A stretch of 64,000 nt of DNA from Lysobacter auxotrophicus (GTDB taxonomy: Bacteria; Pseudomonadota; Gammaproteobacteria; Xanthomonadales; Xanthomonadaceae), in the NCBI RefSeq assembly GCF_027924565.1, contig NZ_AP027041.1:248001-312000 (forward strand). The letters are read 5' to 3'. The notes below the pieces were generated by a model, which was not told the DNA's origin, did no database searches, and saw only the letters and a program-made list of their open reading frames with translations. The position numbers and the translations under genes were made by a program. Shown one piece after another: positions 1 to 64,000 of the stretch; within the stretch, counting starts at the first letter, position 1; each line of letters opens with the position of its first letter.

Positions 1-2
1 TG

Positions 3-1226
<1,224 letters not shown>

Positions 1227-1241
1227 CGCGAAGCCGCACGC

Positions 1242-1910
1242 ATGCCCACGCTCCTCATCGCCGACGACCACCCGCTGTTCCGCGAAGCACTGCGTGGCGC
1301 GGTCGCGCGCGTGCTTCCCGACGCGCAGCTGCGCGAGGCCGACAGCGTCGAAGCGCTGTACACGCTGGTCGAAGCCGAACCCGACGCCGACCTGCTGCTG
1401 CTCGATCTCAACATGCCGGGCGCGCAGGGTTTCAGCGCGCTGGTGCACCTGCGCGCGTTGCATCCGCAGTTGCCGATCGTCGTCGTCTCGGCGCGCGAGG
1501 AGCCCACGGTGATGCGGCGCGCCCTCGACCACGGCGCCGTCGGCTTCATCCCGAAATCCGCCGACGCCGCGACGCTGGGCGAGGCGATCACGCGCGTGCT
1601 CGACGGCGATCGCTGGGCGCCCGCGGTCGCGCTTTCGGCTCCGGCCGCGCACGCCGACGAACACGATGCGGCGCAGCGGCTTCGCGACCTCACGCCGCAG
1701 CAGTTCCGCGTGCTGCAGATGCTGGGCGCGGGCCTGCTCAACAAGCAGATTGGGTACGAACTCGGCGTGTCGGAAGCCACGGTGAAGGCGCACGTCACCG
1801 CGATCCTGCGAAAGCTCGGCGCCAGCAACCGCACGCAGGCCGTGCTGATCGCTGGCCGCCTCGCGCTCGACCCCGGCGCGTTCGTGCCGCCGCCGGAAGA
1901 GGCGGACTAA
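1242..1910 (+). CDS. LuxR-family response regulator, CrbR/ErdR-like
   Basis: A 222-residue two-component regulator. The receiver domain (about 1-120) has acidic residues D8 and D9, the phospho-acceptor D55 in LLLLDLNMPG, S83 and K105. A LuxR-type helix-turn-helix fills about 150-210 (LTPQQFRVLQML, then NKQIGYELGVSEATVKAHV). It starts 16 bases after acs, and a symporter-type hybrid kinase lies 1.4 kb downstream on the other strand. In Vibrio and Pseudomonas, regulators of this type (CrbR, ErdR) pair with such kinases and activate acs during acetate use. The pairing here is inferred from domain content and location. Confidence 0.88.
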   Translation: MPTLLIADDHPLFREALRGAVARVLPDAQLREADSVEALYTLVEAEPDADLLLLDLNMPGAQGFSALVHLRALHPQLPIVVVSAREEPTVMRRALDHGAVGFIPKSADAATLGEAITRVLDGDRWAPAVALSAPAAHADEHDAAQRLRDLTPQQFRVLQMLGAGLLNKQIGYELGVSEATVKAHVTAILRKLGASNRTQAVLIAGRLALDPGAFVPPPEEAD

Positions 1911-2010
1911 GGTTCAATCGAGCGGCGGGCTGAACCGCTGCATCGCCGATCACGCCTGTTCCACGCCATCGGGTGCGTACTGCTGCGACGTCCCGCCGCG
2001 GAGTCTCACC

Positions 2011-3339
2011 GTGAATGTCGCGCCCCGAATGCTCGCCCTCGCACTCGCAGCCGTGCTGTGCGCCTGCGGCGGCCAGGCGAAGCTGCGCGGCGGCGAGGAC
2101 ACGGGTGCGGATCCGCGGATCGTGCCGCCCGAAACGTCGGCGATTCCGGTACTCAAGATCGCGCCCGCCGTCGGATGGAACGGCGTGGACACGCCGAAGG
2201 CGGCGGCCGGGTTGGGCGTGAAGGCGTTCGCGACCGGGCTCGATCATCCGCGCTGGCTCTACGTGCTGCCCAACGGCGACGTGCTCGTCGCCGAGAGCAA
2301 CGCGCCGCCGGGCAAGCGCGGGATCAAGGGCATCAAGGGCAAGGTGATGGGCGCGGTGATGAAGAAGGCCGGTTCCGGCGTGCCCAGCGCCAATCGCATC
2401 ACGCTGCTGCGCGATGTTGATGGCGACGGCGTCGCCGAAATGCGCAGCGTGTTCGCGCAGAACCTGTCCTCGCCGTTCGGCATGGCGCTGGTCGGCGACA
2501 CGCTGTACGTCGCCAACGCCGACTCGATCGTGAAGTTTCCGTACGCGCAGGGCGACAAGCAGGCCACTGGCGCGCCGCAGAAGGTCGCCGACCTGCCCGG
2601 CGCGGCCGATCAGCTCAACCATCACTGGACCAAGAGCCTCATCGCCTCGCCCGACGGAAAGCGGCTGTTTGTTGGCGTCGGATCGAACAGCAACATCGCC
2701 GACAACGGCATGGCGGCGGAAACCAACCGCGCGAGCGTGCTGGAGATCGATCCGGCCACCGGCGCGCAACGCGTGTTCGCGGGCGGCCTGCGCAATCCCG
2801 TCGGCATCGCGTGGGAGCCCACCAGCGGCGCGCTGTGGGCGGTGGTCAACGAGCGCGACGAACTGGGCAACGATCTGGTGCCCGACTACCTCACGCGCGT
2901 GGACGCCGGCGCGTTCTACGGCTGGCCGTACAGCTACTGGGGCCAGCACGTCGATACGCGTGTGAAGCCGCAGAACGCCGAGCTCGTCGCCAGCGCGCGT
3001 GTGCCGGATTTCGCGCTCGGTTCGCACGTGGCACCGCTCGGGCTGACGTTCGCGACGGGGCAGAAGCTCGGTGACGGGTACGCCGATGGCGCCTTCATCG
3101 GGCTGCACGGTTCGTGGAATCGCGAACCGCTGTCCGGCTACAAGGTCGTGTTCGTACCGTTCCGCGACGGCCGGCCGACCGGCTCGATGGTCGACGTGCT
3201 CGACGGCTTCCTCGATGCCGATCTCAACGCCCGTGGCCGCCCGGTTGGCGTCGCGATCGCACGCGACGGCGCGCTACTGGTGGCGGACGACGTCGGCAAC
3301 AGCGTGTGGCGCGTCAGCGCAGCGGTACCGTCGGACTGA
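2011..3339 (+). CDS. PQQ-dependent sugar dehydrogenase-like lipoprotein
   Basis: A 442-residue protein of the L-sorbosone/glucose dehydrogenase beta-propeller superfamily, which oxidises sugars or aldehydes in the periplasm, usually with PQQ. The N-terminus is a lipoprotein signal with lipobox LCAC, so cleavage before a cysteine near residue 19 and membrane anchoring are expected. Propeller features include GLDHPRWLYVLPNGDVLVAES, LNHHWTKSLIASPDGKRLFV in parts, AGGLRNPVGIAW and GLHGSWNREPLSGYKV. The chosen GTG start has GGAG about eight bases upstream. No pqq genes are visible here. It ends only 18 bases from the end of the convergent kinase gene. The actual substrate is unknown. Confidence 0.85.
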   Translation: MNVAPRMLALALAAVLCACGGQAKLRGGEDTGADPRIVPPETSAIPVLKIAPAVGWNGVDTPKAAAGLGVKAFATGLDHPRWLYVLPNGDVLVAESNAPPGKRGIKGIKGKVMGAVMKKAGSGVPSANRITLLRDVDGDGVAEMRSVFAQNLSSPFGMALVGDTLYVANADSIVKFPYAQGDKQATGAPQKVADLPGAADQLNHHWTKSLIASPDGKRLFVGVGSNSNIADNGMAAETNRASVLEIDPATGAQRVFAGGLRNPVGIAWEPTSGALWAVVNERDELGNDLVPDYLTRVDAGAFYGWPYSYWGQHVDTRVKPQNAELVASARVPDFALGSHVAPLGLTFATGQKLGDGYADGAFIGLHGSWNREPLSGYKVVFVPFRDGRPTGSMVDVLDGFLDADLNARGRPVGVAIARDGALLVADDVGNSVWRVSAAVPSD

Positions 3340-3357
3340 CGACGCCGCATGCGGCCA

Positions 3358-6300
3358 TCACGCGTGCGCGGCCTGCCGTTGCGCGGCCAGGAACGCACGC
3401 AGCGAGGCCGGCTTCACCGGCTTGGTGAGCACGCGGCAATCGTGCTCGCGCGCGGCGAGCTTCAAAGCATCGCTGCCATCGCCCGTCAGCAGCGCAGCCG
3501 GAAGCGGGCGCGTGTAATGCGTACGCAACTCGTCGATCACGCCCAGGCCGTCGAGGCGGTCGTGCAGGTGATAGTCGACGAGCGCGACGTCCGGCAATTC
3601 GGCCAGGCGCGCGAGCGCTTCGTCCGCGTTCGCCGCGGTGAGCGGCACCACGCCCCAGCGCAGCAGCAGGCTGCGCATGCCGTCGAGGATCTCGCGATCG
3701 TTGTCCACGCACAGCACGCGCAACCCCGCGAGCGAATCGCCGCCCATCATCAGGTGCGGCGCGGGCAACGGTGCGGCGTACATCGCGCGGCCGAACGGCA
3801 CGGTGATCGAGAACACGCTGCCCACGTTCACGCGCGAGCGCACGCGTAGCGGATGCTCCAGCGTGCGCGCGATGCGCTGGCAGATCGACAGGCCCAGGCC
3901 GAGCCCGCGTTCGCCGGCGCTCGCGGAGGTATCGAAACGCCGGAACTCGTCGAAGATCTGTTCCAGGTGATGCTTCGAAATGCCGGGCCCGGTGTCCCAC
4001 ACCTGCAGCTCGACGGCGCCGTCGCGCACGCGTGCGGCGATCAGCACGCCGCCCTCGCGCGTGTAGCGCAGCGCGTTGGCGAGGAAGTTCTGCAACGCGC
4101 GACGCAGCAGGCGGCGATCGCTGCGCACCGGACGCGGCGTGTCCGGCGCGCGCACCCGCAACTGCAAGCCGCGTCCGGCGGCGACCGGCGCGTACTGCGC
4201 CACCAGTTCGCGCAGCAGTTCGTTGATGTCGAAGTCGGTGATCGCGATGCGCAGCGCGCCGGCGTCCAGTCGCGAAATGTCGAGCAGGCCGTCGAGCAGG
4301 TCTTCGGCGGCGCGCAATGAGGCGTCGACGCGTTCGGCCAGTCGCGCCTGCTCGCTCGTGTCGCTGGTCTCGCGCAGCGCACTGGCGAACAGGCGCGCGG
4401 CGTTCAACGGCTGCAGCACGTCGTGGCTGATCGCGGCGAGGAAGCGCGTCTTCGACTGCTGCGCGGCTTCGGCTTCGCGCGTGCGCAGCTCGACGCGTTG
4501 CTCCAGCGTTTCGTTGACTTCGCGCAGCCCCTGTTCGGCGCGCTTGTAATCGGTGACATCCGAGTACGTGGTGACGTACCCTCCCGGCAGCGGCCGGCCG
4601 CGCATTTCGATGACCTGCCCGTTGGCGCGCACGCGTTCGAACACGTGCGGCGCGCCGGCGCGAAGATGCGCGAGGCGGCGGCTCACCTGTTCCTCGACTT
4701 CGTCGTCCGTCAGGGGGCCGGATCCCATTTCGCCGCGCTCGGCATTCCAGCGGATCAGATCGCTGACAGGGCGCCCGACGTACAACATGCCGTCGGGATA
4801 CTCGAACAGTTCCTGGTAGCGGCGATTCCACGCGACCAGGCGCATCTCGGCATCGACCACGCTCACGCCCTGGCTGATGTTCTCCAGCGTGGTGGACAGG
4901 ATCTGCCGGTTGAAGCGAAGCTCCTGGTTCGCTTCGTCGAGCAGCGCGACGACCTCGCCCAGTTCCATGCCCGAACCGCGCAGCGCGGTGGTGAGCGTGA
5001 GGCGCGCCGATGCCGCGCCGATCGCCGAGGCAAGCAGGCGTTCGGTGAACTGCGCGAGCGCGCGGTCGGCAGGTTGTTCCGGCTGCCAGGTGCGGCCCTG
5101 CTGCTGCGCGTATTCCTCGAACGCACGACGCGCGTGGCGTTCGCCGACGATGCGTTCGGCGAGCGCCAGCAGTTCGCCACCGCGTACGCTGCCGGCCCAG
5201 CCGCCGGGGCCGAGCGCGGGACGCTGGACGTACGGGTCCAAGAACGGCGCGGCGAGCAGCTGCTCCTGCAGGCGCGGGCGTTGCCGCACCGAGACGAACA
5301 GGAACACGCCGACGTTGAACAGCAGCGCCCAGAACGTGCCGTGCGTGAGCGGGTCCCAGCCGTGCAGGCCGAACAACTGTTCCGGACGCAACCAGTCGAC
5401 GCCGAGCGGCCCGCGCTCAATCCATTCCGTGCTGAACCAGCCGCCGCGCGCCAGCGCCGGCAGCAGCAGCGTGTACAGCCAGAGCACGGTGCCGGCGAAC
5501 AGTCCGGTGAACGCACCCGCGCGGCTCGCACCTCGCCAGTACAGGCCACCGATCAGCGCCGGCGCGAACTGCGCCACCGCCGCGAACGCGAGCAGGCCGT
5601 GCTGCGCGAGCGTGTCCTCGCCGGCGCCGTAGTACGCCGAGCCGCGGTGATAGCCGTAGGCCATCATCGCCAGCACGAAGATGGTGATGCGCCGCACCCA
5701 CAGCACCTGCTTGTCGATGCCCTGGCTTTCGTGCAGCGCGCCGCCGCGCAGCAGCAGCGGCATGATCAGGTCGTTGCTGACCATCGTCGACAACGCGACG
5801 CTGGCGACGATCACCATGCCCGTCGCGGCCGAGAAACCGCCGATGTACACGATCAGCGCCAGTGTTTCGTGCTGTAGCGCGAGCGGCAACGCGAGCACGT
5901 AGGTGTCGGGCGAGGCGCCCGTGCCGGCGAGCAGCGACTGGCCCGCCAAGGTGATCGGCACCACCAGCAGCGAGATCAGCACCAGGTACGCGCCGAAGAA
6001 CCAGCGCGCCGAGCGCAGGTCGGCCGGGTCCTGGCACTCGACCACCGCGACGTGGAACTGCCGGGGCAGGCAGACGATGGCGGTGAACGCGAGCAGCGTC
6101 TGCGCGACGAAGCCCGTCGGCACGCCCTGCGCCGTGACCACCGGTGCGGCCTGCACCATGCGGTCGATCAGGGTGCCGGTGCCCGGCAGGTGCGCGAGCG
6201 CGAACACGCCGATGGCGACGAACGCGAGCAGCTTCACCAGCGATTCCAGCGCGATGGCCAGCACCATGCCGCGATGGTGTTCGGTGGCGTCGATCTGCCG

Positions 6301-6828
6301 CGTGCCGAACAGGATCGCGAACGCCGCCAACATCAGCGCCACGTAGAAGGCCGGGTCCGACAGCAGGCCGGCGTCGCCGCGCACGTCGGCCAGCACTTCC
6401 ACGCTCATCGCCACGGCCTTGAACTGCAGGGCGACGTACGGGACCGCCGCGGTCAGCGCGACGGCCGCCACCAGCGCCGCCAGCCCCGGCGCGCGGCCGT
6501 AGCGAGAGGACAGGAAGTCGGCGATGGAGACGATGCGGTGCTCGCCGGAAATCAGCACCAGGCGTTCGAGGATGCGCCAGCCGAAGGCCAGCATCAGCAG
6601 CGGGCCGAGGTAGATCGGCAGGAAGCCCAGACCCGTCCGCGCGGCCGTGCCGACCGCACCGTAGAACGTCCACGACGAGCAGTAGACGGCCAGCGCCAGC
6701 GAATACACCGCGGGGCGCAGCCAGCGGGCACGCGGCGTGGTTTCGCGCTGGTCGCCGAAATAGGCCACCGCGAACAGCACGCCGACGTAGGCCGCCGACA
6801 CCAGCAGCAGGATCCAGCCTGGGATCAC
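3358..6828 (-). CDS. Sodium/solute symporter-sensor hybrid histidine kinase, CrbS-like
   Basis: A 1156-residue fusion. Residues 1 to about 490 form a multi-span membrane domain of the sodium:solute symporter family. A PAS domain follows around 640-740 (LENISQGVSVVDAEMRLVAWN in parts), then a short coiled coil. The HisKA box FLAAISHDVLQPLN carries phospho-acceptor H802. An HATPase domain (WDTGPGIS, GLGLGLSI) comes next, and a receiver domain at the end has acceptor D1085. The start is GTG. This architecture is that of CrbS/MxtR, which control acetate metabolism in Vibrio and Pseudomonas. The acs and response regulator genes just upstream on the opposite strand support that role. Whether the membrane domain transports anything cannot be told from sequence. 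Confidence 0.92.
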   Translation of the reverse strand: MIPGWILLLVSAAYVGVLFAVAYFGDQRETTPRARWLRPAVYSLALAVYCSSWTFYGAVGTAARTGLGFLPIYLGPLLMLAFGWRILERLVLISGEHRIVSIADFLSSRYGRAPGLAALVAAVALTAAVPYVALQFKAVAMSVEVLADVRGDAGLLSDPAFYVALMLAAFAILFGTRQIDATEHHRGMVLAIALESLVKLLAFVAIGVFALAHLPGTGTLIDRMVQAAPVVTAQGVPTGFVAQTLLAFTAIVCLPRQFHVAVVECQDPADLRSARWFFGAYLVLISLLVVPITLAGQSLLAGTGASPDTYVLALPLALQHETLALIVYIGGFSAATGMVIVASVALSTMVSNDLIMPLLLRGGALHESQGIDKQVLWVRRITIFVLAMMAYGYHRGSAYYGAGEDTLAQHGLLAFAAVAQFAPALIGGLYWRGASRAGAFTGLFAGTVLWLYTLLLPALARGGWFSTEWIERGPLGVDWLRPEQLFGLHGWDPLTHGTFWALLFNVGVFLFVSVRQRPRLQEQLLAAPFLDPYVQRPALGPGGWAGSVRGGELLALAERIVGERHARRAFEEYAQQQGRTWQPEQPADRALAQFTERLLASAIGAASARLTLTTALRGSGMELGEVVALLDEANQELRFNRQILSTTLENISQGVSVVDAEMRLVAWNRRYQELFEYPDGMLYVGRPVSDLIRWNAERGEMGSGPLTDDEVEEQVSRRLAHLRAGAPHVFERVRANGQVIEMRGRPLPGGYVTTYSDVTDYKRAEQGLREVNETLEQRVELRTREAEAAQQSKTRFLAAISHDVLQPLNAARLFASALRETSDTSEQARLAERVDASLRAAEDLLDGLLDISRLDAGALRIAITDFDINELLRELVAQYAPVAAGRGLQLRVRAPDTPRPVRSDRRLLRRALQNFLANALRYTREGGVLIAARVRDGAVELQVWDTGPGISKHHLEQIFDEFRRFDTSASAGERGLGLGLSICQRIARTLEHPLRVRSRVNVGSVFSITVPFGRAMYAAPLPAPHLMMGGDSLAGLRVLCVDNDREILDGMRSLLLRWGVVPLTAANADEALARLAELPDVALVDYHLHDRLDGLGVIDELRTHYTRPLPAALLTGDGSDALKLAAREHDCRVLTKPVKPASLRAFLAAQRQAAHA

Positions 6829-6922
6829 TCGACGCCTCGTCCAGGGAACATGGGGCGAGTGTAGAACGCGGGCCGCCCGCCCGGCCCGTCTCCGCCGGTC
6901 GGCATGGCCTGAACGCGTGCGC

Positions 6923-8341
6923 CTACATCAGCGAGTCGGCCAGCCGCGCCACGCCCTCGACGCTGCGGTGCCAGCGCGGACGGCGGCGCCACTCGTGCAG
7001 GTCCAACTGCTGGGCATCGGCCAGATAGGCGGCCTCGACCGTGTGCAGCCGCGCCACGACAGCGGGATCGAAGCACACCAGCCCGGCCTCGGCGTTCAGC
7101 GCGAAGGAGCGGATGTCGAGGTTGATCGAGCCGATCAGGGCCACTTCCTCGTCCACGCTCAGGTGCTTGGCGTGCAGGAAATGCGGCCGGTACAGTGCGA
7201 TGCGCACGCCGGCCTTCAGCAGTTCGTCGTAGTACGAGCGCTGCGCCCAGCGCGTGAGCCGCTGGTTGTTGCTCATCGACAGCACCAGCTGCACGTCGAC
7301 GCCCGACAGCGCCGCCACACGCAGCGCGCCCAGGGTCATGTCGTCCGGCACGAAGTACGGCGTGACCAGCACCACGCGTCGCCGCGCGCGCTGCACCAGC
7401 GCCACGACGAGGTTGCGCGCGTTCTCGAACGGATACGCCGGCCCGCTGGGCAGCATCTGCGCGGGCGTGGTGCCGCCCTCGCTCGCGGGGAAGTCGCCGA
7501 TCACCAGCCGCTCGCCGGTCTCGATCAACCAGTCGCTCGCGAACAGCGCCGCGATCTGCCGCAACACCGGCCCGCGCACGCGCGCGACCAGCTCGCGGTT
7601 CGGATGGTCGGGCACGAACGCGGCATCGGCCAGATTCTGCGAACCGACGTAGCCGACGCGCCGATCGATGAGCGCCAGCTTGCGATGGTTGCGAAGGTCC
7701 ATGCGCGACAGGCTGCGCCACTTCAGCCCGCCGGCGAGCATGGCGTGCACCTCCACGCCGGCAGCGCGGAGCGGCTTGGCGAACGCGCGCAGCCCGGGCT
7801 TCGCACCGACGGCGTCGAGCAGCAGCCGGCAGCGCACACCGCGGGCGCTGGCGCGTTGCAGCGCCCCGCACACGGCGCGCCCCACCGTGTCGTCGAACAT
7901 CAGGTAGTAGAGCAGGTGCACCTCGTCGCGCGCCGTGTCGATGTCGGCGATGAGTGCGGCGATCGACGCGTCGTAGTCGTCCAGCAGGTCGACCGCGTTG
8001 CCGTGCATCGGCATGAAGTCGCCCAGGCGTTCGGCAAGCCGCGCGATGTCGGGCGACATGCCGTGCGCGGCCGGCGTCCAGCGAAGCATCGCGAGGTTGA
8101 CCTGGCGATCGCGGATGAGCTGCGACGCCAGCGCCTGCCGCTGCCGGCGCTGCTTCGCCAGCCACGGATGCCCGAGGAACAGGTACAGCGGCAGTCCGAA
8201 CAAGGGCACGAAGCCCACCAGCAGCAGCCAGCTGCGTGCGGCCGCGGGCGGGCTCTTCACCGGGATCCACGCCAGCGCGGCGAGTCGGATCAACCAGTCG
8301 AGCAAGAAGAGCAAATAGCCGAAATGAACTTCGGAACTCAT
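6923..8341 (-). CDS. cls: Cardiolipin synthase (phospholipase D family)
   Basis: A 472-residue membrane-bound enzyme that joins phospholipids into cardiolipin. Two N-terminal hydrophobic helices (about 8-60) precede two phospholipase D HKD motifs: NHRKLALID with H219 and HAKHLSVD with H390, each followed by a GS(Q/I)N segment. Length and layout match bacterial ClsA-type enzymes. An ATG start is used. The gene is transcribed away from an AraC regulator; the 135 bases between them must carry both promoters, but I see no clear consensus. It sits 94 bases upstream of the kinase start on the same strand and is probably a separate unit. Confidence 0.92.
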   Translation of the reverse strand: MSSEVHFGYLLFLLDWLIRLAALAWIPVKSPPAAARSWLLLVGFVPLFGLPLYLFLGHPWLAKQRRQRQALASQLIRDRQVNLAMLRWTPAAHGMSPDIARLAERLGDFMPMHGNAVDLLDDYDASIAALIADIDTARDEVHLLYYLMFDDTVGRAVCGALQRASARGVRCRLLLDAVGAKPGLRAFAKPLRAAGVEVHAMLAGGLKWRSLSRMDLRNHRKLALIDRRVGYVGSQNLADAAFVPDHPNRELVARVRGPVLRQIAALFASDWLIETGERLVIGDFPASEGGTTPAQMLPSGPAYPFENARNLVVALVQRARRRVVLVTPYFVPDDMTLGALRVAALSGVDVQLVLSMSNNQRLTRWAQRSYYDELLKAGVRIALYRPHFLHAKHLSVDEEVALIGSINLDIRSFALNAEAGLVCFDPAVVARLHTVEAAYLADAQQLDLHEWRRRPRWHRSVEGVARLADSLM

Positions 8342-8476
8342 CCGTGCACTCCTCGCAAAAAGTTGCTGCGCTTTTCTACAAGACCCCGGTCAATTCATGA
8401 CTAGCGAATGAATCCTATGGAGCACCTCGCGAATGTCCTCATAGCCTGACCCCACCACGACGAGGAATAAAGAACC

Positions 8477-9460
8477 ATGGATAAGGCAAAGTGGGCAGAC
8501 CGGGGACAACTATTGCGCATCGCATCAGCGCAAGGACAGTGGGCACGGTGCGTGGGGGCTTCCCGGATGGGCAGCGTCGAGTTCAACGGACAGGAACTCT
8601 CGATCTGGGTCCAGATGCGCGGCGGCTCATGGGTCGAAGCCAAGGAGGGACGTTTCTATCTTCGCGCGGGCGACTGGATCGCGTTCGCCCGTGACTCCGC
8701 GCCGCTGGTGCAGGCCGATGCCCAAGGATTGTGCATCGGGACGTCGGTCTCGGAGGAGGCCCTCAAGTCGATGGCGCGCTTCGGCAACTTCGACCTGCAC
8801 GTCGGCCTGGGCAGGATCGCGCCGGAGATCGCGCGCGACATCGCACGCCACTGGTACCGCATCGCGCGGCATCCCGCGCAGGCGTTGAGCGCGACGGCGC
8901 ACCAGGCACGCGTGCGCTCGCTCCTGCTCAGGCTGGAAGACATGCAGGCCGACGATCGCAGCCGCATTCCGCTCTGCCCGGGGGCATCGCTGGCGCGAAA
9001 GCGGCAGGTGTTCGAGCGCATGCAACGCGCGCGACTGTTCATGGAAGGCAACTGCGACCGCATCATCCGCATCGCGGAACTCGCCGAACGCACGCAGTTC
9101 TCGATGTGGTACTTCTCCAAAGTGTTCCATCGCCTCTACGGCGAAAGCCCGCAGGCCGCGTGCGCCAACCTGCGCCTCAAGCACGCCGCGAACCTGCTAT
9201 CCACCACGCCGATGACCATCGGTGAGGTCGCCATCGCCAGCGGCTTCGACAACAACTGCAGCTTCGCGCGCAGCTTCCGCGCCCACTTCGGCATGACCGC
9301 GTCGGACTACCGCAGCGCGCTGCCCGATGCCGATGGACAAACCGCGCAAATGTGCGCTCCTGCGCGCGCAAATCACATTGCCGCAGGCCGCGACGCTCTC
9401 CGCTTCGAACGGGAAACCGGCTCGGACCACCCGGGCCATAAGGTTTTGCAGCGCTCTTAA
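8477..9460 (+). CDS. AraC-family transcriptional regulator
   Basis: A 327-residue regulator. The N-terminal half (about 1-150) looks like an AraC-type sensing domain. The C-terminal part (about 180-285) holds the two helix-turn-helix units of the family, with IAELAERTQFSMWYFSKVFH and GEVAIASGFDNNCSFARSFR as the recognition regions. The tail of about 40 residues is unusual and of no recognised fold. The gene ends 30 bases before the TonB-dependent receptor on the same strand, so it may control that receptor; this is inference. The ATG start follows a GAGGAA element about 10 bases upstream. The ligand is unknown. Confidence 0.88.
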   Translation: MDKAKWADRGQLLRIASAQGQWARCVGASRMGSVEFNGQELSIWVQMRGGSWVEAKEGRFYLRAGDWIAFARDSAPLVQADAQGLCIGTSVSEEALKSMARFGNFDLHVGLGRIAPEIARDIARHWYRIARHPAQALSATAHQARVRSLLLRLEDMQADDRSRIPLCPGASLARKRQVFERMQRARLFMEGNCDRIIRIAELAERTQFSMWYFSKVFHRLYGESPQAACANLRLKHAANLLSTTPMTIGEVAIASGFDNNCSFARSFRAHFGMTASDYRSALPDADGQTAQMCAPARANHIAAGRDALRFERETGSDHPGHKVLQRS

Positions 9461-9490
9461 CGCGCTCATAACAGAACTCTGGAGAGAGAA

Positions 9491-12420
9491 ATGAACCATC
9501 GCAACATGCGCACGGTCGTGCGCGTCGGCTTGCTGCCGGCGGGCATCGCGGTCGCGCTCGCGCCGGCGTTCGCCCTGGCGCAGGAGTCCGGCAAGGACGC
9601 CACCACGCTCGACAAGATCGAGGTGACGGGGTCGCGCATTCGTCAGGCGAGTATCGAGACCGCCAATCCGGTCATCATGATGACCCGCGAGCAGATCCAG
9701 AAGCAGGGCTTCACGAGCGTCGGTGACATCATCCAGAACATCACGACTGCTGGCTCTCCGGCCATCAGCCGCGCCAATGCGTTGTCGTCCGGCGAAGAGG
9801 TAGGCGGCCAGTACGTCGATCTGCGTAACCTGGGTCCCGAGCGCACCCTTGTGCTGCTTAATGGCAAGCGCCTCGGCATCACCTCCACGGGATATGCCGA
9901 CCTGGCCTCGATCCCGACGGGCGTCGTCGAGCGCATCGAAGTGTTGACCGACGGCGCATCGGCAATCTACGGCTCCGATGCAATCGCCGGCGTCATCAAC
10001 ATCATCACACGCAAGGGTTTCGATGGCGCCGAGGCCAGCGCCTACATTGGCCAGTACAGCCAGGGCGATGGGGAAGTGCAGCAGTACAACATGCTGCTGG
10101 GCAGCTCTGGCGAACGCAGCTCCGTGATGCTGGGGGCCGAATACTCGCAAGAGGAGCCGGTCAACGCGCGCGACCGCGCGTTCTCGCATTACCCCAATGG
10201 CCCGTATCACCGCTTTCCGGAAAAGCGCGTCGACGAAGATGGCAATACGATCCTCGACTCCAGCGGCTGGAGCGGCAACACGTACAAGGGGCGCATCAGT
10301 CTTCCGGCCGGTGGTGGTTCCTGGACCCTGAACCCCGGCGCAGATCCAAGCAACCCGGCCAACTACCACCGTTATGGACAGGGCGAGAACTTCGACCTGA
10401 TCAACACGAACGAAGCGATGTTCCTGCGTACGGGAATCGAGCGCCGTTCGGTGTTCGCCAACGGCAGCTTCGACTTCACCGACAAGGTTCGCCTGACGGC
10501 CGACGCGCTGTACACGCACCGCGACACGCTGCAGCAGATCGCCGGCTATCCGTTCGGGTCCACCAGCAGCAACGACGGTGTCCGCAACATCTGGTCCGCG
10601 GCCAATGTGTACAACCCGTTCGGCACGGGCGCGCAGTTCGTGCGTCGCACCTGGGAGGTGCCGCGTCAGACGCACAACGAGCTGACGACGTATCGATTCG
10701 GTACGACGTTGCAGGGTGCATTCGATATCGGCGACAAGCCTTGGGACTGGGACGCAGGCTACCTCTACAACCAGAACAAGGGACTGCAGGCGGGAACGGG
10801 CAATCTCTTCATCCCGAACGCGCGTGCGGCGCTCGGCCCGAGCTTCATCGACGCCGATGGTGTCGCACGCTGCGGCAGCGCTGGTTCGATGATCGACGGC
10901 TGCGTGCCGTGGAATCCTGCGCTGCCCTATGGCCAGGCAGGCGCGGGCGGCCTCACGGGCAACCAGGCGCTGCAGGATTACCTGTTCCTGCCGACGCACG
11001 ATACGTCGGAGACCACGACCCACGTCTACAGCCTCAACCTGAGCGGCACACTGGCGACACTGTCGGCGGGCGACCTCAACATGGCCATGGGTTACGAGCA
11101 CCGCAAGGAAGACGCCCGCTTCGAGCCCGACGCGCTGAAGCAATCGGGGCTGAGCACCGACCTTGCAGGTGCGGTCACCTCCGGCGGCTACTCGCTGCAC
11201 GAGGTCTACCTCGAGTTCAACGTGCCGATTCTCGCCGACATGCCGTTCGCGAAGGAACTGTCGATCGACGTGGCCGGCCGCTATTCGGACTACGACACCT
11301 TCGGCGACACGGTCAATGGGAAATTCGGTCTGAAGTGGCGGCCGATGGACGACCTGTTGATCCGCGGCACCTATGCGACCGGTTTCCGCGCACCGACGCT
11401 GAACGACCTTTACGGCGGCGACTCGCAGACCTTCGCGTTCTACACCGATCCGTGCGATACGAACTTCGGTTCGGCCGCCAGCAATCCGCAGGTGCTCGCG
11501 CGTTGCGTCGCCGACGGCGTGCCGGCGAACTTCCAGCAGATCGCGTCAGGCGGAACGGTAGCCGCCGGTCCGAACACGCAGGCAGACTCTCCGTTCCTGG
11601 TGACGTCCAATCCGAACCTGAAGCCGGAAACATCCAAGTCCTCGACGTTCGGCTTCGTGTACAGCCCGAGCTTCGCCGAAGGCCTGGATGTCAGCCTCGA
11701 CTGGTGGAAGATCCGGATCGACGACGTCATCGCGGCCGAAACGATGACGGCCATCCTCAATCGCTGCTACGTGCTCGGCATCGCCTCTTCGTGCTCGGGC
11801 TTCACGCGCGATCTGACCGGCACGGTAGGAACCGCGCCGGGCGAGATCGTCGATGCCACGGTCACGTTGGTCAACGGCGGTTATCAGGAGACGGCCGGCT
11901 ACGACTTCAATATCCGCTACCGCTTGCCCGAGACGTCGATCGGCAACTTCACGATCGACTGGAAGACCTCGTACATCGATTCCTGGGAATACAAGCGCGA
12001 CAACGAGGCGGTGACGCCCGTCGAGCAGAAGAACAGCTGGTCGGTGATAGCAACGCCTACTTCCGCGTTCGTTCGAACCTGGGCCTCGACTGGAACCTGG
12101 GTGATTTCGGCGCTACATGGAGCACGCGTTACTACTCCGGCATCAAGGGAGCGTGCGCGTACGACAGCGAGTGCAACAATCCGGACTTCTATTCGTCGTA
12201 CACGCTGGCACAGGCTACGAACAAGACGGGGGCGAACACCTTCCACGACGTGCAGTTCCGCTACAACACGCCGTGGAACGCTACCGTCTCGATCGGTGCC
12301 AACAATGTGTTCGACCATCAGGGTACTTATCTGTACACCAGTCCGAACTCAGACTTCGGCGTGTACGGCGGCTTCGATATCGGCCGCTTCTACTACCTGA
12401 AGTACGCGCAGCGGTTCTGA
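9491..12420 (+). pseudogene. TonB-dependent outer membrane receptor with apparent frameshift
   Basis: A TonB-dependent receptor of about 975 residues: signal peptide 1-31, a TonB-box/plug start with TTLDKIEVTGSRI, plug motifs RNLGPERTLVLLNGKRL and IYGSDAIAGVINIITRKG, then a long beta-barrel. Family-like sequence runs in one frame until about 12045 (QKNSWSV). There the frame loses sense, and the normal barrel continues one frame back (GDSNAYFRVRSNLGLDW) to a terminal strand YYLKYAQRF with the C-terminal Phe expected of an outer membrane protein, stopping at 12420. One missing base near 12045-12050 explains this. Read without correction, the frame runs to 12400 with a basic nonsense tail. A good RBS (GGAGAG) precedes the ATG. 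It may be a real lesion or a sequence error. Confidence 0.8.
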
Positions 12421-12440
12421 TCGACGATCCGCGGTGATCG

Positions 12441-12471
12441 CTACGGCCCCGAAAGGGGCCGTAGTTTTTTT
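12441..12471 (+). terminator. Rho-independent terminator after the TonB-dependent receptor
   Basis: A perfect 10-bp stem (CTACGGCCCC / GGGGCCGTAG) with a GAAA tetraloop is followed at once by seven T. It lies 20 bases after the receptor stop codon. Confidence 0.93.
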
Positions 12472-12561
12472 GGGCGCTGTGTTCGACCGCGAAGCGCGAG
12501 AGCGGTGCCGATACGGACCGAGCGATCGCACGTTGTGCACGGCGGCACTTCGGCCCAAACA

Positions 12562-12588
12562 AAAACCCCGCCTTTCGGCGGGGTTTTC
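12562..12588 (-). terminator. Terminator downstream of rpmG
   Basis: The hairpin AAAACCCCGCC - TTTC - GGCGGGGTTTT has A/T tracts on both sides, so it can act in both directions. It lies about 100 bases past the rpmG stop and probably ends the rpmB-rpmG transcript. It may also back up the receptor terminator. Confidence 0.85.
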
Positions 12589-12686
12589 GTTGAAGCTTCG
12601 AACAAGCTGGGAGGCGTCGATACCCACTTTCGCGGATATGACGCAATGGCAAAGGCCGTCGCGCTATGCGCGAAGGCACCATTGCG

Positions 12687-12851
12687 TCACTTGATCTTGC
12701 CTTCTTTGTAGATCACGTGCTTGCGAACGACGGGGTCGTACTTCTTGACCTCCATCTTGTTCGGCGTGTTCTTCTTGTTCTTGTCGGTCGTGTAGAAGTG
12801 GCCGGTGCCGGCCGAGGAGATCAGGCGGATCTTGTCGCGCTTGGAAGCCAT
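12687..12851 (-). CDS. rpmG: 50S ribosomal protein L33
   Basis: A 54-residue ribosomal large-subunit protein beginning [20 protein letters not shown] and ending in the conserved basic tail [10 protein letters not shown]. There are no CxxC pairs, so this is the zinc-independent (C-minus) form. It lies 13 bases after rpmB, the usual pairing in Proteobacteria, and is expected to be co-transcribed with it and co-regulated with ribosome synthesis. Confidence 0.97.
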
Positions 12852-12864
12852 GGGTCAGTTCTCC

Positions 12865-13101
12865 TCAGATCTTCTCGCCGCGGGCGCGCAGGTCGGCGAG
12901 GACGGCATCGATGCCGTTCTTGTCGATGGTGCGCAGGGCGGCACTGGAAACACGCAGCTTGATCCAACGGTTCTCCGAAGCCACCCAGAAGCGGCGCTCG
13001 TGGAGGTTGGGAAGGAAGCGGCGACGGGTCTTGTTCATGGCGTGCGAGACGTTGTTGCCGGTCGTCGTTCGCTTGCCGGTTACTTGGCAGATACGGGCCA
13101 T
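12865..13101 (-). CDS. rpmB: 50S ribosomal protein L28
   Basis: A 78-residue ribosomal protein starting [20 protein letters not shown], followed by the basic stretch [19 protein letters not shown] longer reading in the same frame to 13185 exists, but family starts match the ATG at 13101. It lies first in the rpmB-rpmG unit. The 274 bases upstream (13102-13375) should carry its promoter; no gene is evident there and I could not identify clear -35/-10 boxes. Confidence 0.97.
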
Positions 13102-13375
13102 ACGCACCTCGAAAGGTATTGGGATGTCGCCCTTGGCCAGGGCGGCGGCGGCCCCTCCGCGCCCGGACATCCGGTTGCGGCGCACGATACGGGTAGTGAA
13201 GTCCTGGCTGCCGGCGGCGGGACGGAATCGTGCTTCCGGACCCCGCCCGGTCGAGTCCTGATGGACAGACCGGACGCAGCGAGCCGCGCATTATGCACGG
13301 CTTCGCGCCCTCCGGCAACCACTTATCCACAAGTCCGGAGGGGCCAGACGCCTTGGCTGGCGCGGGCTGGAGCCC

Positions 13376-13651
13376 TCAGTAGACCTCGTCGATCTGGAAG
13401 ACCTTCCCGTCCCGGATGGTCACGAACAGCGTCTTCTCGTCCCGGCGGAACTCCCAGCGCTCGGCCTCGTGGGCGCCGAACTTGTTCTCCACCGGTTCCT
13501 TGTGGACCGGCGAGCCGGCCAGCTCGATCAGCTTGCCGGCGCTGTCGCCCACGATCAGCACCCGGTTGCCGAAGGCGTACGACTCGGCGGCGTGACCGCT
13601 CGTCGCGGCGAGCAGGGTGACGGCAAGCATCAGGGGTGTCGCGATACGCAT
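13376..13651 (-). CDS. DUF2845-type small periplasmic protein
   Basis: A 91-residue protein with a clear signal peptide (about 1-21, ending GHAAES). The mature part GNRVLIVGDSAGKLIELAGSP, then a WEF..(E)KTLFVTI core and a final KVFQIDEVY, matches the DUF2845 pattern, a small family of unknown function common in Xanthomonadaceae and related to SmpA-like folds. It lies 52 bases downstream of the DUF885 gene on the same strand and could share its transcript. No catalytic residues can be named. Confidence 0.75.
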   Translation of the reverse strand: MRIATPLMLAVTLLAATSGHAAESYAFGNRVLIVGDSAGKLIELAGSPVHKEPVENKFGAHEAERWEFRRDEKTLFVTIRDGKVFQIDEVY

Positions 13652-13703
13652 GGATTCCCTCCCTTCGTGATGACCATTGGGTCGAACGGTGCCGACCTCC
13701 GGC

Positions 13704-15485
13704 TCAACGCTTCCCGGCGGCGCCCGTTGACACGCTTCCGCCCGACGCCGCTGCCGCCGACGTCGCGATGAACGCCCGCACCTGCTGCTCCAGCACCGGC
13801 AGCGGGACCGAGCCCTCGCTCAGCAGCGCGTCGTGGAAGGCCTTCACGTCGAACTTCGGACCCAGCGCCTTTTCGGCTTCCTCGCGCAGGCGGACGATGG
13901 TGATCTCGCCCAGCTTGTAGCTCAGCGCCTGCGCCGGCCAGGAGATGTAGCGATCGACCTCGGTCGTGACCTCGTGTTCGCTCAACGCGGTGCGGTCGCG
14001 CAGGTAGGCGATGGCCTGGTCGCGCGTCCAGCCCTTGTGATGCACGCCGGTGTCGATGACGAGCCGGCACGCGCGCCACATCTCGTACGTCAGACGGCCG
14101 AAATCCTCGTACGGCGTCTGGTAGATGCCCATCTCCTCGCCGAGCTTCTCGCTGTACAGCCCCCAGCCTTCGCCGTACGCGGAGATGTAGGTCTCGCGAC
14201 GGAACGCCGGCAGTTCGCCCTGTTCCTTCGCCAGCGAACCCTGCAGCGCGTGGCCCGGTGCGGATTCGTGCAGCGTCAGCGCCGGCAGGTTGTAGAGCGG
14301 TCGCGAGGGCAGGTCGTAGGTGTTGACCCAGTACGTGCCCGCGCCGCCGCGGCCACTGGTCCAGAACGGCGCGATGTCCGGCGGCACCGGCACGATGGTG
14401 AAGCGGCCGCGCGGCAGCGTGCCGATGAACTTGCCGATCTCGCCGTCCACGCGCTTGGAAATCCACGCGGCGCGATCGAGCAGCTCCTGCGGCGTATTCG
14501 CGTAGAACTGCTTGTCGGTGCGCAGGAATTTGAGGAAATCCGCGAAGCTGCCCTTGAAGCCGACCTGCTGGATGATCGCGTCCATCTCCGCCTGGATGCG
14601 GGCGACTTCCTTCAGGCCGATCTGGTGGATCTCCTCGGGGCTGAGATCCAGCGTCGTGTATTCGCGGATCTGCTGGCGGTAGAAGTCCTTGCCGCCCGGC
14701 ATCTGCTCCGCGCCGAGCGTCTTGCGCGCATGCGGCACGTAATCGTTCCGGAAGAACGCCAGCAGCTGGGCGTAGGCGGGAATCACGCGATCGCGGATCG
14801 CCGCGGCGCCGGCTTCGCGCAGACGCGCCTGGTCGGCGGCGGCAATGCCGGCCGGCATCTTCTTGAACGGCTCGTAGAAATTCGACTGCTGCGGATCCTT
14901 CACATCGGCGACCGACGCGATCGACACCTCGCGCCCGTCCAGCACCGCGCGCGGCACGCTGAAGCCGCGCGCCAGGCCGGCACGCATGTTCACGATGTTC
15001 TGGTCGAAGTAGCGCGGCACGTCGTTCAGTCGGCCGATGTAGGCCTCGTAATCGGCGACGGTGCGCATCGGCCGGCGCGTCATGAAGCCCAGGTTCGACC
15101 AGAACGAGGAGTCGGAATTGAACGGCATCTCGTACGAGCGCAGGCGCACGTCGGCGGCGAGGTTCTCGACCTGCCCGCGGTAGACGGCGTAGTTCACCTG
15201 GTTCTGCGCGTCGAGCTTTGCGACGTCGATGGCGTCGAGCTGCTTGAGCACGTCTTCCCAGACCTTCAGCCGCGCCTTCTGGCTGGCCGCATCGACGGAG
15301 GGCAGGTCATGGCAGTCGCTGGAGCCGTCGTTGTCCTCGTCGGCGCTGCCGGTCTGTTCCTGGCGCCACTGCCATTCCTTGCTGTAGATGGCCTCGAAGC
15401 GGTCATCGACGGGGCCGGCGAACGCGGCGGACGAGGCGAGGGCGAGGTGCGCGGACAGCGCGGTGGCGAGAAGCAGTCGTTTCAC
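13704..15485 (-). CDS. DUF885 family secreted peptidase-like protein
   Basis: A 593-residue protein of the DUF885 family, which resembles zinc carboxypeptidases. A signal peptide fills about residues 1-23 (KRLLLATALSAHLALASSAAFA). The family hallmark HESAPGHALQG, a metal-binding-type HExxxGH motif, lies around residue 400, with YGEGWGLYSEKLG after it. The GTG at 15485 is chosen because it places the signal peptide at the N-terminus and has GGGGA six to ten bases upstream; an upstream ATG at 15557 would add 24 charged residues ahead of it. Probably acts in the periplasm or is exported. The substrate is unknown. Confidence 0.85.
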   Translation of the reverse strand: MKRLLLATALSAHLALASSAAFAGPVDDRFEAIYSKEWQWRQEQTGSADEDNDGSSDCHDLPSVDAASQKARLKVWEDVLKQLDAIDVAKLDAQNQVNYAVYRGQVENLAADVRLRSYEMPFNSDSSFWSNLGFMTRRPMRTVADYEAYIGRLNDVPRYFDQNIVNMRAGLARGFSVPRAVLDGREVSIASVADVKDPQQSNFYEPFKKMPAGIAAADQARLREAGAAAIRDRVIPAYAQLLAFFRNDYVPHARKTLGAEQMPGGKDFYRQQIREYTTLDLSPEEIHQIGLKEVARIQAEMDAIIQQVGFKGSFADFLKFLRTDKQFYANTPQELLDRAAWISKRVDGEIGKFIGTLPRGRFTIVPVPPDIAPFWTSGRGGAGTYWVNTYDLPSRPLYNLPALTLHESAPGHALQGSLAKEQGELPAFRRETYISAYGEGWGLYSEKLGEEMGIYQTPYEDFGRLTYEMWRACRLVIDTGVHHKGWTRDQAIAYLRDRTALSEHEVTTEVDRYISWPAQALSYKLGEITIVRLREEAEKALGPKFDVKAFHDALLSEGSVPLPVLEQQVRAFIATSAAAASGGSVSTGAAGKR

Positions 15486-15624
15486 GGTATCCCCAGGGCG
15501 ATCGAACCGGCCGATCATCGCATCCCGGCGCGGCCTGGCGCGTGGGTCCAAGGGCACGGAGTCTGGCGGTTCGGGCTCGGGCGTGACGCGGGTCGCGGTG
15601 CTTCTCGCCGTGTTCTGGGAGTGA

Positions 15625-15977
15625 GCCTGCTCTCGACCGGACGAAGATCAAGATGGGTTCCAGCTTTCGCTGGAATGACGGTGGGGTGGGTTGCCGGTTT
15701 GGAGTGCCCGTGGGTTACGGGCCTGGGTCCCGGCCTTTGGTGTCCTTCGCGAGGTCCTGCCGGGATGACGGCTTGTGCCCCTCTCCCACCGGGAGAGGGG
15801 TTGGGGTGAGGGGCGGGGCATGCGATGCGGTGACGCCGATCGCTGCCTGCTCTCGATCAGGCGAAGAGCAAGATGGGTTCCAGCTTTCGCTGGAATGACG
15901 GCGGGGTGGTTTGCCGGTTTGGAAGTGCCCGTGCGCTACGGGCCTGGGTCCCGGCCTTCGCCGGGATGACGGCTTGC
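15625..15977. repeat. Two direct copies of a ~130-bp repeat block around an interspersed palindrome
   Basis: Two similar blocks (about 15625-15757 and 15845-15977, offset 220 bases) each carry the hairpin GGTTCCAGCTTTCGCTGGAA and a CCTGGGTCCCGGCCTTCG-type element. Between them, at 15778-15815, is a CCCCTCTCCCACCGGGAGAG palindrome. All three families recur elsewhere in the window. No gene is supported in 15486-16221. Confidence 0.85.
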
Positions 15978-16023
15978 TTCGCCGGGATGACGACGCCAGG
16001 CGAAGAGCTGATTTGCTCTTCCC

Positions 16024-16219
16024 GATTCCCGATTCCCGATTCCCGATTCCCGATTCCCGATTCCCGATTCCCGATTCCCGATTCCCGATTCCCGATTCCC
16101 GATTCCCGATTCCCGATTCCCGAACCCCGAACCCCGAACCCCGAACCCCGAACCCCGAACCCCGAACCCCGAACCCCGAACCCCGAATCACCAATCACGA
16201 ATCACGAATCACGAATCAC
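16024..16219. repeat. Heptanucleotide tandem array, three successive variants
   Basis: 28 uninterrupted 7-base units: 14 copies of GATTCCC (16024-16121), then 9 copies of GAACCCC (16122-16184), then 5 units of GAATCAC type (16185-16219, one reading CAATCAC). It ends three bases before the stop codon of the lipid-A-synthase N-domain gene. Because seven is not a multiple of three, reading it yields open but meaningless frames on both strands. Confidence 0.97.
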
Positions 16220-16221
16220 GA

Positions 16222-16563
16222 TCAGTGCGACGCCCGATCCCGCTTCCACCCGCGATGCCGGATGTCCAGGTACAGGCTGTAGGCGGCGGTGAAGGCCGGG
16301 AACAGGTTCTGGATCACGCCGACGGAGTCCTGCTTCTGCGAGAACAGGAAGTACGCCAGCGTCATCACGCTGCCGACCAGGCTCATGTACCAGAACAGGC
16401 GCGGGATCACCGGCTTGCCGTGCTTTCGCGAGGCGACGAACTGCACCAGCCAGCGGCCGCCGAACATCAGCGCGCCGGTCAGGCCGATGATTTTCCACGG
16501 CGACATGTGCAGCCCGGTCCACTCGAGCCACGCGATGGGGTAGTTCATGAAGTCGTATTCCAT
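16222..16563 (-). CDS. Lipid-A-disaccharide synthase N-terminal domain protein (LABN)
   Basis: A 113-residue inner-membrane protein with three or four hydrophobic segments and the pattern WKIIGLTGALMFGGRWLVQF, then KPVIPRLFWYMSLVGS, typical of the stand-alone LABN domain (a small EmrE-like unit). Such proteins are usually encoded beside a GT2 glycosyltransferase, as here, where the transferase ends 10 bases upstream on the same strand. It probably helps that enzyme with lipid-linked sugar synthesis or flipping. The gene end abuts the heptanucleotide array. Confidence 0.85.
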   Translation of the reverse strand: MEYDFMNYPIAWLEWTGLHMSPWKIIGLTGALMFGGRWLVQFVASRKHGKPVIPRLFWYMSLVGSVMTLAYFLFSQKQDSVGVIQNLFPAFTAAYSLYLDIRHRGWKRDRASH

Positions 16564-16573
16564 GGAGACCCCT

Positions 16574-17314
16574 TCAGATTTCTTCGGTACGCGTGACCTT
16601 GCCGCGGCGGATCAGCCACGCGACGCCACGCAGGTCGGCGATGCCCACCAGCGCGCGATTGAGGTTGTTGTACTTGGACACGCCGGTGGAACGCGCGCGG
16701 TGGTTCACCGGCACGCTCACCGTCTTGTAGCCGGCGCGTTGCATCAGCGCGGGCAGGTAACGATGCATGTGGTTGAAGTGCGGCAGTTCGAGGAACGCGG
16801 CGCGTTCGAACAGCTTGATGCCGCATCCGGTGTCGGGCGTGTCGTCGCGCAGCATGCGCGCGCGGATCGCGTTCGCCCACTTCGATGCCCAGCGCTTGGA
16901 GCCGCTGTCGCGCCGGTTGACGCGCCAGCCGGCGAACATCTTCACGTCGGGCGCGGAGGTGCCGCGCATGGCGATGAGTTTCGGGATGTCCGCCGGATCG
17001 TTCTGTCCGTCGCCGTCGAGCGTCGCGATCCACTCGCCGCGTGCGGCTTTCACGCCGTTGCGGATCGCCGTGCTCTGCCCGCTCTGCGTCACGTGGTGGA
17101 TCACGCGCAGTTCCGGCACCTCGGCCTTCAGCGCCTGCAGCACCGCGAGCGTGTCGTCGCGCGAGTGGTCATCGACGTAGACGATCTCGAAATCGCCGCC
17201 GTCGCGCGGCTCGCGTCCGCGCAGCGCGGCGGTGATTTCGTGCACCAGCGGCGCGACGTTGTCGCGCTCGTTGAACACCGGTACGACGACCGAAAGGTGC
17301 GGGGACGTGCTCAT
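16574..17314 (-). CDS. GT2 glycosyltransferase, dolichyl/polyprenyl-phosphate sugar synthase type
   Basis: A 246-residue GT-A fold enzyme. The N-terminus LSVVVPVFNERDNVAPLV and the metal/sugar-nucleotide motifs VYVDDHSRDDT and TLDGDGQNDP are typical of polyprenyl-phosphate mannose synthase-like transferases. There are no C-terminal membrane helices, which fits its pairing with the separate LABN membrane protein. ATG at 17314 is used, four bases after the epimerase stop; translated sequence upstream of it is the epimerase in another frame. It probably moves a sugar, perhaps the galacturonate supplied by the epimerase, onto a lipid carrier. Confidence 0.86.
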   Translation of the reverse strand: MSTSPHLSVVVPVFNERDNVAPLVHEITAALRGREPRDGGDFEIVYVDDHSRDDTLAVLQALKAEVPELRVIHHVTQSGQSTAIRNGVKAARGEWIATLDGDGQNDPADIPKLIAMRGTSAPDVKMFAGWRVNRRDSGSKRWASKWANAIRARMLRDDTPDTGCGIKLFERAAFLELPHFNHMHRYLPALMQRAGYKTVSVPVNHRARSTGVSKYNNLNRALVGIADLRGVAWLIRRGKVTRTEEI

Positions 17315-17318
17315 GGCG

Positions 17319-18302
17319 TCAGGCGTTCTCGCCGAAGTAGTCGCGGCACCACGCCACGACCTGGGGCAGGCCGGTCTCGATGGACGTCGCCGGTTCGAAG
17401 CCGAACGCATCGTGCGCGCGCTGCGTGTCGGCCATGGTTTCGATCATGTCGCCGGGCTGCATCGGCTTGTACACCTTCTGGGCCGGCTGTCCGGCGGCCT
17501 CTTCGATGACCGCGATGAAGCGCTCGAGTTCCACCGGCGTGTGGTTGCCGAGATTGAAGACCCGATGCGGCACCTCGCCTTCCGGCGGGTTGTCCAGCGC
17601 GCCGAGCACGCCGGCCACGATGTCGTCGACGAAGGTGAAATCGCGCCGCATCTTCCCGTGGTTGAACACGTCGATCGGCCGGCCGGCGAGCACCGCGCGC
17701 GAGAACAGCAGCGGCGCCATGTCCGGGCGGCCCCACGGGCCGTACACGGTGAAGAACCGCAGGCCCGTCGAACGCAGGCCATAGAGGTGCGCGTAGGTAT
17801 GCGCCATCAGCTCGTTCGCGGCCTTGGTCGCGGCGTAGAGCGAGCGCGGCTGGTCGATGCGCTGGTCCTCGGAGAACGGCGGCGTCGCCGAGTCGCCGTA
17901 CACCGACGACGAACTCGCATACGCCAGGTGTTGCACGCCCCGATGGCGGCACAGCTCCAGCATGTTGACGAAGCCGACCAGATTGCTGTCGACGTACGCG
18001 TGCGGGTTGGTCAGCGAGTAACGCACGCCGGCCTGCGCGGCGAGATGGATGACATGCGTCGGCGCGATCTCGTCGAAGTGCGCCGCGAGGCCGTCGCGAT
18101 CGGTCAGGTCGAGCGCGCGGATGTCGACATCCGGGCACAGCGCGGCGACGCGGTCGCGCTTGAGCTGCGGGTCGTAGTAATCGTTGAAGTTGTCCAGCCC
18201 GACGACGCGGGCGCCGCGCGCCTTCAATGCGCGGCAGGTGTAGGCGCCGATGAAGCCGGCCGCGCCGGTGACGAGGATGGTGCCGGGGGAGGTGTCAGCC
18301 AT
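17319..18302 (-). CDS. NAD-dependent epimerase, UDP-glucuronate 4-epimerase-like
   Basis: A 327-residue extended SDR enzyme. The NAD site is VTGAAGFIGAYTCRAL, followed by GLDNFNDYYDPQLK, a signature of UDP-glucuronate 4-epimerases. The catalytic residues are visible as SSSSVYG and YAATKAANE, and the C-terminal half has FFTVYGPWGRPDMA. The ATG at 18302 gives the normal family start; in-frame codons further upstream are not family-like. It would convert UDP-glucuronate to UDP-galacturonate. Its downstream neighbours, a GT2 transferase and a LABN protein, suggest use in lipid A or core decoration. Confidence 0.88.
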   Translation of the reverse strand: MADTSPGTILVTGAAGFIGAYTCRALKARGARVVGLDNFNDYYDPQLKRDRVAALCPDVDIRALDLTDRDGLAAHFDEIAPTHVIHLAAQAGVRYSLTNPHAYVDSNLVGFVNMLELCRHRGVQHLAYASSSSVYGDSATPPFSEDQRIDQPRSLYAATKAANELMAHTYAHLYGLRSTGLRFFTVYGPWGRPDMAPLLFSRAVLAGRPIDVFNHGKMRRDFTFVDDIVAGVLGALDNPPEGEVPHRVFNLGNHTPVELERFIAVIEEAAGQPAQKVYKPMQPGDMIETMADTQRAHDAFGFEPATSIETGLPQVVAWCRDYFGENA

Positions 18303-18325
18303 CGGAACTCGCGTGGTGGTGGGAA

Positions 18326-18751
18326 TCAGTCGGGTTCGGCGTTGAAGTCGAAGCCCAGTGTCAGTTTGAGGTCCGCAAGGCCCGCGCCGAGCGAGGGATC
18401 CAGTTCGAAGCCGAACCCGCTCTCGCCGCTCAGGTCGATCGACAGCCCGCACCGTCCGCCGCGGATGTAGAACGTGTGCAGCGTGTCGCGATGCATCGCC
18501 AGTCGCTGCTGGATCCCGCGCAGGAAGTCCTGCAGATCCTCATCCGACCAGTTTCGCGATCCGCGTGTCAGATTCGTGTAGGCGTAGCTTTCGCGGTACA
18601 CGCCGTCCAGCGGGATGCCGGCCGGCGAGGTCCGCCGGTCGCCCGCACGCCAGGTGCGTTCGGGCAGCAATCCGAGCTGGTCGAACAACGGTCGCAGGTC
18701 GTCGCGCGGGTGCATCGCGCGCAGCGCCACACGGTAGCGGTACGGGTTCAT
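18326..18751 (-). CDS. DUF4279-like protein
   Basis: A 141-residue soluble protein with a pattern seen in DUF4279 proteins: an N-terminal strand VALRAMHPRDD, a central ERTWRAGDRRTSPAG and a late hydrophobic strand GLSIDLSGESGFGFELD. The family is of unknown function. The gene lies between parB, 23 bases upstream, and the epimerase, 23 bases downstream, all on one strand. Family assignment rests on overall pattern only. Confidence 0.6.
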   Translation of the reverse strand: MNPYRYRVALRAMHPRDDLRPLFDQLGLLPERTWRAGDRRTSPAGIPLDGVYRESYAYTNLTRGSRNWSDEDLQDFLRGIQQRLAMHRDTLHTFYIRGGRCGLSIDLSGESGFGFELDPSLGAGLADLKLTLGFDFNAEPD

Positions 18752-18774
18752 GCGCCGACCTTACGCAGGTTCTG

Positions 18775-19683
18775 TTACTCGGTAACGGTACCGCGCAGCT
18801 TTTCCAGCACGCCGTCGAGCGAATCCAGGTCGGAGTAGTGGATCACCAGCCGACCCTTGCCGCCGCGGCCGTGCAGCACGTTGACCTTGGTGTTGAGCGA
18901 CTCCGACAGCTCGCGCTCCAGCGCGACGATGTCCGCCTGCGGCTTGGCCTTGGCGGCCTTGGGCTTGGCGGAACTGCTGGTCGGGATCTGCCCGGCGGCC
19001 AGCTGCTGCACGCGGTGTTCGACCTCGCGCACCGACCAGCCGTGTTCGGCCGCCTGTCGCGCCAGCGCGATCGCCGCCTGCGGCGTCAGCGCGAGCAGGG
19101 CGCGGGCGTGGCCCATTTCCAGCGCGTGCGTTTCCAGCAGCACGCGGATTTCCGGCGGCAGTTCCAGCAGGCGCAGCAGGTTCGACACCGCGGCGCGCGA
19201 ACGGCCGACGGCCTCGGCGGCCTGCGCGTGGGTCAGGTCGAATTCGTCGATGAGCCGCTGCAGCGCGTTGGCTTCTTCCAGCGGATTGAGGTCTTCGCGC
19301 TGGATGTTCTCGATCAGCGCCATCGCCACGACCGTGCGGTCGTCGACTTCGCGGATGACGACCGGGATCTGGCTCAGCCCCGCCAGTTGCGAGGCGCGCC
19401 AGCGACGTTCGCCCGCGATGATCTCGTAGCGCTTGCCGCCCAGATCGCGCACGACGATGGGCTGGATCACGCCCTGCGCCTTGATCGACTCGGCCAGCTC
19501 CTCGAGCTTTTCCTGGTCCCAGTGCTTTCGCGGCTGGTACTTGCCGGGCGTCAGCGCGTCCACCGGCAGATGGCGCAGCACGTCGCCTTCGACCGCTTCC
19601 AGGACCGGCGCCTCGGCGGCGGCCTTGGGTCCCAGCAGGGCTTCGAGGCCGCGGCCCAGGCCGCGCTTCTTGGCTACGCTCAT
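18775..19683 (-). CDS. parB: Chromosome partitioning protein ParB
   Basis: A 302-residue ParB/Spo0J protein. The N-terminus KKRGLGRGLEALLG is the ParA-contact segment. The CTPase/nuclease-like core has VDALTPGKYQPRK, then IIAGERRWRA and ALIENIQREDLNP. A helix-turn-helix (LTHAQAAEAVGRSRAAVSNLLR) binds parS. An Ala/Lys-rich linker (about 220-235) leads to the C-terminal dimer domain. Its ATG overlaps the parA stop by four bases, indicating translational coupling. I did not find a parS palindrome in the window. Confidence 0.96.
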   Translation of the reverse strand: MSVAKKRGLGRGLEALLGPKAAAEAPVLEAVEGDVLRHLPVDALTPGKYQPRKHWDQEKLEELAESIKAQGVIQPIVVRDLGGKRYEIIAGERRWRASQLAGLSQIPVVIREVDDRTVVAMALIENIQREDLNPLEEANALQRLIDEFDLTHAQAAEAVGRSRAAVSNLLRLLELPPEIRVLLETHALEMGHARALLALTPQAAIALARQAAEHGWSVREVEHRVQQLAAGQIPTSSSAKPKAAKAKPQADIVALERELSESLNTKVNVLHGRGGKGRLVIHYSDLDSLDGVLEKLRGTVTE

Positions 19684-20492
19684 GCCGTGGTCTCCTTCGG
19701 TTGCGGAGCGCGCGCCTTCGCCTGGTCGCGCTCGCGCTGGCGGCGCAGCACTTCGCCCGCCAGCCCCATGTAGGCGATGCCGCCGCGGCTGGCACGGTCG
19801 TAGCCGACGATGCTCTGGCCGTGGCTGGGCGCCTCGGCCAGGCGGACGTTGCGCGGCACGATCGTGCGGAACACGCGGTCGCCGAAATGGTTGATCAGTT
19901 CCGCCGACACGGCGTTGGCCAGGTTGTTGCGCACGTCGAACATGGTGCGCAGCACGCCCTCGACTTCCAGCGTCGGGTTGAGGTTCGCCTTGAGCGCCTC
20001 GATGGTGTCGATCAGCGCGCTGATGCCTTCCAGCGCGTAGTACTCGCACTGCATCGGCACGACGATCGAGTCGGCCGCGGTCAGCGCGTTGAGCGTGAGC
20101 AGCGACAGCGCCGGCGGGCAGTCGATGAGGATGAAATCGTAATTCTCGCGCAGCGGCGCGAGCGCGGCCTTCAGGCGTTGCTCGCGGTTGGCCTCGCCCA
20201 TCAGGGTGATCTCGGCCGCGGTCAGCTCGATGTTCGCCGGCAGCAGGTCGAAGTCTTCGGCCGTGCGCTTCACGATCGATGCCACGTCGGCCTCGCCCAG
20301 CAGGACGTCGCAGATCGTCGTGTCGATCTCGCGCTTGTCCAGGCCGCTGCCCATCGTCGCGTTGCCCTGCGGGTCCAGGTCGACCAGCAGCACGCGCTTG
20401 GGCGTCCGCGCGAGCGCGGCGGCCAGGTTGACGGCGGTGGTGGTCTTGCCGACTCCGCCTTTCTGGTTGGCGACGGCGATGATGCGGGCCAT
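19680..20492 (-). CDS. parA: Chromosome partitioning ATPase ParA
   Basis: A 270-residue Walker-type ATPase that binds DNA and drives segregation of ParB-parS complexes. The deviant Walker A motif KGGVGKTT is at about residues 11-18, with switch motifs LLVDLDPQGNAT and FILIDCPPALSLLTLNAL. The start MARIIAVANQKGG matches the family; a longer frame reaching 20642 lacks family similarity. It overlaps parB by four bases, and rsmG lies 232 bases upstream on the same strand, the usual Gid-Par region that in many bacteria sits near the replication origin. Confidence 0.96.
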   Translation of the reverse strand: MARIIAVANQKGGVGKTTTAVNLAAALARTPKRVLLVDLDPQGNATMGSGLDKREIDTTICDVLLGEADVASIVKRTAEDFDLLPANIELTAAEITLMGEANREQRLKAALAPLRENYDFILIDCPPALSLLTLNALTAADSIVVPMQCEYYALEGISALIDTIEALKANLNPTLEVEGVLRTMFDVRNNLANAVSAELINHFGDRVFRTIVPRNVRLAEAPSHGQSIVGYDRASRGGIAYMGLAGEVLRRQRERDQAKARAPQPKETTA

Positions 20493-20724
20493 GCGGCTCG
20501 TCCTGGTCTTGGTAACGGAGATAGGCCGGCGTGGGGCCGGACCGGGGATTATGCCCGGATGGGAAGGCGCGTGCCCCCTCGCCGGTAGCTGTATGGGCCA
20601 TCGGCGCGGGTCGGTCGGCGCGGGCTGCGCCGGATCAAGCACTTGCGGCGCTTTGCGCGGACGGGCGGTTGCCGTCCCGTCTACGCCGTTGCGCGGGCGG
20701 TCACGATCGGGCGATCGGCGCCGC

Positions 20725-21384
20725 TCACGCCCGGGCGATCACGACCATGTGCCGCTCGGCGTCGAGCCCCGGCACGCGCATCGGCTGCGAGGCCTCGACG
20801 GTCCACCCGGCCGGCAGCGCGGCGATCTCGTCGGCGGGATGCACGCCCTTCATCGCGAGCAGGCGGCCCTCGGGCTTGAGCAGGTGGCCGCCCAGTTCGA
20901 GGATCAGCGGCAGCGTCGCGAGCGCGCGCGCGGTGATCGCGTCGTACGCGCCGGGCTCGTCCACCGCCTCGATGCGCGACTCGGCCACGCGCGCGTCCTT
21001 CAGGCCGAGCTGGCGGATCGCCTCGCGCATGAAGCGCGCCTTCTTGCCGTTGCTTTCCACCAGCGTGACCTTCAGGCCCGGCTTCACGATCGACAGCGGA
21101 ATGCCCGGCAGCCCCGGCCCCGTGCCGAGGTCGGCCAGCGCGCCGCCGCGTGCGGCCAGGTCGTCCACGAACGGATGCATCGCCAGCGAATCGAGCAGGT
21201 GCTTGACCACCATCTCGTGCGGATCGCGCACGGCGGTGAGGTTGTAGGTCTTGTTCCAGCGCACCAGCAGGGCGAGGTAGTCCAGCAGCTTGGGCGCGAC
21301 GGAAGCGGGGTCCAGGCCGAGGGCGGTCAGGCCGTCGTCCAGCGTGCGGCGCAGCGTGGCGTCGAAGGGGGCGGGGGTGGTCAT
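20725..21384 (-). CDS. rsmG: 16S rRNA (guanine527-N7)-methyltransferase RsmG
   Basis: A 219-residue SAM-dependent enzyme that methylates G527 of 16S rRNA. The family N-terminus includes [21 protein letters not shown] (in parts), followed by the SAM motif [15 protein letters not shown] at about residues 83-97, then [12 protein letters not shown] and [15 protein letters not shown] start. It precedes parA-parB on the same strand. Its usual partner mnmG is not adjacent. Confidence 0.95.
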
Positions 21385-21456
21385 GGAGCCGGGATTCGGA
21401 TTCGGGATCGGAGATTCGTAGGGCGCGCACAGGTTACCGTGAGGCGAAAGCGGCTC

Positions 21457-22077
21457 TTACGAATCCCGCCCGACCATTCCCGCATTCCGGCTTCGCCACG
21501 CCAGCGCCCCGAGGTACTCCGGCGCCGGCCGCAGCTCCTGCAGCGACCAGTCGTCGGCCTGGCCGAGTTCCGGATCGCATTCGACCAGGCGCAAGCCGTC
21601 CGGGCTTTCGGCGAAGCGCAGGCGGTGCAGCCCGAACGAAATGCCATGGCCGTGCGCCTTCAGGACGGCCTCCTTCGCGCACCACAGGCGCAGGAAGCCG
21701 TGGTCGCGCACCGCCGCCGACGGCGCGGCGTGGAGCCAGGCGAGCTCCGGCGCGGTGAAGAAGCGCTGGGCGAGATCGAGCGCGCGGCCCCGCGGGCGCA
21801 CGCGTTCCAGGTCGATGCCGATGCGCACCTCGCGGCCCAGCGCGATCAGCAGGCCGTCGCCGCTGTGGCTCCAGTTGCAGTCCCAGCCGGCGAAATCGCC
21901 GTCCAGCCGCGGGCGGCCGCGGGCGTCGCGGGTCAGCGGCAGCGTCCCGACCTCCGTGCCCAGTTCCGCCGCCAGCCACTGCCGCGCCAGCGGTTCGGCA
22001 GGCATGCGCGGCGCGTGCGGGCGCCAGGCCCAGCGCACCGGGGCCGGGTCGGCGATTGGGGGAGCGGACAGGGACAT
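21457..22077 (-). CDS. 4'-phosphopantetheinyl transferase (Sfp/HetI type)
   Basis: A 206-residue enzyme that transfers phosphopantetheine from CoA to a serine of carrier proteins. The magnesium/CoA motif IGIDLE lies near residue 79 and the second motif RLWCAKEAVLKAHG near 130. NWSHSGD is the conserved substrate-side stretch. The ATG at 22077 is 84 bases from the divergent adenylate-forming ligase, so the two probably share a control region. The pigment-cluster carrier protein at 53.7 kb is a likely client; this is inference. Confidence 0.9.
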   Translation of the reverse strand: MSLSAPPIADPAPVRWAWRPHAPRMPAEPLARQWLAAELGTEVGTLPLTRDARGRPRLDGDFAGWDCNWSHSGDGLLIALGREVRIGIDLERVRPRGRALDLAQRFFTAPELAWLHAAPSAAVRDHGFLRLWCAKEAVLKAHGHGISFGLHRLRFAESPDGLRLVECDPELGQADDWSLQELRPAPEYLGALAWRSRNAGMVGRDS

Positions 22078-22161
22078 GAACCACGACTGGGAGCAGCGAC
22101 GGCGGCCAGCGTAAAGTAAGGGCAGGGGAAGCGGCGTCGCCGCAGCAATCACGTGCCATCC
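22078..22161. promoter_or_regulatory. Divergent promoter region between the phosphopantetheinyl transferase and the ligase
   Basis: The 84 bases separating two head-to-head genes must hold both promoters unless a leaderless or distant start is used. Its centre (around 22112-22124, GTAAAGTAAGGGC) is less GC-rich than the flanks. I could not define -35/-10 boxes. Confidence 0.35.
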
Positions 22162-23553
22162 ATGTCCGCGGTCGTCGAAGCCACCAGTCCCGTCCCGTCC
22201 TCGCCCGTGCCGCTGATGCACGGTACCGGCGCGCTCGCCATCGCCTTCGACGAAGGCGGTCACGCGATCGACCGCGCGTTGTTCGCGCGGCACGTGCGCG
22301 CGCTGGCCGCGACGCTGCCCGCCGCGCGATTCGCGCTGAACCTGTGCGAGGACCGCTACCGCTACCTCGTCGCCTTCTGCGCCGCCGCGGTGCGCGGACA
22401 GACCACGCTGATGCCGCCCTCGCGCGCGCCCGGCGTGGTGGAGCAGGTGCAGGCACAGCATCCCGACAGCTATTGCCTGACCGACGTCGACCTCTCGCCC
22501 GCGCCGCCGCATTGCGTGCGCATGCCCGACACCCTGGCCGAACTCGACGGCGAACCGCTGTTCGTCGACGCCCACGCGCGCGTGGCCATCGGCTTCACCT
22601 CCGGCAGCACCGGCCAGCCGCGTGCGTACAGCAAGACGTGGATCAGCTTCCGCACGAGCACCGCGCAGAACCTCGCCGCGCTCGACGGCCTGCTTCGCGA
22701 CGACCTCACCCACGTCATCGCCACCGTGCCGCCGCAGCACATGTACGGCATGGAGATGTCGGTGCTGATGCCGCTGCTGGGGCCGGTCGCGGTGCACGCG
22801 GCGCGGCCGCTGTTCCCCGCCGACGTGGCGCGCGCGCTGCACGATTCCCCGACGCCGCCGTTGCTGGTCACCACGCCGGTGCACCTGCGCGCGCTGGTGG
22901 CTTCCGGACTCGATCTGCCGCCGCTGGCGGGCATCGTCTCGGCGACCGCGCCGATGCCGCCGGAACTGGCCGCGCAGGCCGAAGCGCGCTTCGGCTGCGA
23001 GGTGCGCGAGGTGTTCGGTTCGACCGAAACCTGCGTGTTCGCGCGCCGCCGCACCGCGCGCGATGCCGCGTGGACACCACTGCCCGGCGTGCGCCTGGCG
23101 CCGCAACCCGACGGGACCGCGGTGCACGCGGCGCACCTGGCCGAAGCCATCGTGCTCGCCGATCTGATGGAAGTGCATGCCGACGGCCGCTTCGAACTGC
23201 GCGGCCGCAACGCCGACCTGCTCGACATCGCCGGAAAGCGCGCTTCGCTGGGCGATCTCACGCGCAAGCTGCTCGCGGTACCGGGCGTCGAGGACGGCGT
23301 GATGTTCCAGCTCGATGCCGAAGACGCCATCGGCGTCCGCCGCATCGCCGCGCTCGTGGTCGCCCCGGGCGTGGACGAGCACGACATCCTCCATGCGCTG
23401 CGCCAGCAGCTCGATCCGGTGTTCCTTCCGCGCCCGCTGCGCCGCGTGGAGGCACTCCCGCGCAACGAAACCGGCAAGCTGCCGCGGCACGCGCTGGAGG
23501 CGCTGCTGCATGCGCATGAGCCGCGTGCGGTAGAGGGCGTAGGGGCCGGTTGA
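22162..23553 (+). CDS. AMP-dependent ligase, XanA2-like (3-hydroxybenzoate:ACP ligase candidate)
   Basis: A 463-residue adenylate-forming enzyme. The core motif FTSGSTGQPRAYSK lies near residue 150, followed by VPPQHMYGMEMSVLMPL, FGSTETC and FELRGRNADLLDIAGKR. The C-terminal ALPRNETGKLPR carries the catalytic lysine. It is short for acyl-CoA synthetases and matches the ligases of aryl polyene pathways; in Xanthomonas, XanA2 loads 3-hydroxybenzoate on the carrier protein. The genes for the starter acid and carrier lie at 51-54 kb. The ATG at 22162 is used; a GTG three codons upstream is possible. Confidence 0.85.
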   Translation: MSAVVEATSPVPSSPVPLMHGTGALAIAFDEGGHAIDRALFARHVRALAATLPAARFALNLCEDRYRYLVAFCAAAVRGQTTLMPPSRAPGVVEQVQAQHPDSYCLTDVDLSPAPPHCVRMPDTLAELDGEPLFVDAHARVAIGFTSGSTGQPRAYSKTWISFRTSTAQNLAALDGLLRDDLTHVIATVPPQHMYGMEMSVLMPLLGPVAVHAARPLFPADVARALHDSPTPPLLVTTPVHLRALVASGLDLPPLAGIVSATAPMPPELAAQAEARFGCEVREVFGSTETCVFARRRTARDAAWTPLPGVRLAPQPDGTAVHAAHLAEAIVLADLMEVHADGRFELRGRNADLLDIAGKRASLGDLTRKLLAVPGVEDGVMFQLDAEDAIGVRRIAALVVAPGVDEHDILHALRQQLDPVFLPRPLRRVEALPRNETGKLPRHALEALLHAHEPRAVEGVGAG

Positions 23554-23569
23554 GCCGCGCTTTATGGCG

Positions 23570-24135
23570 TCATCCCGGCGAAGGCCAGGACGCAGGCCCT
23601 CAGACCTTTCGAGGGCCGAGCACGTCAAGCAATCTCACCGTCATTCCAGCGAAAGCTGGAACCCATGTTGATCTCTTCATCGGACCCGCGCCGCGCTCAA
23701 GAGCAAGTGGGTTCCAGCTTTCGCTGGAATGACGAGATGGATCGGATGACGGGATGGATCGATGTCGGGATGAATTGGATGACGTAACAGCCTGGATCCC
23801 GGCCTTCGCCGGGATGACGGGTAGGCATTCCGCTGCGACTGGAGTGCCGGCGCCATCAGCGGGATCTGGCCTTCGCCGGAATGACGGCTTCAAGCCCCTC
23901 TCCCACCGGGAGAGGGGTTGGGGTGAGGGGCAACGGAGGGGTGGCGTTGAACCGGCTTGGCAGTGCAACGCTGCGGTGTTGCTTCTTCGCGGTCCGAGCG
24001 GACGCGAAAATCAAAATGGGTTCCAGCTTCGCTGGAATGACGGCAAAGCAATCTTGGTGATCAGGCGGCTTGGGCGACCAGCGTTCGGCGCGCCTCAGGG
24101 GCCTGGGTCCCGGCCTTCGCCGGGATGACGGTGTT
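23570..24135. repeat. Cluster of interspersed palindromic repeats
   Basis: No gene is supported in 23554-24264. The stretch holds several copies of two hairpins, TTCCAGCTTTCGCTGGAA (near 23640, 23705 and a shortened one near 24020) and TCCCGGCCTTCGCCGGGATG (near 23800 and 24110, with variants near 23570 and 23870), plus the CCTCTCCCACCGGGAGAGG palindrome at about 23897-23935. Confidence 0.9.
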
Positions 24136-24176
24136 GGGGGGAGCGCCGCGTGCCGGTGAACTGCGCGGCATCGCGA

Positions 24177-24212
24177 ACACCGGGTGCGCTTCGCTTACCC
24201 GGGCTATAACCG
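24177..24212. repeat. Single copy of the GTAGCCCGGG repeat family
   Basis: The element ACCGGGTGCGCTTCGCTTACCCGGGCTA lies just after the palindrome cluster. It is one half of the inverted pairs seen at 26164 and 39378. Confidence 0.85.
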
Positions 24213-24264
24213 CGTAGCTACGTCCACTATCGACAGGGCGCGGCGTCGGCGATGAATGACGCCG

Positions 24265-25032
24265 TCAGCCCAACTCCACCCACGCCGGCGCGTGATCGCT
24301 CGGCCGGTCCCACGTGCGCGGTTCGCGATCGATGTCCGAAGCCACGGCGTGCGGGCGCAACGCCTCGGACACCAGCGTCAGGTCGATGCGCAGGCCGAGG
24401 TTGCGGCGGAAGCCGCCCATCCGGTAATCCCACCAGCTGAACTGCGTCGCGTCCGGGTTGAGCGCGCGATACGAGTCGTGCAGTCCCAGCGCGTACAGGC
24501 GCTCCAGCGCGTCGCGTTCGGCCCGCGAAGTGAGGATATGGCCGTCGTTCCACACGGCCGGGTCGTGCACGTCGCGATCGTCCGGTGCGATGTTGAAATC
24601 GCCCAGGACGATCATGCGCGGATGCGTCACCAGCTCCTGCGCCAGCCAGTCGTGCACGGCTTCCAGCCAGCGCAGCTTGTAGGCGTACTTGTCGCTGCCG
24701 ACGGACTGCCCGTTCACGACGTAGAGATTCACGATGCGCAGATCGCCCACGGTCGCGGCGAGCACGCGCTTCTGTTCGTCCTCCAGGCCCGGCACGCCGA
24801 TCTGCACGTCGGTGGCGCGTTCACGCGACAGCACCGCGACGCCGTTGTAGCTCTTCTGGCCGGCGAACACGCTGCGGTAGCCCATCGCCAGCAGCGGATC
24901 GTCGGGGAACTTCTCGTCCTCCAGCTTGGTTTCCTGCAGCGCGACGATGTCCGGCGAGGACGTGGCGAGCCACTGTTCCAGGTGCGGCAGGCGCACGTTG
25001 AGCGAGTTGACGTTCCAGCTGGCGATTTTCAT
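24265..25032 (-). CDS. xthA: Exodeoxyribonuclease III / AP endonuclease
   Basis: A 255-residue exonuclease III that cuts DNA at abasic sites. The family start MKIASWNVNSLNVRLPHLEQ is exact. Catalytic motifs are LQETKLED (metal Glu), VLGDFNIAPDD (Asp/Asn), GLRIDLTLVS and WDRPSDHAPAWVEL with the terminal catalytic His. The ATG at 25032 is used; 24 in-frame residues upstream are not family-like. It is transcribed away from ltaE, with 103 bases between them. Confidence 0.95.
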   Translation of the reverse strand: MKIASWNVNSLNVRLPHLEQWLATSSPDIVALQETKLEDEKFPDDPLLAMGYRSVFAGQKSYNGVAVLSRERATDVQIGVPGLEDEQKRVLAATVGDLRIVNLYVVNGQSVGSDKYAYKLRWLEAVHDWLAQELVTHPRMIVLGDFNIAPDDRDVHDPAVWNDGHILTSRAERDALERLYALGLHDSYRALNPDATQFSWWDYRMGGFRRNLGLRIDLTLVSEALRPHAVASDIDREPRTWDRPSDHAPAWVELG

Positions 25033-25135
25033 GCCGCGCAGTGTAACGAGCCGGCCGCCCATTCCGCAGCCTGCGCAATGTCGCCGGGCCGCGCCGCCCG
25101 GCATACTCGGGGTTCATTCCCAGCAAGCCGCCGAC

Positions 25136-26152
25136 ATGCAGTGGATCGATCTTCGCAGCGACACCGTCACCCAACCCACGCAGGCCATGCGCGAGGCGAT
25201 GATGCGCGCGCCCGTCGGCGACGACGTGTACGGCGAGGACCCGACGGTCAACGCATTGCAGGCGCGCCTGGCCGATGAACTCGGCTTCGCCGCCGGCCTG
25301 TTCGTGCCCAGCGGCACGCAGTCCAACCTGATCGGCCTGATGGCGCATTGCGAGCGCGGCGACGAGTACATCGTCGGCATGGACGCGCACACCTACAAAT
25401 ACGAAGGCGGCGGCGCCGCCGTGCTGGGCTCGATCCAGCCGCAGCCCATCGTGCACGCGCCCGACGGCACGCTGCCGCTGGACGCGGTGGAGCGCTCGAT
25501 CAAGCCGGTCGATCCGCACTTCGCGCGCACGCGCCTGTTGTGCCTGGAAAACACCTGGCACGGCCGCGCACTGCCGCTGCAGTACCTCGCCGACGCGCGT
25601 GCGCTGTGCGACCGCCGCGGACTCGCGCTGCATCTGGACGGCGCGCGCATGTTCAACGCGGCCGTCGCGCTGGGCGTGAGGCCGCGCGAGATCACCAAGC
25701 ACTTCGACAGCGTGTCGGTGTGCCTGTCGAAGGGGCTCGGCGCGCCCGTCGGCTCGGTGCTGCTCGGCACGCGCGAGCTGATCGAAAGCGCGAAACGCTG
25801 GCGCAAGGTCGTCGGCGGCGGCATGCGCCAGGCGGGCCTGCTCGCGGCCGGCGCGTCGTACGCGCTGGATCACCACGTCGCGCGGCTGGCGGACGATCAC
25901 GCCCGCGCCGCGCGCCTTGCCGAAGGCCTGCAGGGCCTGTCCGACGTGCAGGTCGTCGCGCAGCACACCAACATGGTGTTCATCGATGTGCCGGTGGAGC
26001 GCCACGACGCGTTACGCCGCGCGCTGGACGAGGCGCGCATCCGCGTGTCGATCGGCTACACGCCGGCGATCCGCATGGTCACGCACCTGGACGTCGACGA
26101 CGAAGGTGTCGCGCGTACCATCGAGGTGTTGCGGGCGTTCGCCACGCGCTGA
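25136..26152 (+). CDS. ltaE: Low-specificity L-threonine aldolase
   Basis: A 338-residue PLP enzyme that splits threonine and allo-threonine to glycine and acetaldehyde. The N-terminus IDLRSDTVTQPTQAMREAM is typical. The PLP lysine is K199 in CLSKGLGAPVGS, with HLDGARMFNA before it and the RWRKVVGGGMRQAG stretch after. ATG start. The stop is followed at once by an inverted pair of the GTAGCCCGGG repeat family, which may fold at the transcript end. Confidence 0.93.
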   Translation: MQWIDLRSDTVTQPTQAMREAMMRAPVGDDVYGEDPTVNALQARLADELGFAAGLFVPSGTQSNLIGLMAHCERGDEYIVGMDAHTYKYEGGGAAVLGSIQPQPIVHAPDGTLPLDAVERSIKPVDPHFARTRLLCLENTWHGRALPLQYLADARALCDRRGLALHLDGARMFNAAVALGVRPREITKHFDSVSVCLSKGLGAPVGSVLLGTRELIESAKRWRKVVGGGMRQAGLLAAGASYALDHHVARLADDHARAARLAEGLQGLSDVQVVAQHTNMVFIDVPVERHDALRRALDEARIRVSIGYTPAIRMVTHLDVDDEGVARTIEVLRAFATR

Positions 26153-26163
26153 CATTGTCGTTT

Positions 26164-26226
26164 TTGTAGCCCGGGTAAGCGAGAGGCGCCCGCGACCCCG
26201 GGTGCGCTTCGCTTACCCGGGCTACA
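26164..26226. repeat. Inverted pair of the GTAGCCCGGG repeat
   Basis: The left arm begins TTGTAGCCCGGGTAAGCGA. The right arm (26196-26226) is CCCGGGTGCGCTTCGCTTAC followed by CCGGGCTACAA. The arms are imperfect at the centre. The pair sits between two convergent genes. Confidence 0.9.
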
Positions 26227-26267
26227 AGAGCGAGAAGCATTGCAGGGTCGGGTCGCAGTCTGCCCCG

Positions 26268-27719
26268 CTACTTCGACAACATCCGCACCATGCGATCCAC
26301 GAAGCCACGGTAGGGCGGCCTCAGCAGGTCGCTGCCCGCAAAGCTGCGCTGGCGGAACACCGGCAGCAGCTTGCTGAAGGTATCGAAGCCGGTGCGGCCG
26401 TGGATCGCGCCGATGCCGCTGGGGCCGATGCCGCCGAACGGCAGGTCGTGCGCGCCGAAATGCAGCAGCGTGTCGTTCACCGTCACGCCGCCGGCCAGCG
26501 TGCCGGACACGATCTTCTCGATGCTGCGCGCATCGTGGCTGAAGGGATACAGCGCGAGCGGGCGATCCATCGAGCGGATGCGCTCGATGGCCTCCTCGAG
26601 CGTGCGATAGGTGAGGATCGGCAGGATCGGCCCGAAGATCTCGTTGCGCATCACCGCGCTGTCCAGCGGCGGTTCGGCAAGCAGCGTCGGCGGGAACACG
26701 CGCGCACGTTCCAGGCCCGAACGCGTCGCGGCGTCGATCGCCGGCGTCAGCGGTTCGACCACGATCGTGCCGCGGGCGCGCGCGTCGTCGACGTAACCGC
26801 GCAGGCGCGCGTACTGCGCGTCGTTGATGATGCGCGTGTAGTCGGTGATCGCCTCCGGGCGTGATGCATCGAAGCCCGGGTAGCGCGCGACCACCTCGTC
26901 GCGGATCGCTTCGACGAACGCACCGCCGCGCGCTTCGTCGACCAGCACGTAATCCACGCCGATGCACGTCTGCCCGGCGTTGAACCACTTGCCGGTGGCG
27001 ATGCGCGCGGCCGCCTTGCGCAGGTCGAAATCCGGGCACACGACGGCCGGTGCCTTGCCGCCGAGTTCGAGCGTCACCGGCGTGAGGTTCGGCGCGGCCG
27101 CGGCCATCACCTTGCGGCCGACCGCGGTGGAACCGGTGAACAGCAGGTGGTCGAACGGCAGCGCGGCGAACGCGGCGCCGAGTTCCGGCCCGCCGAGGGC
27201 CACGGCGACACGATCGGCCGGGAACACATCCGACAGCAGTTCCCGCAGCCACTGGCTGGTGCGCGGCGTGTGCTCGGACGGCTTGAGGTAGACGTGGTTG
27301 CCGGCGGCGATCGCCGACACCAGCGGCACCAGCGCGAGGTTCACCGGGTAATTCCACGGCGACAGGATGCCGACCACGCCGACGGGCTCGGGCACGATGC
27401 GCGCGCTCGCCGGCCAGAAGCGCCAGCCCACGGCGGCGCGGCGCGGTTTCATCCAGCCGCGCAGGTGCCCGATGGCGTGGTCGATCTCGGCCCGCACGAT
27501 CATCGCCTCCGACAGCAGGTTCTCGTGCTGGCTGCGATGGCCGAAGTCGGCGCGGATCGCCGCGTCCATCGACTCGATGCGCGAGCGGAACACGTCGCGC
27601 AGCCGCACCAGGTCCGCGCGTCGCTGCGCGTGGTCGGGCTTGCGCGCCTGCCACGCGGCGCGAAGGCGTTCGCGGGTGGAGGCGAGTTCGTTCAACGGCG
27701 TGTCGGCGGTGATGTCCAT
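26268..27719 (-). CDS. Aldehyde dehydrogenase, coniferyl aldehyde dehydrogenase type
   Basis: A 483-residue NAD(P)-dependent aldehyde dehydrogenase. Visible motifs are the oxyanion Asn in SPWNYPVNLALVPL, the cofactor loop FTGSTAVGRKVM, the general base in TLELGGKAP and the nucleophile in FNAGQTCIGVDYV. The C-terminus PFGGIGPSGIGAIHG is also canonical. The hydrophobic N-terminal pattern and TCIGVDYVLV are those of the coniferyl aldehyde dehydrogenase subgroup, which acts on aromatic and long-chain aldehydes. The ATG is at 27719. The next gene is divergent, 117 bases away. Confidence 0.9.
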   Translation of the reverse strand: MDITADTPLNELASTRERLRAAWQARKPDHAQRRADLVRLRDVFRSRIESMDAAIRADFGHRSQHENLLSEAMIVRAEIDHAIGHLRGWMKPRRAAVGWRFWPASARIVPEPVGVVGILSPWNYPVNLALVPLVSAIAAGNHVYLKPSEHTPRTSQWLRELLSDVFPADRVAVALGGPELGAAFAALPFDHLLFTGSTAVGRKVMAAAAPNLTPVTLELGGKAPAVVCPDFDLRKAAARIATGKWFNAGQTCIGVDYVLVDEARGGAFVEAIRDEVVARYPGFDASRPEAITDYTRIINDAQYARLRGYVDDARARGTIVVEPLTPAIDAATRSGLERARVFPPTLLAEPPLDSAVMRNEIFGPILPILTYRTLEEAIERIRSMDRPLALYPFSHDARSIEKIVSGTLAGGVTVNDTLLHFGAHDLPFGGIGPSGIGAIHGRTGFDTFSKLLPVFRQRSFAGSDLLRPPYRGFVDRMVRMLSK

Positions 27720-27836
27720 GCGGTCGAGTGTAGTCCGCGCCCGCGGCGGTCCGCAGGGGCGAAAGCGGCGCGCGCCGGGGGGCGACGCGGTCGTCTGAAT
27801 GGGGCCGCGGCGCGATCGGCACGCTAGACTCCCCGC

Positions 27837-28376
27837 ATGACCCTGCGCCCTTACCTCGACACCTTTCCCGCCGTCGGCGAACGCGTCTACATCGATCCGG
27901 CGGCGACGGTCATCGGCGCCGTGACGCTGGGCGACGACGTGTCGATCTGGCCCGGCTGCGTGATCCGCGGCGACGTCAACTCGATCCACATCGGCGCGCG
28001 TACGAACGTGCAGGACGGCACCATCGTCCATGTCACGCACGAGGGGCCGTACACGCGTCCGGGCGGGGTGCCCACAATCGTCGGCGACGACGTCACCATC
28101 GGCCACGGGGTGATCCTGCACGCCTGCACGCTCGAGGACTTCTGCCTGATCGGCATGGGCGCGCGCATCCTCGACGGCGCGCGCGTGCACCGGCACGGGT
28201 TCGTCGGCGCGGGCGCGGTGGTCGCGCCGGGCAAGCAGGTCGGCGAGGGCGAGCTGTGGCTGGGCAATCCGGCGCGGCTGGTCCGTCGCCTGGACGATCG
28301 CGAGATCGAACAGTTGCACTACAGTGCCGCGCACTATGTACGATTGAAGGACCGCTACCTCGGCATGGCCGGGTAG
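27837..28376 (+). CDS. Gamma carbonic anhydrase-like left-handed beta-helix protein
   Basis: A 179-residue hexapeptide-repeat protein of the gamma carbonic anhydrase (YrdA/PaaY) family. Repeats run through most of the chain (ATVIGAVTLGDDVSIWPGCVI in parts). The three metal-ligand histidines are visible in IVHVTHEG and IGHGVILHA. It lacks the acidic loop of true archaeal Cam enzymes as far as can be seen, so activity is uncertain. ATG start; an 82-base gap separates it from the first RDD gene. Confidence 0.9.
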   Translation: MTLRPYLDTFPAVGERVYIDPAATVIGAVTLGDDVSIWPGCVIRGDVNSIHIGARTNVQDGTIVHVTHEGPYTRPGGVPTIVGDDVTIGHGVILHACTLEDFCLIGMGARILDGARVHRHGFVGAGAVVAPGKQVGEGELWLGNPARLVRRLDDREIEQLHYSAAHYVRLKDRYLGMAG

Positions 28377-28458
28377 CGGGCGGGAGACCGCGGCAGGGGG
28401 CCGCGATCACCGCATCAACCGATGCCCGGGACGGCATCGCGAACGCAATGGGGACCAC

Positions 28459-28974
28459 ATGGAAGGTTTCGAGTACCGCAATCCCTACGCGGCGCCCGCC
28501 GCGCAGGTCGTCGTCGCGCCGGTCGAACACGAGTCCGGACTGGAACCGGCCGATCGTGGCCGTCGCCTGCTGGCCTACCTGATCGACCTCGGCATCTACC
28601 TCGCGGTGCTCGCGCCCGCCCTGATCGGCGCGCTGCGGTACAAGCCCGAACGCGGCATCGGGGCGCTGGGCGGATCGCTGATCCTGTTCTCACTGGTGTG
28701 CGTGCTCGCGCTGTTCGTCTACTGGTGCGTGCTGATGCACCGCGAGGGCCAGAGCATCGGCAAGCGTGCGATGGGCATGCGCGTGGTGCGCACCGACGGC
28801 AGCCGCGCGAGCCTGCGCCGCATGCTCGTGCTGCGCTACTTCGTGCCCGGCCTGATCGGCGGCATTCCGTACGTGGGCTGGGTGTTCTCGCTCGCCAACC
28901 TGTTGTGGATCTTCGGCGAGGAACGCCGCTGCCTGCACGACCTCATCTGCGACACGATGGTCGTCAACGCCTGA
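28459..28974 (+). CDS. RDD family membrane protein (first of three)
   Basis: A 171-residue inner-membrane protein. An N-terminal NPYAAPAAQ stretch precedes the RDD-type helix RRLLAYLIDLGIYLAV, a second helix near 75-95 and a third near 130-145. GQSIGKRAMGMRVVRTDG and LANLLWIFGEERRCLHDLI are the conserved cytosolic motifs of the family. The next gene encodes a close paralogue with the same NPYAAP start and the same C-terminal motif, so the two arose by tandem duplication. Function is unknown; some RDD proteins move ions or sit in transport complexes. Confidence 0.85.
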   Translation: MEGFEYRNPYAAPAAQVVVAPVEHESGLEPADRGRRLLAYLIDLGIYLAVLAPALIGALRYKPERGIGALGGSLILFSLVCVLALFVYWCVLMHREGQSIGKRAMGMRVVRTDGSRASLRRMLVLRYFVPGLIGGIPYVGWVFSLANLLWIFGEERRCLHDLICDTMVVNA

Positions 28975-29125
28975 TCGCGGCGTGTGCCGGCGCTGGGAAC
29001 GGCTTCCCGACGCGCCGGCCGAACGTAATCGTCCGATGTCATCCGTCCCAAGCAACCGCCCGATGCGGCGCGTCGTCGACGCGCACGCGGCAGGGCGCAT
29101 CGAAACCCAGGTCCTGGAGCCGAAC

Positions 29126-29632
29126 GTGAGCGATACCCGCAACAATCCGTATGCCGCACCGACCGCAACCCTGATCGAAACCAGCGTCGACAACCCGGCG
29201 CAGAAGGCCGAGCGCACCACGCGCCTGCTCGCGGCGCTCGCCGACGGTTTCATCGGCATCCCGCTGTGGCTTCCGCTCGCGTTCGGCGCGGCGATGGCGT
29301 CGGCGCCCGACGGCAACAAGATGGCCGGCATCGCGCTGATCGCCATCGGCGTCATCGGCCTGATCGCGCTGGTCGTCGTGCAGCTGGTGATGCTCGCCCG
29401 CCACGGCCAGACCATCGGCAAGCGCTGGCAGCGCATCCGCATCGTGCGCAGCAACGGCGAGCGCATCGGCTTCGGCCGCATCCTCGGCCTGCGCATGATC
29501 GCGCCGGCGGTGGTGGGCGCGATCCCGTTCCTTGGGGCGATCTTCTCGCTGGCCAACATCCTGTGGATCTTCGGCGAAGAGCGCCGCTGCCTGCACGACT
29601 ACTTCGCCGACACGATCGTCGTGAACGCCTGA
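29126..29632 (+). CDS. RDD family membrane protein (second of three)
   Basis: A 168-residue paralogue of the preceding gene: NPYAAPTAT at the start, helices near 40-70 and 80-95, GQTIGKRWQRIRIVRSNG and LANILWIFGEERRCLHDYF. The GTG at 29126 is chosen because GGAG lies six bases upstream and the resulting protein lines up with the first RDD protein; longer frames to 29036 or 28982 add residues absent from the paralogue. Its stop overlaps the next start by one base. Confidence 0.82.
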   Translation: MSDTRNNPYAAPTATLIETSVDNPAQKAERTTRLLAALADGFIGIPLWLPLAFGAAMASAPDGNKMAGIALIAIGVIGLIALVVVQLVMLARHGQTIGKRWQRIRIVRSNGERIGFGRILGLRMIAPAVVGAIPFLGAIFSLANILWIFGEERRCLHDYFADTIVVNA

Positions 29633-30312
29633 TGCTCGACACGTACCGGGAAGTCGTGACGCCGGAGGGCGTGGCCCTCCACCTGCCCGCCGCCGGCCCC
29701 GTGCCGCGCGCGCTGGCATGGCTGATCGACTTGCTGGTGCGCGGCGCGGTGATGATGGCGATGGGGATGTTCCTCGGCGCCTTCGGTCGCGGCGGCATGG
29801 GCTTCTATGCCGTCGCGATGTTCCTGGTGTACTGGTTCTACCCAGTGTGCTTCGAGGCGATGTGGAACGGCAGCACGCCGGGCAAGCGGGCGCTCGGGCT
29901 GCGCGTGATCGCCGGCAACGGCGCGCCGGTCGGCTGGCTGGCCGCGTTCACCCGCAACCTGCTGCGCGTGGTCGACATGCTGCCGCTGGCGTACGCCACC
30001 GGCCTGGTGTCGAGCCTCGTGGATCCCTGGGGCCGGCGACTGGGCGACATGGTCGCCGGCACGCTGGTCGTGCACGAAGCACGGCCGCGCGATCCGGTAC
30101 CGGCGGCGGTCGATACCGCGCTGGCGCCGTCGATCGCGCTGCGCCCGTACGAGCAGGCCGCGCTGGTCGCCTTCGCCGAACGCGCGCCGCGACTGGGCGA
30201 AGCCCGCCAGGCGGAACTCGCGGACCTCGCCGAACCGCTCACCGGCGCGCGCGGCATGGCCTCGGTGACGCGCCTGTATCGCATGGCGAACTGGCTGCTG
30301 GGGCGCAGATGA
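29632..30312 (+). CDS. RDD family membrane protein (third of three)
   Basis: A 226-residue RDD protein more distant from the first two. RDD motifs PRALAWLIDLLVRGAVMMAM and NGSTPGKRALGLRVIAGNG are clear, and helices lie near 30-50, 58-75 and 105-125. It has an extra soluble tail of about 80 residues (from about 148) that the others lack. The ATG overlaps the previous stop. It leads into the SpoIIM-DUF4129-DUF4350-MoxR-DUF58 operon after a 151-base gap and is probably functionally tied to it, since an RDD gene commonly heads this neighbourhood. Confidence 0.85.
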   Translation: MLDTYREVVTPEGVALHLPAAGPVPRALAWLIDLLVRGAVMMAMGMFLGAFGRGGMGFYAVAMFLVYWFYPVCFEAMWNGSTPGKRALGLRVIAGNGAPVGWLAAFTRNLLRVVDMLPLAYATGLVSSLVDPWGRRLGDMVAGTLVVHEARPRDPVPAAVDTALAPSIALRPYEQAALVAFAERAPRLGEARQAELADLAEPLTGARGMASVTRLYRMANWLLGRR

Positions 30313-30463
30313 CGGCCGCGATTCGCGATCCGGAGTTCGCGGTTCGTAGCGTGCCGACACGTTGCTGCATGCCGTGGCCGTGCGACATCACGAAGTCCGA
30401 TGGCGCACCAGTGCGCGACAGCCCATCACGCATCACGAATAACGAATCACGGCACCGGACGCC

Positions 30464-31474
30464 ATGAAGCAGGAACACTTCGTCCAGCGCCACCAACCCG
30501 AATGGATCGCCTTCGAGCACTGGCTCGACGCGCGCGGCGTGAGTGCGCGCAAGGCGCGGTCCGAACGCCGCAACTGGCACGGCCTGTCAGATGCGCAAAT
30601 GCCCTCGCGCTACCGCCGCCTGTGCCAGCAGCTCGCGCTCGCGCGGCGCCGCGGTTACAGCCCGGTGGTGACCGACCGCCTGCAGGCGCTGATGCATCGC
30701 GGGCACGGCCTGCTCTACCGCACGCCGGCGCCGCGCTGGCGTCGTGCGGCGCACTTCCTGATCGCCGGCTTCCCGCGCCTGGTGCGCGCCGAGCGCGGCT
30801 GCATGCTCGCGTCCTTCGCGCTGTTCTGGATCCCGCTGCTGGTGATCTTCGCCGCGATCCAGTGGCAGCCCGAGCTGTCGTCCTCGCTGTTCGATCCCGC
30901 GCAGCTGCTGCAGTTCGAACACATGTACGACCCGGCCGATCCGGCGCGCAAGCTGGGCCGCGACAGCGGCACGGACGTGGCGATGTTCGGCCACTACGTC
31001 TGGAACAACGTCAGCATCGGCTTCCGCACCTTCGCCAGCGGGCTGCTCGCCGGCATCGGCTCGATCGTGGTGCTGATCGTCAACGGCGTGATGATCGGCG
31101 GCGTCGCCGGGCATCTGCAGGCGGTCGGCCATGGCGATCCGTTCTGGCGTTTCGTCGCCGCGCATTCGGCGCCGGAACTGACCGCGATCGTGATCGCCGG
31201 TGGCGCCGGCCTGCGGCTGGGCCTGTCGCTGACCGCGCCCGGCCAGCGCAGGCGCGCCGATGCGCTGGTCGAAGGCGGCCGTCGTGGCGCGCTGCTGTGC
31301 GTGGGCGTACTGGCGATGCTGGTGTTCGCCGCGTTCGTCGAGGCGTTCTGGTCGTCCATCGCGTGGATGCCGGCGTGGATCAAGTACACCGTCGGTGGCG
31401 TGCTGTGGACGCTGACCGCGGCGTGGCTGCTGCTCGGCGGGCGCCACCTGCCGGCGGAGGACGTGGGCGCATGA
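30464..31474 (+). CDS. Stage II sporulation protein M-like (SpoIIM/DUF95) membrane protein
   Basis: A 336-residue integral membrane protein. The N-terminal 95 residues are soluble and basic, with MKQEHFVQRHQPEWIAFEHW typical of this group. About five hydrophobic helices follow (near 118-137, 188-215, 235-260, 275-298, 303-325), with the family stretch NNVSIGFRTFASGLLAGIGS. In non-spore-formers these proteins are encoded with MoxR/DUF58 genes and have no assigned function. The stop overlaps the next ATG by four bases. Confidence 0.85.
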   Translation: MKQEHFVQRHQPEWIAFEHWLDARGVSARKARSERRNWHGLSDAQMPSRYRRLCQQLALARRRGYSPVVTDRLQALMHRGHGLLYRTPAPRWRRAAHFLIAGFPRLVRAERGCMLASFALFWIPLLVIFAAIQWQPELSSSLFDPAQLLQFEHMYDPADPARKLGRDSGTDVAMFGHYVWNNVSIGFRTFASGLLAGIGSIVVLIVNGVMIGGVAGHLQAVGHGDPFWRFVAAHSAPELTAIVIAGGAGLRLGLSLTAPGQRRRADALVEGGRRGALLCVGVLAMLVFAAFVEAFWSSIAWMPAWIKYTVGGVLWTLTAAWLLLGGRHLPAEDVGA

Positions 31475-33207
31475 AGATCGAATCGCTCACCGTCGCGCTG
31501 CGTCCGCGCACCGCGTGGGAGGCGGTCGAGCTCGGCACCGCGCTGGTGCGACGCCACGCGGCGGCCATCTGGAAGCCCTGGCTGCTGCTGACGCTGCCGC
31601 TGTTCGTGCTGTTCAACGCGCTGGCGTGGACGATCGACGCGTTGTGGCTCGCCGGCCTGCTGATGTGGTGGCTGAAGCCGGCGTTCGACCGCATCCCGCT
31701 GTTCGTGCTCTCGCGCGCGGTATTCGGCGACGTGCCGACCCTGCGGCAGACGCTCGCGGCGCAGCGGAACTGGGGTCTGTCGTGGCTGCCCGGCTACCTG
31801 CTGTGGCGGCGGTTGAGCCCGCTGCGCTCGCTGAATCTGCCGGTGGACCTGCTCGAAGGCGCACGCGGCGCGGACGCGCGCGAGCGTCGCCGCGCACTGG
31901 GCGCGCCGGTGCACGGCGTGGCCGCGCTCGCCACGATCGTGTGCCTGCACTTCGAGCTGGCCGTGTACGTCGGGCTGGCCTCGCTCGCCATCGTCTTCGT
32001 GCCCGACGACTACCTGCAGGAAACGCTCAACCGCGCGTGGATCGCGCTGAAGGAAGCGCCGGCGTGGCTCAGCCTGCTCTCGAACGCGCTGGCGTGGATC
32101 GCCGCCAGCGTGATCGAGCCGTTCTACGTCGGCGCCGGCTTCGGCCTGTACCTCAACCGCCGCACCGAAGTGGAAGCGTGGGACATCGAACTCGCGCTGC
32201 GCCGCATGCGCGAGCGCCTGCTGCGCAGCGCGACGCCGCTGCTGCTCGCGCTCGCGATCGGCATGGCCTTCGCGCCGGCCGTCGTGCGCGCGCAGGACGC
32301 GGGCGATCCGCAGGACACCGAAAGCGTCGCCGGGGAGGAGGATGCCGACGCGTACGACGACGCGGAAGCGCCGCGCGTCACGCTTCAACAGGTCTTCGGC
32401 CGCGTCGTCGACGAGACCGGCCTGCGCGACGGCGTGGACGCGCAGATGACGCCGCAGCCCGCGCCGCCGGCGATTCCCGTGTCGCCGGGCGGCACCGCCA
32501 ACGGCGGACAGGACGGCACGGCCGGTGGCGGTCGCTCGCTTGCAGGCGACGGCAGCCTGCGTCGCGCCGTGCGCAAGGCCTACGCGGACCCGACCGTGTC
32601 GCCCAAGCGCAAGGTCGTCAGCTGGAAGAAGCGCGACGCGAAGAAGCCCGATCCGAAGAAGATCGAGCCGCCGCCGCTGGGAAAGCTCGGCGAAGTGCTG
32701 GCCACGGTAGGCGAATTCGGACTGTGGATCGTCGTCATCGCGCTGGCTGGCCTGTTGCTGGTGACGGCGCCGCGCTGGCTGGCGTGGTTCCGTGGCGGCC
32801 TCGCGCGCGAGGCCCGCGAGGACGATGAAGTCCGCCGCGATCGCGCCGACGAACCGCTGCCGCCGCTGCCGGAGGACATCCCGAGCGTGATCCGCCGACT
32901 GTGGCGTGAAGGCCGGCAACGCGAGGCGCTGGCGATGCTGTATCGCGCCAGCGTCGAGACGATGCTCGCGCGCACGCAGGTCGTGCTCGTGCCGGGCGCG
33001 ACGGAGTCCGACGTGCTGCGCGCCTCGCGCAAGCTGCCGCGCGGCGAGGATCGCGACGCCTTCGCGCGCGCCGTGCGCACCTGGCAGTACGCCGCGTACG
33101 CGCACAGCTTCCCGGCGGGCGAGGAGTTCGAATCGCTGCTCGCCGACCTCGCCTCGCGCTTCGGCTGGCTGCCCGGCGCGCGCATCGACGGGAGCGTGCC
33201 CGCATGA
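31471..33207 (+). CDS. DUF4129 domain membrane protein
   Basis: A 578-residue protein. Four or five hydrophobic helices lie in the first 280 residues. A charged, Gly/Pro-rich segment (about 272-400) follows, predicted outside the membrane. A further helix lies near 415-435 (FGLWIVVIALAGLLLVTAP). The C-terminal soluble DUF4129 region (about 465-575) has REGRQREALAMLYRASVE and AARTWQYAAYAHSFP-like signatures. It is translationally coupled on both sides (ATGA overlaps). The domain is known from transglutaminase/MoxR operons; its role is undetermined. Confidence 0.85.
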   Translation: MKIESLTVALRPRTAWEAVELGTALVRRHAAAIWKPWLLLTLPLFVLFNALAWTIDALWLAGLLMWWLKPAFDRIPLFVLSRAVFGDVPTLRQTLAAQRNWGLSWLPGYLLWRRLSPLRSLNLPVDLLEGARGADARERRRALGAPVHGVAALATIVCLHFELAVYVGLASLAIVFVPDDYLQETLNRAWIALKEAPAWLSLLSNALAWIAASVIEPFYVGAGFGLYLNRRTEVEAWDIELALRRMRERLLRSATPLLLALAIGMAFAPAVVRAQDAGDPQDTESVAGEEDADAYDDAEAPRVTLQQVFGRVVDETGLRDGVDAQMTPQPAPPAIPVSPGGTANGGQDGTAGGGRSLAGDGSLRRAVRKAYADPTVSPKRKVVSWKKRDAKKPDPKKIEPPPLGKLGEVLATVGEFGLWIVVIALAGLLLVTAPRWLAWFRGGLAREAREDDEVRRDRADEPLPPLPEDIPSVIRRLWREGRQREALAMLYRASVETMLARTQVVLVPGATESDVLRASRKLPRGEDRDAFARAVRTWQYAAYAHSFPAGEEFESLLADLASRFGWLPGARIDGSVPA

Positions 33208-34340
33208 CGCTCACGCGCCGGCACGGCCTCATCGCGCTTCTCGTCCTCGCCGTGGCCGGCGCGGTCGCGGGCGGCGCGGCGTGGTGGCAACGCAATTTCG
33301 AACGCACCGAGGAATGGGTCGATCTGCCGCGCACCGGCGAGGCCGCGCGCAATCCGCTGTACGTGCTCAAGCTCGCGCTGATCGCCGACGGCGTGCAGGC
33401 GCAATCGCGCCCGCGCCTGCAGTTGGGCAGCGTCGCCCTCGGGCCGCGCGACACGGTGCTGCTCTACAACGATCCGCGCACGCTCACCGGCAAGGACGAA
33501 GCGACGCTGCTGGAATGGGTCGAGCGCGGCGGCCACCTGTTGCTGCGCACGCCGCCGCCGGGGCCGCTGGACGTCGAGAAGCCGGTGCCGGTGCTCGCCG
33601 CGTTCGGCCTGCATCCGCGATCGGACGAACTCTGCGCCGGGCTCGACGTCGCCGGCGAGGATCCGCACGTCGAGTTCTGCCGCGGCCGTCGCCTCGACAT
33701 CGACAACCCCGACTCCACCGTGTCGCTGCACTGGGGCGAGCCGGAACTCGGCTACGTGTTCGCGCGCGTGCCGCACGGGCGCGGGCACGTGGACGTGCTG
33801 TCGGACTTCGACTTCCTCGACAACGATTCGCTCAAGGACGGCCCGCACATCGCGCTGACGCGGCAGCTGCTCGATCCGAACTACCGCGCCGGCACCGTGC
33901 ATCTGATCTACGAAGCGCAGATGCCGTCGTTCTGGATGACGCTCGTGCGCGAGCATTGGCGCGTGTGGCTCCCGTTGCTGCTGGCGCTGATGGCCTGGCT
34001 GTGGCGGCGTTCGCAGCGCTTCGGGCCGCTGCTGGATTCGCCGGCGGTGGAGCGCCGATCGCTGCTCGAACACGTCACCGCCAGCGGCGAACACGTGTAC
34101 CGCTACGGCTACGCGCACCTGTTGCACGAGGCTGCGCGCAAGGCGTTCCTCGCGCGCCTGCGCCGCCGCGATCCGCAGGCCGCCGCGCTGGATGGCGACG
34201 CGCAGGCGGCGATGCTCGCCGAGCGCTTCGGCCTGCCGGCGGACGATATCCGCAACGCACTTTCCACGCCGATCGCGCGCGACCACGCCGCGTTCCGCAG
34301 CCGCATCGCGATGCTCATCCGCATGCGCAACTCACTTTGA
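33204..34340 (+). CDS. DUF4350 domain protein
   Basis: A 378-residue protein anchored by an N-terminal helix (about 8-28). The DUF4350 domain (about 50-240) has NPLYVLKLALIADG, VLLYNDPRTLTGKDEATLLEW and the glutamine amidotransferase-like strand GGHLLLRTPPP. A second helix lies near 252-268, followed by a basic cytosolic tail with HEAARKAFLARLRRRDP. The family commonly accompanies MoxR and DUF58 genes. Its ATG overlaps the preceding stop by four bases. Confidence 0.85.
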   Translation: MTLTRRHGLIALLVLAVAGAVAGGAAWWQRNFERTEEWVDLPRTGEAARNPLYVLKLALIADGVQAQSRPRLQLGSVALGPRDTVLLYNDPRTLTGKDEATLLEWVERGGHLLLRTPPPGPLDVEKPVPVLAAFGLHPRSDELCAGLDVAGEDPHVEFCRGRRLDIDNPDSTVSLHWGEPELGYVFARVPHGRGHVDVLSDFDFLDNDSLKDGPHIALTRQLLDPNYRAGTVHLIYEAQMPSFWMTLVREHWRVWLPLLLALMAWLWRRSQRFGPLLDSPAVERRSLLEHVTASGEHVYRYGYAHLLHEAARKAFLARLRRRDPQAAALDGDAQAAMLAERFGLPADDIRNALSTPIARDHAAFRSRIAMLIRMRNSL

Positions 34341-34362
34341 CTTTCGACCGAGAAACCACGCC

Positions 34363-35358
34363 ATGAACGCCGACGCCGCTCCCGCCCCCATCGTTCCGAT
34401 CACCGGCGACGCCCTGGCCGCACGCGCCGCCGCCGTGCGCGACGAGGTCGGCAAGGCCTTCATCGGGCAGGAGGCCGTGCTCGACCAGATCCTCATCGCG
34501 CTGCTCGCCGGCGGCCACGTGCTGATCGAAGGCGTGCCGGGCCTGGGCAAGACGCTGCTGGTGCGCGCGCTGTCACGCGCGATCGATTGCAGCTTCGCGC
34601 GCGTGCAGTTCACGCCCGACCTGATGCCCAGCGACATCAGCGGCCACGCCGTGTGGAACCCGAAGACCGAGACGTTCAACATCCGCCGCGGCCCGGTGTT
34701 CACCAACCTGCTGCTGGCCGATGAAATCAACCGCGCGCCGGCGAAGACGCAGTCGGCGCTGCTGGAAGCGATGCAGGAACTGCAGGTCACCATCGAAGGC
34801 CACAGCTTCCAGCTGACGCCGCCGTTCCTCACGCTGGCAACGCAGAATCCGGTCGAGCAGGAAGGCACGTACCCGCTGCCTGAGGCGCAGCTCGACCGTT
34901 TCCTGCTGAAGGTGCTGATCGGCTATCCGACGCGCGCGGACGAGAAGCGCATGGTCGCGGCGGTGAGCCAGGGCCGCGCGGCGTCGGACTTCGACCTGTC
35001 GCAGGTGGCGCGCGTGCTCGGTCCGCAGGACATCGTGGCGATGCAGGCCGGCACCGCGCTGGTCGCGGTGGACGATGCGGTGATCGACTACGCGGTGCGG
35101 ATCGTCGCCGCGACGCGCGACTGGGCGGGCATCGCGCTGGGCGCCGGCCCGCGCGGCAGCCTCGCGCTGGTGCGTGCGGCGCGCGCGCAGGCCGTGCTGT
35201 CGGGCCGCGATTTCGTCACGCCTGACGACGTGCGCGAGATCGCCAAGCCCGCGCTGCGCCACCGCATCGCGCTCGCGCCGGAACTGCAGATCGAAGGCCA
35301 GTCGCCGGACGACGTGCTGCACGCGTTGCTGGCCAAGGTTGAGGCGCCGCGGAAGTAA
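34363..35358 (+). CDS. MoxR family AAA+ ATPase
   Basis: A 331-residue AAA+ ATPase. The Walker A motif is GVPGLGKTLL (near residue 57), Walker B LLADEINRAP, sensor 1 LATQNPVEQEGTYPLPEAQL (family hallmark) and sensor 2 GPRGSLALVRAARA. MoxR proteins act as chaperones that mature or assemble partner complexes, often with VWA-domain proteins. Here the partner is probably the DUF58 protein encoded five bases downstream, and the three membrane proteins encoded upstream. Confidence 0.93.
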   Translation: MNADAAPAPIVPITGDALAARAAAVRDEVGKAFIGQEAVLDQILIALLAGGHVLIEGVPGLGKTLLVRALSRAIDCSFARVQFTPDLMPSDISGHAVWNPKTETFNIRRGPVFTNLLLADEINRAPAKTQSALLEAMQELQVTIEGHSFQLTPPFLTLATQNPVEQEGTYPLPEAQLDRFLLKVLIGYPTRADEKRMVAAVSQGRAASDFDLSQVARVLGPQDIVAMQAGTALVAVDDAVIDYAVRIVAATRDWAGIALGAGPRGSLALVRAARAQAVLSGRDFVTPDDVREIAKPALRHRIALAPELQIEGQSPDDVLHALLAKVEAPRK

Positions 35359-35363
35359 TCGCG

Positions 35364-36692
35364 ATGCACGCCGTCACCACGCGCGCCATCCCGCGACCCG
35401 CGCCGTTCATGCTGGCGTTGCTCGTGCTGTGGTCGGCGCTGGGCATCGCGGTCGCGTTCGGCGTGGCCACGGCGATGCAATGGCAGCTTGCGGGCATCGC
35501 GTTCGCCGCGTTGCTGCTGCTGGACGTCGCGCTGCTGTGGCGTACGCCGACCCCGCAGGTCGAGCGTCGCCTTGCCGACACGTGGCCGATCGGCATCGAG
35601 CGCCCGGTGACGCTCTCGCTGGAAACGTCGCGGCGCGCGCAGACGCTCGATGTGTTCGACCTGCATCCGGGCGGATGGTCGATGGACGGCCTTCCACGGC
35701 GGCTGCGCCTGAAGCGTGGCGAGATCGCGTCGCTGGATTACCGCCTGCGCGCGAAGGCACGCGGCGACTTCCGCTTCGACGGCGTGCAGCTGCGGCTGCA
35801 TTCGCCGCTGCGGTTGTGGTGGCAGTCGCGCGTGGCGGGCGAGGCGCAGGACGTGCGCGTGTTCCCCAACTTCGCACCGCTCGCGAAGTTCGCGATGTTC
35901 AGCGCGGACCAGGCGTCGCGGCTGGTGGGTGCGCACCTTCGGCGCCGCCGCGGCGAGGGCACCGATTTCCATCAGATGCGCGAATACCGCATCGGCGACA
36001 GCCTGCGCCAGATCGACTGGAAGGCGACCGCGCGTGCGCGCCGGTTGATCTCGCGCGAATACCAGGACGAGAAGAACCAGCAGCTGGTGCTGCTGCTCGA
36101 CACCGGCCGCCGCCTGCTGGCGCGCGACGGCGAGCTGGCGCATTTCGACCACGTGCTCGACGCGGCGCTGGTGGTGGCCTACCTCGCGCTGCGCCAGGGC
36201 GATGCCGTGGGTCTGCTGGCGAGCGGCGGGGCCGGCGCGTGGGTGCCACCGCGTCGCGGCGTGGGCGCGATCGACGAACTGCTGCGCGCGACGTACGCAT
36301 TGCAGCCGCAGCCGGTCGCGACGGATTTCCTCGCGGCGGCGACGGATCTGTCGGTGCGGCAGCGGCGCCGTTCGCTGGTGATGCTGGTGACCAACCTGCG
36401 CGACGAGGACATGGACGACCTGCTCGCCGCCGTGGCGCTGCTGCGCAAGCGGCATCTGGTCTGCGTGGCGAGCCTGCGCGAGGGATCGCTCGACGAAGCG
36501 CTGTCCGAACCGGTGAACGACCTGCCCGGCGCGATCCGCGCAGGCGCGACGGCGCAGTACCTCGACCAGCGCAACGCCGCGCACGAAGCGCTGCGCAACC
36601 ACGGCGTCATGGTGCTCGACGTGGCGTGCGACCAGCTGGCCGCATCGCTGGTGGAGCGGTACCTGGCGGTGAAGCGGGATGGGTTGTTGTAG
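35364..36692 (+). CDS. DUF58 domain protein
   Basis: A 442-residue protein with two N-terminal helices (about 10-60), then a beta-rich region and the DUF58 core. The core has RRRGEGTDFHQMREYRIGDS followed by RQIDWKATARARRLISREYQ, and a VWA-like strand QLVLLLDTGRRL. In this family the core sits in a von Willebrand A-like fold and pairs with MoxR. It is the last gene of the operon. After its stop at 36692 a short run of GGGAATC-type units (36700-36735) begins a repeat-filled gap. Confidence 0.9.
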   Translation: MHAVTTRAIPRPAPFMLALLVLWSALGIAVAFGVATAMQWQLAGIAFAALLLLDVALLWRTPTPQVERRLADTWPIGIERPVTLSLETSRRAQTLDVFDLHPGGWSMDGLPRRLRLKRGEIASLDYRLRAKARGDFRFDGVQLRLHSPLRLWWQSRVAGEAQDVRVFPNFAPLAKFAMFSADQASRLVGAHLRRRRGEGTDFHQMREYRIGDSLRQIDWKATARARRLISREYQDEKNQQLVLLLDTGRRLLARDGELAHFDHVLDAALVVAYLALRQGDAVGLLASGGAGAWVPPRRGVGAIDELLRATYALQPQPVATDFLAAATDLSVRQRRRSLVMLVTNLRDEDMDDLLAAVALLRKRHLVCVASLREGSLDEALSEPVNDLPGAIRAGATAQYLDQRNAAHEALRNHGVMVLDVACDQLAASLVERYLAVKRDGLL

Positions 36693-37120
36693 CTGATCGG
36701 GAAGCGGGAATCGGGAATCGGGAAGCGGGAATCGCGCGGGTGTCGGCGGTGTAGATCTGCAGCGCCGGGCCGATCCGCATGCCGTCGCCGATCACTGCGA
36801 CGTATCCACCGTCATCCCGGCGAAGGCCGGGACCCAGGCCCATAACGCACGGGCACTCTCTCGCCGGTGAACCACCTCAGGCCGGCGAACCACCTCACCG
36901 TCATTCCAGCGAAAGCTGGAACCCATTTTGCTGTTGCTCTCGCTCTGCGATTCGCTCTCGCTCCTGATCGTCATCCCCGCGAAGGCGGGGATCCAGGGAC
37001 TTTTCACGTTTCCCGTGAGCCCTTCAGTTCAAAAAGAAGAATCACAAGCGAAGCTTCCAATCGCCTGACGGCGCTTCGTTGCACATCCCGGGTGCGCTTC
37101 GCACCCGGGCTACAAAGGCG
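36693..37120. repeat. Repeat-filled gap after the DUF58 gene
   Basis: No gene is supported in 36693-37153. In order it holds GGGAATC-type units (36700-36735), a CATCCCGGCGAAGGCCGGGA element (near 36813), the TTCCAGCGAAAGCTGGAA hairpin (near 36903), TCATCCCCGCGAAGGCGGGG (near 36971), and a short form of the GTAGCCCGGG repeat (37087-37115) that folds on itself. Confidence 0.88.
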
Positions 37121-37153
37121 CAGCGCGCTTTGCCGCCTCAGCGCGCCATCGCC

Positions 37154-37414
37154 TCACCCCACCGGCGCCGTCAGCCGCTCCAACTCCCCCAGCATTCCCA
37201 TCGCCGCCTCGCGCGACGCCCCGCACATGTCGGCCTCGGGCCGCAGCGATCCACAAAACGCCGGCCGTTCCGGCGAGCCGAACAAGCGGCACCGGTACGC
37301 GTCGTCCAGCTGCACGCACGGAATGCCCGCCGGCTTGCCGTGCGGCATGCCGGGAATCGGGGAGGTGATCGACGGCGCGATGCAGCACGCGCCGCATCCG
37401 GCGCGGCAGTCCAT
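37154..37414 (-). CDS. YkgJ-family cysteine cluster protein
   Basis: An 86-residue protein of the zinc- or iron-chelating CxxxCxxCC family. The N-terminus is [20 protein letters not shown], with the four-cysteine cluster followed by [29 protein letters not shown] and a final [11 protein letters not shown]. All eight or so cysteines of the family are visible. The ATG at 37414 is preferred over a TTG two codons upstream. It starts 11 bases after the aroE stop and is probably co-transcribed with it. Biochemical role unknown. Confidence 0.88.
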
Positions 37415-37425
37415 GACCAACGGGC

Positions 37426-38301
37426 TCAGTCGGCGGTGACGAGTTCCGCGCGATGTTCGCGCAGCGTCTCGTACACCTCGTCGGTTTCCGGGCGCACGCC
37501 ATGCCAGCGCAGGAAGCTTTCAGCCGCCTGTTCCACCAGCATGCCCAGGCCGTCGATGCCGTCGTGCGCGCCGGCGGCACGCGCCCACGCGAGGAAGGGA
37601 ATCGCCACCTCGCCGTAACTCAGGTCCACCGCCGCGGTGCGCGGGTTCGCCAGCGCCATCGGCAGCGACGGCAGCCCGTCCGTACGCGCGGCGGACGTCG
37701 CATTCACGATCAGGTCGAACGTGCCGAGCGTGTCGATGTCGCGCAGATAACGCGGGTGCACGCGGCCCGGGCTCGCCAGTGCATCGGCCAGCGCGTCGGC
37801 GCGCTCGGGCGTGCGGTTGACGATGTAGAGATCGCCGATGCCGGCGTCGAGCAGCGCCGGGGCGACGCCGCGGGCAGCACCGCCGGCGCCGATCAGCAGC
37901 GTGCGGCGCGAGCGCAGGTCCAGGCCCTGGCGCTCGGTGAGGTCGCGCACCAGGCCGACGCCGTCGGTGTTGTCGCCTTCCCAGCCGGTCGCCGTGCGTA
38001 CCAGCGTGTTCACCGCGCCGGCGCGGCGCGCGCGCTCGCTGAGCGTGGTGCAGACGCTGACCGCGCGGTTCTTGTGCGGCAGCGTGACGTTGGCGCCCAG
38101 GCCGCCTTCGGCCGCGAACTCCGCGACGATCGCGTCGAACAGCTCCGGCGGCGCGTCCATCGCGGCGTATTCCAGCGCGATGCCGACCTGCCGGCCGAAC
38201 GCGGCGTGGATGCGCGGCGACAACGAATGCGCGACCGGATGACCGATCACGGCGAACCGCTTGACCACGGCCGGATTTGCGACGGAGGCGAAGTTGGACA
38301 C
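37426..38301 (-). CDS. aroE: Shikimate dehydrogenase
   Basis: A 291-residue enzyme that reduces 3-dehydroshikimate to shikimate with NADPH, on the way to chorismate. Substrate-site motifs are [13 protein letters not shown] and [10 protein letters not shown] (catalytic Lys), with NTLVR and DNTDGVG following; the cofactor motif is [18 protein letters not shown] start. It is divergent from the beta-propeller gene with only 46 bases between. The chorismate pathway also feeds the pigment cluster at 51 kb. Confidence 0.95.
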
Positions 38302-38347
38302 GGGGACCCTCGCATAGACTGGAGTTCACACAGACAGGAGACGCGCG

Positions 38348-39277
38348 ATGCGACGCAGCCCGGCCTTGGCCAGCAGGTACCGCAGGTGCAGTGTAGTGGC
38401 CGCGCTCGTCGTGGGCGCCGTCGCGTTGTCCGGCCCGGCGTCGGCGTTCCTGTCCGAATTCGGCATCGAAGGCATGGGCGTGGTATCGACCAAAGCCAGC
38501 GAAATCCGCGGCAGCGTCAGCCCGGACGGCCAGCATATCGTGTGGGGAAGCACCGATCGTGAAGGAGGCGCCGGCGGCTGGGACCTGTGGCAGGCGCGCC
38601 TGAAGGACGGCCGCTGGCAGGACGCCCGCCCGCTGTCGGTCAACTCGCCGTCGAATGACTTCGATCCGCTGTTCAGTGCCGACGGCCGCTGGCTGTACTT
38701 CTTCTCCAACCGTCCCGGCGGCGTGGGCGGCGACGATCTCTATCGCGCGGCCGTGAAGCCCGATGGCAGCGTCGGCACCGCCGAAAACCTCGGCCGCGGC
38801 GTCAACACGCGCGGCGACGAGTGGGCGCCGACGCCCAGCCGTGACGGGAAGCGGCTGCTGTTCGCGAGCGACGGCCATGGCGGCGCCGGGCGTCACGACC
38901 TCTTTGTCGCGCGGTGGGACGGCGCGGCGTTCGTCGACGCCACGCCGGTGCCGGGCCTCAACACCAGGGCGGACGAGTTCGACGCCGCCTGGCTCGGCGA
39001 CGGCCGCACGCTGGTGTACGCGCGCTCGCAGGATCCGGCGACCAAGCCGGTGCGGCTGCACGTCGCCCACTGCGACGGCGCGCGTTACGTCGACGCGGGG
39101 CCGCTGGCTTTGTCGTTCAACACCGACGAGGCGACAACGCTGGGGCCGGCGATCGACTGGAACAAACCGGGCGAGCTGCTCGTCAGCGGCGCGGCGAAGT
39201 CGCCGCGTGCCGGGAAGCTCGACATCTACCGGATGAAGGCGCCAGCGGTGGCGGGGAAGGAAGGGTGCGGGGTTTGA
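38348..39277 (+). CDS. Secreted PD40 (TolB-like) beta-propeller protein
   Basis: A 309-residue exported protein with signal peptide about 1-33 (ending GPASAF). Several PD40/WD40-like repeats are visible: IRGSVSPDGQHIVWGS, FDPLFSADGRWLYFFSNRPGG and WAPTPSRDGKRLLFASDGHGG. These are typical of TolB-type six-bladed propellers and of OmpA-associated PD40 proteins. No catalytic motif is visible. AGGAG lies eight bases before the ATG. Likely a periplasmic binding or scaffold protein. Confidence 0.82.
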   Translation: MRRSPALASRYRRCSVVAALVVGAVALSGPASAFLSEFGIEGMGVVSTKASEIRGSVSPDGQHIVWGSTDREGGAGGWDLWQARLKDGRWQDARPLSVNSPSNDFDPLFSADGRWLYFFSNRPGGVGGDDLYRAAVKPDGSVGTAENLGRGVNTRGDEWAPTPSRDGKRLLFASDGHGGAGRHDLFVARWDGAAFVDATPVPGLNTRADEFDAAWLGDGRTLVYARSQDPATKPVRLHVAHCDGARYVDAGPLALSFNTDEATTLGPAIDWNKPGELLVSGAAKSPRAGKLDIYRMKAPAVAGKEGCGV

Positions 39278-39284
39278 GTGCAAC

Positions 39285-39675
39285 AGCGCCTCTCCCACCG
39301 GGAGAGGGGTTGGTTGCGGTGTCTGTCGTTTAAGTCGCAGATGGCTTTCGAGGGCACATCAAGCTCGATGCCAGCTCTTGTAGCCCGGGTAAGCGAAGCG
39401 CACCCGGGTTGGAGAAGCGGTCGCGTCCCCGGGTGCGCTTCGCTTACCCGGGCTACAAAGGCGCGGCGCAAGCGAAGAAAAGTGATTCGAGCGGCGTAGG
39501 CCGGCGGAAGCTTGGCGGGTGATTCTTCTGATCTGAAGAGCAACGGGAAAGCGTGGAAAGTCACTGGGTCCCCGCCTTCGCGGGGATGACGATCAAGAGC
39601 GATAGTGGTTGCTCTTGTAGCCCGGGTAAGCGAAGCGCACCCGGGGTGGAGAAGCGACAGCGTCCCCGGGTCAAG
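39285..39675. repeat. Repeat-filled gap with a perfect 31-bp inverted pair
   Basis: No gene is supported in 39278-39689. The gap holds the CCTCTCCCACCGGGAGAGG palindrome (about 39289-39310), a perfect inverted repeat of the GTAGCCCGGG family (arms 39378-39408 and 39428-39458), a GGTCCCCGCCTTCGCGGGGA element (about 39567-39588) and a second, damaged GTAGCCCGGG copy (39616-39675). The order mirrors, in inverted orientation, part of the gap at 36.9-37.1 kb. Confidence 0.9.
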
Positions 39676-39689
39676 GGCAGGCCGCGACC

Positions 39690-40442
39690 CTAAAGCCCAC
39701 CCGCCACATCCACCAGGCTGCCGGTCATGTACGAGGCCTCGTCCGACAGCAGCCAGACGATCGCACGTGCGATCTCCTCCGCTTCGCCGCCACGCTGCAT
39801 CGGGATGCGCGCCTTCACGCGATCCACGCGGCCGGGTTCGCCGCCGCTGGCGTGGATCTCGGTGTAGATCGAGCCCGGGCGCACGCAGTTCACGCGGATG
39901 CCTTCGGCGGCGACTTCCTTCGCCAGGCCGACGGTCAACGTGTCGATCGCCGCCTTCGACGCGGCGTAGTCGATGTACTCGTTCGGCGAGCCCAGGCGCG
40001 CGGCGACCGACGACACGTTGACGATCGCGCCGCCGTGTCCGCCATGTCGCGTCGACATGCGCCGCACCGCTTCGCGCGCGCACAGGAAACTGCCGACGAC
40101 GTTGGCGTTGAACACGCGAGTGAGGCGTTCGGCGTCCATCTCCTCCACGCGCATCTGGCGTTCGAGGATGCCGGCGTTGTTCACCAGCGCGGTGACTTCG
40201 CCGAAGCGCCGGTCCACCTCGTCGAACAATCGCATCACGTCGGCCTCGCGCCCGACGTCGACGCCCACCGCCATCGCCTCGCCGCCGTCGCGTTCGATCG
40301 CGTCGACCACGTCGGTGGCGTCCTTTTCGCGATGGCGATACGCGACGCACACGCGATAACCGGCCTGCGCGGCGAGCTTCGCGGTGGCCGCGCCGATGCC
40401 GCGGCTGCCGCCGGTGACGATGGCTATCCTGTTGCGTTCCAT
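39690..40442 (-). CDS. Short-chain dehydrogenase/reductase
   Basis: A 250-residue classical SDR. NAD(P) site TGGSRGIGAATAKLAAQ, NNAGI, catalytic Ser in VNVSSVAARLG and Tyr/Lys in YIDYAASKAAIDTL, C-terminal SLVDVAGGL. R-rich VAYRHREKDA after the second strand suggests NADPH preference. The substrate cannot be told from sequence. ATG start; the divergent or upstream neighbour is the GNAT gene on the same strand, 28 bases before it, so the three genes hemB, GNAT and SDR may form one unit. Confidence 0.88.
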   Translation of the reverse strand: MERNRIAIVTGGSRGIGAATAKLAAQAGYRVCVAYRHREKDATDVVDAIERDGGEAMAVGVDVGREADVMRLFDEVDRRFGEVTALVNNAGILERQMRVEEMDAERLTRVFNANVVGSFLCAREAVRRMSTRHGGHGGAIVNVSSVAARLGSPNEYIDYAASKAAIDTLTVGLAKEVAAEGIRVNCVRPGSIYTEIHASGGEPGRVDRVKARIPMQRGGEAEEIARAIVWLLSDEASYMTGSLVDVAGGL

Positions 40443-40470
40443 CTCGCCTCCGGTTCGCGATGCCGCCGCC

Positions 40471-40914
40471 TCACACGCGTTTGAGGTACACGTGCTGCGT
40501 CTTGATGCGCTCGAAACCCGCGCCTTCGTAGAACGGATGCGATTGATCGCGCGCGACGTTCGATCGCACCATCACCTCGCCGACGCCGATCCCGCGCGCC
40601 CAATCGAGCGCCGCATCCACCAGCGACTGGCCGATGCCGCGACGTCGAGCGGACTCGTCGACCACGAGCCCGACGATCTCCACGCGCTCGCCCGTTTCCA
40701 GCATCAGCCGGCGTTCGATTGCGATGAAGCCAAGCAGGCGCGCATCGTCGTCGGTGGCGACGATCACCGGGTGATCGGCCGAGATCAGCAGGCGACGGAG
40801 GCGGCGTTCGAACGCATCGGCCGACTGCGGGTAGCCGAGCTGCGCCGACAGCCGCGCAAGCTCGGCGGCATCGCCGATGCGCGCGCGGCGCAACGTGGTC
40901 GCGGCGTCGGCCAC
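40471..40914 (-). CDS. GNAT family N-acetyltransferase
   Basis: A 147-residue acetyltransferase. The acetyl-CoA motif VVDESARRRGIGQSLV is typical, preceded by LLGFIAIERRLMLETGERVEI and followed by RSNVARDQSHPFYEGAGFER, the usual C-terminal stretch of small GNATs. The GTG start lies two bases after the hemB stop, and no earlier start avoids overlap with hemB, so translation is probably coupled. Substrate unknown. Confidence 0.86.
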   Translation of the reverse strand: MADAATTLRRARIGDAAELARLSAQLGYPQSADAFERRLRRLLISADHPVIVATDDDARLLGFIAIERRLMLETGERVEIVGLVVDESARRRGIGQSLVDAALDWARGIGVGEVMVRSNVARDQSHPFYEGAGFERIKTQHVYLKRV

Positions 40915-40916
40915 GC

Positions 40917-43023
<2,107 letters not shown>

Positions 43024-43159
43024 GCCGGTGCGGGGCGGCCTCGTGTCGGGATGATCGGGCGCGGGAGTGCCGGCGCCGAGCGTGACAGGTCCGGCCGGCG
43101 CGGTCGAATGCGCCGCCGTCACGCGACGGGCGGCGCGCGTCGCGGCGAGGTCGGCCGGC

Positions 43160-44017
43160 TCAGTGCCGACGATGGGATTTCGCAAGGGCGTCGCCATGGC
43201 GGGACTCCAGCCAGAACTTCAGGATCAACGTGATCAGGGCGAGCCCGGCGAGCAGCGAGGCGGCCGCGAAGGCGCCAGTGCTGTCGAACTCGTTGTAGAG
43301 AATCTCGATGTGCAGCGGCAGCGTGTTGGTGAGCCCGCGGATGTGCCCGGACACCACCGACACCGCGCCGAACTCGCCCATCGCGCGCGCCGAGCACAGC
43401 AGCACGCCGTACAGCAGGCCCCATTTGATGTTGGGCAGCGTCACGCGACGGAACATCGTCCAGCCGCCGGCGCCGAGCGAACGCGCGGCGAGTTCCTCGT
43501 CCGCGCCCTGCTGCTGCATCAGCGGGATCAGCTCGCGCACCACGAACGGGAAGGTGATGAACAGCGTCGCCAGCACGATGCCGGGGCGGGCGAAGAGGAT
43601 CTTGATGTCGTACTCGCGCAGCAGTTCGGCGAACCAGCCGTGCGAGCCGAACAGCAGCACCAGGCACAGGCCCGCGACCACCGGCGACACGGCGAAGGGA
43701 AGGTCGATCAGCGACAGCAGCAGCTGCTTTCCGCGGAACTCGAAACGCGTCACCGCCCACGCCATGAAGGTGCCGAAGATCGCGTTGACGGGCACGACGA
43801 TCGCGACGGTGAACAGCGTCAGCTTCAACGCGGACACCGCGTCGGCCTGGGTGAGCGACTCCAGCCACGCGCCGAAGCCCTTTCCGAAGGCCGCGCCGAG
43901 CACCATCAGCAGCGGCAGCACGACGAGCGCGAGCATCGCCAGCACGGCGAGCGCGATGAGCACGACGCGCAGCCATGCCGGCTCCTGCAGGTCGTCGCGG
44001 TGGCGTGCGTCAGACAT
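43160..44017 (-). CDS. cysW: Sulfate ABC transporter permease CysW
   Basis: A 285-residue inner-membrane permease with six helices. Typical CysW stretches are [21 protein letters not shown] (in parts) and [21 protein letters not shown]; the ATPase-contact loop is [41 protein letters not shown] lies near the end. The ATG at 44017 is used and overlaps the end of cysT by eight bases, which implies coupled translation. Confidence 0.93.
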
Positions 44018-44879
44018 CGCGCCTGGCTCCCTTTCGTTCGTGCGCGAACAGCAGCGGAATGGCGTTGATCGCCAGCAGGCAGACGAACGATGCGGCCAGC
44101 AGCAACGCGGCGATCGCGATCGCGCCGGCGTAGTCGTATTCCTCAAGGCGAATCGTGATGAGCAGCGGCGCGATTTCCGTCTTGTACGGCAGGTTGCCGG
44201 CGATGAAGATCACCGACCCGTATTCGCCCAGTGCACGCGCGAACGCGAGCGAGAAGCCGGTCAGCAGCGCGGGCGTGAGTTCGGGCAGCACGACGCGGCG
44301 CAGCGTGGTCAGGCGCGATGCGCCGAGCGATGCGGCCGCTTCTTCCTGCTCGCGGCCGAGCGCTTCCAGCACCGGCTGCACGGTGCGTACGGCGAATGGC
44401 AGGCCGATGAAGATCAGCGCGATGGTGATGCCGATCGGCGTGTAGGCGATCCGGATGCCGAGCGGTTCGGTGAACTGCCCGACCCAGCCGTTCGCCGAAT
44501 AGATCGCCGTCAGCGCGATGCCGGCGACGGCGGTGGGCAGGGCGAACGGGAGATCGACCAGCGCATCGAGCAGGCGCCGACCCGGGAAGCGATACCGCAC
44601 GACGACCCACGCGACGAGCGCGCCGACGACGGAAGCGATGAGCGCGGCGACGAAGGACGCGCCGAAACTCAGCTTCAGCGACGCCTGCACCCGCGGGTCC
44701 TGGATCGCGCGCAGCCAGCCGTCCACGCCGAGCCCCGCCGCGCGGATCGCCAGCGCGGCGAGCGGCAACAGCACCACCACGCTCAGCCACGCGAGGCCGA
44801 GCCCGAGGCTCAGGCCGAAGCCCGGCAACGGGCGTCGGCCACGGCGGGTGATGAGGGCGGGAAGGGCGAGGGTGGACAT
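44010..44879 (-). CDS. cysT: Sulfate ABC transporter permease CysT
   Basis: A 289-residue permease with about six helices, partner of CysW. Visible family stretches are LVDLPFALPTAVAGIALTAI, the ATPase-contact loop EEEAAASLGASRLTTLRRVVLP and ARALGEYGSVIFIAGNLP. ATG start. The 187-base gap before it (44880-45066) is occupied by two interspersed hairpins that separate it from sbp, which may lower expression of the permeases relative to the binding protein; this is inference. Confidence 0.94.
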   Translation of the reverse strand: MSTLALPALITRRGRRPLPGFGLSLGLGLAWLSVVVLLPLAALAIRAAGLGVDGWLRAIQDPRVQASLKLSFGASFVAALIASVVGALVAWVVVRYRFPGRRLLDALVDLPFALPTAVAGIALTAIYSANGWVGQFTEPLGIRIAYTPIGITIALIFIGLPFAVRTVQPVLEALGREQEEAAASLGASRLTTLRRVVLPELTPALLTGFSLAFARALGEYGSVIFIAGNLPYKTEIAPLLITIRLEEYDYAGAIAIAALLLAASFVCLLAINAIPLLFAHERKGARRDV

Positions 44880-44936
44880 GGATTACCCGAATGCAACGCG
44901 CGTTGATGGTGCGGTGACGTCATCGCCCCCGTTCTC

Positions 44937-45041
44937 CGTCATCCCCGCGAAGGCGGGGATCCATCTGCACGACGCATCAAGGCCTTCGAAGGCAGTGACG
45001 CACCGGACGGCTGGATTCCCGCCTTCGCGGGAATGACGGAG
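44937..45041. repeat. Two interspersed hairpins between sbp and cysT
   Basis: TCATCCCCGCGAAGGCGGGG (from 44939) and GGATTCCCGCCTTCGCGGGA (from 45012) are two copies of one palindromic family in opposite orientation, inside the sulfate operon. Confidence 0.88.
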
Positions 45042-45066
45042 GAAGAGCGCGGATGGCATCACCGCA

Positions 45067-46077
45067 TCACCGCGGCCGATAGATCTTGTCGAAGAACCCG
45101 CCGTCGGCGAAATGCTCCGCCTGCGCCTTCTTCCAGCCGCCGAACGCGGTGTCGATCGTCACCTGCTTCACGTTCGGGAAACGCGACAGGTCCGCCGCCG
45201 GCACCTTGTCGGGCTCGGCCGGGCGGTAGCCGTGCTTCGCCGCCAGACGCTGGCCTTCGGGCGTGTAGAGGAAACGCAGGTAGGCCTCGGCGACCTTGCG
45301 CGTGCCGTGGCGATCGACGTTCTTGTCGACCCACGCCACCGGCGGTTCGGCCTTGATGCTCAGGCTGGGCACGACGATCTCGAACTTGTCGCGCGTGTCG
45401 GCGTCGTTGAGCGTGAGCAGCGCCTCGTTCTCCCACGCGAGCAGCACGTCGCCGATGCCGCGCTCGACGAACGTCGTCGTCGCGCCGCGCGCACCGGTAT
45501 CGAGCACCGGCACGTTCTTGAACAGGCGCGTGAGGTAATCCACGACCTTGTCGCCGTCGCGGTACTCCTGCGACGCCCACGCCCACGCGGCGAGGTAGTT
45601 CCAGCGCGCTCCGCCGGAGGTCTTCGGATTCGGCGTGATGACGCCCACGCCGGGCTTCACCAGGTCGCCCCAGTCGCGGATCTGCTTCGGATTGCCCTTG
45701 CGCACCAGGAACACGATCGTCGAGGTATACGGCGCGCTGTTATGCGGCAGGCGCTTCTGCCAGTCGGCGGGCAGCAGCTTGCCGTTGGTGGCGATGGCGT
45801 CGATGTCGGCGGCGAGCGCGAGCGTGACGACATCGGCTTCCAGCCCGTCGATCACCGCGCGCGCCTGCTTGCCGGAGCCGCCGTGCGAGGCCCGGATGCT
45901 GAGCGCCTCGCCGGTCTGCTGCTTCCATTGCGCGGCGAAGGTCTGGTTCACCTCGGCGTAGAACTCGCGCGTCGGGTCGTAGGACACGTTGAGCAGCTGT
46001 ACGTCCTTCGCGTGCGCCAGCCCGGTGGCGAGCACCATCGCGAGGCCGAGCGCCGCATTGCGGATCAGGGTTTTCAT
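45067..46077 (-). CDS. sbp: Sulfate ABC transporter substrate-binding protein
   Basis: A 336-residue periplasmic protein with signal peptide about 1-23 (ending GLAHA). The sulfate-binding family pattern begins [19 protein letters not shown]. Ligand-loop stretches are [19 protein letters not shown] and [20 protein letters not shown], with ENEALLTLN near the middle and [18 protein letters not shown] near the end. It lies between the porin gene (34 bases upstream) and cysT, and supplies sulfate to the CysTW-CysA importer. Confidence 0.95.
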
Positions 46078-46111
46078 GGGGTGGTGTCCTGATGGGCGAA
46101 AGTCGAAAGGG

Positions 46112-47572
46112 TCAGAACGAGAACTGGGCGCGCGTGAAGAAGGCCTTCTCGTCCTCGCGATCGGCGCCGGCTGCGGCGCCGCCGTCGAAGTCGGTCTGCG
46201 TGTAGTTGGCGACGAGCTTGAAGTTGCCGGTGAGGTACCAGTTCACGCCCAGGCCCCAGCTCTTCGCGCGTTGCGCCACGGCGTTCGGGTCGGCGAACAC
46301 GGGGAAGGCATCCTCGTCGATCTCCAGTTCGCCGTACCGCGCCACCAGTTCCCACGCGCCCCAGCCTGCGCCGCCCACCGTAAAAGGATGGTTAGGCCGC
46401 GCGACGCCGCGATACCCCGCGTCTTCGCCGGTGAGCACGAAGCCGGTGAGCAGCTGCCACGCGCGGTGGTCGAGCGCTTCGCGTGCGCCGGTCGTGGGCA
46501 GCAGCACCTCCTGCTTCGAGCTGATGTACTCGCCGAGCAGGCCGAACGCATTGCGGTAGTAGTACGCCTGCGGCGACCAGCGCGTCTGTTCGCCATCGGC
46601 GATGACCGCGCTGCGATAGTTGAAGAACTGCACCTGGCCCGGCGTGCGGTAGCGCGGCAGGAAATTGTTGCCGGCGCCTTCCTTGTCGCCCTGGCTGCCG
46701 GCGATGCCGAAGCCCAGGCCCGACAGCGCGCTCGCGTCGTTCTTCCACGGTTCGACGAACACGCGGCCGGCGAATTCGAAGTTGTTGTCCGGGTTGGTCG
46801 TCGCCGCATCGCGCCCGTCGACCGTGCCGTTGTAGGCGCCGACGACGTAGTTCACCGTGCCCTTGGCGAGTTCGCCCTGCAGCTGCACGCCGATGTCGCG
46901 GCCCGGCGCGAGTTCGCTGGGGAATCCAAGTTCGATCGCCTCGGTCGCGTTGCTCGCCTGCAATCGTTCCAGGCCGACCGGCGCCTTGGTCTTGCCGATG
47001 CGCAGCGTGGCTGCGGGGCTGAAGCGCAGGTCGGCCCAGGCATCGAGCAGCGTGACGCTGTCGCCGGCGAGTTCCGGCGTGATGCGGAAGGCGAGCAGCG
47101 GACCCCAGCTGCCTTCCAGCGTGAGCTGCGCGCGGCGCCAGAGGAAGGTGTCGTTCTGCGGATTGGCGTCGTCGTCGATGTAGAAGCGGCCGTCGGCCTG
47201 CGCGAGGCCACGGAATTTCAGCTCGACATCGCCTGGCGGCGGCGACTTGATCGACAGGCCCTTGTTCGCGCTCAGGCTCACCACCGGCGTGCTCGCGACG
47301 CGCGCCTCGGCTTCTTCCGCCTGCAGGTCGAGCTTGCGTTCGATCACGCGCAGTCGCTGGTCGAGGTCGGCCAGGCCGTTGGCGTCGACCGTATCGCCGG
47401 CCGGCGCGGTGCCGAGGCGTTGCTCGATCGCCTGCAGGCGGCGCGTCAGTTCTTCGACCGTGAGCGGCGCGTTCGATTGCGCGTGGACGGGGGCGGCGAT
47501 CGCGATCGCGCAGGCCAGCGCACTGCCGGCAAGCGCGGGGACGGACGATCTTCGCGTTCGGATGCTGGGCAT
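46112..47572 (-). CDS. OprO/OprP-type outer membrane porin
   Basis: A 486-residue outer-membrane protein. A signal peptide (about 1-31, ending PVHAQ) is followed by a short coiled coil ([15 protein letters not shown], then [15 protein letters not shown]), a periplasmic trimerisation element of this family. The barrel has [35 protein letters not shown] and [13 protein letters not shown], and ends FFTRAQFSF with a C-terminal Phe. Family members in Pseudomonas pass phosphate or polyphosphate. Its place at the head of the sulfate operon suggests sulfate passage here. Confidence 0.9.
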
Positions 47573-47728
47573 GGCGGGTATCCGGGCAGGGGAGGGGCGG
47601 CCTCCGGGATCTCCGGCGGCACGGCGCGACTGTCGCCGGCCGTCCCGCCCCGCACAAAGGCGCGTGCGTCATGCGGTCATGCCGAAGGGGTATGAGATGG
47701 GGTGCGGGCGCTAACGAGGCGTGAAGCC

Positions 47729-47739
47729 GGGGGGGGGGG
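47729..47739. repeat. Homopolymer run of 11 G
   Basis: Eleven consecutive G on the + strand, between the porin start and the metalloprotease terminator, about 155 bases upstream of the porin ATG. It stands out in this sequence and could vary in length. Confidence 0.95.
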
Positions 47740-47767
47740 CGCCGGGCGCCGCGGCGGTGCCATAAAA

Positions 47768-47795
47768 GAAACCGGCGCCTTTCGGCGCCGGTTTC
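47768..47795 (-). terminator. Rho-independent terminator of the metalloprotease gene
   Basis: A 12-bp stem GAAACCGGCGCC / GGCGCCGGTTTC with a four-base loop lies 24 bases past the metalloprotease stop. On the - strand it is followed by TTTT. Confidence 0.88.
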
Positions 47796-47818
47796 CAATC
47801 GCACGACTGCCGGGTCCG

Positions 47819-49483
47819 TTACGGACGCAGGTTCGTCGCCGTGCACACCAGGATCGCCGCACCCTGCAGCGGATGGATCAGGTGCGCGTTGCGCAGTCGC
47901 TGCTGCAGATCGACCATGCACTGCACGTACTTGCCCGGGTTCTTCGCGGACGTCTTGCACAGGTTGTTCCACGCCTGCACGTTCGCGCCGACGATGAAAC
48001 CACCCGGCTCGAGCACGTCGACAGTCGTGTTGCACTTGCCGATGCGCGCATCGCCGTTGTTCACCTTCCAGCCGATGTCGCGATACAGCGCCGGCGAGAG
48101 GTCGACGTTGTACTGCGCCTGCACCGTCGGCGTGTCGAACGGTTCCTGCAACGCGTTCGGCGACAGCGCGGTGTCGTAGTGCGAGAACGTCGAGCCCGCG
48201 GCGACGACGGACGGCGCGTACAGGCGCACGCGACCGGTGTCGTCGGCGCCCTGCAGCAGCACCGGATCGACATCGAAGGTCACGCTCACCGGCAGGTTCG
48301 CCTTGAACGTGTTGCCGTCGGCCAGGGTGATGCGGATCGCCGGGATCGTGATGTTAGGATCGCTGCCGCCCAGGTCCGGCGGCGGGCTGCCCGCGGCGTT
48401 GTCGGCCACGACCATCGCGATGCCGCCGGCGGCCTGCACGTTCGCGGCCTTCACCACGAAGCCACAGGTGCCGCGATCGACCAGCACGATCTTGCCGGCC
48501 ACCGCCGCGGCGTTGGTCAGCGGCGTGCACGCGTCGCCCGTGGTCGGGCCGGCCGCGTTGGCTTCATCCACGCCGAGCACCACCTGCCCGGTGAAGTTCG
48601 CCGGCGTCGCCACGGGGCCGAAGCTCGCCGTGCCGTAGAGGTAACGCCCGGCGATGCCCGCCGGCGCCGTCACGGTGAAGTACTGGCGGTTGTCGAGCAC
48701 GAGCGCCGCTTCGTTCTTCACGCGCTGGCCGGACCACACCAGGCGACCGGACGTCTTCATCACTTCGGCACGCTGCGCCGGCGTGCTGGCCGGATCGTTG
48801 AAACCGATGTTCAGCACGTTGTCGTACGCGTACTGCGTGTAGGTGTCCGAACGCGGACCGGTGCCGTCGAAGTCGCCGAACTGGCCGGTGAACTTGTCCA
48901 GGAAGCCCTGGAAGCCCAGGCCGTGCCCGATTTCGTGCATCACCACGTTGAGGAAGTTGATCGAGCCCGCCGGCGTCTTGCCGTCGAGGCCGTAGTACCA
49001 CGTCGTGCCGGCCAGGCAGTCGGGCTTGCCGAGGTCGCCGTTGAAGCGCGACACGATGTCGGCCGGATCGTCCGGCACCGGGTCCAGGTCGACGCCGGCG
49101 ATCGAGTCGGCGAGCGCGGCGTGGTACCAGATGCCCGGACGCGGCGCGTTCGGGAAATCGCGATCGATCCAGTTCGCGCCGGCCGAGCCGAGCGTCGCGC
49201 CGGTGGCGGTGCAGTTCAGGCGCTGGAACGAGGCGCCGACCTTGATCGGCACGTCGCTCTTGAGCACCGCGCCCCACAGGTCCATCGCGAAGCGGTAGAC
49301 GATCTGGCGCTGCTGGCCGACCGTCGTGCCCGGATTCAGACCGACCGGCGTGGCGGCCGTGGGATCGTCCAGGCCCAGGCCGGTGCCGGCATCGCCGTTG
49401 AGCAGCATCAGCTGCGCGGCCGAGGCGTTGAATGCGAATGCGCTGCCGAGGGCGAGCGCGCAGGCGAGAAGATGCTTTCTCAT
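47819..49483 (-). CDS. Secreted zinc metalloprotease with PA domain
   Basis: A 554-residue exported protein. Signal peptide about 1-23 (ending NASAAQ). The zinc motif HEIGHGLGFQGF lies near residue 160, with the third ligand position occupied by Gly-Phe rather than the usual metzincin His, so the remaining ligand is unclear. A protease-associated (PA) domain covers about 240-380 (GKIVLVDRGTCGFVVKAANV, in parts). Another ordered region follows to the end with paired cysteines. It is preceded by, and overlaps by four bases, a small exported protein gene that may act as inhibitor or chaperone. Substrate unknown. Confidence 0.82.
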   Translation of the reverse strand: MRKHLLACALALGSAFAFNASAAQLMLLNGDAGTGLGLDDPTAATPVGLNPGTTVGQQRQIVYRFAMDLWGAVLKSDVPIKVGASFQRLNCTATGATLGSAGANWIDRDFPNAPRPGIWYHAALADSIAGVDLDPVPDDPADIVSRFNGDLGKPDCLAGTTWYYGLDGKTPAGSINFLNVVMHEIGHGLGFQGFLDKFTGQFGDFDGTGPRSDTYTQYAYDNVLNIGFNDPASTPAQRAEVMKTSGRLVWSGQRVKNEAALVLDNRQYFTVTAPAGIAGRYLYGTASFGPVATPANFTGQVVLGVDEANAAGPTTGDACTPLTNAAAVAGKIVLVDRGTCGFVVKAANVQAAGGIAMVVADNAAGSPPPDLGGSDPNITIPAIRITLADGNTFKANLPVSVTFDVDPVLLQGADDTGRVRLYAPSVVAAGSTFSHYDTALSPNALQEPFDTPTVQAQYNVDLSPALYRDIGWKVNNGDARIGKCNTTVDVLEPGGFIVGANVQAWNNLCKTSAKNPGKYVQCMVDLQQRLRNAHLIHPLQGAAILVCTATNLRP

Positions 49484-49911
49484 TTCAGCAGCTCCTCGTT
49501 GTGGGCTTCGACAGAATCGTTCGACGGTTCGGCGTGGTCGACGACGAGCTGGCCCGATGCGTCGCGATGCGCGACGACGGTGCTCATCATCGATTCGGGA
49601 ACCTTCACCGACACGCCGCCGTGCGCGGCCTTGCGCACCGTCGAACGTGCGGCGGCGGCGTCGCGCGGCGCGGCGAACGTCTTCGCCATGCCCGGCGCGA
49701 TCTTCGCCTGCTGACCCTGCGTCAGCGCCTGGTCCAGCTGCGCGCTCTCGCTGGCGGTGAGCGGACGAAGGCGCCCGGTTTCCGCGTCGATGCCGACCTT
49801 CACGCCGGCGACGGTTACTTGATGCGTGGACTGCGGTTCTGCGGCGTGGACACTGAAGCACAATCCAAGCGCTACACCGGACAACCAAAGCGCGGATCCG
49901 ATCCTTTTCAT
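49480..49911 (-). CDS. Small exported protein paired with the metalloprotease
   Basis: A 143-residue protein not recognised as a named family. Signal peptide about 1-23 (ending VHAAE). The mature part has GIDAETGRLRPLTASESAQL, a stretch of alanine-rich helix, and a tail STVVAHRDASGQLVVDHAEP. The GIDAETGRLRPLT piece with VVxRxxxGxxxxxH later is a common layout in small proteins encoded before secreted proteases in this family, but I cannot assign a role. Its stop overlaps the metalloprotease ATG by four bases, so the two are made together. Confidence 0.75.
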   Translation of the reverse strand: MKRIGSALWLSGVALGLCFSVHAAEPQSTHQVTVAGVKVGIDAETGRLRPLTASESAQLDQALTQGQQAKIAPGMAKTFAAPRDAAAARSTVRKAAHGGVSVKVPESMMSTVVAHRDASGQLVVDHAEPSNDSVEAHNEELLK

Positions 49912-50184
49912 GGGTCACGTCCCGATCTGAAGGTGATATGCCCCCGGCCGGTTCCGCCCTCGCGATGGCCATCGCGAAGAACCGGCAGTGGGGATTGGGT
50001 ATGGGCTTCCCCCTTCAGCCCAGGCCGACTATGCGCCTGCTTCCACGCACGCGACAAGCTTGCGCCGCAACATCGCGCGGCCCACGTATTCAGCGGAAAA
50101 ATGCGGCCATGCATGCGTGCGCGTACGGACCGCGCATGTGAAGGACGTCGTCACGCGCGCCTCGGCGGACGCGCGCGCGGATGC

Positions 50185-50433
50185 TCAGATGATGCCGCCG
50201 CCGATGCCCAGTCGCACGATGCCGACGAGGATCACGATGCCGTTGAGCACCAGCCCCGTCTTCGCGCGACCGCGGTTGCCCGGACTGGTGAACGCGATGC
50301 CGATGGCCGCGATGATCGCGCCGACGGACGCGAACGGAATCAGCAGCCAGTTGCCCCATCCCAGCAGCGGAATCAGCGCGATGACCATCCAGATCATGGC
50401 GACGATGCCCCAGAGCAGGCTGATCAGACCCAT
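50185..50433 (-). CDS. Small hydrophobic membrane protein (DUF4190-like)
   Basis: An 82-residue protein with two helices: about 2-25 and 28-50, then a basic turn SPGNRGRAKTG and a third hydrophobic stretch to the end (VLNGIVILVGIVRLGIGGGI). The double-helix layout with a GRAKTGLVLNGI turn resembles DUF4190-type proteins. Function unknown. The 273 bases between it and the exported protein gene (49912-50184) contain no gene I can support. Confidence 0.6.
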   Translation of the reverse strand: MGLISLLWGIVAMIWMVIALIPLLGWGNWLLIPFASVGAIIAAIGIAFTSPGNRGRAKTGLVLNGIVILVGIVRLGIGGGII

Positions 50434-50580
50434 TGCGGTGACTCCTTGTGGTTGGCGGGCGTGCGTGCGACAGGCGCAGCGATGTGGAGCTTAGTGGGCG
50501 ATGCGTCGCGGCGATAGCGCGGGGCGATGGAACGGGCGATTCGCGGAATGAAGTGCCGGTGGTGGAGTGCGAAGCGGCTT

Positions 50581-51040
50581 GAAGCCCCTCTCCCTTCGGG
50601 AGAGGGGTTGGGGTGAGGGGCAACGAAGCGGATGCGGCGACTGGCCGCTGCGTTACAGCGCTGCGCTGTTGCTTCGATCCGACGCAACGCAGGCTCGAAC
50701 ATCAAGATGGATTCCAGCGTTCGCTGGAATGACGGTGATCGTGGTTCGCCGTGATGAAAGTGCCCGGGCGTTACGGGCCTGGGTCCCGGCCTTCGCCGGG
50801 ATGACGGTTTGAAGCCCCTCTCCCTTCGGGAGAGGGGTTGGGGTGAGGGGCAACGAAGCGGATGCGGTGACTGGCCGCTGCGTTACAGCGCTGCGCTGTT
50901 GCTTCGATCCGACGCAACGCAGGCTTCGAAAATCAACATGGATTCCAGCGTTCGCTGGAATGACGGTGATCGTGGTTCGCCGTAGTGAGGGTGCCCGGGC
51001 GTTACGGGCCTGGGTCCCGGCCTTCGCCGGGATGACGGCT
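50581..51040. repeat. Tandem duplication of a ~230-bp repeat block
   Basis: Two nearly identical units, 50581-50810 and 50811-51040. Each carries the palindrome CCCTCTCCCTTCGGGAGAGG, a unique stretch from GCAACGAAGCGGATGCGG onward, the hairpin ATTCCAGCGTTCGCTGGAAT and the element GGTCCCGGCCTTCGCCGGGA. They differ by a few substitutions and one or two single-base indels (for example near 50695 versus 50925). No gene is supported in 50434-51080. Confidence 0.93.
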
Positions 51041-51080
51041 TCGGCGAAGCTGCTGCGAATCACGAATCACAAACAAAACC

Positions 51081-52088
51081 CTACCCATGCGCCCCATCGA
51101 TCTCAACGCGCAACTCGCGACGGCACACGGCCGCGTGCAACACGACGCGTGGGACTTCCGGCGGCAGGCGTTCGTCGAGCGCACGCGACACGATCTCGAG
51201 TTCGTCGCGGTCGCGTACGTACACCTTCAGCGGCGAATGCGCGCCGAAGCGGGCCGGCAGCGACGGCCATTGCGCGCGGGCGGCGGCAATGAGGCTGTCG
51301 AAGTTCGCCAGCGTTTCGTCCAGCTGCGTCGCCACCGAGTCGGCGTGCTGCGACTCGTGGCCGACGATGGCCGCCGTGCCCGACAGCATCAGCGGCATCG
51401 TGCTGCCGGCCGGCGGCAGCATCGCGCGGGCGAAGCTCGGCGGCTGCGGCCCGTACTGGCGCGGGTAGCGGTAGGCGCTGATCTGGCGCGGATTCTCCAG
51501 CGGCGTGCCCGGCACGCGCGAAGCGAGCCAGTACACCTGCAGGCGTCGCGGCGCGCCTTCCGGATTGACCTGGCCGATGGCGGTAGCCGCGGGCAGCGTG
51601 TGCGGATCGACCTCGCCCAGTCCGCGCGCGCGACCGACGCAGAACTGCCGGTAACGCTCCATGTCGCCTTCGCCGACGGTGATGCCGTCCAGGTAGTTCC
51701 ACACGCGCAGCAGGTGCGGCGTGCCGCGCTGCTGCACGAATTCGATCAGCCGGCGATACAGGCGATCGGCGGTGGCCTCGATGTCCGAACCGCGACGCGT
51801 GGGATCGGCTTCGCCCTCGTCCAGTTCGATCGCGCCGAACAGCAGCGCCCCGTCGTCGGCCCACGCGACGTCGCCGTCGCGACCGCGCTGCACCGGGCCG
51901 CCCGCGCGCCAGACTTCCAGCGGCGCATCGCCGTGCGGCTCCAGCGCGACGCGCAGGTAACGCGGGTCGTCGTGGTGCGGCGCCTTCGTGCCGAACGCGA
52001 TGACCGCCAGCACGTCGGGCTGCACGAGCACAGACTCCGGCGTCGCGTGCACGTATTCCACCGACCAGCGCGGCTCGTGGAAGGGCAT
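51081..52088 (-). CDS. xanB2: Chorismatase making 3-hydroxybenzoate, XanB2-like
   Basis: A 335-residue enzyme of the chorismatase (FkbO/Hyg5/XanB2) family, which removes pyruvate from chorismate. Typical stretches are LLRVWNYLDGITVGEGDMER, YRQFCVGRARGLGEV and PEGAPRRLQVYWLASRVPG. In Xanthomonas, XanB2 gives 3- and 4-hydroxybenzoate, the former as xanthomonadin starter and the latter for ubiquinone. The ATG at 52088 is chosen; a GTG three codons upstream is possible. It lies 14 bases after the FAD oxidoreductase gene on the same strand, as first enzyme of the pigment route. Confidence 0.92.
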   Translation of the reverse strand: MPFHEPRWSVEYVHATPESVLVQPDVLAVIAFGTKAPHHDDPRYLRVALEPHGDAPLEVWRAGGPVQRGRDGDVAWADDGALLFGAIELDEGEADPTRRGSDIEATADRLYRRLIEFVQQRGTPHLLRVWNYLDGITVGEGDMERYRQFCVGRARGLGEVDPHTLPAATAIGQVNPEGAPRRLQVYWLASRVPGTPLENPRQISAYRYPRQYGPQPPSFARAMLPPAGSTMPLMLSGTAAIVGHESQHADSVATQLDETLANFDSLIAAARAQWPSLPARFGAHSPLKVYVRDRDELEIVSRALDERLPPEVPRVVLHAAVCRRELRVEIDGAHG

Positions 52089-52102
52089 GGGATGCACCGC
52101 GC

Positions 52103-53554
52103 TCACTGCGCGCGCTCCGGTCCCGGCTGCAGCGTGTCGGCGGCGCCGTGCAGGCCGACGTCCACGCCGACCTGGCGGCGCCGTTTCAGCCAGCCGCGCA
52201 GCGCGAGCGGCGCCATGCGGATCGCCGTCACGTTGTAGATGAAGCGGAACAGGCGCAGGCGCTTGAGCACTTCGGGGTTGTCGAACACGTCGCCGGCGAG
52301 CATCGAGATCACCGCCTGTTCCACCTGCCATACATTGCGCGGATGGTTGAACAGGTGGCGCATCACCGGCGTGGTGAAGCGGTAGATGAACCACTGGAAG
52401 TGCTTGAGTCCGCGCTTCAGGCGCGTGTCCATCTCGCGTTGCAGTGCGGCTTCGCGCGCGGGATCGCGCAGCGCGCCGTCGACCACCTGCGCGGCCTGCT
52501 CGGCGCTGTTCATGCCCAGGTACACGCCGGAGGAGAACACCGGATCGACGAACGCGTACGCGTCGCCGACCATCACCCAGCCCGGCCCGTGCATGCGCTC
52601 GCAGGTGTACGAGTAGTTGCCGGTGACGTGCACCGGCGCGACGCGCTGGGCGTTGGCCATGCGCTTTTTCACCTGCGGCTCGGACGCCAGCGTCTTCATG
52701 AGGAACGCTTCGTTCTCGCCGCGGCGCTGCTTGAGGTATTCGGGGAAACACACCGCGCCCACGCTCATCACGCCGTCGCGCAACGGAATCAGCCACATCC
52801 AGCCGTGCGCGAAGCGCTGCACGGTGATGTTGCCGGCGTCCTCGCCGTCGCGGCGCTCCACGCCGGTGAAGTGGCTGAAGATCGCCGCCGACTGGTGCAG
52901 CGCGTTCTTCTTCTTGAGCTTGAGCTGGTTGCCGAAGAACGTGTCGCGGCCGCTCGCATCGACGATGTAGCGCGCGCGCACCGTGAACGCGTTGCCCTGC
53001 GCATCGCGTGCATGCGCGATCGACGGCCGGCCGTCGCTGCCGAATTCCACGCGTTCGACCTTGTGCTTCTCGCGCGCGTCCACGCCATTGGCCTGCGCGT
53101 TGCGGAACAGCAACTGGTCGAACTCCTCGCGCTTGACCTGGTAGGCGTAACCGAACGCGGGGTTGAGCGCGCGCTCGAAGCGGAAGGTGTTGTACTGGTC
53201 GGCGCCCTCGTTGTCCGGCGCCATCGGCGTGCCGTCGTCGTTGACGATCGGGAACTCCGCGCCGGGCTTGAAGGTGCCGATGGCCTTCACCTGGTCGAGC
53301 ACGCCCAGGCGTTCGAGGATCGGCAGGTTCATCGGCAGCAGCGATTCGCCGATGTGGAAGCGCGGGTGCGCGTCCTTCTCCAGCAGCAGGACGCTCCAGC
53401 CCTTGCGGGCGAGCATCGTGGCGGCGGTGGTGCCGGCGGGGCCGCCGCCGATCACCAGCACGTCGGCCTGCAATGCTGTCGGGGTGTCGGTGGGCGAGTT
53501 CAGCTCGGCCGGCGAGGCGCTTGCGCGGCCGGGCCCTGGGACGGTGTCGGTCAT
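52103..53554 (-). CDS. FAD-dependent oxidoreductase, flavin-dependent halogenase-like
   Basis: A 483-residue flavoprotein. The FAD site is VLVIGGGPAGTTAATMLARK (GxGxxG at 36-41), with HIGESLLP after it. Two halogenase features are present: a lysine (K96) in FKPGAEF, where variant-B halogenases carry their KRGG lysine, and W252-M-W254-L-I-P257, matching the WxWxIP motif. GDAYAFVDPVFSSGVYLGM is the second FAD motif. Xanthomonadins are known to be brominated, so a halogenase role in the pigment is plausible but not shown. It is divergent from the carrier protein gene by 157 bases. Confidence 0.85.
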   Translation of the reverse strand: MTDTVPGPGRASASPAELNSPTDTPTALQADVLVIGGGPAGTTAATMLARKGWSVLLLEKDAHPRFHIGESLLPMNLPILERLGVLDQVKAIGTFKPGAEFPIVNDDGTPMAPDNEGADQYNTFRFERALNPAFGYAYQVKREEFDQLLFRNAQANGVDAREKHKVERVEFGSDGRPSIAHARDAQGNAFTVRARYIVDASGRDTFFGNQLKLKKKNALHQSAAIFSHFTGVERRDGEDAGNITVQRFAHGWMWLIPLRDGVMSVGAVCFPEYLKQRRGENEAFLMKTLASEPQVKKRMANAQRVAPVHVTGNYSYTCERMHGPGWVMVGDAYAFVDPVFSSGVYLGMNSAEQAAQVVDGALRDPAREAALQREMDTRLKRGLKHFQWFIYRFTTPVMRHLFNHPRNVWQVEQAVISMLAGDVFDNPEVLKRLRLFRFIYNVTAIRMAPLALRGWLKRRRQVGVDVGLHGAADTLQPGPERAQ

Positions 53555-53711
53555 GCGCCAATCATAAGGGAAGGGCCGCGTCCGCCCCGTGGAACGGGCC
53601 GGGCCGGCGGCACGGCGCCGCGGGGCGCCGCCGCCCGGCCCGGACGGTTGCGCGCGACGCGCCGATGCCGGATCGTGGCGTCCCTCGATATGCCTTGTAG
53701 CGGAAATCCCG
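53555..53711. promoter_or_regulatory. Divergent control region of the pigment cluster
   Basis: The 157 bases between the halogenase-like gene (leftward) and the carrier protein gene (rightward) must drive both arms. It is very GC-rich in the centre; an AT-richer segment (GATATGCCTTGTAGCGGAAA) lies just before the carrier start, and CAATCATAAGGGAAGG lies just before the other. No clear sigma-70 boxes. Confidence 0.45.
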
Positions 53712-53981
53712 ATGTCTGAACAAAGTCCCGTCGAACGCGAACTGGCGGAGCTGCTGGTCGAAAGCCTGAACCTCGAGGACGTCGCCCCGGGCGAGATCGA
53801 CCCGGAAAGCCCGCTGTTCGGCGAAGGCCTGGGCCTGGATTCGATCGACGCGCTGGAACTGGCGCTGGCGATCTCCGGCAAGTACGGCTTCCAGCTGCGT
53901 TCGGACAGCGACGAGAACCGTCGCATCTTCGCCTCGCTGCGCGCGCTGGCCGCGCACATCGAACAGCGCCGCGCGGCGTGA
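53712..53981 (+). CDS. xanC: Acyl carrier protein of the aryl polyene cluster, XanC-like
   Basis: An 89-residue acyl carrier protein. The phosphopantetheine serine is S44 in GLGLDSIDALELALA, preceded by DPESPLFGEG. In Xanthomonas the corresponding XanC carries the 3-hydroxybenzoate starter and growing polyene. It begins the rightward operon of the cluster; the next gene overlaps its stop by four bases. ATG start. It needs a phosphopantetheinyl transferase, and one lies at 21.5 kb. Confidence 0.92.
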   Translation: MSEQSPVERELAELLVESLNLEDVAPGEIDPESPLFGEGLGLDSIDALELALAISGKYGFQLRSDSDENRRIFASLRALAAHIEQRRAA

Positions 53982-54706
53982 GCGCCGCCTGGGCGCGCGA
54001 CGGCATGGCATCGGCCGTGGTTCGCGCCATTCCCGCCATCGCGCTGGCCGTCGCGTACCCGCTGCTGGCGCACTGGGCCACGCACGACGGCGGCGGCGTG
54101 CCGGCCGCCATCGCGATGGCCGACCTGGTCGCGCTGTGCCTGGTCGCCCCGCTGATGCACGGCCAGGCGTGGGCCTGGGCCGTGCTCGTCGCGTGCGGCG
54201 CCGCGCTGGCGTGGCTCGCGCAGACGCCGTACGCGCAGATGCTGCTGCTGGCTCCGCCGATGCTGTTCGTGGGCTTCGTGGCGTGGATGTTCTGGCGCAG
54301 CCTGCGAGCGCCGCGCGAGGCGCTGATCACGCGGATCGTCGCGGCGATGGAAGGCTGCGAGCCGGCCACGCTGCCGGCGCCGCTGTACCGCTATTCCCGC
54401 CAGCTGACTGCCGCGTGGGCCTATGTCCTGGCCGCGCTGGCGATCGCCAACGGCGTGCTGGCGTTGATCGCCGTGCCCGACGGCGTGCTCGTGCGCCTGG
54501 GGCATCCCTCGCCGGTTTCCATCGGCCAGGAGGCGTGGTCGCTGTTCGCCAACCTGCTCAACTACGGCATCGTCGGCGGCTTCTTCGTCGGCGAATACAT
54601 GCTGCGGCGCTGGCTGTTCCCGCATCGCCCGTACCGGCATTTCTTCGATTTCCTGCGGCAGATGGCGGCGCTGGGGCCGCGGTTCTGGCGTGGATTGTTC
54701 GACTAG
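53978..54706 (+). CDS. COG4648-type inner membrane protein of the pigment cluster
   Basis: A 242-residue polytopic protein with about six hydrophobic stretches (about 14-31, 42-58, 64-78, 82-98, 140-160 and 190-210). A charged loop, PREALITRIVAAMEGCE, lies between the fourth and fifth. These proteins are constant members of aryl polyene clusters, following the carrier protein; their role is undetermined. The GTG start overlaps the carrier stop by four bases. Ends 41 bases before the first dehydratase. Confidence 0.82.
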   Translation: MSAAWARDGMASAVVRAIPAIALAVAYPLLAHWATHDGGGVPAAIAMADLVALCLVAPLMHGQAWAWAVLVACGAALAWLAQTPYAQMLLLAPPMLFVGFVAWMFWRSLRAPREALITRIVAAMEGCEPATLPAPLYRYSRQLTAAWAYVLAALAIANGVLALIAVPDGVLVRLGHPSPVSIGQEAWSLFANLLNYGIVGGFFVGEYMLRRWLFPHRPYRHFFDFLRQMAALGPRFWRGLFD

Positions 54707-54747
54707 CCCGGTATCCTGAGCGCACCTTCGCGCAGCCGCCGCCACGC

Positions 54748-55044
54748 ATGGACTTCACCATTTCCGCCGACCATCCCAGCCTGCCCGGGCATTTCCCCGG
54801 TCGGCCGCTGGTGCCCGGCGTGGTCGTGCTGGAGCGCGTGGTCGAGGCGATCGAAGCCGCGCACGGCCCGCTGCGCGCATTGCGCCTGCCGCAGGTGAAG
54901 TTCCTGCAGCCGCTGCTGCCGGGCGAGAGCGCGCGCATCGAACTCGACGGCGCTGCGCCGCGCTGGCGCTTTCGCGTGCTGCGCGAGGCGACGCTGATCG
55001 CCAGCGGCGAGATCCTCGCGCACGACGCCGGGGCCGCGGCATGA
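54748..55044 (+). CDS. 3-hydroxyacyl-ACP dehydratase, small FabZ-like hotdog protein
   Basis: A 98-residue hotdog-fold protein with the FabZ-type signature HPSLPGHFPGRPLVPGVVVLE (His near residue 15) and PQVKFLQPLLPGE. It is shorter than FabZ (about 150) and lacks some of the C-terminal strands. It would remove water from 3-hydroxyacyl carriers to build the conjugated polyene. The ATG at 54748 is used; the stop overlaps the acyltransferase start by four bases. Confidence 0.85.
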   Translation: MDFTISADHPSLPGHFPGRPLVPGVVVLERVVEAIEAAHGPLRALRLPQVKFLQPLLPGESARIELDGAAPRWRFRVLREATLIASGEILAHDAGAAA

Positions 55045-56033
55045 GTTCGCACTGGAAACAGCGCCCCGAAGGCGGCGGCTACGTCGCGCTGTGGATCATC
55101 CGCAGCATCGCGCGTTATGGCGGCCGCCCGGTCGCGCGCCTGTGCCTGTACCCGATCACGCTGTATTTCCTGTTCGTGCGCGGACCCGAACGCCGCGCCT
55201 CGCGCGCCTACCTGTCCCGTGTGCTCGATCGCACGCCCACGCTGTGGGACGTCGCGCGCCATATCCACACCTTCGCCGCCACGATCCTCGATCGCGTGTT
55301 CCTGCTCAGCGGGCAGCTGTCGCGTTTCGATATCGCCACCGTCGGCCTGCCGGCGCTGGCCGCACGCGTGGACCGCGGCGAAGGCGTGCTGATCTTCGGT
55401 TCCCACCACGGCAGCTTCGACGCGCTGCGCGTGCTTTCGCTCACCCGTCCCGCGCTGCGCGTGCGCATCGTGCTCGACGTCGCGCACAACCAGGCCATCA
55501 CGCGCCTGCTCGACGCGCTCAACCCGCAGCTCGCGCGCGACGTCATCGACGCCGGGCAGGACGGCGTGTCGATCGTGCTGGCGATCCAGGAAGCGCTCGC
55601 GCGCGGCGAGCTCGTCGCGCTGCTGGTCGATCGCGCCGAAGCCGGCGATGCCACGGTGCGCGTGCCGTTCCTCGGGCGCGATGCGGCGCTGCCGTCGGGC
55701 CCGTGGTCGCTCGCCGCCACGCTGAAGGTGCCGATCATGCTGGCGTTCGGGCTGTATCGCGGCAATAACCGCTACGAGCTGGTGTTCGAGGAATTCAGCG
55801 ACGGGCTCGACATCCCGCGCCGGCAGCGCGGCGAACGGATCGCCGCACTCGTGCGCGAGTACGCCGCGCGCCTGCAGCACCACGTGCGCCGCGCGCCCTA
55901 CAACTGGTTCAACTTCTACGATTTCTGGCAGGGCGACGATGCAGCGGACGACTCCTCACTCACGCACCTGGGCGAGGCGACTGGCGCCGGCGCTGCTGCT
56001 GTCCAGCGCGGCGATCTGCGCCGCGCCGGCTGA
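55041..56033 (+). CDS. LpxL/HtrB-like lysophospholipid acyltransferase
   Basis: A 330-residue acyltransferase of the lauroyl/myristoyl type. An N-terminal membrane helix (about 28-50) with LCLYPITLYFLFVRGPERRA is followed by the acyl-transfer motif GSHHGSFDAL (HxxxxD) and later VDRAEAGDATVRVPFLGR and PSGPWSLAATLKVPI. In aryl polyene clusters it is thought to join the polyene to a lipid or glycerol for anchoring. Its last 95 bases are shared with the LolA-like gene in another frame, an unusually long overlap. Confidence 0.88.
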   Translation: MSSHWKQRPEGGGYVALWIIRSIARYGGRPVARLCLYPITLYFLFVRGPERRASRAYLSRVLDRTPTLWDVARHIHTFAATILDRVFLLSGQLSRFDIATVGLPALAARVDRGEGVLIFGSHHGSFDALRVLSLTRPALRVRIVLDVAHNQAITRLLDALNPQLARDVIDAGQDGVSIVLAIQEALARGELVALLVDRAEAGDATVRVPFLGRDAALPSGPWSLAATLKVPIMLAFGLYRGNNRYELVFEEFSDGLDIPRRQRGERIAALVREYAARLQHHVRRAPYNWFNFYDFWQGDDAADDSSLTHLGEATGAGAAAVQRGDLRRAG

Positions 56034-56613
56034 CGCGCCGGTCGAGGCCGACTGGATCCTGGCGAAGATCGCGCGCCCCGCGCCGGCGCGCACGCCCTTC
56101 GTCGAAGTGCGCGGTTCGAAACTGCTGAAGACGCCGCTGCGCCTCACCGGCGAGTACCGCCGTCCCGACGCCGACACGCTCGTGCGCGAAGTGCGCTCGC
56201 CGTATGCCGAAACCACGACGCTGCACGCCGGCGAGGCGACCATCGAACGCGCCGGGCAATCGCCGCGCACGTTCTCGCTCTCGCGCGTGCCGGAACTGGC
56301 CGGCCTGCAGAACAGCTTCGGCGCGCTGCTCGGTGGCGACCACGCCTCGCTGCAGGCGCATTACCGCCTGCAGGCCGACGGCACGCGCCAGCGCTGGACG
56401 CTGACGATGACGCCGAAGGACGCCGCGCTCGCGTCGAAACTGCACGCGATCCAGCTGTTCGGCCGCGGCGCGGAACTGCGCTGCATCCAGACGCGTCCGG
56501 CCGGCAAGGGCGACGTGCAGCGCACGCTGCTCGCCGGCGCGGCGCAGGACGCGGCCAGGGCTACCGACGCCGCCGCGCTCGCCGCCCTGTGCGAAGGCGC
56601 GCCCGCACGATGA
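55939..56613 (+). CDS. LolA-like outer membrane lipoprotein carrier
   Basis: A 224-residue exported protein with a signal peptide about 1-34 (RLAPALLLSSAAICAAPADA). The LolA-like core has FVEVRGSKLLKTPLRLTGEYRR and strands SPYAETTTLHAGEATIERAG. Such proteins in aryl polyene clusters are thought to carry the lipid-linked pigment across the periplasm. The ATG at 55939 lies inside the acyltransferase gene (overlap 95 bases); its signal peptide supports this start. The stop overlaps the exporter ATG. Confidence 0.85.
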   Translation: MQRTTPHSRTWARRLAPALLLSSAAICAAPADAPVEADWILAKIARPAPARTPFVEVRGSKLLKTPLRLTGEYRRPDADTLVREVRSPYAETTTLHAGEATIERAGQSPRTFSLSRVPELAGLQNSFGALLGGDHASLQAHYRLQADGTRQRWTLTMTPKDAALASKLHAIQLFGRGAELRCIQTRPAGKGDVQRTLLAGAAQDAARATDAAALAALCEGAPAR

Positions 56614-58967
56614 GCGGACGACCGATGAGCGCGACGCGCCGGCTCGCGCTGGCGCTGCTGTGGCTGGCGCTGCTCGCGCTGCTCGCGTTGTTCGTCGCGC
56701 CGCGCGTGCAGCTCAGCGGGGACCTGCGCAAGTTCATGCCGGCGCCGCAGACGCCGGCGCAGAAGCTGCTCATCGACGAACTCGGCGAAGGTCCGGGCTC
56801 GCGCCTGCTGCTGCTTTCGCTGTCGGGCGAGGCGCCACAGACGCTCGCGGCGCAATCGCAGGCGCTGCGCGAGCGCCTGCTCGCCACGCGCGTCGGCGTG
56901 GACGTGCCGTTCAAGCTCGTGGCGAACGGCGCCGACCTCGGGCTCGACGCGATCCCGCCGCGCCTGCGTCCGTACCGCTACCTGCTGTCGCCGACGCTCG
57001 ACACGCAGCGCTTCGATGCCGCATTCCTGCGCGGCGAGCTCGACGCGCGCGTGCAGGATCTCGGTTCGCCCGCGGCGGCGATGATCGAACCGCTGCTGCC
57101 GTCCGACCCGACGCTGGAAACGCTGAAGCTCGCGCAGGCGTGGCAACCGGCGAATGCGCCGCAACGGCTGCACGGCGTGTGGTTCGATCGTGCAGGACGC
57201 CAAGCGCTGCTTGCGATCGAAACGCATGCGGCCGGCTTCGATCCGGAAGGCCAGCAGATCGCCGTCGACGCGATCCACGCCGCGTTCGATGCGGTGCGTG
57301 GGAACTCGAAAACCGCGCTGACATTGACAGGTCCCGGCGCGTTCTCCGTCGAGATCGGCGGACGCACCGCGCGCGAGGCGAGCCTGATCGGCACCATCGA
57401 TTCGCTGGTGTTCGTGCTGCTGCTGTGGATCGCGTACCGCAGCTGGAAGGCGCCGCTGCTGGGCGGCCTGCCCCTGGCGAGTGCGGGCCTCGCGGGCCTT
57501 GGCGCCGTGGCGCTCGCGTTCGATGGCGTGCACGGCATCACCGTCGCGTTCGGCTTCACGCTGATCGGCGTGGTGCAGGACTATCCGATCCATCTGTTTA
57601 GTCACCAACGCGCCGGCGTGTCGCCGTGGGCGAGTGCGCGCGCGCTGTGGCCGACGCTGGGCACGGGCGTCGCCTCGACGTGCATCGCCTACGCGACCTT
57701 CCTCGTTTCCGGCGTCGATGGCCTGCAGCAGCTCGCGGTGTTCACGGTCGTCGGCCTGGCGACGGCGGCGCTCGCGACGCGTTTCCTGCTGCCGGCGCTG
57801 ATCGATCCGTCGCCGCACGATGCCGCCGATTCGCGCTGGCTCGCGCGTTACTGGAACGCGCTGGCGCGCTGGCCGCGCATGAACGCGCTTTCCGCGGGCA
57901 TTGTCGCCGCGATCGCTGCCCTCGTCGTGGCGTTCGCGCCGGGCACGTTCTGGCAGAACGACCTCGCGCGACTTACGCCGGTGCCGTCGGCCGCGCTGGC
58001 GCAGGACGCGCAATTGCGTGCCGAACTCGGCGCGCCGGACGTGCGTTACGTGATCGCGCTGCAGTCGCGCGACGCCGAACAGGCGTTGCAGTCGTCCGAA
58101 CGCATGCTCGGTGCGCTCGAGGACCTGCGCGCGAAGGGCGTCATCGGCGGATTCGATCTCGCCGCGCGCTACCTGCCGAGTGCGGCGACGCAACGCGCGC
58201 GCCAGGAAAAGCTGCCGACCGACGCCGAATTGCGCACCGCATTGGCCGATGCGATGGCCGGCGGCGCATTCAACGACGACGCCTTCGACGACTTCGTGCG
58301 CGACATCGCCACGGCGCGCGCCGCACCGCCGATCACGACGGCCGATCTGGCCGGAACGCCGCTGGCGGCGAGCACCGAAGGCCTGCTGCTGCAGCGCGAA
58401 GGCCACGCCATCGCGCTCGTCGCGCTGTCCGGATTGCGCGATCCCGCCGCCGTCGCGCGCGTGGCGCACGCCAACGGCGCGCAGCTGCTCGACCTGAAGC
58501 AGGCGTCCGAATCGCTCGTCGCGCAGTATCGCGAACGCGTGCTGTGGGCACTGGCGCTCGCCGCGGTGCTGCTCGCCGCGGCCGTGTGGTTCGCGCTGCG
58601 CTCGCCGCGTCGCGTGCTGCGCGTGCTCGCGCCGATGGCGTTGACGACACTGCTGATCCTCGCCGTGCTGCGCGCGTTCGGCGTCGAACTGAACCTCTTC
58701 CACCTGGTGTCGCTGATCCTCGCGGCGGGGCTGGGCCTGGATTACGCGCTGTTCTTCGACCACGCCGGCGACGATCGCGCCGAACAGCTGCGCACGCTGC
58801 ACGCGGTGATCGTGTGCAGCCTGACCACGTTGCTGGTGTTCGCGTTGCTCGCGCTGTCGAGCATTCCGGTGCTGCGCGCCATCGGCGGCACGGTCGCGCT
58901 CGGCGTGGCGTTCAACTTCGTGCTGGCGCTGCTGATCGTGCGCGAACCCGTGAGGGAAGCGGCGTGA
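56610..58967 (+). CDS. MMPL family exporter of the pigment cluster
   Basis: A 785-residue RND/MMPL-type transporter with about 12 helices in two halves. The first helix is at about 10-30; helices 2-6 follow a large periplasmic loop (to about 250), with ASLIGTIDSLVFVLLLWIAYR and GVVQDYPIHLFSHQ. The second half repeats the layout, with LGLDYALFFDHAGDDRAEQ in the equivalent place, the aspartate of proton relay. ATG at 56610 overlaps the LolA stop by four bases; a GTG seven codons upstream is possible. It probably delivers the lipid-linked polyene outwards. Confidence 0.88.
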   Translation: MSGRPMSATRRLALALLWLALLALLALFVAPRVQLSGDLRKFMPAPQTPAQKLLIDELGEGPGSRLLLLSLSGEAPQTLAAQSQALRERLLATRVGVDVPFKLVANGADLGLDAIPPRLRPYRYLLSPTLDTQRFDAAFLRGELDARVQDLGSPAAAMIEPLLPSDPTLETLKLAQAWQPANAPQRLHGVWFDRAGRQALLAIETHAAGFDPEGQQIAVDAIHAAFDAVRGNSKTALTLTGPGAFSVEIGGRTAREASLIGTIDSLVFVLLLWIAYRSWKAPLLGGLPLASAGLAGLGAVALAFDGVHGITVAFGFTLIGVVQDYPIHLFSHQRAGVSPWASARALWPTLGTGVASTCIAYATFLVSGVDGLQQLAVFTVVGLATAALATRFLLPALIDPSPHDAADSRWLARYWNALARWPRMNALSAGIVAAIAALVVAFAPGTFWQNDLARLTPVPSAALAQDAQLRAELGAPDVRYVIALQSRDAEQALQSSERMLGALEDLRAKGVIGGFDLAARYLPSAATQRARQEKLPTDAELRTALADAMAGGAFNDDAFDDFVRDIATARAAPPITTADLAGTPLAASTEGLLLQREGHAIALVALSGLRDPAAVARVAHANGAQLLDLKQASESLVAQYRERVLWALALAAVLLAAAVWFALRSPRRVLRVLAPMALTTLLILAVLRAFGVELNLFHLVSLILAAGLGLDYALFFDHAGDDRAEQLRTLHAVIVCSLTTLLVFALLALSSIPVLRAIGGTVALGVAFNFVLALLIVREPVREAA

Positions 58968-59419
58968 CGGCGGCGACCATCGCGCGCGAGGAGGTCCTCA
59001 CGCTCGTGCCGCATGGCGGCGCGATGTGCCTGTGGGATGAAGTGGTCGAGTTCGACGCGCAGTCGATCCGGCTGCGCGCGTTCAACCATCGCGACGTCGC
59101 GCATCCGCTGCGACATCGCGACCGGCTGCACGCCGTGCACCTGGGCGAATACGGCGCGCAAGCGATGGCCGTGCACGGCGGGCTGCTCGCGCGTGCGGCG
59201 GGCGAGGGCGTGCGGCCCGGCATGCTCGTCGCGCTGCGCGACCTTGTGCTGCAGGTCGATCGCATCGACGATCTCCCCGGCGCCATCGACGTGCACGCGC
59301 AATGCCTGATGGCCGACGCGTCCGGCAGCCAGTACCGTTTCCTCATCACGCACGACGGCGCGACGCTTGCGAGCGGCCGCGCCGCGGTGCTGCATTCGCT
59401 TTCCGGAGAGTCCGCATGA
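58964..59419 (+). CDS. 3-hydroxyacyl-ACP dehydratase of the pigment cluster (second)
   Basis: A 151-residue hotdog protein with the motif LVPHGGAMCLWDEVVEFD and HLGEYGAQAMAVHGGLLA, typical of the second dehydratase of aryl polyene clusters (ApeP/XanI-like). Catalytic residues are probably the His of PHGGAM and the Glu of GEYGAQ. GTG start overlapping the exporter stop by four bases (TGA), and stop overlapping the reductase ATG. Confidence 0.87.
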   Translation: MTAATIAREEVLTLVPHGGAMCLWDEVVEFDAQSIRLRAFNHRDVAHPLRHRDRLHAVHLGEYGAQAMAVHGGLLARAAGEGVRPGMLVALRDLVLQVDRIDDLPGAIDVHAQCLMADASGSQYRFLITHDGATLASGRAAVLHSLSGESA

Positions 59420-60159
59420 GCGCACGCAAACCCACCGGCCCGCGTCGCGCGCTGGTCACCGGCGGCAGCGGCGACATCGGCGGCGCGATCTGCCGCCGCC
59501 TGGCCGCCGACGGCTGCGAGGTGATCGTGCACGCCAACCGCAACGTCGAGCGCGCGCAGGCGGTGGTCGACGCCATTGGCGCGGCAGGCGGATCGGCGCA
59601 GGCGGTCGCATTCGACGTGGCCGATGCGCAGGCGTCGCAGGCTGCGATCGCGACGCTGCTCGACGCTGGCCCGATCCAGATCGTCGTCAACAACGCCGGC
59701 GTGCACGACGACGGCCCGATGGCCGGCATGAGCGAGGCGAAGTGGAAGCGCGTGGTCGACGTGTCCCTTCACGGTTTCTTCCATGTCACCCAGCCGCTGC
59801 TGCTGCCGATGGCGCGCACGCGCTGGGGCCGCGTGGTCAGCGTGTCGTCGGTGGCGGCGGTGCTGGGCAACCGGGGCCAGGCGAACTACGCCGCGGCCAA
59901 GGCGGCGCTGCACGGCGCGACCAAGTCGCTGGCGCGCGAGATGGGCAGCCGCGGCATCACCTGCAACGTGGTGGCGCCAGGCGTGATCGAGGGCCGCATG
60001 GCCGACGCGGCCTTCCCGGCGGAGGCCATCAAACAGCTGGTCCCCGCCGGCCGCCCCGGCCAGCCGGACGAGGTCGCCGCGCTGATCGGGTTCCTGTGCT
60101 CGGACGGCGCCGCCTACATCAACGGGCAGGTGATCGGCATCGACGGCGGGATGACCTGA
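59416..60159 (+). CDS. 3-oxoacyl-ACP reductase, FabG-type, of the pigment cluster
   Basis: A 247-residue classical SDR. NADPH site TGGSGDIGGAICRRLA, NNAGVHDDGPM, catalytic Ser/Tyr/Lys as VSSVAAVLGNRGQANYAAAKAAL and a C-terminus GQVIGIDGGM. It would reduce the 3-oxoacyl carrier intermediate in each polyene cycle. The ATG at 59416 overlaps the upstream stop by four bases. The next gene follows after 77 bases. Confidence 0.92.
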   Translation: MSARKPTGPRRALVTGGSGDIGGAICRRLAADGCEVIVHANRNVERAQAVVDAIGAAGGSAQAVAFDVADAQASQAAIATLLDAGPIQIVVNNAGVHDDGPMAGMSEAKWKRVVDVSLHGFFHVTQPLLLPMARTRWGRVVSVSSVAAVLGNRGQANYAAAKAALHGATKSLAREMGSRGITCNVVAPGVIEGRMADAAFPAEAIKQLVPAGRPGQPDEVAALIGFLCSDGAAYINGQVIGIDGGMT

Positions 60160-60236
60160 ACGGACGGCGGCGTCGTTCGCTTCCGCACGACCGCCCGTGT
60201 CGTAGGATCGCCGCAACCCAACACGGAGGCGCCGCC

Positions 60237-60740
60237 ATGCGCCGCATCGCTTCGATCCTTGCCGCACTCGCACTGGCCGCGCTGGCCGGCTGTTCGTCCA
60301 CCTCGCAGCTGGTCACCGGCACGCCGCGCACGCCGATCGACCCGTCGCAGGTGCGCGTGTACTACACGCCGCCGCCGGGCGGTTTCGAGGAAATCGCGCG
60401 CCTGGAGACGGCCAGCGGCAGCTTCACCTACGGCGAGCAGAACAAGCTGAACGACGTGATCGCCAAGCTGCGCGCCGAGGCCGCGAAGCTGGGCGCCAAC
60501 GGCGTGCTGTTCATGGGCACGCAGGACACGGGCGGCGGCAGCAGCGTGGGCGTCGGCGTGGGCGGCGGCAGCTACGGCGGCTACCACGGCGGCAATTTCA
60601 GCTCCGGCGGCATCGGCGTGAACATCTCGCCGACCAAGAAGTTCGCGCAGGCCGTGGCCATCTACGTCGCCAACCCGCCGCCTGCCACCGCGCCGCAGAC
60701 GCCTCCGCCGGCCGCGCCGCCGGCGCAACCGGTGAAGTGA
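60237..60740 (+). CDS. Glycine-rich lipoprotein at the end of the pigment operon
   Basis: A 167-residue lipoprotein: signal with lipobox LAGC (cysteine near residue 19). The mature part has VRVYYTPPPGGFEEIARLET and ANGVLFMGTQDTGGGSS, followed by a Gly-rich VGVGVGGGSYGGYHGGN stretch and a final proline-rich tail of about 25 residues. It resembles small lipoproteins of Xanthomonas pigment loci, but its role is unknown. Its own RBS (GGAGG) eight bases upstream suggests partly separate translation. Confidence 0.82.
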   Translation: MRRIASILAALALAALAGCSSTSQLVTGTPRTPIDPSQVRVYYTPPPGGFEEIARLETASGSFTYGEQNKLNDVIAKLRAEAAKLGANGVLFMGTQDTGGGSSVGVGVGGGSYGGYHGGNFSSGGIGVNISPTKKFAQAVAIYVANPPPATAPQTPPPAAPPAQPVK

Positions 60741-60753
60741 GTCGAGCGTGACC

Positions 60754-60785
60754 TCATCCCCGCGAAAGCGGGGATGATGCTTTTG
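60754..60785. terminator. Terminator between the two convergent arms of the cluster
   Basis: A 10-bp stem TCATCCCCGC - GAAA - GCGGGGATGA is followed by TGCTTTTGG on the + strand. The core matches the interspersed CCCCGCGAAGGCGGGG family, so a repeat appears to serve as terminator here. Confidence 0.7.
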
Positions 60786-60797
60786 GGGGCGACGCGG

Positions 60798-61622
60798 CTA
60801 CGACGAGCGCGTCTGCACCACGCCCATCGGCGGCGGTGCGAACTCGCCCGTCGGGTCGTCGATCACGACCGGGTTCTCGCGGATCCGGCGATACATGTCC
60901 GGCACGCCGCCGCGCCGGAGCACGCCGAACACCACGTGCGAGGTGATACGCGAGAAATCGCGCAGCGGCTTGAAATGGCTCGGACGGAACTGCTCGTCGC
61001 TGTGCACGCATTTGTAGCGCGACTCGATCGGCACCGACACGCAGCGCGTGCCCAGCTGCTGCGCGGCGGAAATCAGGATCTGCGCCTCGAACACGAAGTC
61101 CTCGCCGGGCACGTCGGTAAGCGCGGCCACCGCTGCCGGATACAGGCGCTGCCCGCTCTGGCTGTCGGCGAGCTGGTACCCCGTGCCCCACGCGATGCCC
61201 CAGTCGGCGAACTCGTTGGCGAGGCGTCGATAGATCGGCTGCTGCGAACGGCGACGCAGGCGCGCGCCGATCACGATGTAACCCGGATGCCGGTTCGCCG
61301 CGGCGATCAGCCGCGGGATGTCGCTGGGCAGATGCTGCCCATCGCCGTCCATGCTGACGATGGCGCGCGCGCCCATGCGCAGCGAGTGCATGAAGCCGTC
61401 GCGCAGGCTCGCGCCCTTGCCCATGCGCGTTTCGTGGCGGATCACGGTCACCGGCAGGTCGGCGATGCGCTCGGCGGTGCCGTCGTCGGAACCGTCGTCG
61501 ATCACCAGCACGCGCGGGCATTCGGCGAGCGCACCGATGACCACGTCGCGGATGCGCAGCGCTTCGTTCAGTGCGGGAATCACGACGATGACGTCGTCGC
61601 GGCTCAGGGTCGGATGGGTCAC
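60798..61622 (-). CDS. GT2 family glycosyltransferase of the pigment cluster
   Basis: A 274-residue glycosyltransferase. N-terminus VIVVIPALNEALRIRDVV, then VLVIDDGSDDGTAE, the DXD-type SMDGDGQHLPSDIPR and a later GEDFVFEAQILISAAQQLG. Length and motifs match dolichyl-phosphate-like GT2 enzymes. It may glycosylate the pigment or its lipid. The ATG overlaps the chain-length-factor stop by four bases, so it lies in one operon with it and the ketosynthase. Confidence 0.87.
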   Translation of the reverse strand: MTHPTLSRDDVIVVIPALNEALRIRDVVIGALAECPRVLVIDDGSDDGTAERIADLPVTVIRHETRMGKGASLRDGFMHSLRMGARAIVSMDGDGQHLPSDIPRLIAAANRHPGYIVIGARLRRRSQQPIYRRLANEFADWGIAWGTGYQLADSQSGQRLYPAAVAALTDVPGEDFVFEAQILISAAQQLGTRCVSVPIESRYKCVHSDEQFRPSHFKPLRDFSRITSHVVFGVLRRGGVPDMYRRIRENPVVIDDPTGEFAPPPMGVVQTRSS

Positions 61623-62395
61623 GGGGTCACCTCCACCAGCAGGTCGTGCGCAGCGCCGGCGGGCAACGCCGCCGTCCCTTCGCCGCGCGCGAGTACATCG
61701 AACAGGGGCAGCATCGGCGCCATCGCGTTGGCCGACGCGAAACGCGCCAGCGGACCGGTGGCGGGCGATTGCGTCGAGGCCGGCACCAGGCGCGCCTGCA
61801 GGCGTGGGCCGGCGCCGTCGCGCGACAGCACCAGCGCGCCGCCGAGCAGGCCTTCGCTCGGCGCCATCTTCGCCAACGGGCCCGCGGACTGGCCGTCGTA
61901 GGCCACCAGCAGCACGGCGTCGGCGTCATGCAGTTGCGTCAGCGCTTCGATCAACCCCTGGGCGAAGCTCGCCGTGTACGCGCTGACCGCGTTCGCCGGC
62001 TGCATCGCGCCGGTACCGATCGTCCAGTAACCGGCGGCGGCGTTGTGCACGGAGTTATGGAAACGCGTCGGCGACAACGCGCGCGGATCGGCCGCCAGCG
62101 TCGTGCACATGTAATCGGTGATCGCCAGTTCGCCGTGCGTGGAGGCGAACACCGACGGCAGCGATGCGGGGTCGCGCGACGCGGCTTCGCATGCGGCCAT
62201 GGCGACTTCGAGCGCGATGGCGACGGTTTCCGGCGCGCGGCGGCGTTCGTTCGCGGGCAGCAGTTGCGGCGATGGACGCGATGGCGCATCCGGCGGCTGC
62301 GTGCCGCTGGCCGCGAATTCGCGCGCCGCCGTCCACGAGGGCAGTCCCCGCGTCCAGAAGCCGATGCCTTCGATCCTTGCTTCCAGACGGCTCAT
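61619..62395 (-). CDS. Chain-length-factor-like beta-ketoacyl synthase N-terminal protein
   Basis: A 258-residue protein of the beta-ketoacyl synthase fold but short, without the catalytic cysteine: in place of the ACSSS-type nucleophile elbow it reads NSVHNAAAGYWTIGT. The N-terminus is VEGIGFWTRGL-like (EARIEGIGFWTRGLPS), and PSVFASTHGELAITDY is a thiolase-fold stretch. In aryl polyene systems such a partner (ApeC/XanA-like) pairs with the ketosynthase. It overlaps both neighbours by four bases. Confidence 0.85.
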   Translation of the reverse strand: MSRLEARIEGIGFWTRGLPSWTAAREFAASGTQPPDAPSRPSPQLLPANERRRAPETVAIALEVAMAACEAASRDPASLPSVFASTHGELAITDYMCTTLAADPRALSPTRFHNSVHNAAAGYWTIGTGAMQPANAVSAYTASFAQGLIEALTQLHDADAVLLVAYDGQSAGPLAKMAPSEGLLGGALVLSRDGAGPRLQARLVPASTQSPATGPLARFASANAMAPMLPLFDVLARGEGTAALPAGAAHDLLVEVTP

Positions 62396-63579
62396 GCGCG
62401 ACCGAACACCAGCGAGCAGTTGTTGCCGCCGAAACCGAAGGAATTGTTCATCGCGTAGCGGATCTGCGCGCGTTGCGACGCGAAGCGGATCTGCGGACCG
62501 CACGCGGGATCGGGCGTGTCGCTGCCGAGCGTGCCCGGCAGTTCGCCGCGTTCCAGCGCGATCAGCGCGATCGTCGATTCGACGATGCCCGCCGCGCCGA
62601 GCGTGTGCCCCGTCCAGCCCTTGGTCGAACTGGCGTGCAACGCGTCGGGGAAGACGGAGGCGACGGCGGCGGCTTCGACGGAATCGTTCGCCGGCGTGGC
62701 CGTGCCGTGCAGGTTGAGGTAACCGACCTCGTCCGCGTCGATGCCGGCGCGCGCGAGCGCATCGCGCATCGCCAGCCGTGCACCGAGGCCTTCCGGATGC
62801 GGCGAGGACATGTGGTGCGCGTCGCTGGATTCGCCATAGCCGCGCAACTGCAGGCCGGTGTCGCCCTCGCTCGCGCGTTCGAGCAGCGCGAAGCCGCCGG
62901 CCTCGCCGAGCGACAACCCGTTGCGCGTCGCATCGAACGGACGGCAGGGTTCGCTCGCCACCAGTTGCAGCGAATTGAAGCCGAACAGCACGCTGCCGCA
63001 GAGCGTGTCGACGCCGCCGACCAGCGCGGCGTCGGCCAGGCCGGCGTCGATCAGGCGCGCGGCCTGCGCGAACACCTTCGCGCTGGACGAGCACGCGGTC
63101 GCCACGGTGATGCACGGTCCACGCAGTCCGGTGGCCTGTTGCACGAACTCGCCCAGCGAATGCGGCGTGTGCACGTGCGGACGCGCGTAGGGCTCGGCGA
63201 ACTCGCCGTCCTCCAGCGCGGTGTACGCCGCCTCGGTGCTGCCGATGCTGGACGTCGACGTGCCGACGATCACCGCGATGCGGTCGGCGCCGTGTCGCGC
63301 GACGGCGGCGTCGATCGCATCGCGCATGCCGTCCTGTTCCAGCGCGAGCCAGGCCAGGCGGTTGTTGCGCGAATCCCACGGCTCCAGCGCCGCGGGCAGG
63401 GCGATGGATTCGAGCCCGTCGACGCGGCCGATCCAGCAGTCCAGGCGCCCGGCATCGGCATCGCCGAAATCGTTCCGGCGCAGGCCGCTGCGGCCTTCCC
63501 GCAATGCCGTCGCCAGCGCATCCCGCCCGGGGCCGACGGCGCTGGTCGCGGTGCAGGCACGGATCGCGAGGGGCGACAT
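62392..63579 (-). CDS. Beta-ketoacyl-ACP synthase of the aryl polyene pathway
   Basis: A 395-residue condensing enzyme. The triad is C163 in VATACSSSAKVF, H291 in LHGTATPAND and H325 in WTGHTLGAAG, all intact. It extends the aryl starter by two carbons from malonyl carrier per cycle. The ATG at 63579 matches the family start SPLAIRACTATSAVG; an upstream GTG at 63615 has a better RBS (GGGAA) and would add 12 residues. It overlaps the chain-length-factor gene by four bases. Confidence 0.92.
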   Translation of the reverse strand: MSPLAIRACTATSAVGPGRDALATALREGRSGLRRNDFGDADAGRLDCWIGRVDGLESIALPAALEPWDSRNNRLAWLALEQDGMRDAIDAAVARHGADRIAVIVGTSTSSIGSTEAAYTALEDGEFAEPYARPHVHTPHSLGEFVQQATGLRGPCITVATACSSSAKVFAQAARLIDAGLADAALVGGVDTLCGSVLFGFNSLQLVASEPCRPFDATRNGLSLGEAGGFALLERASEGDTGLQLRGYGESSDAHHMSSPHPEGLGARLAMRDALARAGIDADEVGYLNLHGTATPANDSVEAAAVASVFPDALHASSTKGWTGHTLGAAGIVESTIALIALERGELPGTLGSDTPDPACGPQIRFASQRAQIRYAMNNSFGFGGNNCSLVFGRA

Positions 63580-63763
63580 GCGGCGGACGGTGGACGGCGG
63601 AAGCGTGGACGGCACGAAAGATTCCCGGGCGAAGGTCGCGAAAGTATAGCCAGCGGGGTGGTGACGGCCTCCGTGCGGGACCGTGGCGCCCCGCCGTATT
63701 CACGGGGCGTGGAGGGGATGTCGGATTGAGGTGAAGCGCCGATGTGCCCGGCGCTTCGCGCTT

Positions 63764-63921
63764 TGGTAGCCCGGGTAAGCGAAGCGCACCCTGGGCAGTG
63801 GCGCCGGGCACGTTCCCCGGGTGCGGCCTCCGGCCTTACCCGGGCTACCAGAGCAAAGACTCGGTGCCGCGAGCGCGGGCCACGTTTCGCGACCCAATCC
63901 CTCTCCCGGTAGGAGAGGGGC
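63764..63921. repeat. Interspersed repeats after the pigment cluster
   Basis: Between the ketosynthase start and the last gene (63616-63937) no gene is visible. The stretch holds a long inverted pair of the GTAGCCCGGG family (about 63768-63797 and 63818-63849, partly diverged) and a shortened copy of the CCTCTCCCGGTAGGAGAGG palindrome (63900-63918). Confidence 0.85.
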
Positions 63922-63937
63922 TGGCGCCGGGGCGGAC

Positions 63938-64000
63938 TTACTTCTTCAACTGCGCCGGAATGAACTGCTCGCGCACCGCCTTCGCCAGCAGGTCCGGCGG
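63938..64000 (-). CDS. 3' end of an unidentified gene running off the window
   Basis: On the - strand the last 20 codons read PPDLLAKAVREQFIPAQLKK and stop at TAA (63938-63940). Nothing more is visible. The sequence is too short to identify; the frame is open to the window edge. Confidence 0.4.
   Translation of the reverse strand, partial: PPDLLAKAVREQFIPAQLKK

Follow-up and report, generated by a model that had tools for sequence, protein, structure and literature searches.

A xanthomonadin-type aryl polyene gene cluster of Lysobacter auxotrophicus and a candidate starter-loading ligase gene 28 kb away

The 64,000-nt stretch of Lysobacter auxotrophicus DNA analysed here (the window) harbored what is, judged by its genes, an ordinary xanthomonadin-type aryl polyene (yellow-pigment) cluster typical of its bacterial family. 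The starter-loading gene was most likely encoded 28 kb from this cluster, within the same window, and very probably the pathway is split over two places of one Lysobacter chromosome. The argument is built on observed gene identities, gene order, co-occurrence and co-absence.

Gene content of the cluster

The initial annotation listed 14 genes, 12 of which were recovered by profile or structure-sequence matches (Table 1): chorismatase, halogenase-family protein, ACP, ApeI-like dehydratase, LpxL-type acyltransferase, LolA_3 carrier, MMPL exporter, ApeP-like dehydratase, FabG-type ketoreductase, GT2, chain-length factor (CLF) and ketosynthase (KS). Support for the lipoprotein was weak (LPAM_1 E 0.0019, DUF4156 E 0.0017, both below cut-off), its small gene being present in many relatives and absent from some. 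The COG4648 label of the membrane protein was not reproduced (0 families in Pfam and NCBIfam) and reflects position only: in Table 1 of PMC8253772 the COG4648 protein of E. coli, ApeG, stands between the ACP ApeF and ApeH.

Table 1. Features of the window considered here, ordered by position
Feature	Position	Strand	Evidence or remark
Sfp-type 4'-phosphopantetheinyl transferase (PPTase)	21457..22119, start not fixed	-	PF01648; divergent neighbour of ligase
Displaced AMP-ligase, proposed XCC4015/ArcT/ApeH role	22153..23553	+	PF00501; co-occurrence
XanB2-type chorismatase	51081..52106	-	PF21168 E 2.7e-39; TIGR04444 (under cut-off); PDB FkbO 4bps E 5.9e-44
Flavin-dependent halogenase-family protein	52103..53554	-	PF04820; PDB halogenases 8zop, 5buk, 3e1t
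Acyl carrier protein (ACP), DSI site	53712..53981	+	PF00550; NF006617 above cut-off
Membrane protein, ApeG/COG4648 position	53978..54706	+	conserved place
ApeI-like 3-hydroxyacyl-ACP dehydratase	54748..55044	+	PF07977; PDB FabZ 4zw0 E 1.9e-7, 6qsr_A E 0.0015
LpxL-type acyltransferase	55041..56033	+	PF03279 E 2.5e-9
LolA-like carrier	55939..56613	+	PF19574 E 3.4e-90
MMPL/RND-type exporter	56610..58967	+	PF03176
ApeP-like dehydratase	58964..59419	+	profile of 12 family members matches 6qsr_B E 5.2e-10
FabG-type ketoreductase	59416..60159	+	PF13561, PF00106
Small probable lipoprotein (OH11 ORF14 position)	60237..60740	+	weak LPAM_1
Terminator-like hairpin	60754..60777	.	between converging blocks
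Family 2 glycosyltransferase (GT2)	60798..61622	-	PF00535
Half-length CLF (ApeC/OH11 ORF16 type)	61619..62395	-	PF13723; PDB 6qsp_B, 7f28_A (sole PDB matches)
KS (ApeO/OH11 ORF17 type)	62392..63579	-	NF006618 517 bits, above cut-off; PDB 7f28_B, 6qsp_A best

The chain-building genes comprised a KS with a half-length CLF, an ACP, a ketoreductase and paired ApeI/ApeP dehydratases. The KS displayed residues C163, H291 and H325, and the CLF displayed two glutamines, Q146 (95 of 116 rows) and Q154 (108 of 116), either of which possibly matches the essential Q166 of strain OH11. PDB entries 7f28 and 6qsp, matched by both proteins, are taken here to be aryl polyene KS-CLF complexes, such as have been studied in A. 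baumannii. The ApeP assignment was made through the family only, PF22817 (ApeP-like) being matched in five of 12 family members and not in the window protein. An anchoring and export set (acyltransferase, GT2, LolA, MMPL) was also present. Methyltransferase, thioesterase and ring hydroxylase genes were not found among the cluster genes, nor are they among those of OH11 (PMC3691225).

Extent, strands and order

The left cluster end at 51081 was correct as first drawn, while the right end at 63615 corresponds to a GTG start of the KS gene, whose ATG 63579 form already spans positions 2-393/394 of NF006618. The two convergent arms described initially became three strand blocks (-/+/-), since the chorismatase and flavoprotein genes lie on the minus strand and diverge from the ACP gene. 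Four-base overlaps did link most genes: they were found in eight of the 11 same-strand neighbour pairs, as counted from coordinates with GTG 52106 as the chorismatase start. From this GTG, the overlap with the end of the halogenase gene is 4 bp; ATG 52088 is the alternative. Exceptions were the membrane protein/first dehydratase pair (+41 bp), the acyltransferase/LolA pair (95 bp overlap) and the FabG/lipoprotein pair (+77 bp).

An unusual order or strand split, raised as a possibility by the initial annotation, was rejected. The relative loci with a complete set of the 12 core genes all shared the gene order and strands of the window (42/42 and 63/63, in two overlapping sets restricted to such loci). 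The window order also equalled the ORF5-ORF17 list of OH11, by comparison of ORF lists, with one halogenase-family gene added. A hairpin scan of the region gave two sites against a shuffle mean of 6.4, and only the placement of the hairpin between the converging blocks is suggestive; a promoter scan found no promoter.

A displaced candidate for the starter ligase

The ordered route from chorismate to an exported, lipid-linked polyene proposed at the outset agreed by homology with the cluster type, the chorismatase-derived starter, type II elongation and the lipid-transfer/export set; missing from its list was an AMP-ligase. That the genome lacks a matching ligase was rejected, a candidate being found at 22153-23553, between the PPTase and exonuclease III genes. 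Its product displayed the motifs TSGSTGQP (at 149) and NETGK (at 438); its C-terminal Pfam domain fell marginally under the cut-off, and none of the 25 NCBIfam matches listed out of 55 was above cut-off. Among 71 pigment-type ligase rows, the A3 pattern was displayed by 66 and the A10 pattern by 58; the 13 rows outside the A10 pattern keep Gly-Lys at that place. As defined here, these patterns are too strict for some relatives.

Of the 71 genomes carrying a cluster of this type, 70 encoded an orthologue of this ligase, and the 48 genomes lacking such a cluster encoded none; these counts treat related genomes as independent. The exonuclease, PPTase and gidB genes occurred together without the ligase in all five fetched relatives lacking the cluster (G005, G062, G067, G016 and G027); this comparison covered the best 12 loci of 28 genomes, and 19 cluster-lacking family members were searched. 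It is very unlikely, on these observations, that the distant ligase serves another pathway while an unrelated acyl-CoA ligase, or no ligase at all, handles the starter. Such a reading could draw on the distance of 28 kb, on the adjoining PPTase, which is not cluster-specific (it holds the same site in the five relatives without cluster), and on the seven AMP-binding places in the genome. In addition, no ligase was described for OH11, whose ORF10 initially matched acyl-CoA synthetases but was later classed as LolA and could be deleted without loss of the pigment (PMC3691225). Against it stand the co-occurrence, the sites empty of ligase, and the nesting of PPTase-site ligases within those encoded inside or beside pigment clusters. 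No report of a displaced ligase in Lysobacter was found among the titles and abstract openings searched, which cover few subscription papers.

Xanthomonas-titled loci with both chorismatase and ACP genes numbered 18; in 17 of them an orthologous ligase (60-72 % identical) adjoined the chorismatase, and the contig of the remaining one, L200, stops 0.5 kb beyond the chorismatase gene. The AMP-ligase XCC4015, whose number follows that of xanB2 (XCC4014), is reported essential for pigment (PMC3949708). The Xanthomonas arrangement suggests that the ligase gene changed home. A general drift apart by insertion was not supported: genomes G017, G068 and G040 displayed the exonuclease-PPTase-gidB block, without ligase, 43-46 kb from a chorismatase-adjacent ligase and in opposite relative orientation. 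The spacer genes of the window were not found between block and ligase there (E 1e-15), except for an SDR match inside the cluster. This layout fits movement of the ligase better than insertion drift. The direction of movement is read from a single FastTree tree, in which the clade of PPTase-site ligases has support 0.866 and nearby nodes have 0.627 and 0.52. It is a rather unlikely, speculative extension that in Lysobacter and Luteimonas the ligase, as the committing enzyme for the pigment, moved out of the cluster to a divergent pair with the PPTase beside gidB-parAB, placing priming and loading under control separate from that of the polyene synthase. A pigment-related role of the 27.5 kb spacer itself was not supported by the 11 proteins examined; ten chosen ones matched beta-eliminating lyase, RDD, SpoIIM, DUF4350, DUF58, shikimate dehydrogenase, SDR and ABC transport families, and one more matched porin.

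Proposed pathway

All chemical and transport steps are proposed by homology to experimentally studied clusters. The chorismatase would convert chorismate to 3-hydroxybenzoate, and probably also to 4-hydroxybenzoate; the displaced ligase would adenylate 3-hydroxybenzoate and load it onto the ACP, whose prosthetic arm would be attached by a PPTase, possibly the Sfp-type enzyme adjoining the ligase. The KS/CLF pair would add malonyl units to this starter, with FabG and the ApeI/ApeP dehydratases reducing and dehydrating in every round, and the lack of enoyl reduction would yield a conjugated polyene. Transfer of the polyene to a lipid anchor would fall to the LpxL-type acyltransferase and GT2, the MMPL exporter, LolA and the small lipoprotein would carry the product to the outer membrane, and the flavoprotein may halogenate the ring.

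The chorismatase is of the FkbO/Hyg5 type (TIGR04444 score 216.7 bits, under the cut-off of 325), and alignment cannot accurately predict the product type of such enzymes (PMC3949708). The same enzyme classes would serve for an aryl polyene with the E. coli-type starter, 4-hydroxybenzoate, and XanB2-type chorismatases also yield this compound (PMC3949708). Such a product is nevertheless judged very unlikely: the cluster encodes its own chorismatase, a single ACP and a half-length CLF, its order matches that of OH11, and 3-hydroxybenzoate restores the OH11 pigment (PMC3691225). A distant polyene-type set was also clearly separate, the G005 exporter and ligase being 29 % and 31 % identical to those of the window.

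Comparison with known systems

L. enzymogenes OH11 (ORF5-ORF17) displayed the same gene classes and order, including a KS with half-length CLF; the ABC transporter genes nearby are for phosphate and sulfate in OH11 (PMC3691225) and probably for sulfate in the window. In the window a gene of the halogenase family separates chorismatase from ACP; none is reported for OH11 (PMC3691225), and the locus of L. enzymogenes ATCC 29487 (L149) has just 377 bp between these two genes. Xanthomonas (XCC4014-XCC4015 region) shares the core order, strands, chorismatase and orthologous ligase, and 16 of 18 loci displayed a halogenase-family gene as in the window; there the ligase adjoins the chorismatase and GT2 often follows a second flavoprotein, whereas in the window the ligase is distant and the second flavoprotein absent. 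The arcuflavin genes arcA-X of Azoarcus BH72 include the chorismatase ArcB, halogenase-annotated ArcA, ligase ArcT, LolA, exporter, KS and the KS-N-domain protein ArcJ, and likewise lie in two unlinked places, but as two large clusters with dialkylresorcinol genes (PMC3949708). As listed in PMC8253772, apeA-R of E. coli CFT073 have window counterparts, by predicted function, of ApeC, E, G, H, I, L, M, O, P and Q; ApeH is placed there between ApeG and ApeI, and extra ketosynthases, a second ACP, a methyltransferase and a thioesterase are included, with 4-hydroxybenzoate coming from UbiC.

Halogenase-family flavoprotein

The flavoprotein displayed the halogenase motif set (GxGxxG, K96, GWMWLIP). 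WxWxIP was conserved in 96/96 orthologues and lysine at position 96 in 97/97 rows including the window; from alignment with the PDB halogenases, K96 is presumably the catalytic halogenase lysine. The chances are a little short of even that the protein is a working halogenase and that, in contrast to L. enzymogenes, the strain makes a xanthomonadin carrying bromine or chlorine, which would add to the main explanation and not replace it. This conservation and the halogenases as nearest solved structures argue for it, as does OH11, which has no flavoprotein gene and whose pigment displayed no bromine isotope pattern (PMC3691225). Conversely, Xanthomonas populi CFBP1817 (L200) carries an orthologue that is stop-free across residues 20-476, and a 1982 paper names in its title a non-brominated aryl-heptaene as the pigment of X. 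populi. Of 140 loci, 53 (Xanthomonas loci included) encode a second WxWxIP flavoprotein, possibly the brominating enzyme; it has no counterpart in the present genome, where the flavoprotein search gave one match only.

Implications

An annotation restricted to the cluster would report no starter-activating gene; the displaced ligase provides a strong candidate, at a defined place, for this missing gene of the Lysobacter pigment pathway. Among 28 Lysobacter-titled loci showing both chorismatase and ACP genes, 23 had a halogenase-family gene, which suggests that L. enzymogenes, the Lysobacter studied for its pigment, belongs to the minority without it; halogenation is thereby testable by species comparison.

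UbiC (PF04345) had no match in the genome, and the chorismatase may therefore also supply the ubiquinone pathway; complementarity of UbiC and chorismatase was weak, UbiC being found in only three of 14 relatives without cluster and chorismatase. An enzyme of the pigment cluster may be needed for respiration. If the clustered chorismatase is the sole source of 4-hydroxybenzoate, a premise for which UbiC alone was searched among the routes to this compound, the separate ligase control speculated on above would set the shares of chorismate-derived hydroxybenzoate going to pigment and to ubiquinone.

Organization of the pigment gene cluster

The source genome is a single contig of 4.16 Mb, of which the window covers bases 248001-312000. 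Fourteen genes of a xanthomonadin-type aryl polyene cluster were arranged in three strand blocks and not in two arms, as the initial annotation had it. The gene content it described was retained, 12 of the 14 genes being named by Pfam, NCBIfam and PDB sequence searches, and the four-base overlaps it had seen between most genes were found at eight out of 11 same-strand junctions. The COG4648 protein and the small lipoprotein gave no clear match in profile searches. The converging blocks were separated by a 57-bp gap containing a terminator-like hairpin.

Features of the pigment pathway and its surroundings (window positions)
Feature	Position	Strand	Content
Ligase	22153-23553	+	candidate AMP-ligase for the 3-hydroxybenzoate starter
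Shikimate dehydrogenase	37426-38301		between ligase and cluster
Left flank	46112-49972		phosphate-selective porin, putative secreted protein
Cluster	51081-63579		14 genes
Block 1		-	chorismatase, flavoprotein
Block 2		+	ACP, membrane protein, dehydratase, acyltransferase, LolA, MMPL, dehydratase, FabG, small lipoprotein
Block 3		-	GT2, CLF, KS
Flavoprotein	52103-53554	-	halogenase family
Exporter	56610-58967	+	MMPL

In the PDB, KS and CLF were best matched by the paired chains of entries 7f28 and 6qsp, which we take to be aryl polyene KS-CLF complexes. The first dehydratase weakly matched chain A of entry 6qsr and the second, through its family profile, chain B of the same entry, so that the two look by sequence like an ApeI/ApeP pair; PF22817 (ApeP-like) was matched in five out of 12 family members of the second. 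Among named contigs (own or very near records possibly excluded), the exporter was closest to that of Lysobacter soli KCTC 22011 (93 % protein identity), on which basis the source is assigned to Lysobacter. Left of the chorismatase, a putative secreted protein with a PA-like stretch was read by eye.

Conservation of gene order

Of 119 genomes, own genome included, 71 encoded a closely matching exporter (at least 333 bits). Gene order was compared in 60 regions from these 71 genomes (own genome among the 11 omitted) and in a second set made up of named loci, the best 80 among the 177 relatives that were detected; since the sets overlap (e.g. G003 with L142), they are not independent. All 12 core genes, halogenase and lipoprotein excluded, were present in 42 regions and 63 loci, respectively, and every one of these displayed the order and strands of the window. 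Partial loci agreed in 13 of 18 and 16 of 17 cases, the remainder being five loci that belong to other families within the taxonomic order and one fragment. Pigment genes ORF5-ORF17 of Lysobacter enzymogenes OH11 are described in the same order (PMC3691225). The suspicion that the order might depart from characterised clusters was thus not borne out: the cluster itself is an ordinary xanthomonadin-type one in standard order and probably functional. Deletion of KS, ACP, KR or CLF each removed the OH11 pigment, deletion of the LolA-like gene left it intact, and a chorismatase mutant regained it with 3-hydroxybenzoate (PMC3691225).

Halogenase-family genes

The flavoprotein displayed every halogenase motif tested, and WxWxIP was found in 96 of 96 orthologues. 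Orthologues occurred in 29/42 and 51/63 complete clusters of the two overlapping sets and, among loci showing chorismatase and ACP, in 23 of 28 titled Lysobacter and 16 of 18 titled Xanthomonas. Another WxWxIP flavoprotein, which shares roughly 23-28 % identity with the first, was encountered in 53 out of 140 loci (e.g. L108, L204). It occurred in Xanthomonas and in some of the Lysobacter clusters, usually placed between FabG and GT2, but a search of the own genome did not find it. In Xanthomonas populi CFBP1817 (L200, halogenase-family gene at 1552-2883) both genes were stop-free over the aligned stretches, yet its pigment is called non-brominated in the title of a paper, which argues against a simple prediction of bromination.

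Chorismatase outside the pigment cluster

A chorismatase homologue was found in 69 of the 71 genomes with the cluster and in 34 of the 48 without. In three of the latter (G062, G016 and G005) the cluster was gone while the chorismatase still stood beside genes neighbouring that of the window. UbiC (PF04345) exceeded the cut-off in four of the 119 genomes, and the profile had no match in the own genome. XanB2 reportedly gives both 3- and 4-hydroxybenzoate (PMC3949708), and this distribution would agree with such a double role; against a neat rule, UbiC occurred in only three of 14 genomes lacking both cluster and chorismatase.

G005, a same-genus relative, had no xanthomonadin-type cluster but a distant polyene-type set (C8:460000-497500; L253, L254) about 20 kb from the kept chorismatase (KS 46 %, exporter 29 %, ligase about 30 % identical), as if one pigment cluster had been replaced by another.

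The candidate starter ligase and its location

In published work, the starter is activated by an AMP-ligase: XCC4015 is reported as essential, and adenylation of 3-hydroxybenzoate by ArcT was observed in vitro (PMC3949708). According to PMC8253772, ApeH loads the ACP directly and is listed in E. coli between ApeG and ApeI, a place which in the window is only a 41-bp gap. A genome scan placed AMP-binding proteins at seven sites, one being the candidate ligase.

Of the 71 exporter genomes, 70 also encoded a closely matching ligase (at least 231 bits); the exception, G041, is fragmented, with a truncated ligase match at a contig end. None of the 48 genomes without a close exporter had one (best match 102 bits). 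Both genes shared a contig in 59 genomes, the ligase lying upstream on the same strand in 49 (47 within 61 kb, two at 143 and 312 kb) and otherwise in ten.

Among the 30 best-match ligase loci, own genome included, 28 displayed the ligase divergent from a PPTase that adjoins gidB, with exonuclease III visible on the other side of the ligase in 25. The ligase adjoined the chorismatase in Xanthomonas, Pseudoxanthomonas and Stenotrophomonas, lay within the operon in six loci from other families (L136-L141) and followed KS in three (L119, L128, L130); it was seen in none of 28 Lysobacter-titled loci (about 22 kb or less, showing chorismatase and ACP). In a FastTree phylogeny of 76 sequences, some genomes being duplicated, PPTase-site ligases and that of Luteimonas lumbrici (L172) nested among cluster-site ligases (support 0.866, nearby nodes weak). 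Ligase, exonuclease and cluster were adjacent in L172, and fetched loci of five cluster-lacking relatives, one of the same genus, displayed exonuclease, PPTase and gidB together without the ligase.

The shikimate dehydrogenase encoded between ligase and cluster acts on the route to chorismate; its position may be due to chance.

Taken together, co-occurrence, ligase locations, tree and ligase-free sites make it very probable that the ligase is part of the pigment pathway and likely that its present place is derived; we infer that it moved out of the cluster. A xanthomonadin-type pathway split over two places is strongly favoured, with confidence held slightly lower because the ligase was likened to XCC4015 only through Xanthomonas loci, and the starter ligase has most likely been displaced by 28 kb.
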